Assembly: GCF_014644295.1 (NCBI RefSeq)
Contig: NZ_BMKK01000006.1
Span: 1 to 64,000, forward strand
Length of the DNA: 64,000 nt
From: Emticicia aquatilis
Lineage (GTDB): Bacteria; Bacteroidota; Bacteroidia; Cytophagales; Spirosomataceae
Direction: 5' to 3'
The stretch's first letter is position 1, and each line of letters begins with the position of its first letter. The translations under genes were made by a program, and so were the position numbers. The notes beneath the pieces are model-generated. The model was given only the letters and a program-made list of their open reading frames with translations, was not told the DNA's origin and did not search any database. Shown piece by piece: positions 1 through 64,000 of this stretch.

Positions 1-47
1 AACGTTATCAAATTAATTACTCTTTTAACTTAATTTCGTTCGGGGTG

Positions 48-78
48 CAAAGGTCTTAAATCTAAATTTCAAAAACAA
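48..78 (-). promoter_or_regulatory. Tandem rRNA-type promoter, copy nearest the left edge
   Basis: On the minus strand a TTG (-33, at 76-78) is followed after 20 nt by GACCTTTG (-7, at 48-55) and then CACCCC. This fits the Bacteroidota sigma consensus TTG/TAnnTTTG with one mismatch. The GC-rich ACCTTTGCACCCC start region is shared with the copies at 151 and 275. Transcription would leave the window at position 1, probably into an rRNA operon (inference; no rRNA is in the window). Confidence 0.6.
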
Positions 79-150
79 ATTATTTTTAAACTTTATTTTT
101 TTAACCTCTCTTTCAACTCTCTCCTCTTCCTTTCTATCTTAATCGGGGTG

Positions 151-181
151 CAAAGGTCTGACTTTTAATTTATAATTCCAA
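151..181 (-). promoter_or_regulatory. Tandem rRNA-type promoter, middle copy
   Basis: Minus strand TTG at 179-181, 20-nt spacer, GACCTTTG at 151-158, then CACCCC. Same architecture as the copy at 48-78, about 103 bp upstream of it. Confidence 0.6.
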
Positions 182-274
182 ATCTTTTCTTTACTTTTTT
201 CAACTTAGTTTGCCATGCTCTTGCTACGCAACGTTCTGTCTTTTTTACTAACCCGCTCTCGTCGTTTGGGAGTG

Positions 275-304
275 CAAAGGTACAAACTCTTTTTTAATTC
301 GCAA
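275..304 (-). promoter_or_regulatory. Tandem rRNA-type promoter, distal copy with perfect -7 box
   Basis: Minus strand TTG at 302-304, 19-nt spacer and a perfect TACCTTTG at 275-282, followed by CACTCCC. It is the best match of the three and its spacing to the middle copy is about 124 bp. Confidence 0.65.
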
Positions 305-548
305 TACCCTCCCAAAAAACACTTTTTGTACATATCCCTTTCCCCCCTTATTATCAGTGACTTATAAAATCTACCTCAACTAAAGATGCAACAAGTTCTT
401 CTTATTGTCCTATAAAATAGTTGCATCTCTTACATGAAATCGAGATTAAAGTATTTTGCATGTATTGGAGGGGAACTTAATATTGAAAGAAAAACAAATT
501 CAAAGACCTTAAATCTCTTCGAGTGGCTTTTACTCGGTGAATTGTTAC

Positions 549-614
549 GCCCCGATGGGGCTTTATTAGAGGGGATATTTCTTAATTTCTACCAACTTTT
601 AACTCCTACGGAGT
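549..614. repeat. Two small palindromes in a gene-free stretch (305-730)
   Basis: GCCCC-GATG-GGGC (549-561) and ACTCC-TAC-GGAGT (602-614) lie about 50 nt apart in the otherwise empty region between the rRNA-type promoters and the ompA-like gene. They resemble short repetitive palindromes scattered in Bacteroidota intergenic DNA. Two short ORFs that cross this region have no recognisable content and are not called. Function unknown. Confidence 0.4.
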
Positions 615-730
615 AAAATACTTGATAATCATTTGATTGTAAACACTTTATGTGTTTTGCTAATCTAAAATCCATATTACATCTTGATTATTTACAGCTA
701 TCACACAACTTAAAAGGTGTAATGTTAGCC

Positions 731-1930
731 TTACATGCGGATGATTTGCATCTCTACTCTGCGATTGAGAGATTTATCGGTTCGGGAGATTGGAGAGTCT
801 GGCCCCATTCCTCTTACTTGAATGCGATTTGACTTGATTCCTTTCTTGAGTAGGTATTCTTTACACGCTTTTGCTCTTTTTAGTGAGAGCTCAATATTAC
901 TATTGCGGTCGCCTTCGTCGGAGGTATGTCCAATGATTTCAATAATCATCGTTGAAGATTGCTGCATCAATTGCTCTACTTTATCAAGTTCGGCCATGGC
1001 ACTTGGACTAAGTACATCTTTGGCTTGCTCGAATTGAAGACTTTTCAAAATTATCTTTTCACCTGTTGCTACTTTCTTACCTTCATATTCAACAGTTTTT
1101 TGTGGTGCTGGCTTCGTAACTATTACAGGTTTGGGAGCTTTTGGATTTCTTGACCATACTAAAAATGGTATTCGTACTCTAAGCCACACAGCTGCTTGGG
1201 TAAAATTTAGGTTATTTGTTCCAGCATTAGAGCCGTTTCTGATAAAAGTGGCTTGTTCTTTTGAAAAAATTGATGTTGGAATATGCAACCCTACACTTAG
1301 TTCCATTGGTAGGTCGAATGAGCTTACTCCTGTAATGCCATATTCGGGAGAGATAACAAATGTATTTTCTTTTCGAGATAGAATGGTACTGCTTAGTCCG
1401 TTTCCATTAGTTATGATTCCTCCACCTGCCCCACCATTATTTTCGATAGCTTGCTTGGCCATTCCAGCATAGTGAATATTGCATTGAAAAAACTTATCAT
1501 ATTGATTATATCTTGCACCTATTAGATATGATGTGTATTTATAAGCATAAATCCAGGTGGTGTATTCGGTAGTATTTGAGACTCGTACGGGGTCGGGGTC
1601 GCTCAAAAGATTAATGTGCATGGCTCGGTTTACACCTAAATTGACTGACCATTGTTTGCTGACTAAGTAATTGGCATCAATACCCATGGTGTTGGTCATC
1701 TTATAAATTTGCTTGTTGGCACCCGAGGATGTGGTCACTTCGCCGATGATATAGTTTTTAAGTGGATTTGATTTTAGCACTAAGTTACTATTAGTGCCAT
1801 CAATAAAAGGGGGTATGGCCCAGCCGATACCAAAGTGAGGTGAAAGCCGAAGTTGTGGACGGTAGGTATTACTTTGTGAAAAAACCAAAGAACTTATGAA
1901 AATGAACAATATGGTTATTGGTGTTTTCAT
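731..1930 (-). CDS. OmpA-family outer membrane protein
   Basis: A 399-residue protein with an N-terminal signal peptide (MKTPITILFIFISSLVFS, cleavage after SQ). Residues about 20-260 look like an outer-membrane beta-barrel or lipid-facing domain rich in aromatic and Asn residues and unlike any domain I can name. Residues about 290-399 form an OmpA-like peptidoglycan-binding domain: LKSLQFEQAKDVLSP, then GHTSDEGDRNSNIELSLKRA and the C-terminal NRRVEMQI. The family anchors the outer membrane to peptidoglycan in the periplasm. It lies 31 bp after trpA on the same strand and could be transcribed with the trp operon, but a functional link is not expected. The start is supported by the signal peptide. 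Confidence 0.85.
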   Translation of the reverse strand: MKTPITILFIFISSLVFSQSNTYRPQLRLSPHFGIGWAIPPFIDGTNSNLVLKSNPLKNYIIGEVTTSSGANKQIYKMTNTMGIDANYLVSKQWSVNLGVNRAMHINLLSDPDPVRVSNTTEYTTWIYAYKYTSYLIGARYNQYDKFFQCNIHYAGMAKQAIENNGGAGGGIITNGNGLSSTILSRKENTFVISPEYGITGVSSFDLPMELSVGLHIPTSIFSKEQATFIRNGSNAGTNNLNFTQAAVWLRVRIPFLVWSRNPKAPKPVIVTKPAPQKTVEYEGKKVATGEKIILKSLQFEQAKDVLSPSAMAELDKVEQLMQQSSTMIIEIIGHTSDEGDRNSNIELSLKRAKACKEYLLKKGIKSNRIQVRGMGPDSPISRTDKSLNRRVEMQIIRM

Positions 1931-1961
1931 AAATTCTTTGGTTTTGACATCAATGGTGTTT

Positions 1962-2741
1962 TTATCCTTTAACGGATTTTACGTATTCAACAATATCATT
2001 ATATAGAGTATTGTCTGATGAATTTTGTAAAACTCTGATAAACTGACTGCCAATGATTGCTCCTGCGGCATATTGACTTGCTTTGGTAAAGGTTGCGTTG
2101 TCTTTTATACCAAAACCGATGAGTCGTGGATTTCGGAGGTTCATTGCATTGACACGATTGAAATATGCTTCCATGGTGTCGGTAATGCCCGATGTTCCGC
2201 CCGTTACACTTGCACTACTTACCATATATATAAAGCCATCGGAAATTTCGTCGATTCGACGAATGCGAGACTCAGTGGTTTGTGGTGTAATCAAGAAAAT
2301 ATTTAGCAGACCGTACTGGTCGAATATTGGTTTGTATTCTTCATAGTATTCGTCCATTGGCAAATCTGGTAAGATTAGACCATCGACTCCTACTTCTTGA
2401 CATTTTTTACAGAAGTTTTCGATACCGAATTGTACGACTGGGTTGATATAACCCATTAATATAATAGGTATGGAAACTTTTGCTCGGATTCCTTCTAATT
2501 GTTGGAATAGAACTTTTAGGCTCATTCCGTTGTCGAGTGCCACTTGGTTTGACTGCTGAATGGTTTCGCCATCAGCCACGGGGTCGGAATAGGGCATTCC
2601 GATTTCGGCGATGTCGGCACCTGAGGCTTGTAAGGCTTCTAAAACTGTTGTGGTATCATTGAGGTTCGGAAATCCTGCGGTAAAATATATATTGAGTACG
2701 TTGTTGGGCTTTTCTTGAAAAAGCTTGGTAATTCTGTTCAT
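1962..2741 (-). CDS. trpA: Tryptophan synthase alpha subunit
   Basis: About 259 residues. Cleaves indole-3-glycerol phosphate to indole and glyceraldehyde 3-phosphate and passes indole to TrpB. Catalytic Glu is in the segment ADIAEIGMPYSDPVADG and the catalytic Asp in DGLILPDLP; the phosphate-binding loop is VSSASVTGGTSG and the late GFGIKD. I chose the ATG of MNRITKLFQEKP rather than an upstream start seven codons earlier because family members begin here. Last trp gene of the operon, separated from trpB by a Dabb-domain gene. Confidence 0.97.
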   Translation of the reverse strand: MNRITKLFQEKPNNVLNIYFTAGFPNLNDTTTVLEALQASGADIAEIGMPYSDPVADGETIQQSNQVALDNGMSLKVLFQQLEGIRAKVSIPIILMGYINPVVQFGIENFCKKCQEVGVDGLILPDLPMDEYYEEYKPIFDQYGLLNIFLITPQTTESRIRRIDEISDGFIYMVSSASVTGGTSGITDTMEAYFNRVNAMNLRNPRLIGFGIKDNATFTKASQYAAGAIIGSQFIRVLQNSSDNTLYNDIVEYVKSVKG

Positions 2742-2782
2742 TGTTTTTTCTTTTACTTTCACTATTGGGTAAAACTCTGATT

Positions 2783-2811
2783 ACAGCGAATCTGGAGATT
2801 CTCTCCACAAA
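2783..2811. repeat. Degenerate copy of an intergenic palindromic repeat
   Basis: Reads GCGAATCTGGAGATTCTC followed by TCCACAAA. It resembles the better-preserved copy at 12905-12938 (GCGAAC-TCGGAG-GTTCGC then TCCACAAA). Both copies sit immediately beyond the stop codon of a minus-strand gene, so they may serve as processing or termination signals. Confidence 0.45.
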
Positions 2812-2812
2812 A

Positions 2813-3196
2813 TTATTTTCCTGCCCAATAGTCGAGTACTAAAACTTTATCGAGGTGTGGCCCGAGCACTTCTACGAATGCTTTGTGTGCTGGGTGAGGC
2901 AAATATACTTCACGGTCTTTCTCAGTTTTGAAAGAAACAAAGAATAAATGTGTAAAACCTTGATTAAGATTTTCAGGGCTGTTGTTTGTTCCCCACTCAA
3001 AATCAGCGATTTCTTTGATTTTTGTTGGTAATGCACGAAAAGCGTCTTCTACTTTCTTTACATCTTCTGGGCTACTTGTATCTTTAAATTTGAATAAAAC
3101 GGCGTGACGTAACATTTTGGTTGGTTGTTTTTTGGTTTGAGCATTCGACAATAATGATACTGACATAATGGCGATTGCGAGAAAGAGGGTTTTCAT
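2813..3196 (-). CDS. Dabb-domain (stress-responsive A/B barrel) protein, exported
   Basis: 127 residues with a clear signal peptide (MKTLFLAIAIMSVSLLSNAQ). The mature part is one ferredoxin-like A/B barrel: RHAVLFKFKDTSSPEDVKK, then FEWGTNNSPENLNQGFTHLF and HPAHKAFVEVLGPHLDKVLV. Dabb proteins are small dimeric barrels whose roles are mostly unknown. It sits between trpB and trpA on the same strand; this position is not known to be functionally meaningful. Confidence 0.85.
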   Translation of the reverse strand: MKTLFLAIAIMSVSLLSNAQTKKQPTKMLRHAVLFKFKDTSSPEDVKKVEDAFRALPTKIKEIADFEWGTNNSPENLNQGFTHLFFVSFKTEKDREVYLPHPAHKAFVEVLGPHLDKVLVLDYWAGK

Positions 3197-3234
3197 TTTG
3201 GATTTGTTTAGTATTGGTTGAATATTATTTAAAT

Positions 3235-4425
3235 TTACAAATACTTCATATAGGTATCTAAATCTTTATCACCTCTGCCCGAAAGGTTAATTACTACAGT
3301 TTCGTTGGCTGCGGCTTTTAGATATGGCAATACTGCCAATGCGTGAGCCGACTCAATGGCGGGGATGATTCCTTCAAGTTTTGAAAGTTCAAAACCTGCG
3401 GTGAGTGATTCTTCATCAGTAATGGCAAAGAATTTTGCTCGCCCAGAATCCCATAGGTGTGCGTGCATTGGGCCAATACCTGGATAATCGAGACCTGCTG
3501 AGATTGAATGTGGCTCAACAACTTGACCGTCTTCAGTTTGCATCAAAATACTTTTGCTTCCATGAAGAACGCCCATTTTTCCTAAGAAAGTTGTTGCTGC
3601 CGACATCCCAGAATTGATTCCGTGCCCACCTGCTTCGGCAGCGATTAGCTGAACCGATGGGTCATCGAGATAATGATAAAATGCACCTGCGGCATTTGAG
3701 CCTCCACCTACGCAAGCAATCACGTAGTCAGGGTTTTCAGTACCTGTTTTTTCAAGTAACTGCCAACGGATTTCTTCGGAGATAATTGCTTGAAAACGAG
3801 CAACCATATCGGGATAAGGATGCGGACCAACTACTGAGCCTATAATATAATGTGTATCAACTGGGTTATTTATCCAATGACGCATGGCTTCGTTGGTGGC
3901 GTCTTTCAAAGTTTTTGAACCACTTGTAGCTGGGCGAACCTCTGCACCGAGCATTTTCATACGTGCAACGTTGGGAGCTTGACGCTTAATGTCAATTTCG
4001 CCCATGTAAACGATACACTCTAAACCCATCAAAGCACAAACTGTGGCGGTGGCTACGCCGTGCTGGCCTGCTCCTGTTTCGGCAACGATTTTTTGTTTGC
4101 CGAGTTTTTTTGCCAATAAAATCTGTCCGATTGTATTATTTACTTTGTGTGCACCCGTATGGCACAGGTCTTCACGCTTCAAATAAACATTGGTCTGATA
4201 TTTTTCGGATAAACGATTGGCGTAAAATAATGGCGTTGGGCGACCAACGTAATCTTTGAGTAGTGCGTGGTATTCGGCTTGAAACTCTGGCTGATAGATA
4301 ATATCAAGGTAATTTTGTTGCAGTTCCTCCACGTTTGGATAAAGCATTTCGGGAATGTATGCTCCACCAAATTTTCCGTAATATCCTTTTTTATCTACTG
4401 AGTAGTTCTGTTGTAAAGTTGTCAT
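3235..4425 (-). CDS. trpB: Tryptophan synthase beta subunit
   Basis: 396 residues, normal length for the family. PLP enzyme that condenses indole with serine to tryptophan. The PLP lysine lies in KREDLCHTGAHKVNNTIGQ, the catalytic Glu region is VAETGAGQHGVATATV, and the phosphate-binding loop is CVGGGSNAAGAF. The C-terminal NLSGRGDKDLDTYMK is typical. Start MTTLQQNYSVDKKGYYGKFG matches Bacteroidota TrpB. Transcribed in the trp operon after the metallophosphoesterase gene. Confidence 0.98.
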   Translation of the reverse strand: MTTLQQNYSVDKKGYYGKFGGAYIPEMLYPNVEELQQNYLDIIYQPEFQAEYHALLKDYVGRPTPLFYANRLSEKYQTNVYLKREDLCHTGAHKVNNTIGQILLAKKLGKQKIVAETGAGQHGVATATVCALMGLECIVYMGEIDIKRQAPNVARMKMLGAEVRPATSGSKTLKDATNEAMRHWINNPVDTHYIIGSVVGPHPYPDMVARFQAIISEEIRWQLLEKTGTENPDYVIACVGGGSNAAGAFYHYLDDPSVQLIAAEAGGHGINSGMSAATTFLGKMGVLHGSKSILMQTEDGQVVEPHSISAGLDYPGIGPMHAHLWDSGRAKFFAITDEESLTAGFELSKLEGIIPAIESAHALAVLPYLKAAANETVVINLSGRGDKDLDTYMKYL

Positions 4426-4460
4426 TTTTTATACCTCAAAGGTTTTCTGTTTTTTTAATG

Positions 4461-5093
4461 CTAAATCTCAAATACTACTGGTTCATTTCTCAGATTATAA
4501 TTTTCGTCCAAAACACTTGCGTTGATAAACTCAGTATTAGATTGTTTTATGTGTCCGTAAGCTTCGTGTATGTGTCCGCAAATATGAAATTTGGGTTTTA
4601 CTTCTTTTATTTTTTCAAGTAAATCTTCACAGCCAACATTTTCATTCCGAGTTGTTTTATCAAGAATACCATAAGCTGGCCCGTGGGTGATGAGAATATC
4701 TGTATTTTGTGGAATTTTATTCCAATGTTTTTTGATATCTTCACCACGATACCGATTGAACGCCCAATTATAAAACCACGGTTGAATAGGTGAACCCCAA
4801 ATATGTATGCCCTCAATTTCGACTCCGCTATCATTTAGATAAATAACATTCGCAGGAATCAGTTCTTCTAAAACTTTGGCGTTATGGCTTATTTTCTCAA
4901 AATAAAAATCGTGATTTCCTGCTATTAGAATTTTATATGTAAAATCTGTTTTTGAAAACCAGTTTAAAAACTCTCTGATTTCGGATTCATGCCCCATTGA
5001 CGAAACATCTCCCGCATGGATAAGCATATCGCCTTCAAGCAAAGCAAGCTTTTGATGTTTTCTGTGAGTATCTGATATAGCTACGATTTTCAC
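4461..5093 (-). CDS. Calcineurin-like metallophosphoesterase
   Basis: 210 residues. Binuclear metal motifs are visible: SDTHRKH (D-x-H), HAGDVSSMG (GD), AGNHDFYFEK (GNHD), ITHGPA and CGHIHEAYG (GH-x-H). The family hydrolyses phosphomonoesters or phosphodiesters; the substrate is unknown. It lies 3 bp after trpF (upstream gene, stop at 5097) and 35 bp before trpB, so it is co-transcribed with the trp genes, but nothing links it to tryptophan synthesis. Confidence 0.9.
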   Translation of the reverse strand: MKIVAISDTHRKHQKLALLEGDMLIHAGDVSSMGHESEIREFLNWFSKTDFTYKILIAGNHDFYFEKISHNAKVLEELIPANVIYLNDSGVEIEGIHIWGSPIQPWFYNWAFNRYRGEDIKKHWNKIPQNTDILITHGPAYGILDKTTRNENVGCEDLLEKIKEVKPKFHICGHIHEAYGHIKQSNTEFINASVLDENYNLRNEPVVFEI

Positions 5094-5096
5094 AAT

Positions 5097-5726
5097 CTAT
5101 ACTTCAATAGGTCGAATTTTATCCAATAATTCTTCGAGTTTTTCGATGTCTTTTAATGCTGGTTCAATTTCAAACTTACTGTTTACATCCATTGCGTAAG
5201 GCTTGGGAATGATAGTTTCCAATACATCAAGATTTTCAAGACTTATGCCTCCTGCCAAAAAGTATGGTTTTTGATTATCGTACTTTTTGAGGATACTCCA
5301 ATCGAATGCAACTCCATTTCCGCCGTAACCATCGCCTTTGGCATCAAACAAGAAAAAATCGACGTGCGGCTTGTAATTATTTACTTGTGTGAAGATAAAA
5401 TCGTTATCTACACGAAATGCTTTGATGATATTTACGCCTTTTAGTCGAAGGCTTTTGCAAAAATCAGGCATTTCATTGCCGTGCAACTGCACATAGTTCA
5501 AACCGTACTTTCTAACGTTCTGTAAAATAAAATCGACTGTTGCATTGACAAAAACGCCTACTTTTTTGATTTCTCTTGGAATTGAATTGATAAACTCTAC
5601 ATCTAACTCTGTTCCTATATAGCGAGGTGACTTGTCATAGAAAATAAAACCGATAAAATCTGGTTTCAACTCGATAAGTGCCTTGATGTTCTCGACATCA
5701 CGCATTCCGCAAACTTTTAATTTCAT
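5097..5726 (-). CDS. trpF: Phosphoribosylanthranilate isomerase
   Basis: About 209 residues. Amadori rearrangement of N-(5-phosphoribosyl)anthranilate. Shows the family start MKLKVCGMRDVENIKAL with the catalytic Cys, the FIFYDKSPRYIG segment, YVQLHGNE, and the phosphate-binding FLAGGISLENL and MDVNSKFE near the end (catalytic Asp in FLFDAKGDGYGG). I chose this ATG because the 24 codons upstream (to 5798) are not family-like. Confidence 0.95.
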   Translation of the reverse strand: MKLKVCGMRDVENIKALIELKPDFIGFIFYDKSPRYIGTELDVEFINSIPREIKKVGVFVNATVDFILQNVRKYGLNYVQLHGNEMPDFCKSLRLKGVNIIKAFRVDNDFIFTQVNNYKPHVDFFLFDAKGDGYGGNGVAFDWSILKKYDNQKPYFLAGGISLENLDVLETIIPKPYAMDVNSKFEIEPALKDIEKLEELLDKIRPIEV

Positions 5727-5832
5727 ATAATAGGAATACCTGCCCCCACAGGCATATTTTATATTTGTATCATACTCGGGGTAGTATGAGTTTAGCAAAA
5801 GGTATAAAAAACTATCAAAATTAAGTTTTTTC

Positions 5833-6621
5833 TTAGATTTTCGCTATAAATTCCCCCAATTTTGTTCCTGGAGAAGCATCTTTCATGAAAGTTTCTCCAA
5901 TTAAAAACCCTCGATATCCTGCCGACTTCAATAAATTGATGGTTTCTGGCTCGCTGATACAACTTTCTGAAATCTTAATAACATTTGCAGGAATCTTGTC
6001 AGCTAAAATCAAAGACGCATTTACGTTGTTTTCGGCAAAGTTTTTTAGGTTGCGGTTATTTACGCCAACAATATCAACATATTCTAATGGACTACGGTCG
6101 AGTTCTTCTTGGTCGTGAATTTCGAGCAATACTTCTAACCCTAACTCATGAGCTTTTTGGCTTAAAGTCTTGATTTGTTCGGGCAAAAGACAAGCTGCAA
6201 TCAACAAAATCACATCGGCTCCCCAAGCTTTTGCTTCATAGACTTGGTATTCATCAATCATAAAATCTTTTCGCAAGATTGGCGTTGATGGATTGGCGAT
6301 TCGAGCTTTTTGTAAATCTTCTTTGTTGCCACCGAAAAAATCAGTGTCGGTCAATACTGAAAGTCCAGCCGCCCCTGCTTGGGCGTAGCCTTGCGTAACT
6401 TCCTCGACCGAAAGTTGGTCGTTAATAATTCCTTTTGACGGCGATTTACGTTTATGCTCGGCAATGATTCCTGTTGAGTTTTCAGCTGAGAGGTTTGCCA
6501 CAAGTGAATTGGTTTTTCTTGCAAAGAACTCGCTTTTTTCTAAATCTTGAATTGAAGCCTCGGCTTTTGCTGCTGCAACTTCGATTGCCTTTTGGGCGGT
6601 TATTTTATCTAAAATGGTCAT
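5833..6621 (-). CDS. trpC: Indole-3-glycerol-phosphate synthase
   Basis: 262 residues. Converts carboxyphenylaminodeoxyribulose phosphate to indole-3-glycerol phosphate. Characteristic segments: IIAEHKRKSPSKGIIND (catalytic Lys and substrate binding), GLSVLTDTDFFGG, ILRKDFMIDEYQVYEA (catalytic Lys), LEVLLEIHD, VGVNNRNLKNF, SESCISEPE and FLIGETFM. The 90-bp gap upstream carries short tandem repeats of ATGGTGAA (6636-6660) and no gene. Confidence 0.97.
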   Translation of the reverse strand: MTILDKITAQKAIEVAAAKAEASIQDLEKSEFFARKTNSLVANLSAENSTGIIAEHKRKSPSKGIINDQLSVEEVTQGYAQAGAAGLSVLTDTDFFGGNKEDLQKARIANPSTPILRKDFMIDEYQVYEAKAWGADVILLIAACLLPEQIKTLSQKAHELGLEVLLEIHDQEELDRSPLEYVDIVGVNNRNLKNFAENNVNASLILADKIPANVIKISESCISEPETINLLKSAGYRGFLIGETFMKDASPGTKLGEFIAKI

Positions 6622-6712
6622 ATTCTTAATGGTGAATGGTGAATGATAAATGGTGAATATTTTTTATACTATTCATCATAACTACGGCTAACCGTTCATT
6701 CTAACCATTATT

Positions 6713-7702
6713 TTATGCAACTAATTTTTTCATACTGTTTAAGGCTTTTCCACTTTCTATGGATTCTTTCGCTTGGGCGATGCCTTCTTCGATACTTATA
6801 TCTTTTGCGATGCTTAAAGCAAAACCTGCATTTGCTAAAACTACATTGGTTTGGGAGGCAGTAGCTTTATTATTTAGAACGTTTAGTAAAATTTCGGCCG
6901 ATTCTTCGATTGTTCCTCCACCATAAATATCTGATTGTTGCTGTAAATCAAAGCCTAAGTTTTTCGGAGAAATAATACTTTTACCTTTATTGGTATGACT
7001 TGAAATCTGAAAATCATTAGTCAGCGAAACTTCATCATAGCCTGCTAAATCGTAAATGATGGCAAATTTGGCAGCGGTACGACTAAACAACTGGGCGTAC
7101 AAATCAAAAACTGGCAAATTATAAACTCCCGAAAACTGCTTTTGAACTTTTGCAGGATTGAGCAATGGCCCCAAAATATTAAAGAACGTTTTCATGCCCA
7201 GTTCTTTGCGAATCGGTGCAACGTATTTCATGGCTGGGTGAAACAACGGTGCGTGCATATAACAAATACCTGCTGTTTCAAGCTTTTGTTTCAAATAACT
7301 TTCGTCGTTGGTAAACTTTACACCCAAATATTCTAAAACAGTACTCGAGCCAACCGATGAAGAAACACCATGATTGCCATGTTTGGCAATGTTTTGTCCA
7401 GCACCCGCAATCACAAAAGCCGATGTGGTAGAAATATTGAAAGTATCTTTCCCATCGCCGCCAGTTCCGACAATATCCATTGCATCGAAATCTGATAAGT
7501 CTATTTGTACGGCCAACAATAGCATAGCTTCACGGAACCCTTCGAGTTCGTCAACGGTGATTCCTTTTTGTTGAATTCCCATTAAAAAAGCAGCAATCTG
7601 AGAATTATTAGCTTCTCCTTGTCCGATTTTTAGGAGGGCTTCTTTGCTTTCGTCTTTTGTTAAAGATTGTTTTTCTACAAGCTGATTGAGGTAATGCTTC
7701 AT
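6713..7702 (-). CDS. trpD: Anthranilate phosphoribosyltransferase
   Basis: 329 residues, usual length. Transfers phosphoribose from PRPP to anthranilate. PRPP-binding glycine-rich loop DIVGTGGDGKDTFNIST, then KHGNHGVSSSVGSSTVLEYLG, anthranilate-contacting FHPAMKYVAPIRKELG and RTFFNILGPLLNP-like segment. The toxin gene vapC ends one base upstream of its start, so translation may be coupled. Confidence 0.97.
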   Translation of the reverse strand: MKHYLNQLVEKQSLTKDESKEALLKIGQGEANNSQIAAFLMGIQQKGITVDELEGFREAMLLLAVQIDLSDFDAMDIVGTGGDGKDTFNISTTSAFVIAGAGQNIAKHGNHGVSSSVGSSTVLEYLGVKFTNDESYLKQKLETAGICYMHAPLFHPAMKYVAPIRKELGMKTFFNILGPLLNPAKVQKQFSGVYNLPVFDLYAQLFSRTAAKFAIIYDLAGYDEVSLTNDFQISSHTNKGKSIISPKNLGFDLQQQSDIYGGGTIEESAEILLNVLNNKATASQTNVVLANAGFALSIAKDISIEEGIAQAKESIESGKALNSMKKLVA

Positions 7703-7703
7703 T

Positions 7704-8108
7704 TTATAATTGATATATTTTTAGCGGGGTATGGTCTATCATTAAATCAAAATCACTATCGTTATGTACTAAAGAAATATCAAAATAAATAGCGTAGAAA
7801 GCGATTAGACAATCGTTTGGTTTTCTGATAGTTATTCCTTTTTTACGAAGATTTCTGTAAAGTTCGGCAGCTCCAAATGCAGCTTCTTTGGCATCAATTT
7901 GTAGGCATGAAAGTCTATCAAGGTTTTTCTGAATCTTGTTAAATTGCTCGTCTTGGCGAATTCCCTGCAAGATTTCTTGAATTATTGGAGGGCAAATTCG
8001 TAGCACATCGGTATTCAATAAATACTCATCCAACAAATTAACTTTTGAAGTTTCTTTCCCACGCAAATAGTCAATCCAAATACCAGTATCAAATAGTAAT
8101 ATCTGCAT
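7704..8108 (-). CDS. vapC: PIN-domain ribonuclease toxin
   Basis: 134 residues forming a single PIN domain. Acidic residues of the active site are in LLFDTGIWIDYLRG (D7), PPIIQEILQGI (Glu), IRKPNDCLIAFYAI (Asp) and HNDSDFDLM (Asp pair). VapC toxins cleave RNA, typically tRNA, and are neutralised by VapB. The gene overlaps vapB by about 20 nt and is followed immediately by trpD, so this toxin-antitoxin pair sits inside the trp operon. Confidence 0.88.
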   Translation of the reverse strand: MQILLFDTGIWIDYLRGKETSKVNLLDEYLLNTDVLRICPPIIQEILQGIRQDEQFNKIQKNLDRLSCLQIDAKEAAFGAAELYRNLRKKGITIRKPNDCLIAFYAIYFDISLVHNDSDFDLMIDHTPLKIYQL

Positions 8109-8307
8109 GTTTTGAAGTTCTCATTTCATCTAAATCACCTTCCCAGATAGCTTTTCCTTTTATTTTCCTTAACTCTTCTCCTGCCAAACGACGTAGATAT
8201 TCTTCCAAAGCAATATTCACAATTTTACTTTCAGATTTTACTTCCGAAATATCTTGAATCTGCTTTATCAACTCTTTTCGTGTAAGTTGTCTTGTTGAAA
8301 CTGTCAT
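8089..8307 (-). CDS. vapB: Antitoxin of the VapBC pair
   Basis: About 72 residues from the ATG of MTVSTRQLTRKELIKQ (an upstream TTG at 8328 is possible). The middle resembles a ribbon-helix-helix antitoxin (SKIVNIALEEYLRRLAGEEL) and the C-terminus (WEGDLDEMRTSKH) would wrap the toxin. Overlaps vapC, the usual antitoxin-first order. Confidence 0.75.
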   Translation of the reverse strand: MTVSTRQLTRKELIKQIQDISEVKSESKIVNIALEEYLRRLAGEELRKIKGKAIWEGDLDEMRTSKHADITI

Positions 8308-8346
8308 AAGAATAGCTGTTTTAATCAAACAAATTTACAAAATCTC

Positions 8347-8913
8347 TCAACTTTTCATCCAATTTTCCACCATTTTCACACCGTGCTGAGTCAAATATGC
8401 TTCTGGGTGAAATTGTACGCCTCTGATATCATACTTTTGGTGAGCCTCGGCCATTACAAAACCTTTTTCGTCGATGGCCGTGACTTTCAAATCAGCTGGC
8501 ATGGTTTCGGGAACAACCGTCCATGAGTGATAACGGCAAACTTCTATCTCGGAAGGAATTCCTTGGAAAAGCACTTCGCTCGGGTCGGTTATTAAACACT
8601 TGGTCGTTACTCCATGAAGCACTTCGCCCATATTGTGTAGTTTTGCTCCGAAAGCTTCACCGATTGCTTGATGCCCCAAACATACGCCAAAAATAGATTT
8701 TGTAGCATGATATGTTTTTATCAAATCAAGCATAATTCCTGCTTCTTCGGGAATCCCTGGGCCGGGTGAAAGTAAAATTTTATCGTACTTTTCGACTTCC
8801 TCCAATGCAATTTTATCGTTTCTGAAAACATATACATCTCCGCCTAATTCTTTTAGAATATAGACTAAGTTGTAAACAAACGAATCGTAATTATCAAGAA
8901 CTAATATTTTCAT
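8347..8913 (-). CDS. trpG: Anthranilate synthase component II (glutamine amidotransferase)
   Basis: 188 residues, class I glutamine amidotransferase. Catalytic Cys in FGVCLGHQAIGEAFG and His-x-Glu in GVQFHPEAYLTQHG; LSPGPGIPEEAG is the oxyanion segment. Supplies ammonia to TrpE. It is separated from trpE by the YhcG-type nuclease gene, which is unusual since trpE and trpG are generally adjacent. Confidence 0.96.
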   Translation of the reverse strand: MKILVLDNYDSFVYNLVYILKELGGDVYVFRNDKIALEEVEKYDKILLSPGPGIPEEAGIMLDLIKTYHATKSIFGVCLGHQAIGEAFGAKLHNMGEVLHGVTTKCLITDPSEVLFQGIPSEIEVCRYHSWTVVPETMPADLKVTAIDEKGFVMAEAHQKYDIRGVQFHPEAYLTQHGVKMVENWMKS

Positions 8914-8927
8914 GTTGTTTGTGTTTT

Positions 8928-10688
8928 TTACATCTCAAGTAATTCTTTTCCATAAGAGGACAAATAATTCTCTAATTGGTCAAAAGTATATTCAATTTTT
9001 GTATCTAAATCTAATGCTTTGATAACATGTGGAAATTCACAATTTTCAATAAATGCTATTTTACTCGGCTCTAAAAAATATCTATTTAGGCGTACTTTAT
9101 TTTTACAGTCATAATTTTCAAAAGCCGCTTCCATATCTTTTAACAATTTTTTAGACTTTGGCTTTAATCGTAAATCTTTAAAATGACTATTAATATTCTC
9201 TTGTTTTTTATTTAATATATCTAAATAAAGTAAGGATTTGCCCTGCTCAGTGAGTATATCATCAAGAGTTACAGGGGTGCCAGTAGTCAAGTCAAAAATG
9301 AAATAGTAATTATGAGTACTTGGGTATGCGGTTATTGTTTCACAGATTAGAGAAATTGAAAGTAACTTTTTAGTTTCTAATAGAACTTTGTATGAGATAT
9401 TACTATATACACCCTTTTGACTATATGAAGATAGCTCTAAGGCTTTTTCTAAACCTATGTCTTCGTTAAGCTCACCACCAACTACATCAAAAATGGTCAG
9501 AATTTCACTTTGCAAATAGCCATTTATTTGATTACTAATATCTTTATTATTCAGCTTAATTACAGGGAAATTTAAGTCAACGCCTTTATCTTGGTCTTTA
9601 AAAATAACTGTCTCTAAATTTTTTTCTATTTCGAAGATAGTTGGTAACGCTTGTAGAAATTCAGGGGGTACGCTATCATTTAACCGATATTCCGCAATCC
9701 CTAATGGCTTATTCGCATCTTTCAATGCCCATTCGGCTGTAATTCTATTATCAATTTTACAAAGGAGGAGTCCAATAGTTGGTCTATCTTGTTCTGTTTT
9801 AAGGATATTATCTATAGCCGTAAGATAGAAAGATAGTTTTCCTATATATTCTGGTTTAAAACTATCTATTTTTAATTCTATCACAATAAAACATCTTAAA
9901 AAAACATTGTAAAAGAGCAAATCTATTCGATAATTATCTCCACCTACACTGAATTCATATTGCCTGCCCATATAGGCAAACCCCTTTCCAAGTTCGAGTA
10001 GAAACTTGGTTATTTGATTTACCAATGCGTCTTCAACATCTCTTTCTTGGGCTTCTTTCCCAAGAGTAATAAAATCAAAATTATAAGGATTTTTAAATAA
10101 ATCTTTGGCTAAATCTGCTTGTGGTTTTGGTAAAGTCAATTCAAAGTTCGTTAAAGCTTTACCTTGTCTTTGATATAGATTGCTTTCAATCTGTAATCTC
10201 AATATACTTCTTGACCAGTTATTTTGTAAGGTTTCTATCAAATAAAAAAAAGCTTCATGTAGATTCTTACACTTAGATAGTATTAGGATATGATGACCCC
10301 ATGGAATTAACTTTAATATTGGAGAAAACCCTTCATTTTTAACTCTTAATTTATTTGCCAAGCTGTTTTCGTCTAATTGTCCAACAAGTTGTTGGACAAT
10401 TGCATTGTCTTGATTGTAAAATAAGTACCACTGACGAATATAATATAAATTTTGCCTTGAAAAACCCTTAATTTCTACAAACTCCGAACATAAATCTTTT
10501 GATAATTGCTCTATAACTTTACTACCCCAATTAGAATTTTGTTCTTTTTCAATTATCATTTTACCTAAATTCCAATATAACTCTAAGAGTTCAGAATTAA
10601 CATTCAAAACTGCCTTAATTTGACTTGTTCTCACAAGCTCTTTAATATTTTTTAGCCAATCTTTATATGCCAAATCAAAATCGTTCAT
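8928..10688 (-). CDS. YhcG/DUF1016-type nuclease with a DUF3298-like C-terminal domain
   Basis: 586 residues. Residues about 1-160 match the DUF1016 N-terminal helical/winged domain (YWNLGKMIIEKEQ, EIKGFSRQNLYYIRQWYLFY). Residues about 200-345 are a PDDEXK nuclease: YRIDLLFYNVFLRCFIVIEL followed by KIDSFKPEYIGKLSFYL. Plain YhcG proteins stop near 350 residues. Here a further 235 residues follow, and SLICETITAYPSTHNYYF plus FDLTTGTPVTLDDIL look like the DUF3298/RsiV fold (inference from motif similarity). The gene splits trpE from trpG, with short gaps of 14 and 24 bp, so it rides in the operon. Role is likely DNA cleavage in defence, not tryptophan synthesis. Confidence 0.8.
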   Translation of the reverse strand: MNDFDLAYKDWLKNIKELVRTSQIKAVLNVNSELLELYWNLGKMIIEKEQNSNWGSKVIEQLSKDLCSEFVEIKGFSRQNLYYIRQWYLFYNQDNAIVQQLVGQLDENSLANKLRVKNEGFSPILKLIPWGHHILILSKCKNLHEAFFYLIETLQNNWSRSILRLQIESNLYQRQGKALTNFELTLPKPQADLAKDLFKNPYNFDFITLGKEAQERDVEDALVNQITKFLLELGKGFAYMGRQYEFSVGGDNYRIDLLFYNVFLRCFIVIELKIDSFKPEYIGKLSFYLTAIDNILKTEQDRPTIGLLLCKIDNRITAEWALKDANKPLGIAEYRLNDSVPPEFLQALPTIFEIEKNLETVIFKDQDKGVDLNFPVIKLNNKDISNQINGYLQSEILTIFDVVGGELNEDIGLEKALELSSYSQKGVYSNISYKVLLETKKLLSISLICETITAYPSTHNYYFIFDLTTGTPVTLDDILTEQGKSLLYLDILNKKQENINSHFKDLRLKPKSKKLLKDMEAAFENYDCKNKVRLNRYFLEPSKIAFIENCEFPHVIKALDLDTKIEYTFDQLENYLSSYGKELLEM

Positions 10689-10712
10689 AAGCTATATTTT
10701 TTTAAGTTTTTA

Positions 10713-12206
10713 TCAAATCTCCTCCGCCATTTCAATAGCTTTTCTCAATGCTGCCAATTTCAAGTGAACCTCTTTCATTTCGAGTTCTACATCAGATTTT
10801 GCTACTACGCCCATGCCTGCTTGGTAGAAAAGTGTATTATTTTTACTCAAAAACGTACGAATTGCAATGGCATGATTGAAATTTCCTTTGAAATCCATGA
10901 AGCCAATGGCTCCACCATAAATACTACGATTAGTAGGTTCAAATTTATTAATGATTGTCATGGCATTGTGCTTCGGAGCTCCAGAAAGTGTTCCTGCGGG
11001 GAAAGTATCTGCCACCAACTGTAATGGATTCGTGCCTTCGTGCATTTTGCCAGTCACTTTTGAAACTAAGTGAATAACGTGGCTATAAAACTGAACTTCC
11101 TTGAAAGTTTCAACTTTTACGTTTTCGGCACTGCGTGAAAGGTCATTTCTTGCCAAATCAACCAACATTACATGTTCGGCCGATTCTTTTGGGTCGGCGT
11201 GGAGTTGACGAGCCAATTCCGTATCATGTTCATCATCGCCCGTACGTCTGAATGTTCCTGCTATCGGATGAATTTCGGCCTGACCATCTTTAATCAAAAT
11301 TTGCTTTTCGGGCGAACTTCCAAAAATATGGTAATCACCGCCATCGAAATAGAATAAATAAGGCGATGGGTTGATTGAACGCAAAGCACGATAGACATTG
11401 AAATCATCACCCTCGAATTTTCTGGAGAATCGACGAGAAGGCACAATCTGAAATACATCGCCACGCAAACAATGACCGATACATTTATTGATGATTGTTC
11501 GCATTTCATCATCGTTCAAATTAGAAACCTCATCTTTTTCTGCTTTAAATTTAGCAGTTGACATCTTCGGATTTTTTACAAAAAACTCCAAAGTTTCCAA
11601 GCCATCGGCCGAAACTTGTGGTTCTTGTCCTTCGGGCGTGTAAGTATGCTCGAAAATATATAATTCATCTTTAAAGTGATTGATGGCAATCACATAGCGA
11701 TAAACTCTATATAGAACCTGCGGAATGGCACTTTCGGCACTTTTTTCTTGAATCTCAATGTCTTCAAAATATTCGACCGAATCATAAGTAATATGTCCGA
11801 AAAGCCCGTTTGTAATGAAAGGGAATTCGCTTTTAGGATTTTCAAATTTCGCTGCAAATTCCTGCAAAACTTTCACACCATCTTTTCTGCTTTTCAACGG
11901 AAAAGTTTCGTGTGTACCGTCTGGAAATTTCTGTGTCACTACGTCATTGTCCAATTGAAAACTTGCCACTTCATCACAAGCGATATAGCTAAAACTATTG
12001 TGCATGGCATGATAATCGGCACTTTCGAGAATAACCGAATGTGGGTAATGTCCACGTAATCGTTGAAAAATACCAACTGGCGTAAGCGTATCGGCAAGTA
12101 AGCGTTTATGGCGAGTTGAGATTGTAAAACTACGCCCCCCCGCCCCTAAAGGGGAGCTACGGTCCGTATCTAACTTATGATTATTCATTTCGATATTATT
12201 TTTCAT
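10713..12206 (-). CDS. trpE: Anthranilate synthase component I
   Basis: 497 residues. Makes anthranilate from chorismate with ammonia from TrpG. Chorismate-binding core is clear: IVPSRRFSRKFEGDDF, PSPYLFYFDGG, SSPEKQILI, HPIAGTFRRTGDDEHD, MLVDLARNDLSRSAENV, FPAGTLSGAPKHNAM and GAIGFMDFKGNFNHA. Trp-binding region near LLADTLTPVGIFQRLRG. The first 26 residues (MKNNIEMNNHKLDTDRSSPL and on) are not family-like and are encoded by a repeat at 12135-12159, so the family start has been displaced. First structural gene after the leader and attenuator. Confidence 0.96.
   Translation of the reverse strand: MKNNIEMNNHKLDTDRSSPLGAGGRSFTISTRHKRLLADTLTPVGIFQRLRGHYPHSVILESADYHAMHNSFSYIACDEVASFQLDNDVVTQKFPDGTHETFPLKSRKDGVKVLQEFAAKFENPKSEFPFITNGLFGHITYDSVEYFEDIEIQEKSAESAIPQVLYRVYRYVIAINHFKDELYIFEHTYTPEGQEPQVSADGLETLEFFVKNPKMSTAKFKAEKDEVSNLNDDEMRTIINKCIGHCLRGDVFQIVPSRRFSRKFEGDDFNVYRALRSINPSPYLFYFDGGDYHIFGSSPEKQILIKDGQAEIHPIAGTFRRTGDDEHDTELARQLHADPKESAEHVMLVDLARNDLSRSAENVKVETFKEVQFYSHVIHLVSKVTGKMHEGTNPLQLVADTFPAGTLSGAPKHNAMTIINKFEPTNRSIYGGAIGFMDFKGNFNHAIAIRTFLSKNNTLFYQAGMGVVAKSDVELEMKEVHLKLAALRKAIEMAEEI
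12135..12159. repeat. REP-like palindrome inside the 5' end of trpE
   Basis: CCCCTAAAGGGGAGCT with a flanking C run. An inverted copy is at 12221-12246 in the leader. This copy is translated in frame and gives TrpE an extra SSPLGAGGR segment near its N-terminus. Confidence 0.7.
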
Positions 12207-12220
12207 TTTAATCTTCTTTT

Positions 12221-12246
12221 TAGCTCCCCTTTAGGGGCTGGGGGTG
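12221..12246. repeat. REP-like palindrome between attenuator and trpE
   Basis: AGCTCCCCTTTAGGGGCTGG followed by GGGTG. It is the inverted partner of the copy at 12135-12159, 62 bp away. Transcribed together, the two could pair into a stem around the trpE start codon. Confidence 0.65.
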
Positions 12247-12285
12247 AAAAAAAAGCGGCTTACTGGTATGAACAGTAAGCCGCTT
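12247..12285 (-). terminator. trp attenuator (intrinsic terminator)
   Basis: On the minus strand AAGCGGCTTACTG (12285-12273) pairs exactly with CAGTAAGCCGCTT (12265-12253) over a 7-nt loop, followed by a run of eight T. It lies between the trpL leader peptide and trpE, the arrangement of transcription attenuation. Confidence 0.93.
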
Positions 12286-12329
12286 CGCTTAATACTTGTA
12301 TGTTTTTCTACATAGCAAATCTGTTCATC

Positions 12330-12383
12330 CTATTTTGCAGGACGCCACCACCAGATTTTTACTATGTTAGAATATTGAGTCAT
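12330..12383 (-). CDS. trpL: trp operon leader peptide, 17 residues with Trp-Trp-Trp
   Basis: A short minus-strand ORF reads MTQYSNIVKIWWWRPAK and stop. Three consecutive Trp codons lie at 12353-12345. A Bacteroidota promoter is just upstream and a perfect intrinsic terminator starts 45 nt downstream. When charged tRNA-Trp is scarce the ribosome would stall on the Trp codons and favour an antiterminator over the terminator at 12247-12285 (established mechanism; the alternative stem itself was not worked out). Too short for ordinary gene finders. Confidence 0.93.
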   Translation of the reverse strand: MTQYSNIVKIWWWRPAK

Positions 12384-12405
12384 TTTTTGTTTTACTTTAT
12401 GATTG

Positions 12406-12434
12406 CAAAAGTAATGGTTGATTTTAGAAATCAA
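12406..12434 (-). promoter_or_regulatory. trp operon promoter
   Basis: Minus strand TTG at 12434-12432, 18-nt spacer, perfect TACTTTTG (TAnnTTTG) at 12413-12406. The leader ATG follows 22 nt after the -7 box. Confidence 0.8.
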
Positions 12435-12512
12435 AATTTTTTATTGAAATATTTTTCTTTGCCAAAGAAAATATGCTTTTAGTCCACTAAACAATTTTGG
12501 AAAATTGTTTTA

Positions 12513-12896
12513 TTACTCAACTGGGCTACCAAACTGAAACGACACTTCTTTTACCAAACTGGCTGCATTGAAATACAAAATCATTGAGCGGGCTTGCGTT
12601 GGATTCTGAATAATTTCGCAGTGAGGGCCTTTTTCTAAGTAAAAAACAAAGACCTTTTCGTTCCGACGACTCAGAATTTGAAAATCATATCTACCCAAAG
12701 TTTCGATAACTTGGTTTTCGGTTAAACCCAAAATCTTTGGTCGAAGAGTTTTTAGTTCTTCAATTAGTTTTTCTCTTTTTCCTTCACAACCTCCTCGGTC
12801 AGTTCGGAAAGTTTTCTGGTCGAATGTACCTAAATCGGCTTTTTTCTTTTGGCACGAAGCCAAAGCTAAAAGGGTTAATATTAGTATTTTACGCAT
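12513..12896 (-). CDS. Small lipoprotein of unknown function
   Basis: 127 residues starting MRKILILTLLALASCQKKK, a classic lipoprotein signal with lipobox ASC. Mature part has GLTENQVIETLGRYDFQIL, a segment that resembles the SmpA/OmlA (BamE-like) motif where a short helix precedes a strand, then a beta-rich end. Function unknown. The upstream ATG at 12935 would add 13 residues and break the signal peptide, so 12896 is preferred. Confidence 0.7.
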   Translation of the reverse strand: MRKILILTLLALASCQKKKADLGTFDQKTFRTDRGGCEGKREKLIEELKTLRPKILGLTENQVIETLGRYDFQILSRRNEKVFVFYLEKGPHCEIIQNPTQARSMILYFNAASLVKEVSFQFGSPVE

Positions 12897-12904
12897 TTTT
12901 TTCT

Positions 12905-12938
12905 GTATAACGGCGAACTCGGAGGTTCGCTCCACAAA
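12905..12938. repeat. Intergenic palindromic repeat
   Basis: GCGAAC-TCGGAG-GTTCGC (12913-12930) followed by TCCACAAA. Related copy at 2783-2811. It abuts the stop codon of the oxidoreductase gene. Confidence 0.55.
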
Positions 12939-12939
12939 T

Positions 12940-14337
12940 TTATATTCTTACTTCTACCATTTTTTTACCAAGTCGGCTTTTTTCGGACATGAAACCCATT
13001 ACGTGGCTTTCGATTGATGCTTCAATCGTTGAAGTCAATAGCTCAGGTTTATTTTGAGCAACAGCCTGCACGAAATTTCGAGCTAAACCGTAATCTCCCC
13101 CACCGTGTCCAGATGCTTGATTTTTGTATTCAGGTTGCTCGTTTGCTTTCCACGAAGTCGTCTCTTTTGTTCGGAAATCATAAGTTTGAATTTGATTCAT
13201 ATCGCCCCAAACTTCTCCGTGTGAAAACATCAAACGAGTTTTTCGATGCTCAAATGAAGTGAAAGCCTCCATTGCGAAGCTCACCGTCGTACCGCCCTCA
13301 AACTCCATCGACGTCGTGTAATGGTCGGGTTGGTCGTTGTCCATTCTATAAACACATCTTCCATACTGAGATGTTTTCAATTTCTCATAAATTTCGGCAT
13401 CTTGTTTCGATTTATCATCAGTTACATCCAAAACATTGATGCGTTGCTTCTCTTTTTGATAAATTCTGATGGCAGAAAACGGGCATTCGGCTTCCACTTT
13501 ACAACCATCTGTGCAGCGGTCAGTGCTACCTTCTGGGGCATTTTCACGCTTAAACCAAGTAAGCGAACCATGAGCAGAAATGCTTTTGCAGGGTTTTCCG
13601 ATTATCCAACGCAAAATATCAAGGTCGTGGCAAGACTTTGCCAAAATAATCGGGTTTGTATCCTTCTCAACGTGCCAGTTTCCACGCACATACGAGTGTG
13701 CCATGTGTGCATATTCAACTCCTTCGAGGTGATTTACACTGATTAGTTTACCAAATTTTCCGCTATCGGTTATCTCTTTCAATTTTCTGAAATAAGGTGT
13801 ATAACGCAACACATGGCAAACCGCAATGATGCTTTTAGTTTTCTTGGCCATTGCCAAAATTTCCAAACACTCCTGCATTGACGGTGAAATTGGTTTTTCG
13901 AGCAACACATGATAACCCATTGCAAGTGCTTTCATGGCTGGGCCATAATGCAGTCGGTCGGGTGTTGAGATAATAATGGCATCGGCAAATTTTGGCACTT
14001 TAAAAACATCTTCCCAAGTTTTAAAGCGATTTTTCTCTTCTATATTATGAGCCTTTGTAAACTTCTCATTACGAAACTCTATTGGTTCGGCAACGCCTAC
14101 CATGTCTAATTCATTCGGGAATGCCAATGCAAAACGGCCATAAACATTTCCACGATTCCCTGCACCCAAAACAATAGCCGTTACTGGTTTTTCGAGCGAA
14201 ACATATCGGTCATCGTAATGGATTTCGATTTCTTGGTCATTTATATCTTCGGCAAGAGCATCAATATAAAAAAATGATAATCCACCAGCGGTTAGGCCAA
14301 AGGTTTTTAGCAGATTGCGTCTTGAGATGTTTTCCAT
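12940..14337 (-). CDS. Gfo/Idh/MocA-family oxidoreductase with Tat signal
   Basis: 465 residues. N-terminus MENISRRNLLKTFGLTAGGL carries a twin-arginine signal (SRRNLLK), so export folded to the periplasm is expected. Rossmann NAD(P) binding: AIVLGAGNRGNVYGRFAL at about 53-70; sugar-binding part with EKPISP and KSCHDLDILRWIIGKP. A Cys-rich insert (CTDGCKVEAECPF) is present near residue 275 and is seen in some members of this family. Likely oxidises or reduces a sugar or sugar acid; substrate unknown. Confidence 0.88.
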   Translation of the reverse strand: MENISRRNLLKTFGLTAGGLSFFYIDALAEDINDQEIEIHYDDRYVSLEKPVTAIVLGAGNRGNVYGRFALAFPNELDMVGVAEPIEFRNEKFTKAHNIEEKNRFKTWEDVFKVPKFADAIIISTPDRLHYGPAMKALAMGYHVLLEKPISPSMQECLEILAMAKKTKSIIAVCHVLRYTPYFRKLKEITDSGKFGKLISVNHLEGVEYAHMAHSYVRGNWHVEKDTNPIILAKSCHDLDILRWIIGKPCKSISAHGSLTWFKRENAPEGSTDRCTDGCKVEAECPFSAIRIYQKEKQRINVLDVTDDKSKQDAEIYEKLKTSQYGRCVYRMDNDQPDHYTTSMEFEGGTTVSFAMEAFTSFEHRKTRLMFSHGEVWGDMNQIQTYDFRTKETTSWKANEQPEYKNQASGHGGGDYGLARNFVQAVAQNKPELLTSTIEASIESHVMGFMSEKSRLGKKMVEVRI

Positions 14338-14463
14338 TTTGTAAGGTCGAATGTTTTGAAGCGTATTATATTTGCAAAGATATAACAGGATTAGACGATT
14401 CTAAGATTGACAAGATTTTTATATTGATTTTTGTAAAAGTTTAGATAGATGTTTTTGTTAGAT

Positions 14464-15030
14464 TTACTTTCTCAACTCATAAACTCCCAATTGCCCAACA
14501 CTTGCCTTTCCCACTGTAAAGATTTGCCAATCAAAGCTATTCTCTTCGGGAAAAACTTGACTTGAGAGAAATCCTTCACCATCATTTGCAAAGACCTCGA
14601 TTAAATTCTTCTGAACAAAAACGTATAATTTAACTCGACCTCTTAAAACTTTAAGTGGTGTTGTAAATAAGCCCAAAGCATCAGGAAGGTTGGTTTTTCC
14701 TGCATTGATGGTATTCAAATAAAGTTGTTCGTTACCAAAATTATATCCTACAATCGCTTCTTGGTTCGTATTTGACTTTAGCAAAACTTTCACTCCCAAA
14801 TCACTTGCTCCGTCAGATTCAAAAGCAATCTCAATCACGTAAGGCACAGATTCGTTTCGCCAAGTCATACCATTATCACCTTCAAGGCTCAATCCTTCCA
14901 TATAAATCACACTTTTCCAATTATTCTGATTCGATAAAAGTGTTTTAAGTCTCTCTTTTGGAGGGACAGTAGTCTGACCGAAACATATCTGCCCAAACAA
15001 AATACAAAATATGAGTACTCTCCAAAGCAT
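14464..15030 (-). CDS. Exported beta-sandwich protein resembling the GH32 C-terminal domain
   Basis: 188 residues with a signal peptide (MLWRVLIFCILFGQICFG). The body resembles the C-terminal beta-sandwich of family 32 glycoside hydrolases: VLRGRVKLYVFVQKNLIEVF then ANDGEGFLSSQVFPEE. The five-blade catalytic propeller of GH32 is absent, so this is a stand-alone sandwich, perhaps carbohydrate binding (inference). Divergent from thioredoxin, 107 bp away. Confidence 0.7.
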   Translation of the reverse strand: MLWRVLIFCILFGQICFGQTTVPPKERLKTLLSNQNNWKSVIYMEGLSLEGDNGMTWRNESVPYVIEIAFESDGASDLGVKVLLKSNTNQEAIVGYNFGNEQLYLNTINAGKTNLPDALGLFTTPLKVLRGRVKLYVFVQKNLIEVFANDGEGFLSSQVFPEENSFDWQIFTVGKASVGQLGVYELRK

Positions 15031-15137
15031 ACAAAGTCATTTTGAATACTAACAAAAGTAAACATTTAGACCGAATAAATGAAGATTTGAAACTCCAAGA
15101 AACTATTAAATGTTAAAAGAAAAAAGATAGAAAAACT

Positions 15138-15437
15138 ATGACAGGAACATTTGAAGAACTAATAGCCTCTGAGCAACCAATACTGATTGATTTCTTTGCT
15201 ACTTGGTGCGGGCCATGCAAAGCACTCACCCCCACACTTCAGCAATTGGCACAAGAGATGGGAGAAAAAGTTAGAATAGTAAAAATTGATGTTGACCAAA
15301 ACCCAAAACTGGCTGCAAAATACAGAGTGACGGGCGTACCAACATTAATGCTTTTCAAGAAAAGCGAACTAAAATGGCGACAATCGGGCGTACTTTCCCT
15401 ACCACAGTTAAAAACAACTGTTGAAAACTATATTTAA
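15138..15437 (+). CDS. Thioredoxin
   Basis: 99 residues, single thioredoxin fold. Active site FATWCGPCKAL near residue 20, cis-Pro in RVTGVPTLMLFKK. Cytoplasmic disulfide reductant; no signal peptide. Convergent with the small membrane protein gene, their stop codons overlapping by 4 nt. Confidence 0.95.
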   Translation: MTGTFEELIASEQPILIDFFATWCGPCKALTPTLQQLAQEMGEKVRIVKIDVDQNPKLAAKYRVTGVPTLMLFKKSELKWRQSGVLSLPQLKTTVENYI

Positions 15438-15598
15438 GCTTCGATATGAGCAACTGGCTCGCTTTCAATAATATCGGCTGAGGCTTGTTCAAATACTTTT
15501 TTAATACCGTCGAAGGCTCCGCTCACAATAGCTAAAGGCAATAACAAGGGTATAAACACAACCCATTGCATAAACATTGAAGAATTAAATCGTTTCAT
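15434..15598 (-). CDS. Small membrane protein, 54 residues
   Basis: Minus-strand ORF MKRFNSSMFMQWVVFIPLLL and on, ending EPVAHIEA. One hydrophobic segment (about residues 9-27) followed by an amphipathic acidic tail. Overlaps the thioredoxin stop by 4 nt tail to tail. Coding status rests on the sensible membrane-protein composition only. Confidence 0.5.
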   Translation of the reverse strand: MKRFNSSMFMQWVVFIPLLLPLAIVSGAFDGIKKVFEQASADIIESEPVAHIEA

Positions 15599-15764
15599 AG
15601 GTGGTTGGGTGCAAGATGCACTTTAGAGCTTAATGTACTTATTAGGATAATTAGGAAATAATCTTTCAAATATTATACCAACTTTTAGTACTAATCTCCG
15701 TAAAGTTAAAAAAAATATCCTTTAAGTACAAAACGAATTTTAAAATAAAATGTTTGATTGACAC

Positions 15765-15802
15765 ATAAAAAAACTGACTATCGGCTGATAGTCAGTTTTT
15801 TA
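15765..15802. terminator. Bidirectional intrinsic terminator
   Basis: AAACTGACTATC (15771-15782) pairs with GATAGTCAGTTT (15787-15798), loop GGCT, with A/T tracts on both sides. Serves the Fe-S reductase gene (minus strand). Confidence 0.85.
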
Positions 15803-15855
15803 TTTAATTTTTTTAATAATTAATACCGTCAAATATCTATTTTGTTGTACTTTTT

Positions 15856-17199
15856 CTATTTTACACCATCTACCCAGTTGAAACGGTCGCTTGGAGAAAA
15901 TTTCCACGGAGCCATATTATTTTCTAAATTCGAGAACATTCCGTTCCAAGAAGCAGGTGCTTGAGATTCCTCCATTACCTTATATCGACGTAGCTGTAAG
16001 ATAATATCGAGCGGACTAATATTAATCGGGCATTCCTGCACGCAAGCATTACAGGTCGTACAAGCCAATAATTCTTCTTCCGAAATGTAATCACCTAAAA
16101 GGCTTTTTCCATCTTCAAATTCAGCAATCGGAGCTTTTTGGTCAGTTGCCAACCAACCCTTTTGAATATCTTCAAGGCGGTCACGAGTGTCCATCATAAT
16201 CTTACGTGGCGAAAGTTGCTTTCCTGTCATATTTGCAGGGCAAGATGAAGTACAACGCCCACATTCGGTGCAACTGTAAGCATCCATCAAATTCTTCCAA
16301 GATAAATCCTTCACATCTTTTGCTCCAAAACGACCTACTTCGGCAGGATTTGCATCTGGTTCTTCGAGGCCAAGCATGATTTTTACTTCTTTCGTAACCG
16401 TTGGCATATTTGCCATTTCACCTTTCGGATTTAAGTTAGAAAAATAAGTATTAGGGAAAGCCAAGAAAATATGTAAATGCTTAGAGTAAGTTACGTAAGT
16501 GGCAAATGCCATGATACCGAGAATATGAAACCACCATGCTGCACGCTCGTAGGCCACCAAAGCACCGTCGGAGAAACTCATGAAGAAAGGTTTCAAGAAT
16601 TGGCTTATCCAAAAATCTCCAGTGATGGCTTCGGCATAATGGCCAACTGCACGTTCCTGTAAAATCGTATCAACGGCATTCATGCTCAGAAATGCCCACA
16701 TTAATAAGATTTCTGTTATCAAGATGATATTGGCATCTTTGGTTGCCCAGCCTTTCAACTCTCGGTGACGAGTATCTTGCAGGCGTTCTACTTTTGTAAG
16801 GTTTCTTCTGGTGAGAAAAACCACACAAACTGCCAAAACTCCAAAAGCAAGTATTTCAAAGAAATTGATGAGAAAATTATAAAGTCCGCCCAGTGGCGAG
16901 GCAAAAATTCGGTGTGTTCCGAAAATACCATCAATCATTATTTCGAGAACTTCGATATTGATAATAATGAAGCCCGCATAAATAATGAAGTGCATAAAAC
17001 CAACCAACGGACGAGTAAACATCTTTTTCTGCCCAAAAGCAATCAAGAGCATCGTGCGGAGGCGTTCGGAAGGATTATCAGAGCGGTCTTCTGCCCTACC
17101 CAACTGAATGGTGTTTTTGATGAGCATTACTCGGCGGCTGATAAAATAAGCGGCCAAACCCAAAGCGGCTACAAATAAAATTTGTGAAACGATTTGCAT
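15856..17199 (-). CDS. Membrane-bound (Fe-S) heterodisulfide-reductase-like protein
   Basis: 447 residues. The N-terminal 250 residues hold about five membrane helices of the NarI/HdrE type (FVAALGLAAYFISRRVMLI, FMHFIIYAGFIIINIEVL, LAFGVLAVCVVFL). The C-terminal part binds two [4Fe-4S] clusters: CTECGRCTSSCP near 305 and CTTCNACVQECP near 375. Such proteins pass electrons between a quinone pool and a partner with CCG domains; that partner is not downstream here. Start MQIVSQILFVAALG fits a first membrane helix. Confidence 0.85.
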   Translation of the reverse strand: MQIVSQILFVAALGLAAYFISRRVMLIKNTIQLGRAEDRSDNPSERLRTMLLIAFGQKKMFTRPLVGFMHFIIYAGFIIINIEVLEIMIDGIFGTHRIFASPLGGLYNFLINFFEILAFGVLAVCVVFLTRRNLTKVERLQDTRHRELKGWATKDANIILITEILLMWAFLSMNAVDTILQERAVGHYAEAITGDFWISQFLKPFFMSFSDGALVAYERAAWWFHILGIMAFATYVTYSKHLHIFLAFPNTYFSNLNPKGEMANMPTVTKEVKIMLGLEEPDANPAEVGRFGAKDVKDLSWKNLMDAYSCTECGRCTSSCPANMTGKQLSPRKIMMDTRDRLEDIQKGWLATDQKAPIAEFEDGKSLLGDYISEEELLACTTCNACVQECPINISPLDIILQLRRYKVMEESQAPASWNGMFSNLENNMAPWKFSPSDRFNWVDGVK

Positions 17200-17388
17200 A
17201 GTCTTGTTAGTTGAATATCGACCGTCTGCACCGAAGGTCTGACGGACAAATGTTTATCAATATTTTATCAAAGGTTTGAGATGTGATGCAGGCCTAAAAT
17301 AGTATGCGTGCATAACATTACAAATATCGTAAAAAAGATGTTCATGTCAAGCATGAAAAAAAATATTTAATTTTTTTTTAGAATAAAT

Positions 17389-17418
17389 TTGTTCTTAAAA
17401 AGTTTTCGACTACTTTTG
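17389..17418 (+). promoter_or_regulatory. tRNA-Phe promoter
   Basis: TTG at 17389-17391, 19-nt spacer, perfect TACTTTTG at 17411-17418, then GCAGTCCC. The tRNA starts 45 nt downstream. Confidence 0.8.
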
Positions 17419-17462
17419 CAGTCCCAAACAACGGCAACGAAGCGAGGAAATGGTGGTGATAA

Positions 17463-17535
17463 GGTGATGTAGCTCAGTTGGTAGAGCAAAGGACTGAAAA
17501 TCCTTGTGTCGGCGGTTCGATCCCGTCCATCACCA
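17463..17535 (+). tRNA. tRNA-Phe (GAA)
   Basis: 73 nt with full cloverleaf: acceptor GGTGATG/CATCACC, D arm GCTC..GAGC, anticodon stem AAGGA/TCCTT, loop CTGAAAA with anticodon GAA at 17496-17498, T arm GGCGG-TTCGATC-CCGTC and discriminator A. No CCA is encoded. Its 3' half is the integration target of the island. Confidence 0.98.
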
Positions 17536-17536
17536 C
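17492..17536 (+). repeat. Left attachment site (attL core)
   Basis: 45 bp from the anticodon stem to one base past the discriminator of tRNA-Phe, identical to 61469-61513. The tRNA remains intact at this end. Confidence 0.95.
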
Positions 17537-17546
17537 GCTGATAATC

Positions 17547-17582
17547 AAGCAGTTATGAAGAGATTCGTAACTGCTTTTTTTA
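17547..17582 (+). terminator. Island-borne replacement terminator for tRNA-Phe
   Basis: AAGCAGTTA (17547-17555) pairs with TAACTGCTT (17568-17576), then a T run. The preceding CTGATAATCAAGC (17538-17550) is identical to the left arm and loop of the chromosomal terminator now at 61521-61558. Confidence 0.8.
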
Positions 17583-17585
17583 TTT

Positions 17586-17604
17586 GGTACAACAATAGTA
17601 CAAC
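17586..17604 (+). repeat. Putative integrase arm sites, left end
   Basis: GGTACAAC (17586-17593) and AGTACAAC (17597-17604), 11 bp apart in the same orientation. Three copies with 11-12 bp spacing recur at 61336-61366. The rest of the stretch to 17860 (256 bp) shows no gene. Confidence 0.6.
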
Positions 17605-17860
17605 ATTTGGTTTTAAGGCCGAATTCTTCAAAGTCGTAATAAACTATTAATGTGTAGTTATTTTCATGTTTGAACGTAAAACTACAAACATCTAAAACGA
17701 TAGGATAATAAGTTGATAAAAGCTATGTCCGCTTACTATTCCCCTAATTTTTTCTTCCTAAAACCCTCACTTTTAGTTTATCAAAACCTCTTCCGTTATA
17801 TTTTTATTTAAGGTTCATGTGTAAATTTATTGAAAACTTTTAACTTGCAATAAAAACAGT

Positions 17861-18130
17861 ATGCAAGTCATTTGTCTTGAAGAAGCTGCATTCTATTCTC
17901 TCATTGAGCAAGTAGTGGCTCGCCTGAAAGAAACGCATAACGAAACTAAAGATAAATGGGTTTCGGATGAACAAGCTATGCACCTGCTAAATATCAAGTC
18001 TAAAACAACTTTGCAAAAATTAAGAGATGAAGGCAAGGTCAGGTTTTCTCAGCCTCAAAAGAAAATCATTCTCTACGACCGAGACTCTATTGATACCTAT
18101 TTAGAACAAAATGCTCGAAATACATTTTAG
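17861..18130 (+). CDS. Helix-turn-helix DNA-binding protein (MerR/excisionase-like)
   Basis: 89 residues. The middle, WVSDEQAMHLLNIKSKTTLQ followed by KLRDEGKVRFSQ, is a winged helix-turn-helix of the type found in small regulators of Bacteroidota mobile elements, and the C-terminal ILYDRDSIDTYLEQ is characteristic of that family. First gene of the island; may control excision or transfer (inference). The next gene starts 2 bp after its stop. Confidence 0.75.
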   Translation: MQVICLEEAAFYSLIEQVVARLKETHNETKDKWVSDEQAMHLLNIKSKTTLQKLRDEGKVRFSQPQKKIILYDRDSIDTYLEQNARNTF

Positions 18131-18132
18131 CT

Positions 18133-18414
18133 ATGGAAGAAGAAAAAGTTTCACCAGACTATCAAAATGGCTTTAATGAAGGCTATATAATTGCTAAATA
18201 TAATCCTGAATTGGCTGGACAACTGGCTAAGGTAACACAAGATGGCTTGCGTTGGACTGGATTTCAGCAAGGCCGTGAACAATTTTTAAAAGAGCAAGTC
18301 AAAGAACGAATGCCATCATGGATAAAAGGTAATCGTTCTGAAAAGGAGGCTCAGACTCCCAATAAAAATATTGAGAAAGGCAAAAGCAAGGATATTGAGC
18401 CTGATAAATCTTAA
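18133..18414 (+). CDS. Hypothetical mobile-element protein
   Basis: 93 residues, charged. Residues 8-50 (YQNGFNEGYIIAKYNPELAG) have the look of a short helical protein frequently seen in conjugative elements; the tail is Lys/Glu rich. No function recognised. Two bases downstream of the HTH gene, so an operon is likely. Convergent with the next gene, 3 bp apart. Confidence 0.5.
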   Translation: MEEEKVSPDYQNGFNEGYIIAKYNPELAGQLAKVTQDGLRWTGFQQGREQFLKEQVKERMPSWIKGNRSEKEAQTPNKNIEKGKSKDIEPDKS

Positions 18415-18417
18415 TTT

Positions 18418-19158
18418 TTAATCTCTATCAGGACTTTCTTTATCTTTTGAAGGTGTCATATTTCTATCTGCTTTTTCTGTGGTTTTGTTGTAGTTGAGTG
18501 ATTGAGAAAACTTCACTGATACAGAGACATTATTATTTTGTTCTACTGGCAACTCTTTTTGCAAAACACTTTCTCTATCAAGACTATTTTTCTGTTTGTA
18601 TTGTGCTACCATTGCACTCATACGGTTCTGTGACTCATCAATATCTCTGCCTTGTTTGGTATCAGTTGACTTTTCTGAAAGATTATTCTGTTCTTTGTCT
18701 ATCCACTTTGCTCGTGCATTTGTCAATGCTGCACTCATAAAATCTTGAGATTGGTCAATATCTTTTCCTTTAAGTTGATGCTCTTTCTTATGAGTTTCAT
18801 CCATTGATTGGTAAATATTGGGATAGATTTCTTCCCTTGCCATATCACGGGTTTGCTTGGCTAAAGTTGATTTTTTATCCTTGAGGTCATGCTCTATTTC
18901 TTTCCAAGTTTCCGCTTTTAACTGTGCTTTTGCTTTCTCCAATGAGCTGATCATGGCATCTCGGCTACCCAACTGTCGAGATTTCATAAAGCTGGGTGGA
19001 TTATAACTTAAATCGGGGCCTCTATCGTTAGGTGTGTTTTGAATCCGTTCATCGAACTGACGGATTTTTTCTACAGCATCCCGAACTTTATGTTCTATGT
19101 GAGCATATGCGGGAGGGTACTTATTTTGAGCGGCTGAATTTTGGTCTTGGGTGTCCAT
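18418..19158 (-). CDS. Hypothetical helical protein with an internal repeat
   Basis: 246 residues, hydrophilic, predicted mostly helix or disorder. Contains two near-repeats: GKDIDQSQDFMSAALTNAR at about 128-146 and GRDIDESQNRMSAMVAQYK at about 168-186, each preceded by charged helices. No enzyme motif. Possibly a DNA-processing accessory of the mobilization block; function unknown. Confidence 0.55.
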   Translation of the reverse strand: MDTQDQNSAAQNKYPPAYAHIEHKVRDAVEKIRQFDERIQNTPNDRGPDLSYNPPSFMKSRQLGSRDAMISSLEKAKAQLKAETWKEIEHDLKDKKSTLAKQTRDMAREEIYPNIYQSMDETHKKEHQLKGKDIDQSQDFMSAALTNARAKWIDKEQNNLSEKSTDTKQGRDIDESQNRMSAMVAQYKQKNSLDRESVLQKELPVEQNNNVSVSVKFSQSLNYNKTTEKADRNMTPSKDKESPDRD

Positions 19159-19242
19159 TTCCTTTCATTTTTAGTTGACTGTCAGCAATAAATTATGCTA
19201 ATATAAAGAAATCTCAGCCAAGAACTTTCATGGTATATAAAA

Positions 19243-19872
19243 ATGAGTCAGAAACTTATTGATGAGTTATTTGATGGGAATGCAACAAGCTATGCCGAAG
19301 CATTAGCTGAATGCCACCGTGAAGCTATTCAATGGAAAACCCTTGAAAATGCGGTAACAATATTGCCACACTTAGAAAATAAAGCTCAAAATCTAATCGA
19401 ACAACGTATGGGTTATTTACCTGCTCAACGTATTATTCTGCCTCATGAACCATTCATCAGAGCATTAATCCATAGCTATCAGCAAGGGCAACTCACTTCC
19501 GAAGATTATTTATTACAAATGGAAGAACATATTAAACTTATCCGCAATGCAGATATGGAGCATAATCTTTGTAAGACTTACGCACCTGAGATTTACGAAA
19601 ACTATTTGAAAACATTTACCCCTTACGGTCAGCAAGCAAAAGACCGAATTATCCATTTTTTAGGATATGAGCCAAAATTAGAACATTCATTGGCAGCGGA
19701 GATGTGGTTGAGAAAAATGTTCGCAATGGATAATTTCTACTTGCCAAACGAAATAACTGCCATTGACTTTAAAGTTTTAACACTTATTCGGTATCGAGAA
19801 ATTCTACTTGAATATGGGCAAGCGACAGCCAACGCTTCACCATTGTTAGGTTTAAAGTTTATTATCACATGA
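19243..19872 (+). CDS. Hypothetical protein
   Basis: 209 residues, soluble, helical. Begins MSQKLIDELFDGNATSYAEA. Its segment YENYLKTFTPYGQQAKDRII and the ending LEYGQATANASPLLGLKF are not familiar. Transcribed alone, divergent from the gene at 18418. No function assigned. Confidence 0.5.
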   Translation: MSQKLIDELFDGNATSYAEALAECHREAIQWKTLENAVTILPHLENKAQNLIEQRMGYLPAQRIILPHEPFIRALIHSYQQGQLTSEDYLLQMEEHIKLIRNADMEHNLCKTYAPEIYENYLKTFTPYGQQAKDRIIHFLGYEPKLEHSLAAEMWLRKMFAMDNFYLPNEITAIDFKVLTLIRYREILLEYGQATANASPLLGLKFIIT

Positions 19873-19915
19873 TTTTATGCTTTAGGTAATGTATTGGTTA
19901 AAAGAAAAACCAAAA

Positions 19916-21055
19916 TCACTCATTATCTTCTTCTCGTCTTGTTTCTAACCAAGTTTTTAGCCCTAATAAGGAATGTGCTACTCTAAGAGGCGTCCTATGA
20001 AAATTCTGTTTTTTATCATGTAGATATTGTAATATGAAACGACTGACACCATCAGTATCTTTCTCATATTGCTCTCCGTTTTCTAAATTTTCAATTTTAT
20101 ATACGGCAGGTTCTGGATTAAATACTTTCTTTTGGTTTATTCTCTGTAATACAACACTTCCACTTATGATGTGATTATCGCTTTCGTAGTTAAGGTATTG
20201 ACCTAAAAATAAATCACCTTCACAATTACCAACATGTATTTTAATATTTAATTGCCTACCCAAATAAGGCATTGTGCTAAGATTAATAACTAAAACCTCT
20301 GTTCTTGAACCTTGAAAATCTATTACGCCAACATAATCATAATGTTCTACACCTGTATTATCTATTCTAATCTCAACATTACCTGTGTCATCTATTTCCC
20401 CTATGCTCATTACTAATTTAACTAATGTCCATGTATTTTCCTTTTCGGATTTTAATCTATGTTTATCGTAACCATAGAGATAAAACCACCATTTAGTGTT
20501 AAATAATTGGGTGTTTTTATACATAAGTCTTGTTAATTCTGTTCGCAATTCCGCTATTCTAATAGAATCATCTAACGGTATATCATCTTCAAGTTTAGTA
20601 TTTTTCGCTTTACTTTGTGGCAATAAACTTTGATTTGCTTTATCTTCTTTTCTATCGTCGCCTAATTCATCGCAAAATGACATTAGTTTGTCCTCTAAAT
20701 CTTCTCCGTCTATTTCAAGAAAATTTAAAAAAGCATACAAATAATTCTCTCCAATAGCCACATATTGAAGATTTAGATAAGTGTGTAAGCTACCATTATA
20801 AGGAATGTAATCAAGTAATTTATATAGGTATGATGGATTCGATTCTTTGTCTATAAGTTCTTTATAAAAAAAAACACCTGTATCCTTATTTTTTGCATCC
20901 CAAAAACGATGATTGTCGCTTTCGCCCTTTATTTTTCTTCTTTTGGGCGGCAATTCATAGTTATCTTTTACTAATGGAAAAAACTTTTCTTCAACCTTTT
21001 TTCTAAGTTCTTGAGCTATCGGAAGCAGTACATTTACAACTTGCTTTTGTTTCAT
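19916..21055 (-). CDS. Hypothetical protein
   Basis: About 379 residues from MKQKQVVNVLLPIAQELRKK (an upstream start at 21106 is possible). The N-terminal third is Lys/Arg rich, residues 180-290 are beta-rich (WWFYLYGYDKHRLKSEKENT and RIDNTGVEHYDYVGVIDFQG) and the C-terminus has a helical TPLRVAHSLLGLKTWLETRR. No catalytic motif identified. Base composition is more AT-rich than the coupling-protein genes nearby, suggesting a separate acquisition. Confidence 0.55.
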   Translation of the reverse strand: MKQKQVVNVLLPIAQELRKKVEEKFFPLVKDNYELPPKRRKIKGESDNHRFWDAKNKDTGVFFYKELIDKESNPSYLYKLLDYIPYNGSLHTYLNLQYVAIGENYLYAFLNFLEIDGEDLEDKLMSFCDELGDDRKEDKANQSLLPQSKAKNTKLEDDIPLDDSIRIAELRTELTRLMYKNTQLFNTKWWFYLYGYDKHRLKSEKENTWTLVKLVMSIGEIDDTGNVEIRIDNTGVEHYDYVGVIDFQGSRTEVLVINLSTMPYLGRQLNIKIHVGNCEGDLFLGQYLNYESDNHIISGSVVLQRINQKKVFNPEPAVYKIENLENGEQYEKDTDGVSRFILQYLHDKKQNFHRTPLRVAHSLLGLKTWLETRREEDNE

Positions 21056-21144
21056 AAGTTTCTTGATAAAAAAAATCTTTTCCTTGCTTTCTGAAAGAAA
21101 AAGCATAGAGAAAAAAAGACTTAAACTTAATTTTATTAAAAGAA

Positions 21145-21480
21145 TTATAATCCATAATTCAATTTACGAATCAACGAATCTTCATCATGTTGATGTGCAT
21201 CTATATCACTTTGATATGTTTCTATATATGAGGGGTGATTCTTAAAATGCCCCTCTTTGAGCATGACTTTAGCTTGCTCAGAAAATTCGTTTCGTTCTTC
21301 AATATATGTATGCAAGTTTTGTTTTAGTTCTTTAAACGTTTTAGATTTTGAAAGTATCATATGAACTTCATCGGTAGTGTGTTCGATACCACTCAAATAA
21401 CCTACTGGGTCTTTAAAGTCATGAAAAGTCGCACAATATAATTCCCACGTTTCAACTGTTTCATGAGGTTTCACAATCAT
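21145..21480 (-). CDS. Hypothetical protein
   Basis: About 111 residues starting MIVKPHETVETWELYCATFH (or six codons earlier). Acidic, His-rich near the C-terminus (DIDAHQHDEDS). Sits upstream of and in the same direction as the gene ending at 19916. No family recognised. The 289 bp between 21481 and 21769 show no gene. Confidence 0.45.
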   Translation of the reverse strand: MIVKPHETVETWELYCATFHDFKDPVGYLSGIEHTTDEVHMILSKSKTFKELKQNLHTYIEERNEFSEQAKVMLKEGHFKNHPSYIETYQSDIDAHQHDEDSLIRKLNYGL

Positions 21481-21769
21481 ATTATTATCCCTTTCCAAAT
21501 ATAACAGACAATACCAGAATAATTATGCAGAGTCAATCTTTTTTATTATTCGGTACAAACCTGTTCAACTACATGCGGATAGAAATGTTTCCAATCAATT
21601 ACTTAAATGTCTTCAGCAATAAAAGTTAATTTTCTCTATTCAAAAATACCTTTCTCAGAGAAAAAACATAGGGAAAGAAGTTGTTCTCTACAAATTTGCA
21701 ATACAAATCACACACCTATTATAAAAGTAAAATTAAGCATTTAATAAACTTTCAAAACCCAATTTAATC

Positions 21770-21937
21770 ATGAAAAATTCATCAATTGGCACATCGGTAG
21801 CCGTATCAGGACCTAACGGGATCACGATTTATGGTTTATGTACTGGAGTTGATAGTAGCGGCAATCCTACTACCGTTTACTCTGGGCTTTCAACTTACGA
21901 AAAACCGAGTACATCCAGCAATTTCATAAAGAAATAG
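21770..21937 (+). CDS. Small protein, 55 residues
   Basis: ORF MKNSSIGTSVAVSGPNGITI and on, Gly/Ser/Thr rich, ending SNFIKK. Not hydrophobic, no signal peptide. Followed after 16 bp by a perfect 12-bp stem-loop and then another small gene. Composition resembles a structural or peptide-precursor gene, but no maturation enzyme is adjacent. Function unknown. Confidence 0.5.
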   Translation: MKNSSIGTSVAVSGPNGITIYGLCTGVDSSGNPTTVYSGLSTYEKPSTSSNFIKK

Positions 21938-21953
21938 CTATTTAAATTGAACT

Positions 21954-21981
21954 GTTTGTAAGAGCGATTGCTCTTACAAAC
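21954..21981 (+). terminator. Stem-loop after the 55-residue gene
   Basis: GTTTGTAAGAGC and GCTCTTACAAAC form a perfect 12-bp stem with a 4-nt loop. No T run follows, so it may be a processing or stabilising hairpin rather than a canonical terminator. Confidence 0.65.
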
Positions 21982-22021
21982 AACCCAAAAATGAATTAAT
22001 AACCCAAAATTAAAATTAAAA

Positions 22022-22183
22022 ATGGCAGACGAGAGAGCAACTGTAAAAAACGATTTCGGTCATGATGTGACTGGAAAAGTAAAAGAAAGGGACTTTTCGG
22101 GTAAACCAACCAAAATAGAAACAGATTTTGGGACAACCTACAAAAAAAGCACCTTTGGTGAGACATTTCACCAAGAAAAGTAA
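22022..22183 (+). CDS. Small protein, 53 residues
   Basis: ORF MADERATVKNDFGHDVTGKV and on, with an imperfect internal repeat (NDFGHDVTGKVKERDFSGKP compared with TDFGTTYKKSTFGETF). Hydrophilic. A GC-rich stem-loop follows 8 bp after the stop. Unknown function; credible because it is bracketed by stem-loops in the same pattern as its neighbours. Confidence 0.5.
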   Translation: MADERATVKNDFGHDVTGKVKERDFSGKPTKIETDFGTTYKKSTFGETFHQEK

Positions 22184-22191
22184 AAAACTTG

Positions 22192-22210
22192 GGGGTGGTA
22201 TGGCCACCCC
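22192..22210 (+). terminator. Stem-loop after the 53-residue gene
   Basis: GGGGTGG and CCACCCC around a 5-nt loop TATGG. Confidence 0.6.
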
Positions 22211-22232
22211 TTAAATATCAAACCATATCATT

Positions 22233-22808
22233 ATGATGTCAATTCCTCTAAATGGTAAACGAGTATCGCTGATTCCCGTTTCCGAAGAACATTTTGAACA
22301 CCTATTTATATGGAGAAATAACACTAAAGATTTGATGCTATGGAGTTCGGTAAGGTCGATTATTCCTAAACACGAGTATTGGCAAGAACTAAAAAGTGAT
22401 TATTCCAATGGAATTATTAGGCTCATTATTGTAGATAACAATACTAACACCCCCATTGGACAAGTATTTGCCTATAATCACAACAATGCGAATAACAACC
22501 TATTTATTGGTATCTATATAATCCCTGATAAACGGAAATTATACTATGGTATTGAAGCCTTAACTGTATTTGTAACTTATTTATTCTCTTATTTCTCCCT
22601 ACACAAAATCTACTTTGAAATATTTGAATATAATACACACTCAAAAGAACTGGCAACAAAATCAGGCTTTAAAAAAGAGGGTGTTTTTAAAGACCATTTT
22701 TTATTTAATGGTAAATATTGGTCTCTTTTAAGATTCGCTTTTTACACAAACGATTTAAAGAGAATGAGCAAGTACATTGAAAGATTTATTGAAAAAACTG
22801 AAATCTAA
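22233..22808 (+). CDS. GNAT-family N-acetyltransferase (RimJ/RimL-like)
   Basis: 191 residues. GNAT fold of the RimL/SpeG group: VSLIPVSEEHFEHLFIWRNN at the start, IGQVFAYNHNNANNNLFIGI (beta strands 3-4), then an acetyl-CoA region IPDKRKLYYGIEALTVFVTY and the late KELATKSGFKKEGVFKDHFL. The acetyl-CoA motif is degenerate (R-x-x-Y-Y-G instead of Q/R-x-x-G-x-G/A). Acceptor substrate unknown; alternative start one codon later. Confidence 0.8.
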   Translation: MMSIPLNGKRVSLIPVSEEHFEHLFIWRNNTKDLMLWSSVRSIIPKHEYWQELKSDYSNGIIRLIIVDNNTNTPIGQVFAYNHNNANNNLFIGIYIIPDKRKLYYGIEALTVFVTYLFSYFSLHKIYFEIFEYNTHSKELATKSGFKKEGVFKDHFLFNGKYWSLLRFAFYTNDLKRMSKYIERFIEKTEI

Positions 22809-22853
22809 ATCTTTCAAGAAAAAAGACAACAAATCATCGCCAGAAAGTTCAAG

Positions 22854-22876
22854 GAGAGGGCTAATAAAGCCCTCTC
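22854..22876 (+). terminator. Stem-loop after the acetyltransferase gene
   Basis: GAGAGGGCT and AGCCCTCTC form a 9-bp stem with a 5-nt loop. Confidence 0.65.
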
Positions 22877-22938
22877 TTAAAATGCAAAACATGAAATAAA
22901 AGACAAACAAAAATCAATTCGTAAAACTAAAACAGAAA

Positions 22939-23586
22939 ATGAAAAATCAATTAATTGTTTTATTCATCATGTCTCTACTTTTATTAGTTGGATGTGACCA
23001 CAAGGATGTTTTGGAGGTTGAATCAACAGATTTAACAAGTAAAGATATTCAAATTAAAGATGCAAGCGGCTTGAACTTTGTAAAACTACGTGTTTCATCT
23101 GAAAACGAAGAGCTGTTAAAAAACTACTCGGAAAATAGCTTTGAAATCACGTTTGTAAAAACTGAATTAGATACTGGCAACGCTGTTTCAGGAGATAATC
23201 AAGTATTACCCTCTGAAACAATAGCATCGGTAGATATTGAAATTATAGAGACTAATATTCCTGAATATGCGAGGGTTTCTTACAAAAATCGGAGCAATAC
23301 AAGGGCTTTGGCACCACGTTGGGTAACGGTCAATTTATTCGCATTTGCACCTAAAAATTACTTGTGGGTGTATAATAAATCAAGCAATACTGCCAGTGTA
23401 ACCTTTGCGTATAATCGGTCAGCGAGTGGTGGCAGTTGGGTAGGGGCTGGCACTAAGTCAATGGGTATAAGAAAAGAAGCATCTTATTGCAACATGACAG
23501 CAAAACAAATCAGGGCTACTCATACTTACGATGCCAATGCTGGTAGTTATAATTTTATCACATGGCAATATTTTAAATGTCCTTAG
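22939..23586 (+). CDS. Lipoprotein of unknown function
   Basis: 215 residues with signal MKNQLIVLFIMSLLLLVG and lipobox Cys in VGCDHKD. The C-terminal half is beta-rich and aromatic (WVTVNLFAFAPKNYLWVYNK, ASGGSWVGAGTKSMGIRKEA) and ends with a Cys pair. No family recognised. Surface exposed, perhaps an entry or recipient-interaction factor of the transfer block (speculative). Confidence 0.6.
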   Translation: MKNQLIVLFIMSLLLLVGCDHKDVLEVESTDLTSKDIQIKDASGLNFVKLRVSSENEELLKNYSENSFEITFVKTELDTGNAVSGDNQVLPSETIASVDIEIIETNIPEYARVSYKNRSNTRALAPRWVTVNLFAFAPKNYLWVYNKSSNTASVTFAYNRSASGGSWVGAGTKSMGIRKEASYCNMTAKQIRATHTYDANAGSYNFITWQYFKCP

Positions 23587-23609
23587 ACCACTTGGTAAAT
23601 GATGATTAT

Positions 23610-23637
23610 GGGGGGCTACTAAAAAAGTACCCTCCCC
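23610..23637 (+). terminator. Imperfect stem-loop before the coupling-protein gene
   Basis: GGGGGGCTACT pairs imperfectly with AGTACCCTCCCC over an A-rich loop. Confidence 0.45.
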
Positions 23638-23697
23638 TACAATTTTGAAAACAAGAGAAATAAGGGATATTATTTTTGGCAGCTTTAAAGATATGAT

Positions 23698-25203
23698 ATG
23701 GACTTATTCGACTTAGACCAACCCATCATTGAAATCGCTTCCGCCACAGGAAACGGTAAATGGACTATTCGCCACGCTGTCGAAGGTGTACAGATTTTTG
23801 GTGGCATCGGCTCGGGCAAAACCTCTGGTTCGGGTCGCATGTTAGCCCTTAAATACTTGGCTGCTGGTTTTGGCGGCTTAGTTCTCACCGTTAAACCAGA
23901 CGAAAAACAAGCATGGCAGGACTATTGCCGTTTGGCAGGACGTGAGAAAGATTTACTTATTCTTGAGCCAAATGGCCAGCATTGTTTTAACTTTCTCCAA
24001 TATGAATCGTCTCAATCACAAGAAGCCCTTACCGAAAATATCGTAGATGTATTAAAAACAGTCATTCGGGCAGGGCAAGAAAAGGATAGTGGTAAATCTG
24101 ATGATGCGTTTTGGGAAACGGCCTTAGATATGCTTATTTTCAATGTTATTGATTTGTGCAGATTGGCCTATGGCACGTTATCCATCCAAAAGATGTACGA
24201 TATTGTGCAAACAATTCCTAAAAGTAACGAGAATCTACAAGTTGATTCAACGCAAGGTGAGGTAAAAGCCTTTCAAAAAGCTTTTGAAGCTGCTCGGTCG
24301 TTGGTTACGCATAGGATAGATACTTGGGTAGCTTCCTTTTCGCCTCAACAGCAAAGCATTCTCCAAGATGGTAATAAATTTGAAATAGAACTTTTAGAGG
24401 CAATCCCAGAAGCTCGCTTATTAAAGTTCTTAGACCAATTCTTTTTTGATAGTTTTATCAATTTAAGTGAAAAAACTCGCTCCATTATCGACTTTACCTT
24501 TACAGGTTTTTTGTTTCGCTTGTTAAGAGAGCCTGTTTATTCATTATTCTGTCGTCAAGATTCAACGCTAATACCCGAAGATAGTTTGGAGGGTAAGATT
24601 ATTTTGATAAACCTGCCAGTTAAATTGTATCACAAACTCGGCAGAGATTGCCAAATACTTTTTAAATATATTTGGCAACGGGCAATGGAAAAACGTTCAA
24701 TTACACCACATGCTCGCCCGATATTTTTATGGGCCGATGAAGCCCAAAACTTTCTACATGAGCATGATTCTGATTATCAAGCAACCGCTCGTAGTAGCCG
24801 TATTGCCACCGTTTACATTTCTCAAAACCTGCCTAATTACTATGCTTGTATGGGTGGCCAAAAAGCAGAGTATCGGGTTAAAAGCTTTTTAGGAACTTTA
24901 GGAACAAAAATCTTTCATGCGAATGCGGATATAGAAACCAATCGTTACGCATCTGAATTATTCGGCGATGCCTTTTTTGAAGATGCCTCCTCAAGTGTTA
25001 CAGTTTCTAAGGATTTCTCACAAACCAGAGGAAAATCCTTAAAATTAGAACGCCTTGTTCGTCCCGAGGATTTTGTTAGATTAAAGACTGGTGGCCATTT
25101 GAATAGCTACAAGGTGGAAGGGTATCTCCATAAACAAGGTGATCCTATCCATAAAAGACAAAACTTTACTAAGATTACTTTCAATCAGAACTTCTCAATT
25201 TAA
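23698..25203 (+). CDS. Type IV coupling ATPase (VirD4/TraD-like) without membrane anchor
   Basis: 501 residues. Walker A GGIGSGKTSGSGRML near residues 35-50, Walker B IFLWADEAQNFL near 340, and the late SQNLPNYYACMGGQ and GTLGTKIFHANADIETNRY segments of TraG/TraD proteins. It drives relaxase-DNA complexes to a secretion channel at the inner membrane. The two N-terminal transmembrane helices of canonical VirD4 are missing: residue 1 starts only about 33 residues before the Walker A. The following membrane protein may supply them (inference). Confidence 0.9.
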   Translation: MDLFDLDQPIIEIASATGNGKWTIRHAVEGVQIFGGIGSGKTSGSGRMLALKYLAAGFGGLVLTVKPDEKQAWQDYCRLAGREKDLLILEPNGQHCFNFLQYESSQSQEALTENIVDVLKTVIRAGQEKDSGKSDDAFWETALDMLIFNVIDLCRLAYGTLSIQKMYDIVQTIPKSNENLQVDSTQGEVKAFQKAFEAARSLVTHRIDTWVASFSPQQQSILQDGNKFEIELLEAIPEARLLKFLDQFFFDSFINLSEKTRSIIDFTFTGFLFRLLREPVYSLFCRQDSTLIPEDSLEGKIILINLPVKLYHKLGRDCQILFKYIWQRAMEKRSITPHARPIFLWADEAQNFLHEHDSDYQATARSSRIATVYISQNLPNYYACMGGQKAEYRVKSFLGTLGTKIFHANADIETNRYASELFGDAFFEDASSSVTVSKDFSQTRGKSLKLERLVRPEDFVRLKTGGHLNSYKVEGYLHKQGDPIHKRQNFTKITFNQNFSI

Positions 25204-25233
25204 TTAAATATTGACCTTTAAACTTTTAAGAAA

Positions 25234-26019
25234 ATGAAAAAAAACTTGTATTATCGTTCTATTTATGGACGTAGCAACATCCTAAAAGGGACTATTCTAA
25301 TCTTCTTTTATACATTCAGCTCTTATCCCAGATTATTGCTGGAGGTATTTATACGTAAAAACTTTGGTGAAAGATATTTCTCTTTCATATCGGCTATTAC
25401 AATTACCATCTTTTTATCTATTTGGCCTTTTATTTCGGCGGGTATAACTCACATGCTTTCTTTTGGCGGCTATGGCAGAACTTTTGATTTTGGCGACGTT
25501 TTCCAACATTATTTTACTTGGTATCTATTTTTACTTGCATTCATGTATAAAAGTATGGAACGTAATGAAGAAATCAAACGATTGCCCTCGGTGTTTGATT
25601 TTGCTCGTTTTAGCCTATCTACTGGAGAACGCCATCCTCGTATTTTAGCCTTTAAATGGAAAGGAAAAAGTTTGGATGTGCGACAAGTTGAGACTTTAGT
25701 TGAGCCTGGTCTTTTCTTTTTTATAGGTTTATTCTTAATGCTCATTGGACAAAGAGTTGGCACTCTACTTGTTATTTCAAGTATTTTCTATTCATTAAGT
25801 TATATGGCTGCATACATGATTGGTGACCATTTTGTTATGAATAAAATTGACGAGATGATTTGTAATGAAGAGATGGTCAGTTCATTTGTTGAAGGTAGAG
25901 AACCAAGTGAAACGAGAGGTTTTTCTTTCTACGGTCGGAAACCTACTGACCCTGAAACCAGACGAAAATTAGCAGACGCATTTACTGAGGATTTTGAAGA
26001 AACTGTGTTGGCCAAATAG
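25234..26019 (+). CDS. Membrane protein linked to the coupling ATPase
   Basis: 261 residues. About five hydrophobic segments: ILIFFYTFSSYPRLLLEVFI, FISAITITIFLSIWPFISAG, HYFTWYLFLLAFMY, LFFFIGLFLMLIGQRVGTLL and SSIFYSLSYMAAYMIGDHF. A soluble loop (PSVFDFARFSLSTGERHPRI) lies between the third and fourth. Thirty bases after the coupling gene, ahead of the candidate oriT and relaxase. Likely anchors the coupling ATPase; no named family recognised. Confidence 0.65.
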   Translation: MKKNLYYRSIYGRSNILKGTILIFFYTFSSYPRLLLEVFIRKNFGERYFSFISAITITIFLSIWPFISAGITHMLSFGGYGRTFDFGDVFQHYFTWYLFLLAFMYKSMERNEEIKRLPSVFDFARFSLSTGERHPRILAFKWKGKSLDVRQVETLVEPGLFFFIGLFLMLIGQRVGTLLVISSIFYSLSYMAAYMIGDHFVMNKIDEMICNEEMVSSFVEGREPSETRGFSFYGRKPTDPETRRKLADAFTEDFEETVLAK

Positions 26020-26021
26020 TT

Positions 26022-26106
26022 CCTAAGCAGTGCTTAGGGAAGATGTCTGATGAATATTGATTAACTGGTATAACAACATTTCTCAACACAGCCCTTAGCA
26101 CTGCTT
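26022..26106. other. Candidate origin of transfer (oriT)
   Basis: AAGCAGTGCTTAGGG (26025-26039) and CCCTTAGCACTGCTT (26092-26106) form a 15-bp inverted repeat with one mismatch, 52 nt apart, and the left arm is itself palindromic. Position between the coupling-protein operon and the MobF relaxase is where oriT of this relaxase class is usually found. The nick site is not assigned. Confidence 0.5.
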
Positions 26107-26186
26107 CGTTTATCCATGATACACAGTATTTAACAGCATAAGGAAACCCATCATCCAGCATTCAGTTGGTGTAAATTGCCTGTCTT

Positions 26187-28940
26187 ATGATACGCATGAT
26201 TCAAAGCAGTTCAGCCGCTCACGCCAAAGCCTATTTCTCCGATGCCTTGTCAAAGTCAGATTATTATCTGGACGACCAAGAGTTGCATGGGTATATACAA
26301 GGACTCTTGGCTACTCGGTTAGGATTAGATGGGGATGCTACTAAAGACAAATTCTTTGCCCTGTGTGAAAATGTCAATCCTCTAACAGGTGAGCCTATGA
26401 CACCTCGAACAAAGGACGACCGCACGACAGGTTACGACATTAATTTTCACTGCCCAAAATCGGTATCTGTCCTCCATGCTTTGGCAAAAGATGAGCATAT
26501 TTTGAAAGCCTTTCAAGAGTGTGTCAATCAAACCATGCAGGATATTGAGCGAGATAGTAAAACCCGAATTCGCAAGGGCGGTCAATATGACGAACGAGAT
26601 ACAGCGGAATTACTGTGGGCGAACTTCATCCACCAAACGGCAAGACCTGTGGATGGGGCTTTACCAGACCCGCATCTTCATGCTCACTGTTTTGTCTTCA
26701 ATGCCACTTGGGATGAACATGAAAAGCAAATCAAGGCAGGGCAATTTCGAGACATTAAAAGAGATATGCCCTATTACCAAACCCGTTTTCATAAACGGCT
26801 ATCAGACCAACTGATTGAGTTAGGCTATCAGATACGCCAAACCGAAACCTCATTTGAGGTCAAAGGAGTACCTCAAAAAGTCATTGAATTATTCTCTAAA
26901 CGCACGGATGAAATTGGGCGTGTGGCCAAAGAAAAAGGAATTACAGATATTAAGGAACTGAGTGAGTTGGGGGCAAGAACTCGTTCAAAAAAACAAAAAG
27001 GCCATTCGATGAATGAGTTAAAGGCAGAATGGCGAAAACAAATCCATAAATTAGGAGAAGATAAAGACGGTGCAGGGCAACAAGTTGTGCGGTTTGCTCC
27101 TGATAAAGAAGCAAAAGAACTTCTCCCTAAGCACTGCGTTGATTATGCCTTACTACATGGTTTTGAACGAGCCTCTGTTTTACAAGACCGCCGTTTATTG
27201 GCGGCTGCCTATCGGCATAGTTTGGGTAATAACCATATTTCATTAGATAATATCACCCATAGCTTTAATGACGACAAACGCCTTATCCATGTGAAAGAAA
27301 AGGGTCGAATACTCACAACAACTAAACAAGTATTGCTTGAAGAAAAGCACATGGTTAGGCTTGCCCAACAAGGGCAGGGTAAGTTAAAGCCAATTTACAC
27401 AAAGCCTCCCGAACTCAAGCTGGAGGGACAACAAGCCGAAGCTATTAAACATGTATTGACTACGCCTCACCGTGTGTCAATTATTCGTGGGGCGGCAGGG
27501 TCTGGGAAGACCACGCTGATGCGTGAAGCCGTTTCATGGATAGAGAAGGCGGGTAAAACCGTTACGGTCGTAGCCCCTACTTCTGAGGCTTCTCGTGGCG
27601 TTTTGCGTCAAGAAGGCTTTGAAAATGCAGAAACCGTTGCCCAACTTTTGACGGATAAAAAAATGCAAGAGAATTTAACAAATCAAGTGCTTTGGGTAGA
27701 TGAGGCAGGTTTACTTGGTACAAAAGATATGACACAACTCCTTGAACTTGCTACACAGAAAAACGCTCGTCTGATTTTAGGAGGCGATACTCGACAGCAT
27801 TCAAGTGTCATTAGAGGTGATGCCTTGCGAATTCTTAACACGGTGGGTGGTATTAAAACGGCGGAAGTAAATAAAATTTACCGTCAACGCAATGAGCAAT
27901 ACCGATCGGCAGTAGAAGATTTATCTAAGGGTAGTGTTAGTAGTGCCTTTGAGAAATTGAATAATATGGGGTCAATCAAGACAATTGACCCGCAAAAACC
28001 CAACGAAGCATTAGTCAATGACTATGTAGCGGTTATTAAAGATAAAAAGACAGCATTGATAGTGTCCCCAACCCACCAGCAAAGCGATGAGGTAACTGAT
28101 ACTATACGCAGTAAACTAAAAACTGATGGCTTAATTGGTAAGAAAGAAATCTCGGCCTCTCGTCTGATTAATCAAAATTTGACGGAAGCTCAAAAAGGAG
28201 ATTGGCGAAATTTTAAAGAAGGGCAAGTCATTCAGTTTAACCAAAATATGCCAAAAATTAAGCGTGGCAGTATATGGACTGTCGAAAGTGCCTCTGAAAA
28301 TGGTATTATCATTCAAAATAATCAGCAACAATCTATGCTTTTACCCGTGCAAAAAAGTAGTGATTTTGACCTGTATCAAAAGAGTGTCATTCAATTAACC
28401 AAAGGCGATATAATCAGAATTACCCGTAATGGATTTGATACAGAGAAAAATCGGCTGAATAATAGTCAAATTTTAGAGGTTACATCTGTAAGTAAAAAGG
28501 GAGAGATTCACCTACGAAATACGGTTAGTAAAGCTGCTTACAAACTTAATCAAGATTATGGGCATCTTGCTCACGCTTATTGTGTAACCTCTTATGCTTC
28601 CCAAGGTAAGACGGTTGATGAAGTGTTTATCTCGCAACCCGCTTCCACTTTTCCAGCCACAGATGCCAAACAATTCTATGTTTCTGTCTCTCGTGGGCGT
28701 AATAATGCCCGAATTTATACGGATGACAAAAACCAGCTACTGGATTATGCGTCTGAGCTTGGGGATAGGAAATCGGCTATTGAACTGGTAAAGGGAAAAA
28801 GCCTTGTTCCAGAAATGATTCATCAACGCATTCGTGAAGAAAGAAATCAAGTTCTTACTCCATCACCACAAAAGGATAAAAGCAAAAACATACAACAATC
28901 TTCACCTATAAAAGATAATACGTATGAGCCACGGATTTAA
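26187..28940 (+). CDS. MobF-family relaxase with RecD-like helicase domain
   Basis: 917 residues. N-terminal relaxase (1-300): candidate catalytic Tyr residues in KSDYYLDDQELHGYIQG and the three-His metal motif PDPHLHAHCFVFN near 165-177. Middle and C-terminal superfamily 1 helicase: Walker A IRGAAGSGKTTLMREA near 437, Walker B VLWVDEAGLL near 510, and the late HAYCVTSYASQGKTVDEVF and YVSVSRGRNNARIY. Nicks oriT and unwinds the strand for transfer. An alternative start at 26196 drops three residues. The next gene overlaps the stop by 17 nt. Confidence 0.95.
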   Translation: MIRMIQSSSAAHAKAYFSDALSKSDYYLDDQELHGYIQGLLATRLGLDGDATKDKFFALCENVNPLTGEPMTPRTKDDRTTGYDINFHCPKSVSVLHALAKDEHILKAFQECVNQTMQDIERDSKTRIRKGGQYDERDTAELLWANFIHQTARPVDGALPDPHLHAHCFVFNATWDEHEKQIKAGQFRDIKRDMPYYQTRFHKRLSDQLIELGYQIRQTETSFEVKGVPQKVIELFSKRTDEIGRVAKEKGITDIKELSELGARTRSKKQKGHSMNELKAEWRKQIHKLGEDKDGAGQQVVRFAPDKEAKELLPKHCVDYALLHGFERASVLQDRRLLAAAYRHSLGNNHISLDNITHSFNDDKRLIHVKEKGRILTTTKQVLLEEKHMVRLAQQGQGKLKPIYTKPPELKLEGQQAEAIKHVLTTPHRVSIIRGAAGSGKTTLMREAVSWIEKAGKTVTVVAPTSEASRGVLRQEGFENAETVAQLLTDKKMQENLTNQVLWVDEAGLLGTKDMTQLLELATQKNARLILGGDTRQHSSVIRGDALRILNTVGGIKTAEVNKIYRQRNEQYRSAVEDLSKGSVSSAFEKLNNMGSIKTIDPQKPNEALVNDYVAVIKDKKTALIVSPTHQQSDEVTDTIRSKLKTDGLIGKKEISASRLINQNLTEAQKGDWRNFKEGQVIQFNQNMPKIKRGSIWTVESASENGIIIQNNQQQSMLLPVQKSSDFDLYQKSVIQLTKGDIIRITRNGFDTEKNRLNNSQILEVTSVSKKGEIHLRNTVSKAAYKLNQDYGHLAHAYCVTSYASQGKTVDEVFISQPASTFPATDAKQFYVSVSRGRNNARIYTDDKNQLLDYASELGDRKSAIELVKGKSLVPEMIHQRIREERNQVLTPSPQKDKSKNIQQSSPIKDNTYEPRI

Positions 28941-29319
28941 ACTTAGATTTGATGAAATGCGTGAAAGCGACCCAACAAATTTGGATGCGACACAAAAAAA
29001 CGAAACCGATGATTTCTATCAAAATTTAGGTCATGCTCGTAATATCTGTTTCATTTGGTCAGATGAAAGGCGTATGTTTCTTAACTATGCTTATCTGATT
29101 GCTGGTGAATTTAATCCCAACAATGAAAAAAACCTTATTAAGCTTATTTTTTCATCACATACCGTTTTATTACATGGGTATCATTTAGAAACATTATATA
29201 CCGCTTTACTCGACCACTTGCCTCGCTTTATTAGAGAGGTTGATGCAAGATATGCCTTGAGCGATGAGTCAAAAGAGGGAATAGTCATTGAAATAATTAT
29301 TGAGAAGAAAGAAACATAA
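28924..29319 (+). CDS. Hypothetical protein coupled to the relaxase gene
   Basis: 131 residues, overlapping the relaxase gene by 17 nt, so translation is probably coupled. Contains a helical LIAGEFNPNNEKNLIKLIFS and ends in a beta-strand plus charged tail. No family recognised; likely accessory to mobilization by position. The perfect hairpin at 29324 follows directly. Confidence 0.5.
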   Translation: MSHGFKLRFDEMRESDPTNLDATQKNETDDFYQNLGHARNICFIWSDERRMFLNYAYLIAGEFNPNNEKNLIKLIFSSHTVLLHGYHLETLYTALLDHLPRFIREVDARYALSDESKEGIVIEIIIEKKET

Positions 29320-29323
29320 TAAA

Positions 29324-29353
29324 AGTTGGGGTAGGTTTTTACCTACCCCAACT
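29324..29353. terminator. Shared stem-loop between convergent genes
   Basis: AGTTGGGGTAGGT and ACCTACCCCAACT, 13 bp, 4-nt loop TTTT. It separates the relaxase operon from the minus-strand operon to its right. Confidence 0.75.
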
Positions 29354-29359
29354 AAGATT

Positions 29360-29569
29360 TTATTCGGCCTTAGCTCTATTCTTACGAACTACCATTGAAA
29401 CGGTTTCTCCAAGAATATTTAAAGAAAGATTTAATCCTTCTTCATCACCATGCTCCCAAGCGGCACCTACTTTAATCCACTCAGGCTTTTCTGCACCTGT
29501 TTTTAGTTTTGTAATGTAGATGTTATGTGTTGGTTTCTTAGTAGTGTTTTCATTTGAGTTATTCATCAT
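29360..29569 (-). CDS. Small hypothetical mobile-element protein
   Basis: 69 residues: MMNNSNENTTKKPTHNIYIT and on, with EWIKVGAAWEHGDEEGLNLS near residue 35. The pattern VGAAWEHGDEEG-LNL resembles the DUF736 type of small plasmid protein (uncertain). From 29570 to 29832 there is no credible gene, only a region with GACAG/CTGTC dyads near 29725-29762. Confidence 0.5.
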   Translation of the reverse strand: MMNNSNENTTKKPTHNIYITKLKTGAEKPEWIKVGAAWEHGDEEGLNLSLNILGETVSMVVRKNRAKAE

Positions 29570-29832
29570 TCAATCTCCTTTGTTTGTTGTTGATGACGGA
29601 AGCAAACAAAACCCGTAAAGATTGTGAAAAGCTCCCCAAAGTAAAAAATGAGGTTTGTCGTCTATTTTTTGCGAAGTCGTTAGAGATTTTTTTATGCAAG
29701 AAAAAAGAAGGGATAAGCGTATGCACAACTGTCGGGTTAAGCTGACAGCACCAATCGACTGTCATACAAAGGTGTTTGGTAATTGAGTAAATCAAAGGCT
29801 AAAACCAACCCAATAGTATATAGCTTGCAACG

Positions 29833-30789
29833 CTAAGAGCATTGCAAGGAGTGAATATATTCAACGGCCTTTTGGGCATGAGATGCTGCTGAGAAGATAA
29901 AATGTTTATCATTCTGTAAAACTGTGAGCCACGATTGAACATAGGCGGCATGTTTTTCGTCGGGCATAGGTTCAAAACCAAGGTCAGATGCAAGGAAACA
30001 CGCTCCTAATTCAGCAACTAATTCCTCTTTGGCATAGCCTTCATCACCATATTGTTTGCGACCCATATTGCGATCTAAACGTTTGGGATGTTTTGTCCAA
30101 TGGGTTAACTCATGGGCTAAGACAGCATAGTAGCTTGCTGCATTTTCAAAACTTTCAAAAGGAGGCATTTGAATACGGTCAGCACTTTGAGAATAAGAGG
30201 CTTCATAGCCTGTGTAAATATCAGCCTTGGTTTGTGTAAAAAACTCTTCTAAGGCTGCAATGCGTTGTTCCTTATTGGTTGTAACGGCTGGTGGCATTGT
30301 ATAGTAAGCCTCTGGCAATCCGTCAATTTGTGCCACATTGAAGACAGTGTATGATTTTAAAAATGGAATTTTACTGGTATTGGTTTGACCATCAGGCTGT
30401 TGCTCTTCTTTAATAATATGGTCAGCATAAACAATTTGTTCGCCTTTTTCACCTTTGCGAACGGAGGCTTTCATGTCGCTTGCTTGCTTAAAAGTCATCC
30501 AGTAGGGTAAATTATAGCCTTTTTCGGCGGCAGTTCCCCAAAGTACAAGTGTATTGATACCTGTATAGGGAATATCATTCCAGCGAAGTGGCCGCAAAAT
30601 ACGACCTTGCATGTTGTCGGAATTCCAAGGTTTTCGCCATGTGAGATTGCCTTTTTCTAAATCACTCACAATCTTATTGGTGATACGAGTATAAATATCC
30701 GTTTGGGGTAAAGTATCTGGTTTCAATTGAGCCTCCTTTGAAACAGGTTGAGAAAGATGTCTTTTATTTTTGGGGCTTACTCTATTCAT
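29833..30789 (-). CDS. ArdC-like antirestriction protein with zincin domain
   Basis: 318 residues. N-terminal ssDNA-binding domain (DUF1738 type): YTRITNKIVSDLEKGNLTWR and YTGINTLVLWG and then WMTFKQASDMKASVRKGEKG. C-terminal metallopeptidase-like domain with HELTH in YYAVLAHELTHWTKHPKRLD and the late AELGACFLASDLG. ArdC proteins protect incoming plasmid DNA from host restriction (established for the plasmid family). First-transcribed of its neighbourhood on the minus strand but separated from radC by 214 bp. Confidence 0.9.
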   Translation of the reverse strand: MNRVSPKNKRHLSQPVSKEAQLKPDTLPQTDIYTRITNKIVSDLEKGNLTWRKPWNSDNMQGRILRPLRWNDIPYTGINTLVLWGTAAEKGYNLPYWMTFKQASDMKASVRKGEKGEQIVYADHIIKEEQQPDGQTNTSKIPFLKSYTVFNVAQIDGLPEAYYTMPPAVTTNKEQRIAALEEFFTQTKADIYTGYEASYSQSADRIQMPPFESFENAASYYAVLAHELTHWTKHPKRLDRNMGRKQYGDEGYAKEELVAELGACFLASDLGFEPMPDEKHAAYVQSWLTVLQNDKHFIFSAASHAQKAVEYIHSLQCS

Positions 30790-31003
30790 TTTTAATTCTC
30801 CAAAATCAGGGTAACGGGGAGGGAATAACCAGACGTTTTAAGCGAATAAACCAGCAAAAATTTTGGTAGGGCGAGGAATGTGGCACACAGGAGAAAATTA
30901 TTGTTGGTGGCATGAGTGGCGTCTGGTACATCACCGTCTCAAACCCTTACTTTTGGATTACAACAATGATAAATGTCGCCAAAACTACATTCACAACTTT
31001 TAA

Positions 31004-31483
31004 TCATGAAGGTTTGGGCATGATTCCGTTGTCACTAAACGAATAATAATCTTGTGTCGTAACAATAAGATGGTCGATTATCGAAATATCCAATAGATTT
31101 CCTGCCTTCACTAATTTATTGGTCATTGATAGGTCAGCCTCACTGGGTTTTAAACCTCCGCTGGGGTGGTTATGTGCCAAAATCAGACCGCTTGACTTTG
31201 TTTTTAAAGCAATGGCGAAGATAACCCTTGGGTCAACAACGCAAGCACTCATGCCACCTGTGGCAATTTCTGATATGCCCAAACAATGGCTACTACGGTC
31301 TATGAGTAAGATTTTAAATTGTTCCAGTAGTTCTATTTTATTTTCATCCCATGTTTGCCGAAAAACTTGATAGGCCGTTGATGACTGTTTGATGCTAATC
31401 CTATCCTGAATGGGTGTTGGATTACGATAGATAATTTCAACTTCATTTACTTTGAACAAAGATTGTAGTGAGTTAGCAGACAT
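31004..31483 (-). CDS. RadC-family JAB-domain protein
   Basis: 159 residues. JAMM metal motif HNHPSGGLKPSEADLSMTNK near 110-130 with upstream Glu in ISEIATGGMSACV. Starts MSANSLQSLFKVNEVEIIYR; the helix-hairpin-helix N-terminus of chromosomal RadC is absent, as is usual for the plasmid type. Thought to be a peptidase or accessory of mobile-element DNA; real activity unclear. Located 12 bp downstream of the primase-like gene. Confidence 0.88.
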   Translation of the reverse strand: MSANSLQSLFKVNEVEIIYRNPTPIQDRISIKQSSTAYQVFRQTWDENKIELLEQFKILLIDRSSHCLGISEIATGGMSACVVDPRVIFAIALKTKSSGLILAHNHPSGGLKPSEADLSMTNKLVKAGNLLDISIIDHLIVTTQDYYSFSDNGIMPKPS

Positions 31484-31495
31484 GGATTGCCTCTT

Positions 31496-32410
31496 TTACA
31501 ATGACAAATTGAGTTGAGACATGTGCCACGCATTTACATCTTTGTGTGGAGCATAAACATTATTCATTATTTTATGGGTGATACCTTCTTGCGTTTTAAA
31601 AAATTCGGCCAGCATAACTGTGGCATTTTCACCAGCATGGTCATTATCCATCCAAGTATATGCGGTCTCATAACCATAATTTCTGATGTAGGGATTTATC
31701 TGTCTCAAACAAGATAGGGAGTTCAGAATGATAGCATCATCCTGAAAGAATTGCCCTTTTAAATCACAAGCAACTGACAAATAATCAAACAGACCTTCAA
31801 AAATATGAATACCTTGCGGTTTCGATATTTTCCCTCGTATAAATGATATAGCTTTAGTTCGCAAGCAACCTTTAAAAAAAGGATTTCGCAACTCAAAACC
31901 GCCTTCTTCATTAGGCAAACCAAGTGTAAAGAATTTTTTACCCGTGTCTTTGTTGTAAACATGAAGCTCCTTGAGGTATTTTTGAGCAATGAATAATGGA
32001 ATACCTCTTTTTTCAAGATAATTAATCAATCCGAGGTGTTGAATGGATCTGCTATTTTTTAAGATTAATGCGAAGTCTTTTTCTACCGCTTGAGGTATTT
32101 TTGGGTGAAAGTTTAATAGCTCCACACTATTATCGCACATATTTCTAATCCAACGTAGTGCATCTGACTTTGTATTTTCTTCCTTGTGGTGTTTGAGGTA
32201 GGCACAAATAAAATCTACTAAATCGCCACCCATTGCTTCCCCGAAGTCGTACCAACGGTTTTTGTACAAATCAACTTGGAAACTTGGTGTTCTCTCTTGT
32301 CGGAATGGCGAAAAATACCAAGCGTTATTCTTATTTATCTTGTGGGGGTGAATGCTTAGCTTGGTTAGGATTTCGCACATAGAAATCTTATTAGCCTCAT
32401 GAATATTCAT
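31496..32410 (-). CDS. CHC2/TOPRIM primase-like protein
   Basis: 304 residues. N-terminal segment WYFSPFRQERTPSFQVDLYK then WYDFGEAMGGDLVDFICAYL matches the DNA-primase zinc-finger fold, but Cys ligands are not evident. C-terminal TOPRIM: IHIFEGLFDYLSVACDL (E) and TAYTWMDNDHAGENATVML (D-x-D). Would prime replication of transferred strands. Operon-like with radC. Confidence 0.85.
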   Translation of the reverse strand: MNIHEANKISMCEILTKLSIHPHKINKNNAWYFSPFRQERTPSFQVDLYKNRWYDFGEAMGGDLVDFICAYLKHHKEENTKSDALRWIRNMCDNSVELLNFHPKIPQAVEKDFALILKNSRSIQHLGLINYLEKRGIPLFIAQKYLKELHVYNKDTGKKFFTLGLPNEEGGFELRNPFFKGCLRTKAISFIRGKISKPQGIHIFEGLFDYLSVACDLKGQFFQDDAIILNSLSCLRQINPYIRNYGYETAYTWMDNDHAGENATVMLAEFFKTQEGITHKIMNNVYAPHKDVNAWHMSQLNLSL

Positions 32411-32480
32411 GATTGCTCCTCTGAAAAACTCAAATGTTAGGAAGAAAGAATTTTAACTATATTTTTCTTTCAAGGCGGTT

Positions 32481-32681
32481 CTATGAACTGAGACGTTCTT
32501 CTATAAACTTCTCCAAATCTAACAAGCGATAACGCACGGCTCTTCCTACTTTTATGTAACGCAAATTATATTTCTTTGTACAAGCCCAAACCGCCAAAGT
32601 ATTAGGAGAAAGACCGAGATATTTAGCGGCACTCTTGCGGTCAAGGACTTGAGGATAGTTGTGAGGTGTCTTAGAAAGCAT
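32481..32681 (-). CDS. Helix-turn-helix/excisionase-family protein
   Basis: 66 residues from MLSKTPHNYPQVLDRKSAAK. AKYLGLSPNTLAVWACTKKY then IKVGRAVRYRLLDLEKFIEE is the helix-turn-helix 17 signature of excisionases and plasmid regulators. The upstream start at 32756 adds 25 unlikely residues. Confidence 0.8.
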   Translation of the reverse strand: MLSKTPHNYPQVLDRKSAAKYLGLSPNTLAVWACTKKYNLRYIKVGRAVRYRLLDLEKFIEERLSS

Positions 32682-33040
32682 GCAGAAAAATCCTTTCAGG
32701 AAATAACATCTATAATGAACAAAAGATAACAATGCCCGTGTTACGGGAACAATCACTAAGAGATTGCATCATCGTTTGTCAATTTAATTTACCTTTTGTA
32801 AATAAAGAATAACTTCCATTAATTAGTATGCCCCAACCCAAAAATAATCTGCTTAAAAATTATGTCGTAATCAGCGGATAATATTTAGTGAATCGTACAG
32901 AATCAGTAGTTTTCACAACTAACATAGGTTTATTCCGCTTCTCCTTTATATCCTCAACTATATTTACTTGCATTTTTTAAGACTCAGCTAAAGAAATCGT
33001 TTAGTTGAAGTAAATACGCTTACTTAAAACTGTTTCTAAC
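32682..33040. other. Gene-free divergent region
   Basis: About 360 bp between two divergently transcribed regulators (HTH at 32681 and AlpA at 33041). AT-rich, no convincing promoter, palindrome or ORF could be called by eye, but both regulators must be controlled from here. Confidence 0.5.
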
Positions 33041-33271
33041 ATGAGGTTTAAAATGAATAACTTTTCTATTGAGACAAATGTACCAACAGGCTTTCTAAGA
33101 TTGGAACAGGTTTTAAAACTTATTCCTGTCAGTAAGGCCACATGGTGGAGTGGATGTAAGACGGGGCAGTTCCCAAAACCATTTAAACTCGCACCTCGTA
33201 TTACAGCGTGGAGGGTAAGCGATATTCAAAGCTGTATAGAAAATTTCAGACCTGCAAAAGACACCTTTTAG
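33041..33271 (+). CDS. AlpA-family transcriptional regulator
   Basis: 76 residues. FLRLEQVLKLIPVSKATWWS followed by GCKTGQFPKPFKLAPRITAW and the tail VSDIQSCIE is the AlpA signature. AlpA of phage-like elements activates the neighbouring integrase or acts as excisionase. It faces the P4-type integrase, their ends 7 bp apart. Confidence 0.88.
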   Translation: MRFKMNNFSIETNVPTGFLRLEQVLKLIPVSKATWWSGCKTGQFPKPFKLAPRITAWRVSDIQSCIENFRPAKDTF

Positions 33272-33278
33272 TAAATGC

Positions 33279-34466
33279 TTATTTTTGAAGTGCGTCAATA
33301 TAGTCTGCCCACTCTTGCATCATCTTCGTTCGTTCGGAAATAAACTTTGCTCGGTCATAGGCTTGGTCAATTTTATTTTTTGGCTGATGGGCTAATTGGC
33401 GGTCAACTACTTCATGGCGATAGTTCAATTTTTCTTTAATTGTGGACATCGCTAAAGCCCGAAACCCGTGGCCAGTCATTATTTTATGATAACCAAGACG
33501 GGATAAACCAGATAGAATAGTATTATTGCTTATCGGTTTATCATGGCGAACAATGCTGGGTAAAATATATTCTGACTTCCCAAATACTTGCTTTAGCTCT
33601 TCCAATAGCTCTAACACTTGTTTTGAAAGTGGTACAAAATGAGGCAATCTCATTTTCATACGCTCGGCTGGAATATTCCATTCGGCTTTTTCAAGGTTAA
33701 ATTCTTTCCATGTGGCATTTGTCAATTCACTGGTGCGAACAAATGTCAACATAATAAGTTTAATCGCAATAATGGTTTGTTTAAATAAACGGGCATCATT
33801 TTTATTAATGGTCTTTAAAAGTTGCGGTAATTCATCTGAATCAATGGCCGCATAATGACCTTTCTTATATTTTTTCAAAGCCCCTTTTAGGTCAACAGTA
33901 ATATCCCGTTCTGCTCGCCCTGTAATAACAGCATACCGCATCACTTGCCCCATCATTTGTAATATGCGGCGAGCCATTTCATTCGCTTCTCGTTCTTCTA
34001 CCTTTCGGAGACACGTAAGCAAATCTTGTATTGTAATTTTAGCAATGGGATAATTGCCAATTTCACTAAATACATTCTGTTTTAATCGACTCAGAATGTG
34101 TTTTGCATGATTAGGCGACCATGTACTGAGGTTGTATTCATACCATTCGGTAGCAACCAGTTCAAATGTTTGGGTTTGCTTAAAACGAGCCTGTTTCTTT
34201 TGTTCCTGCTTTTCTCGTGCTGGGTCAATGCCAGTGGCCAGTTTCTCTTTGGCTTGGTCTCGCTTTTCACGGGCTATAATTAAAGTTACTTTTGGGTATT
34301 CTCCAATGGTCAAAAGCTTTTCTTTGCCATATATTTTATACTTTAAACGCCATATCTTTTTGCCAGTTACTTTTACATCAAGGTAAAGACCACCAGAATC
34401 GTGTAAGCGATAAGCCTTATCTTTCGGTTTCGCATGTCGGCAATCTAAATCGCATAAACCGCTCAT
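33279..34466 (-). CDS. P4-type tyrosine integrase
   Basis: 395 residues from MSGLCDLDCRHAKPKDKAYR (upstream codons to 34529 are open but not family-like). N-terminal DUF4102 arm-binding domain: AYRLHDSGGLYLDVKVTGKK then YKIYGKEKLLTIGEYPKVTL. Catalytic domain: LTFVRTSELTNATW (Arg), GFRALAMSTIKEK (His replaced: GHGFRA), and YDRAKFISERTKM with the Tyr nucleophile; HQPKNKIDQAYDR precedes it. This family is common in Proteobacteria and targets tRNA 3' ends. It is 16 kb from tRNA-Phe, so it did not drive the insertion seen here. Confidence 0.92.
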   Translation of the reverse strand: MSGLCDLDCRHAKPKDKAYRLHDSGGLYLDVKVTGKKIWRLKYKIYGKEKLLTIGEYPKVTLIIAREKRDQAKEKLATGIDPAREKQEQKKQARFKQTQTFELVATEWYEYNLSTWSPNHAKHILSRLKQNVFSEIGNYPIAKITIQDLLTCLRKVEEREANEMARRILQMMGQVMRYAVITGRAERDITVDLKGALKKYKKGHYAAIDSDELPQLLKTINKNDARLFKQTIIAIKLIMLTFVRTSELTNATWKEFNLEKAEWNIPAERMKMRLPHFVPLSKQVLELLEELKQVFGKSEYILPSIVRHDKPISNNTILSGLSRLGYHKIMTGHGFRALAMSTIKEKLNYRHEVVDRQLAHQPKNKIDQAYDRAKFISERTKMMQEWADYIDALQK

Positions 34467-34641
34467 TATGTCCTCCAAAGTGGGGTATTTTCTTTGAGGG
34501 TATAAAAAATACCCCATTTCATACCCCAAAAACCACTAAATTTATTCAGATTAACTTGTGTCTGATTAGACGATTATAACAGCAAAAGCCTTGTAAATCA
34601 AGGCTTTCTTAGACTTCTTTGGACTTGTTGAGATGAAATAT

Positions 34642-34661
34642 TGGTGGCTGGAGAGGGATTC
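34642..34661 (-). other. Possible remnant tRNA 3' end (old att site of the P4-type integrase)
   Basis: The minus strand reads GAATCCCTCTCCAGCCACCA, the shape of a T-arm, acceptor stem, discriminator A and encoded CCA. It lies 176 bp upstream of the integrase start, where attP of this class lies. No rest of a tRNA is present. Host tRNA-Phe lacks encoded CCA, hinting at a foreign source. Confidence 0.45.
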
Positions 34662-34694
34662 TAAATAAGCTATTAAAGTATTGTTTTGATTTTG

Positions 34695-34765
34695 TTTTTT
34701 GTGTTAATTTTTTTAAGATACCCCATAAAATACCCTTTTAGATTTTAGACATTATTAGATTACTT
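34695..34765 (+). repeat. Direct repeat A flanking the Gabija-like pair
   Basis: About 71 bp sharing an ordered set of motifs with 39068-39138: TTTTTTGTG, AAGAT-CCCCATAAA, then TTAGAC and ATTAGATTACT. About three quarters of positions match by eye. The stretch 34766-34883 is AT-rich with no gene. Confidence 0.65.
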
Positions 34766-34883
34766 TAGCACCTTGGTGTCTGTTAAAGTCCATGCTATTC
34801 TTATCATATTAGGATTTCTATTTACTACTCTATATTCCATTAAATAAGTAAATCTCAAAAATGTTAGCTTCTCATATGCTTTA

Positions 34884-36821
34884 TTAGTTCAACTCAATCA
34901 CATTATCATTGCCAAACCATACTTTAGCTTTTGCTATTACCTGTGCGTTAGGATTATGAAAGAAAACCGCTAAATTCTCTTTGGCCCTTGTACAACAAAC
35001 ATAAAATATCTTTTGAGTTCTATCTAATACAGTTGGCGAGCCTGTTTCTAAGAAAAGGTTGCCGAAATTATAATTGTTCCAACCTCCATTATCAAGAATA
35101 ACTAATACATTATCAAATTCAGATCCTTTTGTTTTATGCTGTGTAGAAAACGGTGTTTGACCTTCCAAATATTCATATAGTTTTTGAAATTCACTAAACC
35201 TGACATTTTTAACACGATTATATAAATATTCTTTCTTCTCTTTAAAATTAACGAGCTTATCATTAATCATACATATACCCTTTTCGTTGGCATCAATAAT
35301 TATTTCTTCTATGGTTTTATCGCCAACATCTACAAGATTATCAATATTTTCTTTAAGAATTCTCTTGCTTGCGATACTTGTTATTTTAAAACGATAGTCT
35401 GTTGCCCTTAGAAACTCGTTGTACCTTTTACTTTTATACAGAGAAATATTATTTTGGATTTTAAACAAATGTTTTATCAAGTTATCTCTTTTTGAACCTT
35501 TCTTGTTTTCATCATCCTCGTCTTGCTTTTTATCATCAAGCAATTGGTCTTTATCAACATACATTTTGGAAAAATCAGAATATTTTAGAGATTTAGCATA
35601 ATTGTACAATTCGGTATTCCCATCAATAAAAACCTGCATTGTGTTTGTAGGGCGAACTGTGTTTAATTCTCTACCACCTTTTCCTTGCTGCAATGCTTCA
35701 ACTACTTCTCCAAATGTATTTTCAGAAAAGTCAGTAGCAATATTGTTTTCTTTAATATGCTTCTTAATTCTATCTTTATAACTTAATATCTGGTCTTTAT
35801 TATAAATATCCATCAAGGTTCTAAAACCCGCTTTGTCGGCTATTAAATTGTGAGTAAGATTAAGTTCTTTTGTTTGCTTTAAATTACTAAAATCCCAAGC
35901 ATGATTAGCTACCAAAAACTCTTCAACCTTTTTAATATTGCCATCAGTAGAATATAAGAATAGTACAGTGCCTTGCTTTACTACACCATTAAACATATTG
36001 GGTGCATTGGGATCTGTAGAAGGTTCTTGTGTGATGCCATCAGTCCGAAGTTTATTGGCTAAATCGATAACAAGCTGAGGATTTCTTCTATTTTGTTTCT
36101 TTGGAATTTCGTTTACAGTATCTGCATAGTCTCCTTTGTATTCATCTAAATTTCCAATCCCATCATCGTAAATAGATTGCATCGCATCACCAAAGAATCC
36201 AATAATATTTTTTCTTTCGCTTTTCTTGAAGTGAGTGAGAAAAATATCAATAACAGCTTTATTCGTATCTTGATATTCATCAATAAAAATAAACTGGTAT
36301 TTATGCTTTATTATACTGCTAAGTTTTGGATATTTTTCAAAAAGATAGTTTGCAACAATAAGTAACTCATCGTGAGAAATGATTCCTTCACGCAATCGTA
36401 AAAACTCTTTATATTGTATTCCGTCTATTAAAGTATTAAAATAGCTTTTGGGAATAGGATTTGCCTCATCAATTGAAATTCCACTAACATTCTCATTATT
36501 GGCTAACGAAATAATTGCTTCTTTAAGCTCCTTTTGAAAGTGCTTTATATTATCCCATAAAAAGTCGTGAATTGTAGATACATTAAGGTTCTTATGGTTT
36601 ACTCTTTCTTCAATTTCTTTTACTGCTGCATTGGTGTATGTCATACAGGCTACTTTTGCTGTTGGATTTTCAGCAATTACCTGTCGAATAACACTTACCA
36701 ACGAATAGGTTTTACCACTTCCTGCACCACCACTCAAAAGAAAGTTTCTTCCTTCGTCAATTAATTGAAGTATTTGCTGTACTTCGGGTTCTAAATTTGT
36801 ATTTAATCTTGCTTCAACCAT
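34884..36821 (-). CDS. gajB: UvrD/Rep-type helicase of a Gabija-like system
   Basis: 645 residues. Superfamily 1A helicase motifs in order: LLSGGAGSGKTYSLVSVIRQ (Walker A, about 32-52), ACMTYTNAAVKEIEERV (Ia), FIFIDEYQDTN (Walker B DEYQ), IGFFGDAMQSIYDDG (III), FSTQHKTKGSEFDNVLVI (V) and FYVCCTRAKENLAVFF (VI). Overlaps the OLD-type nuclease gene by 19 nt. In Gabija GajB senses DNA ends and nucleotide loss and activates GajA. It is longer than the typical ~500-residue GajB, so the assignment to Gabija rather than another class 2 OLD pair is an inference. Confidence 0.85.
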   Translation of the reverse strand: MVEARLNTNLEPEVQQILQLIDEGRNFLLSGGAGSGKTYSLVSVIRQVIAENPTAKVACMTYTNAAVKEIEERVNHKNLNVSTIHDFLWDNIKHFQKELKEAIISLANNENVSGISIDEANPIPKSYFNTLIDGIQYKEFLRLREGIISHDELLIVANYLFEKYPKLSSIIKHKYQFIFIDEYQDTNKAVIDIFLTHFKKSERKNIIGFFGDAMQSIYDDGIGNLDEYKGDYADTVNEIPKKQNRRNPQLVIDLANKLRTDGITQEPSTDPNAPNMFNGVVKQGTVLFLYSTDGNIKKVEEFLVANHAWDFSNLKQTKELNLTHNLIADKAGFRTLMDIYNKDQILSYKDRIKKHIKENNIATDFSENTFGEVVEALQQGKGGRELNTVRPTNTMQVFIDGNTELYNYAKSLKYSDFSKMYVDKDQLLDDKKQDEDDENKKGSKRDNLIKHLFKIQNNISLYKSKRYNEFLRATDYRFKITSIASKRILKENIDNLVDVGDKTIEEIIIDANEKGICMINDKLVNFKEKKEYLYNRVKNVRFSEFQKLYEYLEGQTPFSTQHKTKGSEFDNVLVILDNGGWNNYNFGNLFLETGSPTVLDRTQKIFYVCCTRAKENLAVFFHNPNAQVIAKAKVWFGNDNVIELN

Positions 36822-38884
36822 AATAAACCATTTTTGATATATGCAGGAATATTCCAGTTACTAAAGTCCTTATCGCTATGATATAGTATATCCAATGCGA
36901 AATGCGTTTTCTTTTTTATACACGAACCTGCTAATACATAAGCATTATTGGCAACTTCATCAAATAACTTTCTATTTTGTAGTCCCTGAAATTCATCTTT
37001 TTTACCGTTTATAAATGCACGGTTAATATGAATAAAAGCATCCTCGAAACTTCTTGCGTGATAGGCATTTTCTTCCTGTTGATAGCAAATGCAAACCGTA
37101 CAACTGCCAATAATAATTATCCTATTGCCAACAGGTAATGTTTTTAAGTCATTCCAAACAACTGTACTCAAAAAATAGTTAATTGCAGAATTGCTTGTTT
37201 TAGTACCTTCATCAACAGGACAAGCTCCCCAAACGTCTTGCCCTTTATCGTCTTGTTTTACAACTTTGATGGCATCAATATCAGTTAATATCAAAGACTT
37301 AATCCCTAAAAATTCTATAAATTTCTCAAAGATTTGTGAATATGCCCCGACTTCGATAATTGATATGTTTTGAGATAATAGTGGAAGAAAAGTGTCTTCT
37401 TTACCCTCTGCTTTTAGACGATCTGCTTCTTCTAAATCAACTTTTCGCATAAAAGTTGGTATTAATATTCTTTCCGTATCTCCCTCTATCAAAACAGCTT
37501 TATCGGCAAAGAAAATTTCAGCTCTACTGATAGTTAAATACTGTTTTAGAAATTGATATTGACTTGGGTCGGCATCATATTGTTTTCTCAAATCGGAAAG
37601 ATTTTTTGCAACAACATTATTCTTATTTTCTGCTTTCAAATATTTAATGTCATCAAAATCACTGTCTGCAACAATGTGTGATGAGTGTGTCGTAATTATA
37701 TATTGTAGGGGTCTATTTATTCCATCATCTCTCTTTATACCTTCGGCAAGTAATTTCTTAATATTTTTAATAAAGACATACTGCATTTGGGGGTGTGTAT
37801 GTGCTTCGGGTTCTTCTATGATGAGTAGATTTATATCTGCTGGCTTTTTGTCCTTATCCCGTTTGAAATCCTGAACAAGAATTTCAATTTCAAAAATCAT
37901 GCTTATAAGGTTCATATAACCTAAGCCATTATAATGTTCTGGCAACTTATGGTCATCGTGCGTATATATTACGGTGGTGTTTCCTTCAAGTAATTCCCGA
38001 TGTTGCAATGTTGAAATTATTGCGATGTCAGTATCATTCAGTTTTATTCCTCCAAAATCTTGGACTTTTTTAATTACATCGCTGAATAGGTCTTTGTATA
38101 TATCGCTTAATGTATTATCGGTTTCTGAAAGTTGATCTTTAAAGTTTTCAGTAGCTTGATTTTGGTCACTATTGTCTTCTTTCTTTTTGTGAAGACTGGA
38201 TGTTTGTTTAGATAGTGTGTTTTCTTTTTCTTTATTAGTTACATCTCTCCTTGCACTAATATATCTGAAATCAATTATATTTTTAATACTAATACCCTCT
38301 TTTTCGAGATCAATAAAGTTATTATTATTGATTGTCTCAGTAGCTATATCATACTCAAAAGACATCTTATAAATGTGAAAATATTTGCCTAACTCTTGCT
38401 TTAAGAATTCTTTCAATTCTCTTGGTTTGCTTTTCTTTTTATTAGCCACCTTTGTTATTTCACTTACGACAAAAGCAGCATAATCTGTTCTGATTTTCAG
38501 AAAATCACTATAGGCTAATGTATATTCAAACCCTAATACAATTTTATTGTTATTAGGGTCTAAATCCATCAATACTCTACTAACATTTGACAAATCATCT
38601 TTATCATTATATTCAATAAATATCTTTAGTTTAATGCCTTTTGGTGGAAATTCGTCAGGAACATCAAGGGCATTAATTAATCTTTCTAAATCGTTTTTAA
38701 AACCTATATTGAAGTCGTCGTAAGTAAACTTATTTTTCTCATTCAAGAATTTATCAAGAACTGAAAGAATTGAAGTTTTTCCTGTATTATTCTTTCCAAT
38801 AACTAAGGAAAGCTCTTCTTCAATATCAATTGAAAAATCTTTTAAAAGTCTAAAATTCTCTATTTCTATTTTATATATTCTCAT
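36803..38884 (-). CDS. gajA: OLD-family ATPase-TOPRIM nuclease of a Gabija-like system
   Basis: 693 residues. ABC-type ATPase: Walker A SLVIGKNNTGKTSILSVLDK (about 25-45), Walker B LLIIEEPEAHTHPQM and switch YIITTHSSHIVADS. C-terminal TOPRIM nuclease: KAVLIEGDTERILIPTF (Glu) and SLILTDIDAIKV (D-x-D). A charged insertion (about 215-260) separates the lobes. Members paired with a UvrD-type helicase are class 2 OLD proteins; the pair is the Gabija antiphage architecture. Longer than GajA of Bacillus (~580 residues). Confidence 0.88.
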   Translation of the reverse strand: MRIYKIEIENFRLLKDFSIDIEEELSLVIGKNNTGKTSILSVLDKFLNEKNKFTYDDFNIGFKNDLERLINALDVPDEFPPKGIKLKIFIEYNDKDDLSNVSRVLMDLDPNNNKIVLGFEYTLAYSDFLKIRTDYAAFVVSEITKVANKKKSKPRELKEFLKQELGKYFHIYKMSFEYDIATETINNNNFIDLEKEGISIKNIIDFRYISARRDVTNKEKENTLSKQTSSLHKKKEDNSDQNQATENFKDQLSETDNTLSDIYKDLFSDVIKKVQDFGGIKLNDTDIAIISTLQHRELLEGNTTVIYTHDDHKLPEHYNGLGYMNLISMIFEIEILVQDFKRDKDKKPADINLLIIEEPEAHTHPQMQYVFIKNIKKLLAEGIKRDDGINRPLQYIITTHSSHIVADSDFDDIKYLKAENKNNVVAKNLSDLRKQYDADPSQYQFLKQYLTISRAEIFFADKAVLIEGDTERILIPTFMRKVDLEEADRLKAEGKEDTFLPLLSQNISIIEVGAYSQIFEKFIEFLGIKSLILTDIDAIKVVKQDDKGQDVWGACPVDEGTKTSNSAINYFLSTVVWNDLKTLPVGNRIIIIGSCTVCICYQQEENAYHARSFEDAFIHINRAFINGKKDEFQGLQNRKLFDEVANNAYVLAGSCIKKKTHFALDILYHSDKDFSNWNIPAYIKNGLLWLKQD

Positions 38885-39067
38885 CTTAATAGTTTGTGGG
38901 TTCTTTTAGATAAATGGTTTGCAGCTTGGCGATGTGATAGATTTTAGCATTAGCCCTCATTAAAATCAATAATGTTCATTTTACTAAGAATACTTTATAG
39001 AAGCATTTCAGCATTGCTACACAAAAAGGATTATAATTAGGCTGGTAACATTCCGCCTTTTCTATAA

Positions 39068-39138
39068 TTTTTTGTGGTATTTTTTTGAAGATGCCCCATA
39101 AACACCCTTGTGGGTGTTAGACTCTATATTAGATTACT
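39068..39138 (+). repeat. Direct repeat B flanking the Gabija-like pair
   Basis: Partner of 34695-34765 on the far side of the two defence genes, with an extra small palindrome ACACCCTTGTGGGTGT at about 39101-39116. It occupies most of the gene-free stretch 38885-39197; nothing else was seen there. Confidence 0.65.
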
Positions 39139-39197
39139 GTAAAATTATTATCATTTGTAATTTAATTCAAGGTAAGTAAGCTATTTTTCGGTTTACC

Positions 39198-40235
39198 TTA
39201 CTTGTCCTTCTCTTTAGTTGCTATTTGGTTACGTGCTATTTCAATAGCATTTTGTAATTTTTGATGCAAAATATCCTTTGGTATTTGTTTTGTAATGTAC
39301 TCAGCTACTCTAATATCAGATTGTTCTATTTCGAGTAACTCAAGGTGTTCTTGATTTTTTTCTGCACACAAAATCAAGCCGATGGGTGGATTTTCGCCCT
39401 CCATCAATTCATATTTTTTCAGCCATTTCAAATACACTTCCATTTGTCCTTTATACGCTGCTTTAAACGCTCCCAATTTCAAGTCTATCGCAACCAATCG
39501 GCGTAAGCGTCTATGATAAAAAAGCAAATCAATATAATAATCGGTGTGATCAATTGTAATACGTTTTTGACGGGCTAAAAAAGCAAAATCCGAGCCTATT
39601 TCTATGATAAATGATTGTAGTTCTGCCAAAATAGAGGCTTCTAAGTCTTTTTCGGAATAAGTATCTTTCAGGTTCAAGAAGTCTAAAAAAATAGGGTCTC
39701 TAAAAACCAAGTCGGGGCTGGGCGATTCCCCTTTACTAAGCTGTATCAACTCTTGCTTGATAGTTTCTTCGGGTTTTCGGCTAATGGCCGTTCTTTCAAA
39801 AAGCATCGAATTAACTTTATCTTGGAGTGTTCTAACGCTCCAGCGTTCCAAACGGCACATCTCCATGTAAAACTGCCTTTGAAGGTCGTCTTTAAGATAA
39901 ATCAGTATGCGTAAATGTGTCCATGTGAATTGTCCACTCACTGCGTGGACAATTTGAATATCCTCAAAAATTTCGGCAAATTTGATAAAATTTAACAAGT
40001 TTGTTCGGTTAAATCCTTTGCCATACGCCAACGTCAATTCATCACTTAGGGATTTAATTACCTGCTTGCCGTATTCTGCTCGTTGGTCTTGCAGTATAGA
40101 TTGATTGATACGCTTGCCAATATGCCAAAAAAGCAAGGTCATTTCGGAATTAATCGAAACAGCTACTCGCTGTTTGGCTTGCTCAATCAAACTTTTTATA
40201 TCTATTAAAAGTGTATTTTTGCTTAGTTGTGTCAT
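39198..40235 (-). CDS. DUF1016/YhcG-family PDDEXK nuclease
   Basis: 345 residues, full length for the family. N-terminal helical domain: LLFWHIGKRINQSILQD, YGKGFNRTNLLNFIKFAEIF and FTWTHLRILIYL. Nuclease domain: ITIDHTDYYIDLLFYHRRLR then RLVAIDLKLGAFKAAYKGQM, where the usual E-x-K is D-L-K. YhcG-type proteins are linked to DNA repair and defence islands; target unknown. It is a different subfamily from the 586-residue relative at 8928. Confidence 0.88.
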   Translation of the reverse strand: MTQLSKNTLLIDIKSLIEQAKQRVAVSINSEMTLLFWHIGKRINQSILQDQRAEYGKQVIKSLSDELTLAYGKGFNRTNLLNFIKFAEIFEDIQIVHAVSGQFTWTHLRILIYLKDDLQRQFYMEMCRLERWSVRTLQDKVNSMLFERTAISRKPEETIKQELIQLSKGESPSPDLVFRDPIFLDFLNLKDTYSEKDLEASILAELQSFIIEIGSDFAFLARQKRITIDHTDYYIDLLFYHRRLRRLVAIDLKLGAFKAAYKGQMEVYLKWLKKYELMEGENPPIGLILCAEKNQEHLELLEIEQSDIRVAEYITKQIPKDILHQKLQNAIEIARNQIATKEKDK

Positions 40236-40488
40236 AGAATTACCCTTGTTAAGGTTTTACGGATAGGTTCGCCCGAATGAGTAGGATCAAATAATATCAT
40301 AATTTCTCTTTTTAGTTAATGTGAGGTGTTTTTTACATACCTGTATTTAGGGTGTCTTAACATCACAGCAACGTAACACAAATATAACATGAAGCGTGTC
40401 AAGTATCAAATAAAGGACAGAGGATTATAGATAGAGTATTGACTTAGTGTTTTGTAATAGTTTTCTGGAAATATCATCTTGAATTTTA

Positions 40489-40576
40489 GGCTTAGGGATA
40501 GAAGTGGAAAGCCCGAAGTGTATTAGCCTCGTGCGAAGTCGGACTTGAAACGGATAGCCCGACCGTAAGGTAAGCC
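40489..40576. other. Structured repeat-like element, possible ncRNA or relict
   Basis: Closed by GGCTTA (40489) and TAAGCC (40571). Inside, AAGCCCGA (40509-40516) pairs with TCGGACTT (40539-40546) around CCTCGTGCGAAG, and CCGTAAGG forms a mini-hairpin at 40564-40571. The core GGGATAGAAGTGGAAAGCCC and GAAACGGATAGCCCGACC resembles a sequence I associate with Bacteroidota intergenic DNA, not verified. It lies in the gene-free stretch 40236-41065; nothing else there except the pseudogene piece. Confidence 0.5.
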
Positions 40577-40644
40577 CCACATGGTAGTTATGCTTTAATA
40601 GTGGTTGATAACATCTTTTACGGGTCAACGTTTTTAATCAATCA

Positions 40645-40740
40645 TATGCCGAGAAAACCATTCCAAATTTCTTTCAAAACTAAACGTGTTATAATAAATA
40701 TCTCGGCAACTTACTTTCAATTTGATTGAGTTAAGTTGCT
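40645..40740 (-). pseudogene. Duplicated 3' fragment of the gene at 44113-44592
   Basis: Offset of exactly 3488 bp to 44133-44228 with about 85 percent identity by eye. In the minus strand it still reads KVSCRDIYYNTFSFERNLEW then FSRHMID and stop, the C-terminus of the membrane protein. The rest of the gene is absent. It marks the other edge of the FAD/methyltransferase insertion. Confidence 0.85.
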
Positions 40741-41065
40741 TTCTGGTATGCTCTATTTCATAGTTTTTAATATTTTTCTCAAAAGCATCCACATGTGAAT
40801 TACCGAATAATAAAAAAAATTGGTTTTGAAGACCAAATTTTTTAAATTGGGGAAAATATTAATGAGATTTAGATACAAATGTAAAGAAACGCTGATAGTT
40901 ATTTAGCACAACGTTTCTTATAGATATTAGAAGTAGATTTCCAGCGTATTTTAACAAGAATCTTGAGTTATTATATTAAAATATTAAAGGTAAATAAAGT
41001 GTTATAACATAGTTTTTTTATTCATTCTAATTTAGTGATAGTGACGTTTATAAATAAAAATATTA

Positions 41066-43096
41066 ATGAATCATTCTGAAGAATTTTTAGATAACTTAGA
41101 AGTTAACGGATTTAAAGATATCTATTACATTGGTACTCAACAAAGAGGAATTACAATTTTCAAACAACAAGTAAGAGCATTAAACCTTATCTATACATTA
41201 GAAAAAACCTCCAAAATACAAGAAGGATCGAGAATAGCAATAATTGGTGGCGGGATTGGAGGAGTTACCGCAAGTGCTGCGGCTCTTTCAATAGGATGCA
41301 AAGTTTATCTCTATGAAAATAAACCCATTCTTATGCATTTGCAAACTGGATGCAAAACCAGATGGGTGCACCCAAATATATATGATTGGCCAAGTCAGGG
41401 TTCTGAATTTCCTTATGCTGGATTACCTTTATTAAATTGGAAGGAAGGGTACTCATCAGATGTAGCACAAGAGATGCTAACACAATATGGATTAATAACG
41501 AAAAAACATGCAAATAATTATCGAGAATGTTTAGGCGTACGATTTGAGGATATTGATTTTTCAACAAAAAAAATTTTTCAGGAATATTCAACCAATAAAG
41601 ATCATATCAAATTTGACGCCGAATTTGATATCATCATTGTTGCTACAGGGTTTGGTATAGAAGGTGGGTTTGATAGAAATAGTTTATTGAATGATAGTAA
41701 TTCCTATTGGAGAAACGATGATCTTGATCAGCCTTACATAGGGAAAACAAATTCTTCTGAAAGAAAAATTATCATTTCAGGTACTGGTGATGGAGCATTA
41801 GTAGATCTTTTAAGGAGTACGTTAATCAATTTTCATCAAGGTCGTTTAATTTTTGATTTTTTCTCTAATTCTGTTGATATAGAAAACATTAAAGAACAGA
41901 TAAACAAAATAAAGGAAAATGCAGGCATTTATGAAGATACTCATTCTAATTGGTTATACAGAAAATTTGAAGAGTTACCCAATGAGCTGTTAATTCCATT
42001 AAAAGAATATATCCACAAACAAAAAAGACAAGACACTAAAGTAACTTTACTTGGTAGGCAGAGTAGTATTAGTGATATATTTTCAACCAAAAAAATGTCA
42101 ATTTTTAATGCATTTATAGTATATTTGTTACATACAACTGGTTGTTTTGACTATTATGGCGTTGCTAAAATATCTAAGAAAAAAGATAAAAAAATTAAAA
42201 TTGATTTTCTGAAAAATTACAAGGGATTAAGCTCTACAAGTCTCTCTTATGACGTTCTTATTATGAGACATGGGCCTGCTATAGCAATAACCGACTCTTT
42301 AAAGTCACTTGGTATAATTGACCTTAAATTCAAGGATAGTATTGATACTTCAAATCGGATTTGGGATGCAGGTTGGCCTTCAGATTATATTGATAAAGTA
42401 CATGGCACAGAATTTGTCCCCCCACTTACAAAGGCAATAGTAACTACATTTGTTGAAATTTTAAGTCAAACCTTATCATATTTTCATAAGGAAAGTAACC
42501 CTTCTTTTAGGGTGTCATTGAATAGATTCATAGAAATCAACAATAGTATTTTTTTTCAGCAATTATGTCGTTATGGTGGTACAATTAAATACGAATCTGA
42601 AAGTAATATAGGTCGTATTTTTAATGCCAAATTTGGATTAGTTGGGTACGCTGCGGCAATTAATGAAGCAGTATTGCTAAGGCGAAAAGGTGATTTTGAT
42701 AAAGCAGTGAGTTTAATGGATGTAGATAGTTTAAAGTCGAATCCAATTAGACCAAGTTTAAATTCAATGTTAGCTATTCCTATTTACTCATTAGACAGCG
42801 ATAATAACAAAAAAATCAACTGTGCGTTATATATAGATTCATCAGAAATAGATTTTTTTTCAGATAAAGTAATTGATTTAATTATTAACACTTGCCAAGG
42901 GTTTATAATTACTATTGACAAAATGGTAGTCAATAATGATATAAAGGTTGTCAAAAGTCAGATCAACGGCACAATTCCTGCTGGAAACAAGCATTCAGAA
43001 AAATTAGAGAGTATAAAAATTGGCGAGCAAATATCTTCTGGTTTAAAAGAAAAACTGTATTTTAATAAAATAACTTCACTGGATATATACGAGTAA
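41066..43096 (+). CDS. FAD/NAD(P)-binding oxidoreductase fused to a GAF-like domain
   Basis: 676 residues. Rossmann dinucleotide loop AIIGGGIGGVTASAA at about 58-72, second strand YLYENKPIL, and IIIVATGFGIEGG at 189-201. A second nucleotide-like loop IISGTGDGALVDLLR is at 236-250. Residues about 530-650 resemble a GAF sensor domain: GRIFNAKFGLVGYAAAINEA, then SMLAIPIYSLDSD and YIDSSEIDFFSDKVIDL. No family name comes to mind for the fusion. It is followed 4 bp later by a methyltransferase gene. Very AT-rich. Substrate and reaction unknown. Confidence 0.7.
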   Translation: MNHSEEFLDNLEVNGFKDIYYIGTQQRGITIFKQQVRALNLIYTLEKTSKIQEGSRIAIIGGGIGGVTASAAALSIGCKVYLYENKPILMHLQTGCKTRWVHPNIYDWPSQGSEFPYAGLPLLNWKEGYSSDVAQEMLTQYGLITKKHANNYRECLGVRFEDIDFSTKKIFQEYSTNKDHIKFDAEFDIIIVATGFGIEGGFDRNSLLNDSNSYWRNDDLDQPYIGKTNSSERKIIISGTGDGALVDLLRSTLINFHQGRLIFDFFSNSVDIENIKEQINKIKENAGIYEDTHSNWLYRKFEELPNELLIPLKEYIHKQKRQDTKVTLLGRQSSISDIFSTKKMSIFNAFIVYLLHTTGCFDYYGVAKISKKKDKKIKIDFLKNYKGLSSTSLSYDVLIMRHGPAIAITDSLKSLGIIDLKFKDSIDTSNRIWDAGWPSDYIDKVHGTEFVPPLTKAIVTTFVEILSQTLSYFHKESNPSFRVSLNRFIEINNSIFFQQLCRYGGTIKYESESNIGRIFNAKFGLVGYAAAINEAVLLRRKGDFDKAVSLMDVDSLKSNPIRPSLNSMLAIPIYSLDSDNNKKINCALYIDSSEIDFFSDKVIDLIINTCQGFIITIDKMVVNNDIKVVKSQINGTIPAGNKHSEKLESIKIGEQISSGLKEKLYFNKITSLDIYE

Positions 43097-43100
43097 AAAA

Positions 43101-43847
43101 ATGACATTATTAACTTATAGTTCCTCATTAATAAAAAAGCTTGTTAATTCAAATGGTCATTCATTAGAATATATTGATGGTTTTTACGTAGATAAAAATT
43201 TACATAGAAAGCCTTTGCCGTCGGTTATTTTCCATCATGGAAAACTTTATTATAGATATATGGACAGGATTTTCAGCCCTACACCAATAAAAAAGATGGA
43301 GGCTAAGCAATCTATGTTGATGTGTGAAATAAGGTTGAAATATTTTGATGAATTTGTGGATGATGCTTATAATCTAAAAGTTATAAATGAGTTTATTTCA
43401 TACATTCCTCCTAATAAGCATAGGTTAAATATATTAGATTTTGGCTGTGGAAATGGGAAGTACACCTTAGGACTAAAAAGTAGAGTTGAACAAAGTGAGG
43501 TATTTGGGGTCGATATTAGTATGAATGCTATTAAGTGTGCTGAAAAAAACTACCCAAATATATTTTGGTTTCATATCAATGATCAGACTCCATTGCCTTT
43601 CCAAGATGGATATTTTGATTTTATTTTTTCAAGCTTTGTTATGCATTTTAATATATCTAAATTCTTCATCTGTGAATTAAACCGTATTCTTGCAAAAAAT
43701 GGGAAATTTATTTTCAATATTTATAATGAGAAATATTTCTCTAACGAACTATTTCAACATATGGAGAAATCAGGGTTTAGAGTTGATGAAATTAAACCAT
43801 CGTTTCAAACAAATCAATCATTTTACATGGTGAAAAAAAATAAATAA
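43101..43847 (+). CDS. Class I SAM-dependent methyltransferase
   Basis: 248 residues. SAM-binding motif I NILDFGCGNGKYTLGLK near 110-126, acidic loop GVDISMNAIKCAEKN, motif at PFQDGYFDFIFSSFVMHFN and post-motif ELNRILAKNGKFIFNIYNEK. The N-terminal 100 residues are specific. The family methylates small molecules or proteins; no target is evident. Four bases after the FAD/GAF gene, so one operon. Confidence 0.85.
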   Translation: MTLLTYSSSLIKKLVNSNGHSLEYIDGFYVDKNLHRKPLPSVIFHHGKLYYRYMDRIFSPTPIKKMEAKQSMLMCEIRLKYFDEFVDDAYNLKVINEFISYIPPNKHRLNILDFGCGNGKYTLGLKSRVEQSEVFGVDISMNAIKCAEKNYPNIFWFHINDQTPLPFQDGYFDFIFSSFVMHFNISKFFICELNRILAKNGKFIFNIYNEKYFSNELFQHMEKSGFRVDEIKPSFQTNQSFYMVKKNK

Positions 43848-44112
43848 CAGTCGCCCAATTTGCGGATTTTGTATATTTCTATCTAAAATTTAATTAAGTA
43901 AAAATGCTATTGAGCACTTTTAGGTAAAAATCAGAATCTTTTTCTATTGCTAAAATACTTTATCTTAAATAAGCAGTAACACATTTATTATTTGAAAAAT
44001 GGTGTAAAAAAAATTAGAGTTTATAACTACAATGAATAATTTTCTATTTGGTGATAAATTTAAGTATTTATATCTTTCAAAGATAAATAAAATTTATTTA
44101 ACGTTGTAAACT

Positions 44113-44592
44113 TTAGTTATCTTCACTGTGTATGTGCCGAGAAAACCATTCCAGATTTCGTTCAAAACTAAACTTGTTATCATAAATATCTCGGCAACTT
44201 ACTTTCAAAGTGATTGGGGTGAGTTGCTTTTTAATATCTTCAATTTCTTCTGGAGAATTGTTCTCTGTATTTTTATCGAATATTACGAAATAAGCATTGG
44301 GTAGAATTACCTTTTTATCTATACCTTTCAATGAAATGTGCCAATAAGATTTGGGGGCTAACTTTAGGCATTCGCTGATAGTTTTGTATGTAATGCCATC
44401 TTTGATAAAAACCACGTTCTTAATAATTAGTGGCCCCAAACCATTATTTTGGATATGAACATAGATGTGTGTTTTGCGGTCGCCGACATCAATCTGGCCT
44501 AATGGCTTGAGTGATTTTTCGTTGTGTAATCGTTGGAGATATAATTGGTAAAAAGTAGCCAGTAATGCTAATAATGAAATGATAATTGCCAA
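44113..44592 (-). CDS. Membrane-anchored protein of the radical SAM locus
   Basis: 159 residues beginning MAIIISLLALLATFYQLYLQ, a single N-terminal membrane helix, using TTG as start (only ORF start available after a stop at 44623). The outer part is beta-rich: KTHIYVHIQNNGLGPLIIKN and PNAYFVIFDKNTE. It lies 30 bp behind the radical SAM gene in the same direction. A fragment of its 3' end is duplicated at 40645. Possibly export or immunity for the peptide; unknown. Confidence 0.6.
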   Translation of the reverse strand: MAIIISLLALLATFYQLYLQRLHNEKSLKPLGQIDVGDRKTHIYVHIQNNGLGPLIIKNVVFIKDGITYKTISECLKLAPKSYWHISLKGIDKKVILPNAYFVIFDKNTENNSPEEIEDIKKQLTPITLKVSCRDIYDNKFSFERNLEWFSRHIHSEDN

Positions 44593-44622
44593 GAAACACC
44601 TGCCACTTTTGAATATAAGGAT

Positions 44623-45996
44623 TTATGTCGCTATCATCTTATAATCTTGGAGTAATTTCAAGCGTTCTCTTGCTTGAAGTTCGTAAATCAATGGAATAAA
44701 CTTATGATAAATAGTACATTGTGGGTCTTTGCCGTTAACTCTATATACAGGACATCCGCTGGTGCAAACTGCTTTGTATTTACATAGGGAACAATCGGTT
44801 GATTTCATATCTTCGTAGTGGCTACCTTGCTCAATCATATTAACTAAGTCCCTATCTTCATCAAAAATAGAAAAGGCAGGTTGATTGGCCTCACCAAAGT
44901 GAACATGGCAATAGTTCAATGTGCCATCTACATAAATAGCACCACCCGAAAACCCCGAAGTACAGGTTTGAAAACCTAACTCATTGGGTTTAAGGTCGCA
45001 GAATTGGTGTCGATTAGAGAAAGCCCAACCCGTTTGAATGGCATCTTGCATGATGGCGTAAGATTCTGACAGATATTTTTCGAGTAGTTGAGCATCAACG
45101 GCTTCTCCCTTAACAATGGAATATCTAAATGGCACATCTAAAGCAATTAAATAGTGGGTTAAGCTGGGTAAACCTTCCAAGTTATGATTACCCACTACTG
45201 TATTGACTGATACTGGAATATTATTGGCTATCAGTTTCCGAAGGTTTTCATCAATCACTTTGAAAGAGCCTAAGCCATTTCGGAACTTCCTTGCGGTATC
45301 ATTATGCTGCTCCAACCCATCAAGCGATACGCCAAAACGGATGTCATTAGCTTTTGAGAATGTCAAAATATCTTCGTTTAGGATTGTTAGGTTGGTAATA
45401 AACGATACTATAAGCTTACAGCCTAAGTCTTTTAATATTGTCTTTGCCTCAACGATAAATCCTTTCCAAAACTTAAATTGTCCTAATGGTTCTCCACCCG
45501 CCAACCTTAATTTGATACTGGTTATTTTTCTACGATTAACCGTTTCAACCAACTTGTTTAGTAATTGCGTTTGCGTTTCTGCCAACATTCCGTTGGTTGT
45601 ATTCAGCGTTGAAATGTAGCAATAGCCACAGGTAAGGTTACATTTATTGGTAGTATGAATCCAAAAATTCAACGATTGGGGTGTGTTGGGTCTTTTGGGT
45701 TTTGTAAAACTATGGTCGAATTTGATGATTTCTGTTTCAGCGAGTATGTTTAGGAATCCTTCTAAAACGTTTGGCTGTATTGATAGTTTTTCACAAAGTG
45801 TGGCTATGCTACTTTGGTTGTCAATAGCTGTGAGTATATCAAACTGAGCCTTATTCAGAATTCGCAATGAATTTGGATAGGCACAGTTGACAGCGTAAAA
45901 ATATCTTTCATCAATTGGTTTTACCAAAAGGTGAGGGGCTTTGATAGGTTTCAACGTTATCTTGATTTGAGGTAGAACTATAGCCTGTGCAATCAC
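44623..45996 (-). CDS. Radical SAM/SPASM peptide maturase
   Basis: 457 residues. The N-terminal 90 residues resemble a RiPP recognition element (HLLVKPIDERYFYAVNCAYP, SLRILNKAQFDIL). Radical SAM cluster Cys-x3-Cys-x2-Cys in NKCNLTCGYCYIST at C119, C123, C126. SPASM-type Cys cluster near the end in DCSLCKYKAVCTSGCPVYR, giving auxiliary Fe-S sites. Such enzymes install crosslinks or thioethers in small peptides. The GTG start at 45996 falls 86 bp inside the precursor-like gene; no ATG lies before the RRE. Operon: recombinase, precursor, maturase, membrane protein. Confidence 0.88.
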   Translation of the reverse strand: MIAQAIVLPQIKITLKPIKAPHLLVKPIDERYFYAVNCAYPNSLRILNKAQFDILTAIDNQSSIATLCEKLSIQPNVLEGFLNILAETEIIKFDHSFTKPKRPNTPQSLNFWIHTTNKCNLTCGYCYISTLNTTNGMLAETQTQLLNKLVETVNRRKITSIKLRLAGGEPLGQFKFWKGFIVEAKTILKDLGCKLIVSFITNLTILNEDILTFSKANDIRFGVSLDGLEQHNDTARKFRNGLGSFKVIDENLRKLIANNIPVSVNTVVGNHNLEGLPSLTHYLIALDVPFRYSIVKGEAVDAQLLEKYLSESYAIMQDAIQTGWAFSNRHQFCDLKPNELGFQTCTSGFSGGAIYVDGTLNYCHVHFGEANQPAFSIFDEDRDLVNMIEQGSHYEDMKSTDCSLCKYKAVCTSGCPVYRVNGKDPQCTIYHKFIPLIYELQARERLKLLQDYKMIAT

Positions 45997-46093
45997 AGTC
46001 GCTGTTAGGCGATAAATTAATTAGGGTGCTTTTGCCTGTCAATTTTGTTAGAATTGAGGAATCATCGAATAAGATGTCATTTTCATTTGCCAT
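45911..46093 (-). CDS. Candidate RiPP precursor peptide, 60 residues
   Basis: ATG at 46093: MANENDILFDDSSILTKLTG and on. The N-terminal half would be the leader (acidic, ends near LINLSPN), the C-terminal half a core with DCDCTGYSSTSNQDN and PSPFGKTN. Directly upstream of, and overlapping out of frame with, the radical SAM gene. The TTG at 46165 would extend it 24 residues, but the inner ATG gives a more precursor-like protein. Precursor identity is inferred from position. Confidence 0.65.
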   Translation of the reverse strand: MANENDILFDDSSILTKLTGKSTLINLSPNSDCDCTGYSSTSNQDNVETYQSPSPFGKTN

Positions 46094-46119
46094 GATAAAT
46101 AGAATTTTTAGGTGTATGT

Positions 46120-46758
46120 TTATTTTAAACGATTCATGAGATTGCCAACTGTACTTGGATGCCAACGACCTAAGCCTCTAAAAGTAGGAACGCCTTGTTT
46201 GTTGAGTTCTTGAGAAACTGCCCGCACGGTTGAAATTCCTTGATGTTTAAGCCGCTTGAGGAGAGGGGATAACCGTTGGGCAAATTCTTCGGCAGCTTTT
46301 TTATTAGCTTCTGAGAGTTTCTTGCCGTTTTTACCAAGCACAACACCTCGTCTTTTGGCCGCATCTAAAGCGTCTTTTGTGGTTTCGCTAATTCTTTGTC
46401 TTTGGTCTTCTGCTACTGCGGCCAGAATATGCAGGGTAAATCGGTTGGCGTGGGGATTATCTGTAACGATAATTTCGACGTTTGATTTAACTATTTTGGC
46501 GATTTGTTCAACGTCTCTTCCCAATCTGTCAAGCCGTGCTACTACTAAAACGCTGTGATTTTTCTTGCATAGTTCAAGTGCTTGTAATAGCCCAATTCTG
46601 CATCTACGGGTTGACTTAACCTCCACAACTTCGCTGGTTACGTCATAATCGTTGAGCCTACAATAGTTTTTGACAGCCAATTGTTGAGCTTCTAAGCCCA
46701 ACCCACTCTTACCTTGTCTGTTAGTCGAAACACGATAGTATGCAACTGCTTGTTTCAT
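46120..46758 (-). CDS. Small serine recombinase (resolvase/invertase)
   Basis: 212 residues. Catalytic domain: AVAYYRVSTNRQGKSGLGLE with Ser nucleophile in YRVSTNRQ, VLVVARLDRLGRDVEQIAKI, and ILAAVAEDQRQRISETTKDA. A short C-terminal helix-turn-helix follows (AVSQELNKQGVPTFRGLGRW then HPSTVGNLMN). Stops 26 bp before the RiPP-like precursor. Dyad sites with TAAACGAT lie just upstream. It could move or invert the module. Confidence 0.92.
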   Translation of the reverse strand: MKQAVAYYRVSTNRQGKSGLGLEAQQLAVKNYCRLNDYDVTSEVVEVKSTRRCRIGLLQALELCKKNHSVLVVARLDRLGRDVEQIAKIVKSNVEIIVTDNPHANRFTLHILAAVAEDQRQRISETTKDALDAAKRRGVVLGKNGKKLSEANKKAAEEFAQRLSPLLKRLKHQGISTVRAVSQELNKQGVPTFRGLGRWHPSTVGNLMNRLK

Positions 46759-46787
46759 AGGCCTTTATCCGTCTTTCTGTCCAGTAG

Positions 46788-46801
46788 TAAACGATCGTTT
46801 A
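46788..46801. promoter_or_regulatory. Palindrome upstream of the serine recombinase
   Basis: Perfect 14-bp dyad TAAACGATCGTTTA, 30 bp upstream of the recombinase start. A related core TAAACGATGGTTTA lies in the larger dyad at 46899-46940. Candidate recombinase binding or operator site. Confidence 0.6.
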
Positions 46802-46898
46802 TATTTGTACGAAATTGGATTTGAAATCAAGTGTTATAATGAAAGGAGGCTCTGTAATTCAGGCATTTACGATAAGGAAATCACTCAAAAAAGTGACG

Positions 46899-46940
46899 AA
46901 TTTGTCTATGAGTAAACGATGGTTTATTCATAGACAAATT
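46899..46940. repeat. 42-bp dyad, probable recombinase site
   Basis: AATTTGTCTATGA and its exact reverse complement TCATAGACAAATT flank the core GTAAACGATGGTTTAT, which is itself nearly palindromic. Together with 46788-46801 it gives two sites about 110 bp apart upstream of the recombinase, a res-like arrangement. The rest of 46759-47091 holds the terminator at 47033 and no gene. Confidence 0.65.
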
Positions 46941-47032
46941 TTTTTGAAGATTTTTTTTTGAAGTTACTTATCCTCGTTAGAGTTGGGTATTTAGAACGGG
47001 TGGTGATTTTGAAATTGAGGTAAGGGTGTAAA

Positions 47033-47063
47033 AAAGCCAACTATGTATGACGTAGTTGGCTTT
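47033..47063. terminator. Intrinsic terminator of the Rhs operon
   Basis: AAAGCCAACTA and TAGTTGGCTTT form an 11-bp stem with T tract in the minus-strand direction. It lies 28 bp beyond the last immunity-like gene. Confidence 0.85.
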
Positions 47064-47091
47064 GTAATAAATCAAAACAACAAATGTTGTA

Positions 47092-47520
47092 CTATATAGT
47101 TAAAATATATTCTAATTTATGAGTCAAACTTTCAATATCTTTGTTCTGCCACTCTTTTTCTCTTACAATATTCAGTGTTTTTATTGCCGCTGAAATAATA
47201 GTGGTTATAAATTCTTCATATTCAATTTGTTCATCTAAAATATTTTTGTTTCGATTATAGCCTTTAAAGAAATAAAGATTTCCAACTCTATCAATAGTAA
47301 ATTTTAGTGGACCATCCATAAATAAAAAACTACCGTTGTCGCAATTACTTGTTTTCATTTTTATTATCTCGTCCAGCCAAAAACTTAAAACTACGACTAC
47401 AAAGTCATTCCAATCTTTTTCAGGAAAAAACTTTTTGTTTACTTCAAAATAAACACCACTCGTAATACTACCGAATGATGTTTTTGAAAATTCACCCACA
47501 CTTATCTGTAAAATTATCAT
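47092..47520 (-). CDS. Hypothetical protein, third gene behind the Rhs toxin
   Basis: 142 residues: MIILQISVGEFSKTSFGSIT, later GPLKFTIDRVGNLYFFKGYN and a helical C-terminus. No signal peptide. The reading resembles small single-domain immunity-type proteins but no family was recognised. Ten bases downstream of the 122-residue gene. Confidence 0.55.
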   Translation of the reverse strand: MIILQISVGEFSKTSFGSITSGVYFEVNKKFFPEKDWNDFVVVVLSFWLDEIIKMKTSNCDNGSFLFMDGPLKFTIDRVGNLYFFKGYNRNKNILDEQIEYEEFITTIISAAIKTLNIVREKEWQNKDIESLTHKLEYILTI

Positions 47521-47530
47521 TTGAAGCTTC

Positions 47531-47899
47531 TTATTGTTGTTCTATTTCCCATTCTTTGGTATTAATGAGGTTTTCAATGTGGTCTTTAATTTCCTTAGGC
47601 TCATTACTACTATTTACAAATATCCAGAATTTATATTTATCAAGAATAAACTTGTCATCCTTATCAAAATCAAAAGAAATGATTTCTTTATTAGCAAACT
47701 CCACAGTGCAGCCTGCTCCATGTAATGAATATTCAATGGATTTCTTTTTATCTAAATATCCTGTCCTTGGTATTAAATCATTCCTCCATTTTTTTATCGG
47801 ATTTTTTACGCCAAAGTTTGAAATAAACAAATCGACAACTATGGTGATATTTTTCTTATAGTTATCTAATAACTGGTTGATTATTTCTGTCTGCACCAT
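47531..47899 (-). CDS. Small cytoplasmic protein, possible immunity protein
   Basis: 122 residues. YSLHGAGCTVEFANKEIISF and KYKFWIFVNSSNEPK give a small alpha/beta fold; the YSLHGAGC segment is reminiscent of DUF6896-type proteins found beside polymorphic toxins (unverified memory). One base behind the preceding lipoprotein gene. Confidence 0.55.
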   Translation of the reverse strand: MVQTEIINQLLDNYKKNITIVVDLFISNFGVKNPIKKWRNDLIPRTGYLDKKKSIEYSLHGAGCTVEFANKEIISFDFDKDDKFILDKYKFWIFVNSSNEPKEIKDHIENLINTKEWEIEQQ

Positions 47900-47900
47900 A

Positions 47901-48314
47901 CTATTTTATTAGACACAAGCCCTTTATATTTTCAGCATGATGCAAATCGAATATACCTTTTTTAGGTTCAATACAAATTGAAGTCTCGTTATCATAACTG
48001 TAACATTGTATATCCAAATTATTAATTGGTTCTATTTTAATACCATTGATGTCGGGAACATCCTTCTTTCTGGAATGTAGTTTAAAAAGATAATATCCCC
48101 CAACTACTATTTTTTCACAATCATTGATTATACCTACTTCTTTTCTTACAATTATTTTAAAAATACTATCTTGTTTTGAGGCATAAATAATGTTCCAGTT
48201 GTTTTTAGAATCAATTTTTTTTACCAAATAAGATAATTGATTTGTTTGATTAGCAATTTTTGAGTTTTTGCATGAACTTACTAAAACGATGATTAAAAAA
48301 AGTAATTTTCTCAT
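47901..48314 (-). CDS. Small lipoprotein, candidate immunity protein of the Rhs toxin
   Basis: 137 residues with lipoprotein signal MRKLLFLIIVLVSSCKNS. Body is beta-rich with Cys pairs (VGIINDCEKIVVGGYYLF, QCYSYDNETSICIEPKK). It begins one base after the Rhs stop, the usual place of the cognate immunity gene. A periplasmic site suits a toxin acting outside the cytoplasm. Confidence 0.65.
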   Translation of the reverse strand: MRKLLFLIIVLVSSCKNSKIANQTNQLSYLVKKIDSKNNWNIIYASKQDSIFKIIVRKEVGIINDCEKIVVGGYYLFKLHSRKKDVPDINGIKIEPINNLDIQCYSYDNETSICIEPKKGIFDLHHAENIKGLCLIK

Positions 48315-48315
48315 T

Positions 48316-51300
48316 TTATTTAAGTATTTGGATTATTACATTATTTCCTTTGGGGTCTTTAACTGACCACTCAACCTTCTTCAAACTGGCAGGATAACCA
48401 CCATTAGCATTCATTTGCAACACGTTATTAGAGGCATCATATAACGTTTCATAGACTTGTCCTGATTGTGCTGTTGCTCTATTATGAGCTGTTGGATAAA
48501 CCGAATTAGAATTATTAGAAGCAGGTGATGATTGACCACTTTTTTGAGAAATCAACGCACCTTGATATGCTTCTGTAACTTCATGTAGCATATCTGCTCC
48601 AGCTTTTCCGTGTGTTGTACTCATTATACCTAAAACAACAGGATTTACTTCTTGTTCTGCTACAACAGTGTTTCCATTAGTCCCTTGTGTAACAGTATTT
48701 CCTGAATATGCTCCACCAATATAGAGGTTACCTGACTTAGTAAATTTTGTATTTTCAGCATTCACATTAACCACAATGCTATTATCATTTATAGCATTTA
48801 CCAATTGTTTTGAATCTCTTGAAAGTTTACCTGTGCCATTTTGTGTATATGTAACCTTTCCATTGCTATCCATTGAAAGAGTTAAATCTTTCTGAACTGA
48901 GGCTTGTAATTGAGAAAATGCAGCTTGTGCTTCTTTTCCTTTTAATATAACATCATTAGGGTCTCTACCATCAGGGTCAGAATTCTTAACTGGGTTATTA
49001 TACCCATATTGAAACAAAGTATAATTTTCTTGTCCCTGAATTACTGGATCAGTCTGATGAAAACGAATAATGTATGGGTCAAAAAAACGATTATTTAGGT
49101 CTATCCAACCTGTTTCGGTAATGGTTTCACGATTAATAAAACCAATATTATTTTTGTTTTGCGTTGAATAGTTTAATCCTGAAAGTAACACACCTGTTGG
49201 GTCTCTATCTTCAATTTGGGTAATAACAGGTGGTTTTCCTGTTGTTAAGCTATCTCTAAAACTCAAACGCAAGTTACCTTGATTGTCTCGGTAGTCATAC
49301 TCATAAACCCATCTGTTATTTGTATAATCATAGGTTAATCGCCCTTCTTCATGATTAAGTTGATATACCTGACCATTTTTAGTTATCAAATCATCAGTAT
49401 AAGCCCAAATATCATCTTGGGATTGAGAAACTATATGAGTTCTTCTTTTGATAAGTTTTCCAGCACCATCATAATAGAAATTTATCCAGTTACCATTTTC
49501 AAATTTTACTCTGCTTACTTTTTTCAGGTAAGAATTATAAATAATGCTATCTATACGTTTATTCTTATCTCTTCTTAAAGAGCCATCATTCCAGTATTCA
49601 TAATCATCATTGCCTGAATTAGCGTCTATAAAGCCATCTAAAGTTGCTATATCAGAAACTGAAAGTAATTTATTACCATCATAAATATAGCTCAAATTAT
49701 CTATCAACCCAGCACCAGACGTAGTTCTTGCTCCAGAAGTTGATAAATTGCCATTCCGTTTGAGATTAAAAATATTACCATTTCGGTCATAATTTAGTGT
49801 ATCAATCGAATAATTATCCCCTGTATTTCCCCCCAAATATTGTGCCTTTTTTAGTCGGCTACTGGCATCATAACTATATTTAAATTGTTGTGCGTTGGGT
49901 ATAATTGGGGTTTTCCAAGTTTGCTTTGAAATGTTTCCATCAAAATATCGCTTATCATCATTGTATTCTAATTTCATTGAAAATAAGTCATTTTGTTTGT
50001 TTCCGAGCCTTACTTGTTTATTCTTACAATTAATACAATTTATACCGCCTCTTATATAATACTCGTAGTCAATCGTTTGGAGGGCATCAACTATACCACT
50101 GCTACCTAAAGTATCAATTTGTGCTATGTAGGTTTGAGTGGTGCTATCGGCTGCATTTGCTACAAAACCTGCATTAAGTGTTATGGCTTTATTTGCTATA
50201 TCTTGAGTATTAGCTTGCTCAAAAATAGGAGGTCTATCAATATAATTTGCTCCATTATCATCTATTTCGTAGTTTCCACTGGGTTTTATCTTCTTAGTTT
50301 TTAATCTACCAATGTCATCATATTGATACTGAGCTATTGTAAATTGAGAGTCACCACCTATCTGAAAATTAAATTGTGACTTTTTAAAAGCATAGTCATA
50401 CGTATAGTTTTTGGTAACGATAAAAAAAGATGATGGTACTGAATAACTTTTGAGGGTCTGCTCTAAATAACCCGAAAATAAATACCTATTTTGTCTGTTG
50501 CTTATTAAACCATTTTGTTCTTTTTTTCTTACTTGGATAAGTCTATTTTTATAATCATAGTAATTAACTTCATGGTTCATGCTTCTACTTTCTGTATTCC
50601 GCAAAATACTTCCTGTTAGTAAACCTTTTGAATCAGGATAGGGAGTAAAAGTATAATATTCATAGTTTTCAGGTCGCCATGTTGCATAACTATCGTAGTA
50701 GTTAACCATCATTGCTTTACTTGAATCAACAGAAAATGGAAAACTTACATCTGTATAGTAGTTAGGCTTAGAGGTATCAAAACCTTCACTCCTTATTATT
50801 TGAGAATTAAATTGTGTCTGTAATGATGCTCTTGTATCTGTATTTGACAGTGTTAACTCGCCCGAAATAATATTACGATTGAGTGAGTCATACTTCATAA
50901 ATAGCCATTTATTACTGGTTCTTTGGTATTCGTCTTGGCTTAATACTTGGCGGTCTTGCTTATCAAATATACTGTATATTTTACCAGTGTTAGGTATATG
51001 ACTCTCTACTCTCCTACCTCTTTCGTCATATTTATAAAAGAAAACAAAATTATTCCATGCTGTACTGCCACTGGCCATACTGGCTTGTAGGGCATAGCCT
51101 TCTGGTTGAATAATTGCTAACTCACGCCCCAAACCATCATAAATGAAATAGGTTGTTAATAAGCTATCTTTTTTATACTCTACTTGCTTTTGTATTAATC
51201 GGCCTCTTTTATCACTTATCTCAATGCTTGTGTTTCCTTGTTCATCAATGATTCGTTTCTTAAAAAGGCTTCGTGCAGGGTATGTTCCATTAAGGTTTAT

Positions 51301-54300
51301 ATCGCCTGTGCTGGCATTGACTGTGTAATACGGAACATTTACTCCTGCACTTTCGTAAAATATTTTTGTACTTCTTTTAGCCGTTCGCCAAGCATTCCCG
51401 ACCCCAAAAGCCTCTATGGCACGGTTTAAAGGAGAACTTTCGTAAATAGTGCTATCATAAGGTTTAGAGTCCGCAAAAAAGCTCTGTGCAAACGGTAATG
51501 GATTCGTGTTGTAATCAGGAAATGTCGTTATCGTTGGGGCAATGGGGAGTGTGGTTGTAACTCGTCCATACTTATCATATTTCATATCTGAATAGATAAT
51601 ATCGTAATAATTCGGGCTGGGGCTTTGTCTATCTCCTATTGTTCTTAAAGGTCGCCCCAATCCATCAAAATATTGGTGGTTTATCTCAGCATTTCGATAA
51701 GAATTCAAATTACTTTCTAAGGTTGTAGCAATCCTTGCGTTCCGAGTGATAACTTTATTGTAAAAATCAAGACCTTGAGTCACACCATGATAATATTCGT
51801 TTTTGGTCAGAAAATAACCTAAATGGTCTTTTGTAGTGGCAAGCCGTTGTAAGCCATCATAACTAAAAAATGTTTTCAGTCCGTTGGGTGAAATAGTAAG
51901 ACTTAACCCAATATTAGGACGATAACTAAACCATGAAACATAAGTTGTTTTGGATAGGCTATTTCTAAAAGTTTCTAAACTTGTTAATTGCGTATTTGAA
52001 AGCTGCGTAATACTAAAAATATTTTCTGTAATTCCTGCACTTGCCAATTTTGCCGAAACCTGAGCATGATTAGCATTTTGCACCTGTGCTAATACTAATG
52101 ATTTATTATACCCCCAAATTAAAGTTGTTGGAATATCATCAACTTTATATTCAATCACATTACCAGTAGTATCATATTTAGTATAATCTACACGTTTTTC
52201 AAGTGTTGTACCTGTAGGAGTAACCCAAACCGATTTAGGAACAAAACTGGAATCTAAACCTCGTGCATTTATGATTGAATCAAGAGCTTGATATACCGTC
52301 TTTTGCTTGAATAATACACTTATATTTCCGTTTAACTCTTCTTTCTCAATATTTTCAAGTGTTAAATCAAGAATATTCCGAACTCTCATCTTTAAGGCTA
52401 TTGAATCGGCATCGTAACTGGCATCTGTTGGATATACTGTTTCTTGGATTCTTTTTTGGTTGGTATAGCTGTCTAAGTTTTCCGTTTTCTTAACCAACAA
52501 ATTATTATCGTAGAAAAACTGCTGCTGTGTGGTTACACTATCACGCCACACAGTTGTCTTCTCTAATGGTCTGCTACCTGTCTGATATAGCACTTGTCCA
52601 TAAATCATTGTTGGGAAGCTGGCATAAAACTCGGGACTATCAGGACATGAAGTCCACGGAACAAAGCCACTACCTTCTATAATATTGGGTGTACCAATAA
52701 ATGCCCCAATTAGCGATGAACTGGCCTTGGGATCATTTGAAATGTATTCATTGGTAGTACTTTCTACTAAAACGTTACTCGCATTAAAAGTTTGTTTGCT
52801 TAATAAATTACCTCTTAACCAAGGTTTCACGTCTCTTGAATAATAGTTGTTTTCATCAATGTAAACATCATTCCTAAAATCAAAGGTATAGTCGTTATAC
52901 CCATTTTTTACTGAATCATTGGCTGCTTCAAAATATTCTTTGACATGGGTATAATAAAGCGGTGCTTGGTCAAAACTGCCAACCTCCAAAAAACCATTTT
53001 GTGTAAATATTGCTTGGTCAGCCCTACTACCACCATTCACTGTTGTGCTTAAATGTTCTAACTTCTGAATTTTAGGAACTTGTGCATTTTCAGGAAACCA
53101 ATTAGTCGTAAATCTTCCGATATTGTCAGTGCCAGTAATGCCGTAAGTATAGCGTCTCAATAAAGCTGGACTTGTAATATTAGGGGTGCTTTTAATAGAT
53201 TTTACACGTAATCCACCAGCTAATTTAATGCTATTGTTAAATTCATATTGGTTATTTTCAAAATCGAACTCTGTATAACCCAGCGTGGGAAAAGTAATTT
53301 TTTGTAATACACATTCTTTTGCATAGGTACTCACTGTTTCTCTATTAGCAGCACCATTATTAATATTAACTCCAGCATAGCTACCAACACTTATTAAATG
53401 TGTATTTGATGTGCCGTTGTAATATCCAAAATAATCTTGACGAGGGCGATAGCTATCACTGCTATTCCATGAGAAATTGTTTGTAAAATAGCTAAATTGA
53501 TATGTTTGGGCTATTTGTTGACTGGCATCATTAATTGTAAGAGATTGAAGTTTCAATCGGGTTTCACTTACCCCCTGAAAATAACCATAGTTAAATGTAA
53601 TCGTTCGCATCAATTCATACGACCCATTCTCAAGGTTATAGAATTTTATTTTTTTCAAATATCTGCTATTTGGTAAATCTTGACGCTCAGACTGAGCAGA
53701 TTGTTCAAACTCTACATAACCGTTTTCATGGTTAATTTTATAGATATTTGTTTGGGATATGGTTGATTCCGTGCGTGTTTCTGTTGGTGTAACTGTGCCT
53801 TGCAATGGGTAAAATTGAGGGCAATAAGCTGGTTCGTTTTGGTCAGGCTGGTAAGGATAGCACGTTGGGTTTCGGTTATAATAAATAGTTGCTGAATAAC
53901 TCAAAGAGGATAATAACTGCGATCCACCATTTTGATATTCAAAGTTCAATTTATCATTATTATTTGGAGCGTTTATTTCAGTAATCAGCCAGTTATTAAT
54001 ATAATTTCTGGTGCTTGCTCCTGTGGTTATATTAAAGGTTTCATGGGCAAAATTACCATCGCTCTGTAAACCAAAAACAAATTGCTGCCCTTCTTGATTA
54101 ATCAAATCAAAATGGCTAATAATCCCACTCGTATTAAGGTGTTTGTTGATTTTTACAGGTTGGAAGGGTAACAAAAAATGTGGACTGTCTGTCTGTCCTA
54201 AATAAAATTTACCCGAATTCTTGAAGACATTAAATGAAAATAAATCAGGTAAAATATCACCTTGTCCCGCTAAGACATCTTTTCCAAAAATATAATCGTC

Positions 54301-54765
54301 ATAAAAACTACAAAAATTACGTGGAGCAATGGGTACATTTAGGTAATTATTACCGTAAGTTCCATCTTTGTCATCTGCCTGACCTCTCACGCTCCTATTC
54401 AATGATGGCCCATAATCGAGACTCCAGCCCCACCCAACCCAAGATGCTAAATCATCAATTTTAAAACCAGAGGCATGATAACGCAAAACAATAGGGTTGT
54501 TTAATGAACCACTGGCGGCATTGCCTAATACAATTTTTATATCGGGAATACCAGTAGCCAGATTAACTTGATAATCGCCGTGTTTCTCAATACCCGCCGC
54601 ATTAGGAGATAAGGGAGAAAAGGTTGGAATGTACTTTTTGTACTGGTCTTCGGCAGATAAAAGCCTTCTAAGTGTGTCTTTTGGTGGTTGTTTTTGGCCA
54701 AAAGAAAAGTGAGGAATGTAAATAAATGTACAAGCAATAACAGCAAAAAATAGTACCTTTTTCAT
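48316..54765 (-). CDS. Giant Rhs/YD-repeat polymorphic toxin with putative zincin tip
   Basis: 2149 residues. Signal peptide MKKVLFFAVIACTFIYIPHF. Long YD-repeat shell through about 1900, for example KYDKYGRVTTTLPIA, YKYDERGRRVESHIPN, YDYKNRLIQVRKKE and YEYDYRDNQGNLRLSF. Rhs core near NRFFDPYIIRFHQTDPV and GYNNPVKNSDPDGRDP. The C-terminal 220 residues (from 1930) are the variable tip; it contains GADMLHEVTEAYQGALI at about 2057-2074 and a later TAHNR, a possible HExxE...H zinc site. No type IX sorting domain. Followed by three small genes. Confidence 0.88.
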   Translation of the reverse strand: MKKVLFFAVIACTFIYIPHFSFGQKQPPKDTLRRLLSAEDQYKKYIPTFSPLSPNAAGIEKHGDYQVNLATGIPDIKIVLGNAASGSLNNPIVLRYHASGFKIDDLASWVGWGWSLDYGPSLNRSVRGQADDKDGTYGNNYLNVPIAPRNFCSFYDDYIFGKDVLAGQGDILPDLFSFNVFKNSGKFYLGQTDSPHFLLPFQPVKINKHLNTSGIISHFDLINQEGQQFVFGLQSDGNFAHETFNITTGASTRNYINNWLITEINAPNNNDKLNFEYQNGGSQLLSSLSYSATIYYNRNPTCYPYQPDQNEPAYCPQFYPLQGTVTPTETRTESTISQTNIYKINHENGYVEFEQSAQSERQDLPNSRYLKKIKFYNLENGSYELMRTITFNYGYFQGVSETRLKLQSLTINDASQQIAQTYQFSYFTNNFSWNSSDSYRPRQDYFGYYNGTSNTHLISVGSYAGVNINNGAANRETVSTYAKECVLQKITFPTLGYTEFDFENNQYEFNNSIKLAGGLRVKSIKSTPNITSPALLRRYTYGITGTDNIGRFTTNWFPENAQVPKIQKLEHLSTTVNGGSRADQAIFTQNGFLEVGSFDQAPLYYTHVKEYFEAANDSVKNGYNDYTFDFRNDVYIDENNYYSRDVKPWLRGNLLSKQTFNASNVLVESTTNEYISNDPKASSSLIGAFIGTPNIIEGSGFVPWTSCPDSPEFYASFPTMIYGQVLYQTGSRPLEKTTVWRDSVTTQQQFFYDNNLLVKKTENLDSYTNQKRIQETVYPTDASYDADSIALKMRVRNILDLTLENIEKEELNGNISVLFKQKTVYQALDSIINARGLDSSFVPKSVWVTPTGTTLEKRVDYTKYDTTGNVIEYKVDDIPTTLIWGYNKSLVLAQVQNANHAQVSAKLASAGITENIFSITQLSNTQLTSLETFRNSLSKTTYVSWFSYRPNIGLSLTISPNGLKTFFSYDGLQRLATTKDHLGYFLTKNEYYHGVTQGLDFYNKVITRNARIATTLESNLNSYRNAEINHQYFDGLGRPLRTIGDRQSPSPNYYDIIYSDMKYDKYGRVTTTLPIAPTITTFPDYNTNPLPFAQSFFADSKPYDSTIYESSPLNRAIEAFGVGNAWRTAKRSTKIFYESAGVNVPYYTVNASTGDINLNGTYPARSLFKKRIIDEQGNTSIEISDKRGRLIQKQVEYKKDSLLTTYFIYDGLGRELAIIQPEGYALQASMASGSTAWNNFVFFYKYDERGRRVESHIPNTGKIYSIFDKQDRQVLSQDEYQRTSNKWLFMKYDSLNRNIISGELTLSNTDTRASLQTQFNSQIIRSEGFDTSKPNYYTDVSFPFSVDSSKAMMVNYYDSYATWRPENYEYYTFTPYPDSKGLLTGSILRNTESRSMNHEVNYYDYKNRLIQVRKKEQNGLISNRQNRYLFSGYLEQTLKSYSVPSSFFIVTKNYTYDYAFKKSQFNFQIGGDSQFTIAQYQYDDIGRLKTKKIKPSGNYEIDDNGANYIDRPPIFEQANTQDIANKAITLNAGFVANAADSTTQTYIAQIDTLGSSGIVDALQTIDYEYYIRGGINCINCKNKQVRLGNKQNDLFSMKLEYNDDKRYFDGNISKQTWKTPIIPNAQQFKYSYDASSRLKKAQYLGGNTGDNYSIDTLNYDRNGNIFNLKRNGNLSTSGARTTSGAGLIDNLSYIYDGNKLLSVSDIATLDGFIDANSGNDDYEYWNDGSLRRDKNKRIDSIIYNSYLKKVSRVKFENGNWINFYYDGAGKLIKRRTHIVSQSQDDIWAYTDDLITKNGQVYQLNHEEGRLTYDYTNNRWVYEYDYRDNQGNLRLSFRDSLTTGKPPVITQIEDRDPTGVLLSGLNYSTQNKNNIGFINRETITETGWIDLNNRFFDPYIIRFHQTDPVIQGQENYTLFQYGYNNPVKNSDPDGRDPNDVILKGKEAQAAFSQLQASVQKDLTLSMDSNGKVTYTQNGTGKLSRDSKQLVNAINDNSIVVNVNAENTKFTKSGNLYIGGAYSGNTVTQGTNGNTVVAEQEVNPVVLGIMSTTHGKAGADMLHEVTEAYQGALISQKSGQSSPASNNSNSVYPTAHNRATAQSGQVYETLYDASNNVLQMNANGGYPASLKKVEWSVKDPKGNNVIIQILK

Positions 54766-54857
54766 GTGTGAAAATGGTTAAAAGTGAAAAATGGATTTAA
54801 CTTTTATACTACTTTTTGGGTATCTATCAAAAATGCGTGGACGGTTGCCACTACTTC

Positions 54858-54968
54858 GTATCTGAGGGGGTCGAATCCCTTTCCCACAAAGCAAAGCAAC
54901 GCCCACGCATTCGTGAGCGTTCAGCTTTAACTTTCCTGTGGGATTGAAATCTTCGACCTTTCAGATAC
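54858..54968. ncRNA. 111-nt long imperfect hairpin upstream of the Rhs gene
   Basis: GTATCTGA..GGTCGA..CCCACA on the left pairs with TGTGGG..TCGACC..TCAGATAC on the right, and the centre (GCAACGC-CACG-CATT-CGTG-AGCGTT) forms a terminal stem. A side competing pairing exists: ATGCGTGG at 54833 with CCCACGCAT at 54902. The region 54766-55148 holds no gene. Could be a structured RNA, an element end, or a folded single-strand recombination site. Class not recognised. Confidence 0.55.
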
Positions 54969-55148
54969 AGGATTGTTAGCTATAACGCTATATTTTCAAT
55001 GTTGTGTTCGCTTTAATTTGCGATAAATATAAATGATTATTCAATAAAAAAACAAACTATATTTATTTTGTGGTATAAAAAGGTGATAAACTACCAATAT
55101 TGGTGGTATGCAAATGTATAAGTATTGATCTTTATACGTTATCTACTC

Positions 55149-56858
55149 CTACAATAAGTTGTAATTTTTAAAAATACTTTCAACTTCTTTAAACATGGTT
55201 TCTTTAAGGAGCTTATCTCCATCTAAATTGAAAATAGAAGCTTGACTTTCAAAGGGTTTTAGGTGATTGTTTTCCATTGCACACAAAAATATCTGGTTAT
55301 TCTCTGGGATATTATTGAGTAGTGTTTCAACTATTTTATCATAGTTAGATTCTGATTGTTCCTGTTGATTTGGTGTATCTATAACTAATGGTGCAATTAC
55401 TTGAGTGCCAGTATTGCAAATCATTTCATAGATTGTTAAATAATATGCAAGTATCGTTCTCGTATTCTCGGCGGCTCCGCCTTCTTTGTATATCTTTGTA
55501 AAATCTAAAGGAGATTCTATTTCCGACATATTAATACTATTAATGTTCAATAACTTTAAATATCGTTTGAAAATTTCCAGAAAAGAAATGTTTATGGTTT
55601 CTTTATCTTCCTTACTTTGAAGTTGTCTTTTTTCACTTTCTAAGTCTTTTATAAGAACTTTAGAGCCTTTTTCTTGTAATAAAAGCTCTTTCTTTTTCTC
55701 ATTTACTCTAAACCTTAAAGAAGACTCGGCAATTCCATTGATAGCATCTGAATAACTGATAGTTTCATTTTTATATTTTATATACTTACTGTTAATTAAA
55801 TTTATACTATCTCTAACAGCATTCAATTTTCTTTTTTGAGTAGATATTTTTTCATCAATTATTGATATAGCTTGCTTTATCTCATTAAGTTGATTTTCTG
55901 CATTTACTTTATCCGTCAAAATAGACGCCCTGTTAATAATGCTATTTTCATGAATTTGGCCACAAAGCGGGCATTCTAAATAGTCTTCTGGAATATTCTC
56001 AACAGCAAAAACATAATCTTTTTCGTACTCAAGAACTATTTTTGAAGCAATATTCAGTTGATGTGAAATTTGAGTTTTTTCAGTTTCTAATTGGGCTAAA
56101 GTATTATAAATTTCTTCTTGGTTCTGAGCTAATGTAACCAGTTCAACTTCAATCTCTTTTGTAATTTGTTCTACAACATTAGGGTCAATTGAGAAATTTT
56201 TTTGTGGTAGATAGTCTCTTAAAACATTGAATGTAGTATCAATACTTGTAATTTGAGAACGATAGTTTTCATTTTTTCTCCTCTCTAAAAAGAGTTCTTC
56301 TTGTATTTCAAAATATCTATCGGAAATCAAACCAACATCATACTTAATGAGGTCTTGCTTCCAGTTTGCATACTGATCTAAGTTTTCAAAACTATTCCAA
56401 GGAAGACTCCAACTTCTTCTTTGGTCAATGTAGAACGGTAAAAAATAGTATGCTGGAGGTGGTGTTTCTAATGCCTCTGTTTTTCTATTGGGTAGTTTAA
56501 AATTGAAGTTGATAATAGTTGATAATAACTTTGAAAACTCTCCTGAAACTTTTGGAAAAGAATATCGCTGATTATTATTTACATCTATTAAAACAATTTC
56601 ATTCTTATGTCTGAATATTTGATAGATATTTTTATCTACTGAAAACTCTAAAAGAGTTTTACAATCAAAAGATTTCCATGTAGCATCTAAAACTGGGTCA
56701 CAGCCCAAACTCCAAAATAATACCTTTGCCAATGTTGATTTACCAACAGTATTATCAATACTTGTTATCAGGTTTAATCGTTTCTGGAATAAGAACCGAT
56801 TTGCCGATTTTAATGTATTCGATATTATTAGCAGTTGATTGAATCTTAAGTTTGACAT
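55149..56858 (-). CDS. SMC-like ATPase of a Lamassu-like system
   Basis: 569 residues. N-terminal Walker A variant in TSIDNTVGKSTLAKVLFWSL (about 31-50). Two coiled-coil arms (about 185-300 and 330-430) enclose a zinc-hook-like CPLCGQIH at about 305. C-terminal Walker B QVIAPLVIDTPNQQEQSE and a short NNIPENNQIFLCAME. Paired with a DUF4297-type nuclease gene 56 bp upstream, the LmuA-LmuB arrangement of Lamassu. It is rather short for LmuB, so this is an inference. Confidence 0.78.
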   Translation of the reverse strand: MSNLRFNQLLIISNTLKSANRFLFQKRLNLITSIDNTVGKSTLAKVLFWSLGCDPVLDATWKSFDCKTLLEFSVDKNIYQIFRHKNEIVLIDVNNNQRYSFPKVSGEFSKLLSTIINFNFKLPNRKTEALETPPPAYYFLPFYIDQRRSWSLPWNSFENLDQYANWKQDLIKYDVGLISDRYFEIQEELFLERRKNENYRSQITSIDTTFNVLRDYLPQKNFSIDPNVVEQITKEIEVELVTLAQNQEEIYNTLAQLETEKTQISHQLNIASKIVLEYEKDYVFAVENIPEDYLECPLCGQIHENSIINRASILTDKVNAENQLNEIKQAISIIDEKISTQKRKLNAVRDSINLINSKYIKYKNETISYSDAINGIAESSLRFRVNEKKKELLLQEKGSKVLIKDLESEKRQLQSKEDKETINISFLEIFKRYLKLLNINSINMSEIESPLDFTKIYKEGGAAENTRTILAYYLTIYEMICNTGTQVIAPLVIDTPNQQEQSESNYDKIVETLLNNIPENNQIFLCAMENNHLKPFESQASIFNLDGDKLLKETMFKEVESIFKNYNLL

Positions 56859-56914
56859 GTTTTCTTGTTCGTAAGTTTCGGATTAATAGTTTAAAATTGT
56901 CTGATGTCATAGTT

Positions 56915-57976
56915 TTAATTACCAGTTAAGTATTCACAAATTATTGCTGCTTTTATATCCAGCGGACTACCTAATTTCTTCGCAATGCTTTTATCTAAAT
57001 TTTCATCAACTAATTCAATCAGTTTAGCTATTGAGTTTTCACAATATGGCTCATTTTGTGTTAATTTTTTCTGAATTTCATTCTTTGTATCTAACTGAAA
57101 GATAGTATTGCTTAGCCTAAGTGTTTTATATCTCTTATACGATGCCTTAATTTGCTTTTTATCCATAAAACCTAATCCTAATTCTGAAACAATATCATCA
57201 AAATCATTCTCTTGATCTTGTCTTCTGTCATCGAAGATAAACATTTCAATTACACTATCAACACTTTCACTTGTCAGTGTTTTATGGTGTTTAAACTGCT
57301 CCCATTCGGAATAATCTTGTGTAATTACACCTTTTCTAAACATCTCATCTATAAGGGTTCTATAAATTTCAACTACCTTAGAATAGACATCACCATGTAT
57401 GTTTCTTATTATTTCAGATATAATTCTTATAAGCATGTCTCTACAGCCGATCTCTTTTATATCAGGGCAAATAAAATATATATTGTTAGGAAGAGTGAAT
57501 GTCGTATCTTGTATTTCTGTCCGTATTTGGGTTTCTATATCATTTCTTATTGCTAATGATAAACTACCAATAGGAAATTTGGCTACATTCAGCTTATTAT
57601 CTTCAAAGTTGAAGCCATTCGCTGATACAAGATTAATTTCTTCAATATTGTTAGAATATGGTTTCTTTATGCAACTTTTTAGTAGTTTCCCTAAAACTGA
57701 ACTACCATTTTTTTGTTTTAACAGGTCGGTTTTATTCATCCTTCCTTTTAAGGATTTGACTTGGTAAAAGTTATATTTAGCGGTTTCAGGTTCTAAAGAG
57801 TTTATAAAAATTACGTCTTCATGATATTCCATTGCAACCGCATACTTAGCATTTTTGGTATGATTGCATAATGCAGTATATAGTCCAAAGTGATATTGGT
57901 ATAAATATTTGGCAAAGGTATTTGCCCCCGATACCTCTCGTTGTGGTTCTAACAATGGATTTTTCTTTTTCACCAT
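56915..57976 (-). CDS. DUF4297/Cap4-type nuclease, LmuA-like
   Basis: 353 residues. N-terminal PDDEXK nuclease of the DUF4297/Cap4 kind: VSGANTFAKYLYQYHFGLYT, VAMEYHEDVIFI (Glu/Asp) and KYNFYQVKSLKGRMNKTDLL (Q-x-K). The remainder is helical and probably binds the ATPase partner. No cyclase or SAVED gene is nearby, so a CBASS Cap4 role is unlikely. Order nuclease then SMC ATPase fits Lamassu. Confidence 0.8.
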   Translation of the reverse strand: MVKKKNPLLEPQREVSGANTFAKYLYQYHFGLYTALCNHTKNAKYAVAMEYHEDVIFINSLEPETAKYNFYQVKSLKGRMNKTDLLKQKNGSSVLGKLLKSCIKKPYSNNIEEINLVSANGFNFEDNKLNVAKFPIGSLSLAIRNDIETQIRTEIQDTTFTLPNNIYFICPDIKEIGCRDMLIRIISEIIRNIHGDVYSKVVEIYRTLIDEMFRKGVITQDYSEWEQFKHHKTLTSESVDSVIEMFIFDDRRQDQENDFDDIVSELGLGFMDKKQIKASYKRYKTLRLSNTIFQLDTKNEIQKKLTQNEPYCENSIAKLIELVDENLDKSIAKKLGSPLDIKAAIICEYLTGN

Positions 57977-58312
57977 TCAATTTTTTTATTTACCCTCTTT
58001 ATGAACTTTCTTAGGCCTTAAACTTTGTATTATATGAAATAATTATAGAGAATTAAAGAACACAATTCTAATATGTATTGTACCACATTACAAGAAAAAA
58101 AAGATTTATTTATTATTAGGTATTAGAATATGGGATTGAAGAGAAAAAAATCGACATATTTTATTTTCTCAGAGTCTTTTACAATTTGATAGACGGTCAA
58201 TAAATGCAAAATGACATACTACATCTTAATATTGTTTGACTTATATAAATTAAGATACTTCTCAAAGTAGTGCCTATTGTACTGTATCCTATCTTTTAAA
58301 GGTAGGTACATC
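57977..58312. other. Gene-free divergent region between defence and methylase genes
   Basis: AT-rich intergenic DNA of about 336 bp between divergent genes. No TAnnTTTG element, palindrome or ORF that I would call; promoters for both sides must be here. Confidence 0.5.
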
Positions 58313-59113
58313 ATGAAAGATATAGTTAAACTTATCCACCAGCTCTCACATAGGCACAGCACCTATAAGGTTTACTCGGATTTTGTTGAAATGTCTGCGA
58401 TCGCTTATAGCAATGTAACCGATAAAATCCAGTATGAAACACGAGAAAAGCGATATTTAGATATTGTTCAGCAATATAAAAAGGAGGAAATTAACGAGTT
58501 CCCACAATTGCTGGCCATGCTCGTAAACCACTTAGAAGAAAGTCCCAAAGATGTTTTGGGCGATGTATTCCACGAATTAGAATTGCATAATGATAAAAAA
58601 GGGCAATTTTTCACGCCTTACCCTCTTTGCCAAATGATGGCAAAAATGATAATTGGCGAAAATGCTAAAGACATCGTAGCAGAAAAAGGCTTTATAAGCG
58701 TTTCTGAGCCTGCTTGTGGCACTGGTGCTATGGTTATAGCGGCTGCTCAGGAGCTTTGCAATCAGGGTGTCAATTATCAGCAAAACTTACACGTCACGGC
58801 TGTTGATTTAGACCCAACCTGCGTTCATGCGACTTTCGTTCAATTTTCGCTCCTACATATCCCTGCAACAGTTATTCATGGCAATACCATTTCATTGGAA
58901 GAATATAGCCATTGGTTTACCCCTGCCCATGTTTTAGGGGGTTGGGGACGAAAACTGGAGCAAAGAAACCGCTATAATCGTTTGAAAGAGTTTATCACCA
59001 CAGACAACACGGAGATTACTTCGCAACCTGCTCCCCCTACTTTTGCCCCAAAACAAGAAACAGTTAGTCATTCTTCTCTAAGTGGGTTTGGCTCACAACT
59101 TAAATTGTTTTAA
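58313..59113 (+). CDS. N-6 DNA methylase-like protein lacking the NPPY motif
   Basis: 266 residues from MKDIVKLIHQLSHRHSTYKV (ATG 12 codons downstream of an upstream ORF start). HsdM-like N-terminal helical part: DVLGDVFHELELHNDKKGQF followed by FTPYPLCQMMAKMI. SAM motif I SVSEPACGTGAMVIAAAQEL at about 133-152. The catalytic NPPF/Y is not present where it belongs; instead GNTISLEEYSHWFTPAHVLG. Probably a SAM-binding or pseudo-methylase typical of mobile elements. Ends with a disordered tail. Confidence 0.8.
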   Translation: MKDIVKLIHQLSHRHSTYKVYSDFVEMSAIAYSNVTDKIQYETREKRYLDIVQQYKKEEINEFPQLLAMLVNHLEESPKDVLGDVFHELELHNDKKGQFFTPYPLCQMMAKMIIGENAKDIVAEKGFISVSEPACGTGAMVIAAAQELCNQGVNYQQNLHVTAVDLDPTCVHATFVQFSLLHIPATVIHGNTISLEEYSHWFTPAHVLGGWGRKLEQRNRYNRLKEFITTDNTEITSQPAPPTFAPKQETVSHSSLSGFGSQLKLF

Positions 59114-59137
59114 GATTAAAAGGTGTTTTGTCTGAAA

Positions 59138-60052
59138 ATGATTACCCCTTTTTTCAAATCCAATGATAAATCATTTTATCTATTTCAAGGTAATTCCATA
59201 GAAATATTACCTCAAATAGATTACAAGTTTGATATGGTTTTTGCAGACCCACCCTATTTTTTATCAAATGATGGTTTAACCGTTAAAAATGGTAAGGTTG
59301 CAAGTGTAAACAAAGGAGAGTGGGATAAATCAGATAATTATCAAGCTATAAATATTTTTAATCGGAGTTGGTTATCTGCTGTCCGTAATAACATGAAAGA
59401 CAATGCCACTATTTGGATAAGCGGAACAATGCACAATATATTTTCAGTTGGGCAACTGCTGCATGAATTAAATTTTAAAATACTAAATATCGTTACTTGG
59501 CAAAAAACTGACCCACCAGAAAATTTTTCTCACAAATACTTTACGCACTCAACTGAGCAAATCATTTGGGCAAGAAAAAACGAAAAAATACCTCATTACT
59601 TCAACCATGATTTAATGAAGCAAATGAACGAAAACCAACAAATGCAAGACGTGTGGAAGTTGCCAGCCGTTGAATTTTGGGAGAAGTCTTGTGGAAAACA
59701 TACCACACAAAAACCACTTTCAGTACTAAATCGTTTAATTTTGGCATCTACCAAACCAAGAGATGTTATACTTGACCCTTTCACTGGCAGTGGTACAACA
59801 GGTGTTGCTGCTAATTTAGCGAATAGGCGTTTCGTAGGGATAGAGCAAGAATTAGACTTTTTAAATCTCAGTCGAAGGCGTAAACTTGAAATTGAGAATC
59901 AAGATACTGCAACTCTATATCGTAGAAAAATTAAGGATTTGGAATGTCTCCATAGGGAAAAGTCATTAAAAGATTTTACTTCAAACTTTGAACAAGACAC
60001 CCCTAATCACATTACCAATTCGTTGAAAAAAGTACCACCACTATCCATGTAA
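59138..60052 (+). CDS. Beta-class DNA methyltransferase (DPPY type)
   Basis: 304 residues from MITPFFKSNDKSFYLFQGNS (a GTG at 59123 would add five). DPPY catalytic motif in MVFADPPYFLSNDGLTVKNG near residue 33, target region WDKSDNYQAINIFNRSWL, and C-terminal SAM motif LDPFTGSGTTGVAANLANR near 223. The DPPYFLSNDG motif occurs in adenine methyltransferases of the M.DpnIIB/M.HinfI kind; recognition sequence unknown. No partner endonuclease adjacent. Twenty-four bases behind the pseudo-methylase gene. Confidence 0.92.
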   Translation: MITPFFKSNDKSFYLFQGNSIEILPQIDYKFDMVFADPPYFLSNDGLTVKNGKVASVNKGEWDKSDNYQAINIFNRSWLSAVRNNMKDNATIWISGTMHNIFSVGQLLHELNFKILNIVTWQKTDPPENFSHKYFTHSTEQIIWARKNEKIPHYFNHDLMKQMNENQQMQDVWKLPAVEFWEKSCGKHTTQKPLSVLNRLILASTKPRDVILDPFTGSGTTGVAANLANRRFVGIEQELDFLNLSRRRKLEIENQDTATLYRRKIKDLECLHREKSLKDFTSNFEQDTPNHITNSLKKVPPLSM

Positions 60053-60102
60053 AGATTTTTATCACTTATACAGTTTTTGCTTTTACTGGCATATAACGTT
60101 AG

Positions 60103-61329
60103 TTACAACTTATTTTTCTCAGGTTGAGTATTTAGCACTTTATCCAAAGCATCATCGGCTTGTTGGGTTGTAAAGTTTGATTGATAGCCCATCGTGGTAA
60201 TAATACTGCTATGACGATAAAGTTTTTGTAAAATTTGTACGGGAATCTTTTCATTTGCCATTTGGGCAAATGAATGACGTGCTATGTGCATCGTTAATTT
60301 TTTATCTATTTCTGCTGCTGGTGCAACTTGTGTTTTAAGACATTTATCTAATGCACTTGTTTTAAACGCAATCGTTCGTTGAGTAACGAATTTATTATCA
60401 AGATTTACACCCTTTAATTCTGGAAATACAAAATCGTCCTTATTCTCTTTGAAAGCTTCATATTGTTTAAGAATAGTATCAGCTTTGTCAGGGATTTTTA
60501 AAGAGCCTACCTTTTGATTTTTACCCATAGAATAGTGTAAACGGTCGTTTTGAAAATCAGACCAACGTAATCGTAAAACATCACTTATTCTAACACCTGC
60601 AAAATAATACGAAAAAAGAAAAAGATTACGAGCATGATTGGCTGCACCTGATAGTTCAACATTTTCAAGTCTTTCTATTTCTTCGGCATTTAGCCCCACT
60701 TTAGTGCTTTCTGGGAACTTTATTTTCATTTTCCCTTTGCCAAACGGGTAGTATTTTTCATCTACTACACCTTCTTTGATAGCAAAGCTGAAAATAGATC
60801 GCATCACTACGATATGGTTTATAGCCGACCTTTCGGATAAATTAAGTTTAGACTTAACATGGTTTTGAAACCGTTCTAAAAGCGAAACAGTTATATCTTG
60901 AAATGCAATATCTTGTTTTATAAACTCTTTAAAGTGTTTTACTCTTGGTTTATCAGATGTATATTGATTATATTTGCCTGCTTCTTTCAAGCGTTGTAGG
61001 TATAACTCGGCTTGAGGAAAGAATGTTGAAGCGGCGGACGGCTTGATTTTTTGCTTTACCGATTGAGACGAAACATAATTTCTTTGTGTTTCAAGCTCCA
61101 ATGAGTGGTCATTGGCTTCTGATAACTTTTTGAGAATGTAGTTATTGAGACGAACAGAATTAGGGTGAGATTTTTTAACTCGTTGTTTAACTTCATCCCA
61201 ATCGTCTTCGTTAAGATTGTAGCCAAGATGAATAAAAGATGTTTTTCTATCTTTGGTGATACGCAAAGCTAAAGGGAATGTCCCTTCTTTATTTTTCTTT
61301 TTACGAAGAACAAGTTTTACATTTGCCAT
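60103..61329 (-). CDS. Tyrosine integrase of the tRNA-Phe island
   Basis: 408 residues from MANVKLVLRKKKNKEGTFPL (codons up to 61368 are open but not family-like and include the arm sites). Bacteroidota-type integrase: N-terminal arm-binding domain, SAM-like core-binding domain (SAASTFFPQAELYLQRLKEA), catalytic domain with Arg in SYYFAGVRISDVLRLRW, His/Arg in LTMHIARHSFAQMANEK and Tyr in TTMGYQSNFTTQ. Located 140 bp from attR with GGTACAAC repeats directly upstream of its start; it is the prime driver of integration in tRNA-Phe. Confidence 0.95.
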   Translation of the reverse strand: MANVKLVLRKKKNKEGTFPLALRITKDRKTSFIHLGYNLNEDDWDEVKQRVKKSHPNSVRLNNYILKKLSEANDHSLELETQRNYVSSQSVKQKIKPSAASTFFPQAELYLQRLKEAGKYNQYTSDKPRVKHFKEFIKQDIAFQDITVSLLERFQNHVKSKLNLSERSAINHIVVMRSIFSFAIKEGVVDEKYYPFGKGKMKIKFPESTKVGLNAEEIERLENVELSGAANHARNLFLFSYYFAGVRISDVLRLRWSDFQNDRLHYSMGKNQKVGSLKIPDKADTILKQYEAFKENKDDFVFPELKGVNLDNKFVTQRTIAFKTSALDKCLKTQVAPAAEIDKKLTMHIARHSFAQMANEKIPVQILQKLYRHSSIITTMGYQSNFTTQQADDALDKVLNTQPEKNKL

Positions 61330-61335
61330 GATATG

Positions 61336-61366
61336 GGTACAACTTTTGGTACAACATAGGTACAAC
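61336..61366 (+). repeat. Putative integrase arm sites, right end
   Basis: GGTACAAC at 61336-61343, 61348-61355 and 61359-61366, direct, spaced 12 and 11 bp. Same motif at the left end (17586-17604). They sit upstream of the integrase start, so integrase could also repress its own gene. Confidence 0.65.
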
Positions 61367-61468
61367 AATTAAAGGTTTAACGTGGTACTTGGTGTATTTA
61401 TATGAGTCAAATATAAGAAAAATTAGCCAAAACAGACCATTTCGCACCATATCAAACCAAAAAATAAA

Positions 61469-61513
61469 GACTGAAAATCCTTGTGTCGGCGGTTCGATCC
61501 CGTCCATCACCAC
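61469..61513 (+). repeat. Right attachment site (attR core)
   Basis: 45-bp exact copy of 17492-17536: the 3' part of tRNA-Phe from the anticodon stem to one base beyond the discriminator. Confidence 0.95.
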
Positions 61514-61520
61514 CAAAATA

Positions 61521-61558
61521 TAAAAGTCTGATAATCAAGCGATTATCAGACTTTTTTT
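61521..61558. terminator. Original tRNA-Phe terminator, displaced by the island
   Basis: AAAGTCTGATAATC (61523-61536) pairs with GATTATCAGACTTT (61541-61554), then a T run. It lies 8 bp beyond attR, where the terminator of tRNA-Phe would be before insertion; it also could serve ileS from the other side. Confidence 0.88.
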
Positions 61559-61667
61559 GTTTTAAATCTATGTTAAATTTGGTTTTATAGATTGTTACAT
61601 ACAAAAATCCCTCACCGCTATTTCAGCCATGAGGGATTTATTGTCTATTGTATTTTGGAGTGAAATT

Positions 61668-64000
61668 TTACGCTCTCACTTCAACCGTAACTACGAGCAT
61701 AAACTCATCCATTTCGATTTCTACGGCATTGGCTGGACTTTCAGACAATACTTCCAACGAAAGAGCTTGCACTTCTTGACTAATGTATTCTCGATTGGCT
61801 TCTACGGCAGCAGTCAAGGCTTCATTATTATTTAAAAGTTTGATGCTAATTTTATCGGTTACTTCAAAGCCAGTGTCTTTTCTGTAATTTTGGATACGAT
61901 TCACAAAATCACGAGCGATACCTTCTTGGCGTAATTCTTCCGAAATATTAATATCTAAAGCAACAGTTATTCCTTTATCTGAAACTACTAACCAACCTGG
62001 AACGTCTTCAGTTTGGATTTCGACATCTTCTAAAGCAATTAAGAATTGAGAATTAGGAATTAAGAATTGTTTTTCTTTTTCTAAGACCTTCAAGTCTTCC
62101 GCACTTAACTGATTGATTCCTTCGGCAATTAACTTCATATCCTTACCATATTTCGGGCCGAGAGCTTTGAAGTTTGGTTTTACTTTCTTTTTCAAGATTC
62201 CCGAATCATCATCAATGTACTCGATGGCTTTGATATTTACCTCCGACTTGATGATATCTTCTACATGGCGAATTTGTTCTCGTGTGCTTTCTGATAAAAC
62301 TGGAATCAAGATACGTTGCAATGGCTGACGTACTTTGATTTTGTGCGTTTTACGCAATGAGTGAATCAACGAAGAAACCGTTTGCGATAACTCCATCGAA
62401 GTTTCGAGATTCGCATCTACCCAGCTTGCATCATAAGTTGGCCAATCAGTAAAGTGTACTGACTCATGTCGAAGTGGCGAATTACTTGCTTTGGCTTCTT
62501 CACGAATAGAATCTGTCAGGCTTTTGTATAACCAATCTCCATAGAATGGTGCAATCGGCGACATCAACTGAGCAACTGTTACCAAACATTGTTGGAGTGT
62601 TTCGTAGGCTGCTTTTTTGTTTTCAGTCATTTCTCCCTGCCAGAAACGACGACGGCACAAACGCACATACCAGTTAGAAAGTTGGTCGCAAACAAAATCT
62701 TGCACCAAACGCCCTGCTTTAGTTGGATTATAATCATCGAACTGTTCACCTACTTCTTTGATGAGCGTATATAATTTCGATAAAATCCAACGGTCCATTT
62801 CTGGAAGATTGGCATAAGGCACTCTATCGGTTTCCGACATCTTATAATTATCAAGATTTGCATAAAGTGCAAAGAAATTATACGTGTTGGTAAGCGTTCC
62901 GAAAAATTTATTACGCACCTCGGTGATTCCATCCAAATTAAAGCGAAGATTGTCCCAAGGCTCGGCGTTTGTAATCATGTACCAACGAGTTGGGTCAGCA
63001 CCGTATTTACCCAAAGTATCGAATGGGTCGATGGCATTTCCGAGACGTTTCGACATTTTATTGCCGTTTTTATCCAAAACAAGGCCCGTTGAAACCACGT
63101 TTTTGAAGGCAATCGAATCATACAACATTCCAGAAATAGCGTGAAGTGTAAAGAACCAACCACGAGTTTGGTCAACACCTTCGGAGATAAAATCGGCTGG
63201 ATAATTTGCGTCGAAAATCTCTTTATTTTCAAACGGATAATGCCATTGTGCAAAAGGCATCGCCCCCGAATCGAACCAAACGTCAATTAGGTCAGTTTCA
63301 CGCTGCATGAGTTTTCCACTTGCCGAAACCAAGAAAACCTCATCAACATAAGGGCGGTGCAGGTCAAATGTTGAATGAGTGAATGAGTGAATGAAAGATT
63401 CATTCTTTTTGCGTTGCTCCTCATTCAATACATCATCTTTCAAGGCATGTTTAATACCATTAACCAATTCTTCAACCGAGCCGATACACACTTCTTCACC
63501 ATCTTCCGAACGCCAAATTGGTAGTGGAGTTCCCCAATAACGGCTACGACTTAAATTCCAATCAACTAAGTTTTCGAGCCAGTTGCCAAAACGACCAGTT
63601 CCTGTACTTTCAGGTTTCCAGTTGATAGTTTTGTTCAGTTCTACCAACTTATCTTTCATAGCCGTTGTGCGAATAAACCAACTATCAAGTGGGTAATAAA
63701 GCACAGGCTTATCGGTTCTCCAACAATGCGGATATGTGTGTTCGTAACGCTGTACGTTGAAAGCTTTATTTTCGGTTTTTAGTTTAATCGCAATTCGCTC
63801 ATCAACCGAAAGATATTTGTCACGGCCTTGTTTGATTCTTTCTGCCTCTTTTTCGTCGTCGGTCAAATAGGCTTCTTTTACGTACTCTAAAGCAAAATCA
63901 GTGATTTCTTTCACGAAACGTCCTCTACGGTCAACCACAGGCACATCTTTTCCTGTTTCGTCTTTCACCATGATTGACGGAATGCCGTGTTGTTGAGCAA
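61668..64000 (-). CDS. ileS: Isoleucyl-tRNA synthetase, C-terminal part (runs off the right edge)
   Basis: At least 777 residues are inside the window, the N-terminal HIGH part lies outside (frame stays open to 64000, upstream codons read AQQHGIPSI). Features: FNVQRYEHTYPHCWRTDKPV, SRYWGTPLPIWRSEDGEEV, DQTRGWFFTLHAISG, the KMSKR motif in DKNGNKMSKRLGNAI, and anticodon-binding region MDRWILSKLYTLIKEVGEQF. Charges tRNA-Ile. Two in-frame short repeat insertions are noted at 63371-63396 and 62035-62069. Ends with a typical C-terminal extension rather than a Zn ribbon. Confidence 0.97.
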   Translation of the reverse strand, partial: AQQHGIPSIMVKDETGKDVPVVDRRGRFVKEITDFALEYVKEAYLTDDEKEAERIKQGRDKYLSVDERIAIKLKTENKAFNVQRYEHTYPHCWRTDKPVLYYPLDSWFIRTTAMKDKLVELNKTINWKPESTGTGRFGNWLENLVDWNLSRSRYWGTPLPIWRSEDGEEVCIGSVEELVNGIKHALKDDVLNEEQRKKNESFIHSFTHSTFDLHRPYVDEVFLVSASGKLMQRETDLIDVWFDSGAMPFAQWHYPFENKEIFDANYPADFISEGVDQTRGWFFTLHAISGMLYDSIAFKNVVSTGLVLDKNGNKMSKRLGNAIDPFDTLGKYGADPTRWYMITNAEPWDNLRFNLDGITEVRNKFFGTLTNTYNFFALYANLDNYKMSETDRVPYANLPEMDRWILSKLYTLIKEVGEQFDDYNPTKAGRLVQDFVCDQLSNWYVRLCRRRFWQGEMTENKKAAYETLQQCLVTVAQLMSPIAPFYGDWLYKSLTDSIREEAKASNSPLRHESVHFTDWPTYDASWVDANLETSMELSQTVSSLIHSLRKTHKIKVRQPLQRILIPVLSESTREQIRHVEDIIKSEVNIKAIEYIDDDSGILKKKVKPNFKALGPKYGKDMKLIAEGINQLSAEDLKVLEKEKQFLIPNSQFLIALEDVEIQTEDVPGWLVVSDKGITVALDINISEELRQEGIARDFVNRIQNYRKDTGFEVTDKISIKLLNNNEALTAAVEANREYISQEVQALSLEVLSESPANAVEIEMDEFMLVVTVEVRA

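What the first reader, a model, noticed from the sequence alone, without database searches (positions are those of the whole stretch)
41066..43847. Undescribed-looking two-gene module: FAD oxidoreductase-GAF fusion plus methyltransferase
Seen: 676-residue protein with FAD/NAD loops (GGGIGG, VATGFG, GTGDGALVDLLR) and a C-terminal GAF-like domain, 4 bp before a SAM methyltransferase, within a defence island between a YhcG nuclease and a RiPP locus. I know no named system with this pair. A GAF sensor on a redox enzyme with a modifying partner would suit a signal-triggered metabolic defence or a small-molecule pathway.
Basis: inference. Interest (0 to 1): 0.7.

Follow-up and report, generated by a model that had tools for sequence, protein, structure and literature searches.

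The report
Flavin-enzyme/GAF-sensor protein in defence island
A mobile DNA element carries a protein that joins a flavin enzyme, of a kind bacteria use as the killing part of at least one anti-virus system, to a small-molecule sensor domain; it looks like a so far unnamed, sensor-gated version of a known bacterial immune weapon.

Summary
ORF A (41066-43096, 676 aa) is an FAD/NAD(P) double-Rossmann enzyme fused to a real GAF domain. ORF B (43101-43847) is a class I SAM methyltransferase, 4 bp downstream. Both lie in a 44-kb element integrated at tRNA-Phe, with an exact 45-bp att repeat and an empty site in one congener, beside Gabija and YhcG genes.

Related domains elsewhere precede Lamassu SMC partners, NB-ARC/TPR or NACHT/HEAT modules, or GAF. 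The GAF-associated proteins form one supported clade of 20 rows in my tree, from three named phyla, the window genome and a viral-collection contig. DUF3850 follows 14 of 15 fused relatives tested; 8 of 15 also have a P-loop kinase and a NUDIX gene. The window protein and its nearest relative lack DUF3850 and have methyltransferase neighbours, but these two are only distantly alike.

Best reading: a GAF-gated flavin effector causing growth arrest or abortive infection. It works like Lamassu's flavin effector but is not a Lamassu system: different C-terminus, no SMC partner found next to it. No function was tested.

The parts
41066..43096 (+). ORF A: flavin (FMO/double-Rossmann) - GAF fusion, 676 aa
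   Evidence: ORF; Pyr_redox_2; PADLOC LmuA 4.9e-71 over residues 4-406; GAF model and Foldseek
41072..42292 (+). FMO-like effector domain, residues 3-409 of ORF A
   Evidence: hmmsearch with my FMO profile, which includes the window sequence, 3.3e-133
42410..43090 (+). GAF domain and C-terminal tail, residues 449-675 of ORF A
   Evidence: alignments A5/A6; AF2 pTM 0.79; Foldseek PDE6/fRMsr/NreA
43101..43847 (+). ORF B: class I SAM-dependent methyltransferase, 248 aa
   Evidence: Methyltransf_11 9e-18; 33% identical, including a YYRYMD stretch, to a Vibrio plasmid methyltransferase
40644..40759 (.). upstream copy of a 116-nt direct repeat, apparent remnant of gene 44113-44592
   Evidence: the repeat finder D1, 86% identical
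44132..44247 (.). downstream copy of the 116-nt repeat flanking the ORF A+B pair
17492..17536 (.). att site, 3' end of the tRNA-Phe gene
   Evidence: 45-bp exact repeat; tRNA
61469..61513 (.). second att copy, other end of the 44-kb element
   Evidence: empty site in congener L075
34884..36821 (-). GajB (Gabija), neighbouring defence gene
   Evidence: PADLOC 2.1e-241
36803..38884 (-). GajA (Gabija), neighbouring defence gene
   Evidence: PADLOC 9e-285
39198..40235 (-). YhcG-like PD-(D/E)XK nuclease (PADLOC PDC-S02)
26187..28940 (+). TrwC relaxase of the mobile element
   Evidence: Pfam TrwC 1.9e-62
60103..61368 (-). tyrosine integrase next to the right att copy
   Evidence: Phage_integrase 1.8e-16

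Best explanation
ORF A is a self-contained immune effector. The GAF domain is held off until it binds a small molecule (nucleotide-like is my guess) or senses a redox change during phage or plasmid invasion. It then switches on the attached flavin enzyme, which uses NAD(P)H and O2 either to oxidise a vital metabolite or to make peroxide, so the cell stops growing before the invader spreads. ORF B would be an accessory that makes, erases or tunes the signal. Shown: domain make-up, shared effector domain, one GAF-type clade, island location, recurrent partner genes in the larger branch. Inferred: gating, ligand, chemistry, toxicity, and any role of ORF B.
For: The LmuA model matches ORF A and 8 of 8 other FMO-domain proteins scanned. 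The same domain precedes Lamassu LmuC/LmuB (phmmer LmuB hits in L007, L008, L009, L046, L047, L050), NB-ARC/TPR (L024, L026, L065; weaker in L031) and NACHT/HEAT (L030, NACHT just under its cut-off). This is the swapping expected of an effector placed behind different switches. The GAF fold is supported. GAF-associated rows form one clade of 20 (99/96), apart from the Lamassu clade (100/98). Four loci have FMO and GAF as adjacent genes (L006, L018, L020, L025), which ties the two parts together functionally. DUF3850 follows 14 of 15 fused loci tested, with kinase and NUDIX in 8 of 15. Neighbours of 19 GAF loci include type IIG R-M, ZacC, LmuB, DrmMI, integrase and phage portal genes (134 ORFs). 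Two contigs of the viral collection carry the fusion (L032, L033). The window copy lies in a mobile island with Gabija and has no match in 6 of 6 congeners.
Against: No defence or toxicity was tested. The neighbour scan had no random control; at most 31 of 134 neighbours matched any PADLOC model at 1e-15, and some loci sit among ordinary genes (ABC transporters and ACC deaminase at L004; a tRNA-synthetase-family gene at L012). The full-length model is poor (pLDDT 62.8, pTM 0.40), so active site and inter-domain contact are not modelled reliably. DUF3850 was not found in the four split loci (the L025 contig ends inside the GAF gene). Ligand and reaction are unknown. ORF B is not conserved with the family.
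Confidence: 0.55

Rival explanations
1. Toxin-antitoxin-like pair: ORF A is a toxic flavin enzyme and ORF B (like DUF3850/kinase/NUDIX elsewhere) is its neutraliser, detoxifying the product or modifying the enzyme; activation comes from loss of the partner rather than from a GAF ligand.
For: ORF B is 4 bp downstream. The pair lies between two partial copies of one small gene, as if inserted together. An ORF B relative on a Vibrio plasmid starts 1 bp after another gene, whose protein has no Pfam match. Kinase and NUDIX genes accompany 8 of 15 fused loci.
Against: No single small partner runs through the family: DUF3850 is missing from the window, L011 and the split loci. All 20 rows of the clade carry GAF, fused or adjacent, which a plain toxin would not need.
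Confidence: 0.15
2. Small-molecule (secondary metabolite) module: a flavin oxygenase and a methyltransferase tailor a metabolite, perhaps the product of the neighbouring radical SAM locus, with GAF as a feedback sensor.
For: Oxygenase plus methyltransferase is a common tailoring pair (recalled); a radical SAM/SPASM-like gene lies 0.8 kb downstream on the other strand.
Against: No ORF in the relatives' loci searched matches the window's radical SAM protein at E 0.01. In those ORFs an HMM of three methyltransferases (ORF B, L043, L011) finds only its own members L043 and L011 at E 0.1. The enzyme domain is the LmuA effector domain.
Confidence: 0.12
3. GAF acts as a redox or peroxide sensor in a stress-response oxidoreductase unrelated to phage defence; island location reflects general gene traffic.
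For: fRMsr, a redox enzyme with GAF fold, is among the closest folds, and a nearly invariant Cys (C501 of ORF A) sits in the GAF domain.
Against: Patchy distribution, as for defence genes: 5 of 349, 2 of 179, 7 of 174 and 1 of 246 genomes have the FMO domain at all, centre genomes included, and 0 of 6 congeners have ORF A. The effector domain is shared with Lamassu and NLR-like proteins.
Confidence: 0.12

Closest known systems
Lamassu (ABC-3C) systems with a flavin-type LmuA effector (PADLOC PDLC03858; 'Lamassu-FMO' is a recalled label)
   Same: N-terminal ~400 residues of ORF A are homologous to the LmuA N-terminus (4.9e-71), with shared invariant residues in the glycine and aromatic motifs.
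   Different: C-terminus is GAF, not the LmuA C-terminal region; no SMC-like LmuB or LmuC found next to it; separate clade.
FMO-NB-ARC/TPR and FMO-NACHT/HEAT (NLR-like) proteins found here in Myxococcota and Methylobacterium
   Same: Same N-terminal enzyme domain placed before a signalling module.
   Different: The signalling module is a STAND-type NTPase with repeats, not GAF. I saw no report of these among my search listings.
GAF-domain proteins (PDE6/PDE5 cGMP-binding GAFs, NreA, fRMsr)
   Same: Fold of the ORF A C-terminus.
   Different: Sequence identity about 12-19%; ligand unknown; attached to a flavin enzyme.
Pepper Bs3 flavin monooxygenase (PMC8375990; search listing with title and start of abstract only)
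   Same: A flavin monooxygenase that triggers immune cell death and makes H2O2 in vitro: functional analogy only.
   Different: A plant gene switched on by transcription; no homology tested.

Membership tests
Lamassu (ABC-3C) defence system | LmuA-type N-terminal effector domain | tested here: met
   PADLOC LmuA 4.9e-71, residues 4-406
Lamassu (ABC-3C) defence system | LmuA C-terminal region (match over the whole 827-position model) | tested here: not met
   ORF A's match ends at model position 405, while L007 and L008 match to 825 and 822
Lamassu (ABC-3C) defence system | SMC-like LmuB (and usually LmuC) beside LmuA | tested here: not met
   Of eight window ORFs scanned around and including the pair, none shows LmuB or LmuC in the rows listed (only the best 25 rows are listed for GajA, GajB and YhcG; the Cap4/569-aa genes at 55149-57976 were not scanned with PADLOC). 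In relatives, phmmer with L007's LmuB/LmuC hits only the Lamassu loci L007, L008, L009, L046, L047, L050. Against: among 134 neighbours of 19 GAF loci PADLOC finds one ORF matching LmuB (8.7e-118) and one matching a different LmuA model (2e-53); the call does not say which locus. I think they are the separate gene set at L005 13873-17499, by reading the sequence.
GAF domain | GAF fold | tested here: met
   AF2 pTM 0.79 and Foldseek to GAF-containing chains, best 8.7e-6; Pfam GAF in 3 of 15 members
GAF domain | binds a small-molecule ligand | not testable with these tools
   No ligand experiment; no pocket mapping was done
FMO-GAF + DUF3850 (+kinase, NUDIX) family described here | FMO and GAF domains, fused or adjacent, in one clade | tested here: met
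   20-row clade 99/96 including the window
FMO-GAF + DUF3850 (+kinase, NUDIX) family described here | DUF3850 gene directly downstream | tested here: not met
   No DUF3850 in the window (best tblastn E 0.45); 14 of 15 fused relatives tested have it, L011 does not
Anti-phage defence system | protects cells from phage | not testable with these tools
   Needs phage challenge

The most novel reading that the evidence does not exclude
FMO-GAF is an unrecognised family of one-protein immune receptors: a GAF domain directly reads an infection-linked small molecule and gates a flavin-enzyme effector, without the SMC or STAND machinery that drives the same effector elsewhere. Partner sets (DUF3850/kinase/NUDIX in most members, a methyltransferase in the window branch) make, edit or erase the signal.
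Probability: 0.4. Interest if true: 0.78.

Novelty: new variant of a known kind. Interest (0 to 1): 0.56.

Why it matters
If right, the same flavin effector is wired to at least three different kinds of switch (SMC complexes, STAND-type NTPases, GAF). That points to a common toxic reaction whose chemistry is, as far as I know, undetermined. The GAF version is the smallest and most tractable form for finding both the reaction and the triggering molecule. It would also add GAF domains to the receptors used in bacterial immunity.

Tried and rejected
A single-sequence search in 395 genomes of the phylum found only the own copy, the phage collection gave no match, and a single-sequence viral scan gave none. 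Plasmid tblastn and profiles from distant relatives were needed. A viral scan with the window-L011 pair found only the contig of L032 again. ORF B: no relative at 1e-15 in 148 genomes of the order beyond the own copy and one 16-residue match in the viral collection, which I ignore. Its Vibrio relative has no match in phages or viral contigs. The 458-aa Vibrio protein is found in plasmids only in the same two records. The 360-aa ORF after the L011 fusion (4827-5906) has no Pfam or PADLOC match; I set it aside as probably a false-frame ORF (my judgement). My notebook first says 13 of 15 loci for DUF3850; the recount gives 14 of 15. One eLife paper (PMC7159879) was searched for passages and gave nothing on this domain.

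Idea that ORF B is a conserved partner: rejected as stated. A methyltransferase recurs only beside L011 (26% over about 100 residues), so chance is possible. Idea that this is a Lamassu: rejected (different C-terminus, no LmuB/LmuC found next to it). Rows left out of the tree: L028, L032 and L045, which have the same or nearly the same scores as L019, L023 and L021; L027 (fragment); L064 (same length and scores as L031). The two neighbour scans had no control set, so I claim no enrichment. The full-length structure model is too weak for active-site statements. In the whole-genome searches only a few first-look candidates per genome were scored, so the tallies are lower bounds.
Full report
WHAT IS THERE. 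ORF A (41066-43096, +, 676 aa) and ORF B (43101-43847, +, 248 aa) are open throughout, with four bases between them. Pfam gives Pyr_redox_2 over residues 56-196 of ORF A (6.6e-10) and Methyltransf_11 in ORF B (9e-18). No Pfam family matches the C-terminus of ORF A itself, so I tested the 'GAF-like' claim by structure. An AlphaFold2 model of the last 228 residues, built from an alignment of 15 sequences, has pLDDT 75.7 and pTM 0.79. Its best Foldseek matches in the PDB are the phosphodiesterase PDE6 (8.7e-6), the GAF-fold enzyme fRMsr (1.5e-4) and NreA (3.7e-4); several long-chain alignments have large rmsd, and TM-scores against isolated GAF targets are about 0.5-0.6. Pfam GAF matches 3 of 15 family members, best 5.2e-4. 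I take the C-terminus to be a GAF domain. The full-length model is weak (pLDDT 62.8, pTM 0.40) and I draw nothing about the active site from it.

WHERE IT SITS. The window region 17.49-61.51 kb is an integrated element. The 3' end of the tRNA-Phe gene (17492-17536) is repeated exactly, 45 bp, at 61469-61513. In congener G1655 (locus L075) the tRNA synthetase gene of window 61668-63971 (class I), a tRNA-Phe and the orthologue of window gene 15856-17199 follow each other within 2.9 kb, with no match to any other window ORF tested in between. The other three congeners fetched (L076-L078) hold the synthetase but otherwise gave one weak hit, so they do not show the empty site. The element carries a TrwC relaxase, an ArdC homologue, two tyrosine integrases, a Cap4 nuclease domain protein and two DNA methyltransferase genes, Gabija GajA/GajB and a YhcG nuclease. 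ORF A has no match at 1e-20 in 6 of 6 congeners or in any other genome of its family searched (1 of 101 positive, the own genome). ORF A and B have G+C of 31.0 and 28.2%, like GajA and GajB (30.7, 31.3), against 39-42% for four reference genes, of which two (731-1930, 10713-12206) lie outside the element and two (23698-25203 and the relaxase) inside it. The pair lies between two partial copies, 116 nt and 86% alike, of the small gene at 44113-44592, as if inserted beside it or into it.

THE ENZYME HALF IS A KNOWN EFFECTOR MODULE. Residues 4-406 match PADLOC LmuA PDLC03858 with E 4.9e-71. In true Lamassu loci the same model matches almost end to end (L007, L008), with LmuC and an SMC-like LmuB following. 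A review lists 'double-Rossmann dehydrogenase' among LmuA N-terminal effectors and describes the C-terminus as variable and possibly a docking station (PMC10586767, passages read). That this is the same domain is my inference; the paper I recall as the primary classification was not held. Profile searches found the domain in few genomes, centre genomes included: 2 of 291 (order; A3, 1e-10), then 5 of 349, 2 of 179, 7 of 174 and 1 of 246 (A7, 1e-25). What follows the domain varies: the Lamassu C-terminus, NB-ARC plus TPR (L024, L026, L065; in L031 NB-ARC is weak, 0.0058), NACHT plus HEAT (L030), a P-loop domain (L070), and several I could not name (L037, L066-L069, L071).

THE GAF BRANCH IS A FAMILY OF ITS OWN. 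A scan of GTDB contigs with a three-sequence profile gave 21 loci. In one search, 13 of these are FMO-GAF fusions and three have FMO and GAF as adjacent genes (L018, L020, L025; L006 from plasmids is a fourth); the other five are NLR-like proteins or a fragment. In a tree of 42 FMO domains all 20 GAF-associated rows form one clade (UFBoot 99 / SH-aLRT 96). The window and L011 (Botrimarina, Planctomycetota) are a supported pair (100/97), the four split rows form one group (100/97), and the six Lamassu rows plus L010 form another clade (100/98). Branches are long, the window row has unusual composition, and the tree should not be read finely. Hosts are Planctomycetota, Actinomycetota and Pseudomonadota, the unnamed window genome (probably Bacteroidota, a guess, not told), and two contigs of the viral collection (L032, L033), of which L032 encodes a protein with the same scores as L023.

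PARTNER GENES. Of 15 fused loci tested, 14 have DUF3850 just downstream (all but L011), and 8 have in addition a P-loop kinase and a NUDIX gene on the opposite strand; the four split loci gave no DUF3850 hit, though the L025 contig ends inside its GAF gene. L032 and L033 were fetched later and not tested. DUF3850 is described as PUA-like, typically linked to RNA recognition (PMC12704722, passages read). The window has no DUF3850; its ORF B is a methyltransferase. L011, the closest relative and the one fused relative without DUF3850, has a methyltransferase gene (L011 1883-2590, Methyltransf_11 7.7e-18) immediately upstream in divergent orientation, but it shares only 26% identity with ORF B over about 100 residues. 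An HMM of three methyltransferases (ORF B, L043, L011) finds, among the ORFs of the loci used, only its own members L043 and L011 at E 0.1. A closer ORF B relative (33%, sharing a YYRYMD stretch) lies on two Vibrio plasmids. In the one whose region I fetched it starts 1 bp after a gene for a 458-residue protein without Pfam match and with hydrophobic stretches near its C-terminus (read by eye), with a recombinase gene on one side and UvrD-helicase and MvaI/BcnI restriction genes on the other. So ORF B's kind can sit behind different partner genes on mobile DNA. These few cases do not prove a module.

SURROUNDINGS OF RELATIVES. I scanned 134 neighbouring ORFs from 19 GAF loci (of 148 listed; 13 kinase/NUDIX ORFs and one ORF overlapping the L017 DUF3850 region were dropped). 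PADLOC matches at 1e-15 include type IIG restriction enzymes, ZacC, LmuB, a different LmuA model, DrmMI, HNH, Vsr and dCTPase, at most 31 ORFs in all (28 families, 25 shown). Pfam matches include integrases, phage portal, TniB and resolvase, but also transporters, histidinol dehydrogenase and a tRNA synthetase family (72 families, 25 shown). There was no random control, so I claim 'often mobile or defence context', not enrichment. No biosynthetic operon was apparent among the families shown, and the window's radical SAM protein has no match at E 0.01 in these loci.

HOW IT MOST LIKELY WORKS. An enzyme domain that is repeatedly placed in front of different switches, in immune-type loci, is best read as the effector; GAF is then the switch. 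Conserved polar residues (R482, R487, Q498, Q499, Y503, R517) and a nearly invariant C501 in the GAF domain fit a ligand pocket or a redox switch. The kinase and NUDIX partners in the large branch, kinds of enzyme that handle nucleotides, make a nucleotide-like ligand a fair guess. The flavin enzyme would use NAD(P)H and oxygen and arrest or kill the cell. All but the conserved residues in this paragraph is inference.

COMPARISON AND NOVELTY. It works like the effector of flavin-type Lamassu but fails two of the three Lamassu tests made here (other C-terminus; no LmuB or LmuC found next to it). I found no description of FMO-GAF fusions in the listings of my paper searches. Those searches are by words in open-licence papers only, so a description elsewhere is possible. 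I rate it a new variant of a known kind.

Noticed in passing
window 17492-61513: Complete 44-kb element integrated in tRNA-Phe with exact 45-bp att repeats, a TrwC relaxase, ArdC, two tyrosine integrases and recognised defence genes (Gabija, YhcG/PDC-S02); the site is empty in one congener.
   Followed up: yes
window 48316-54765: 2149-residue protein that by eye looks secreted and RHS/YD-repeat-like, with small ORFs just downstream (47092-48314), like a polymorphic toxin with immunity genes; no family search was made.
   Followed up: no
window 55149-57976: Cap4 nuclease domain protein (56915-57976, Cap4_nuclease 1.2e-37) next to a 569-residue protein without Pfam match at 1e-5: a possible further defence pair.
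   Followed up: partly
window 44623-46165: Radical SAM/SPASM-like protein (GTG start) with a small Cys-containing ORF upstream: a possible peptide-modification locus, below the cut-offs of all NCBIfam models shown.
   Followed up: partly
L030, L024, L026, L031, L065: The same flavin domain fused to NACHT/HEAT or NB-ARC/TPR (weak NB-ARC in L031), that is, NLR-like proteins with a flavin effector; L049 groups with L065 in the tree, and L070 has a P-loop domain only.
   Followed up: partly
L043 5593-7666 (Vibrio plasmid): 458-residue protein with hydrophobic C-terminal stretches followed after 1 bp by an ORF B-like methyltransferase, between recombinase and restriction genes.
   Followed up: partly
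L037 6864-8981: A genome of the same order has the flavin domain with a different, unnamed C-terminal domain, near genes that by eye resemble an ABC-3C set.
   Followed up: partly
GAF-type proteins, C-terminal tail (window 43060-43093): Short conserved tail after the GAF domain (L/F-N-F/L-D/E-x-S/T-D/E-F/L-like in most fused members, alignment A3), perhaps a docking peptide; weak in the window.
   Followed up: no
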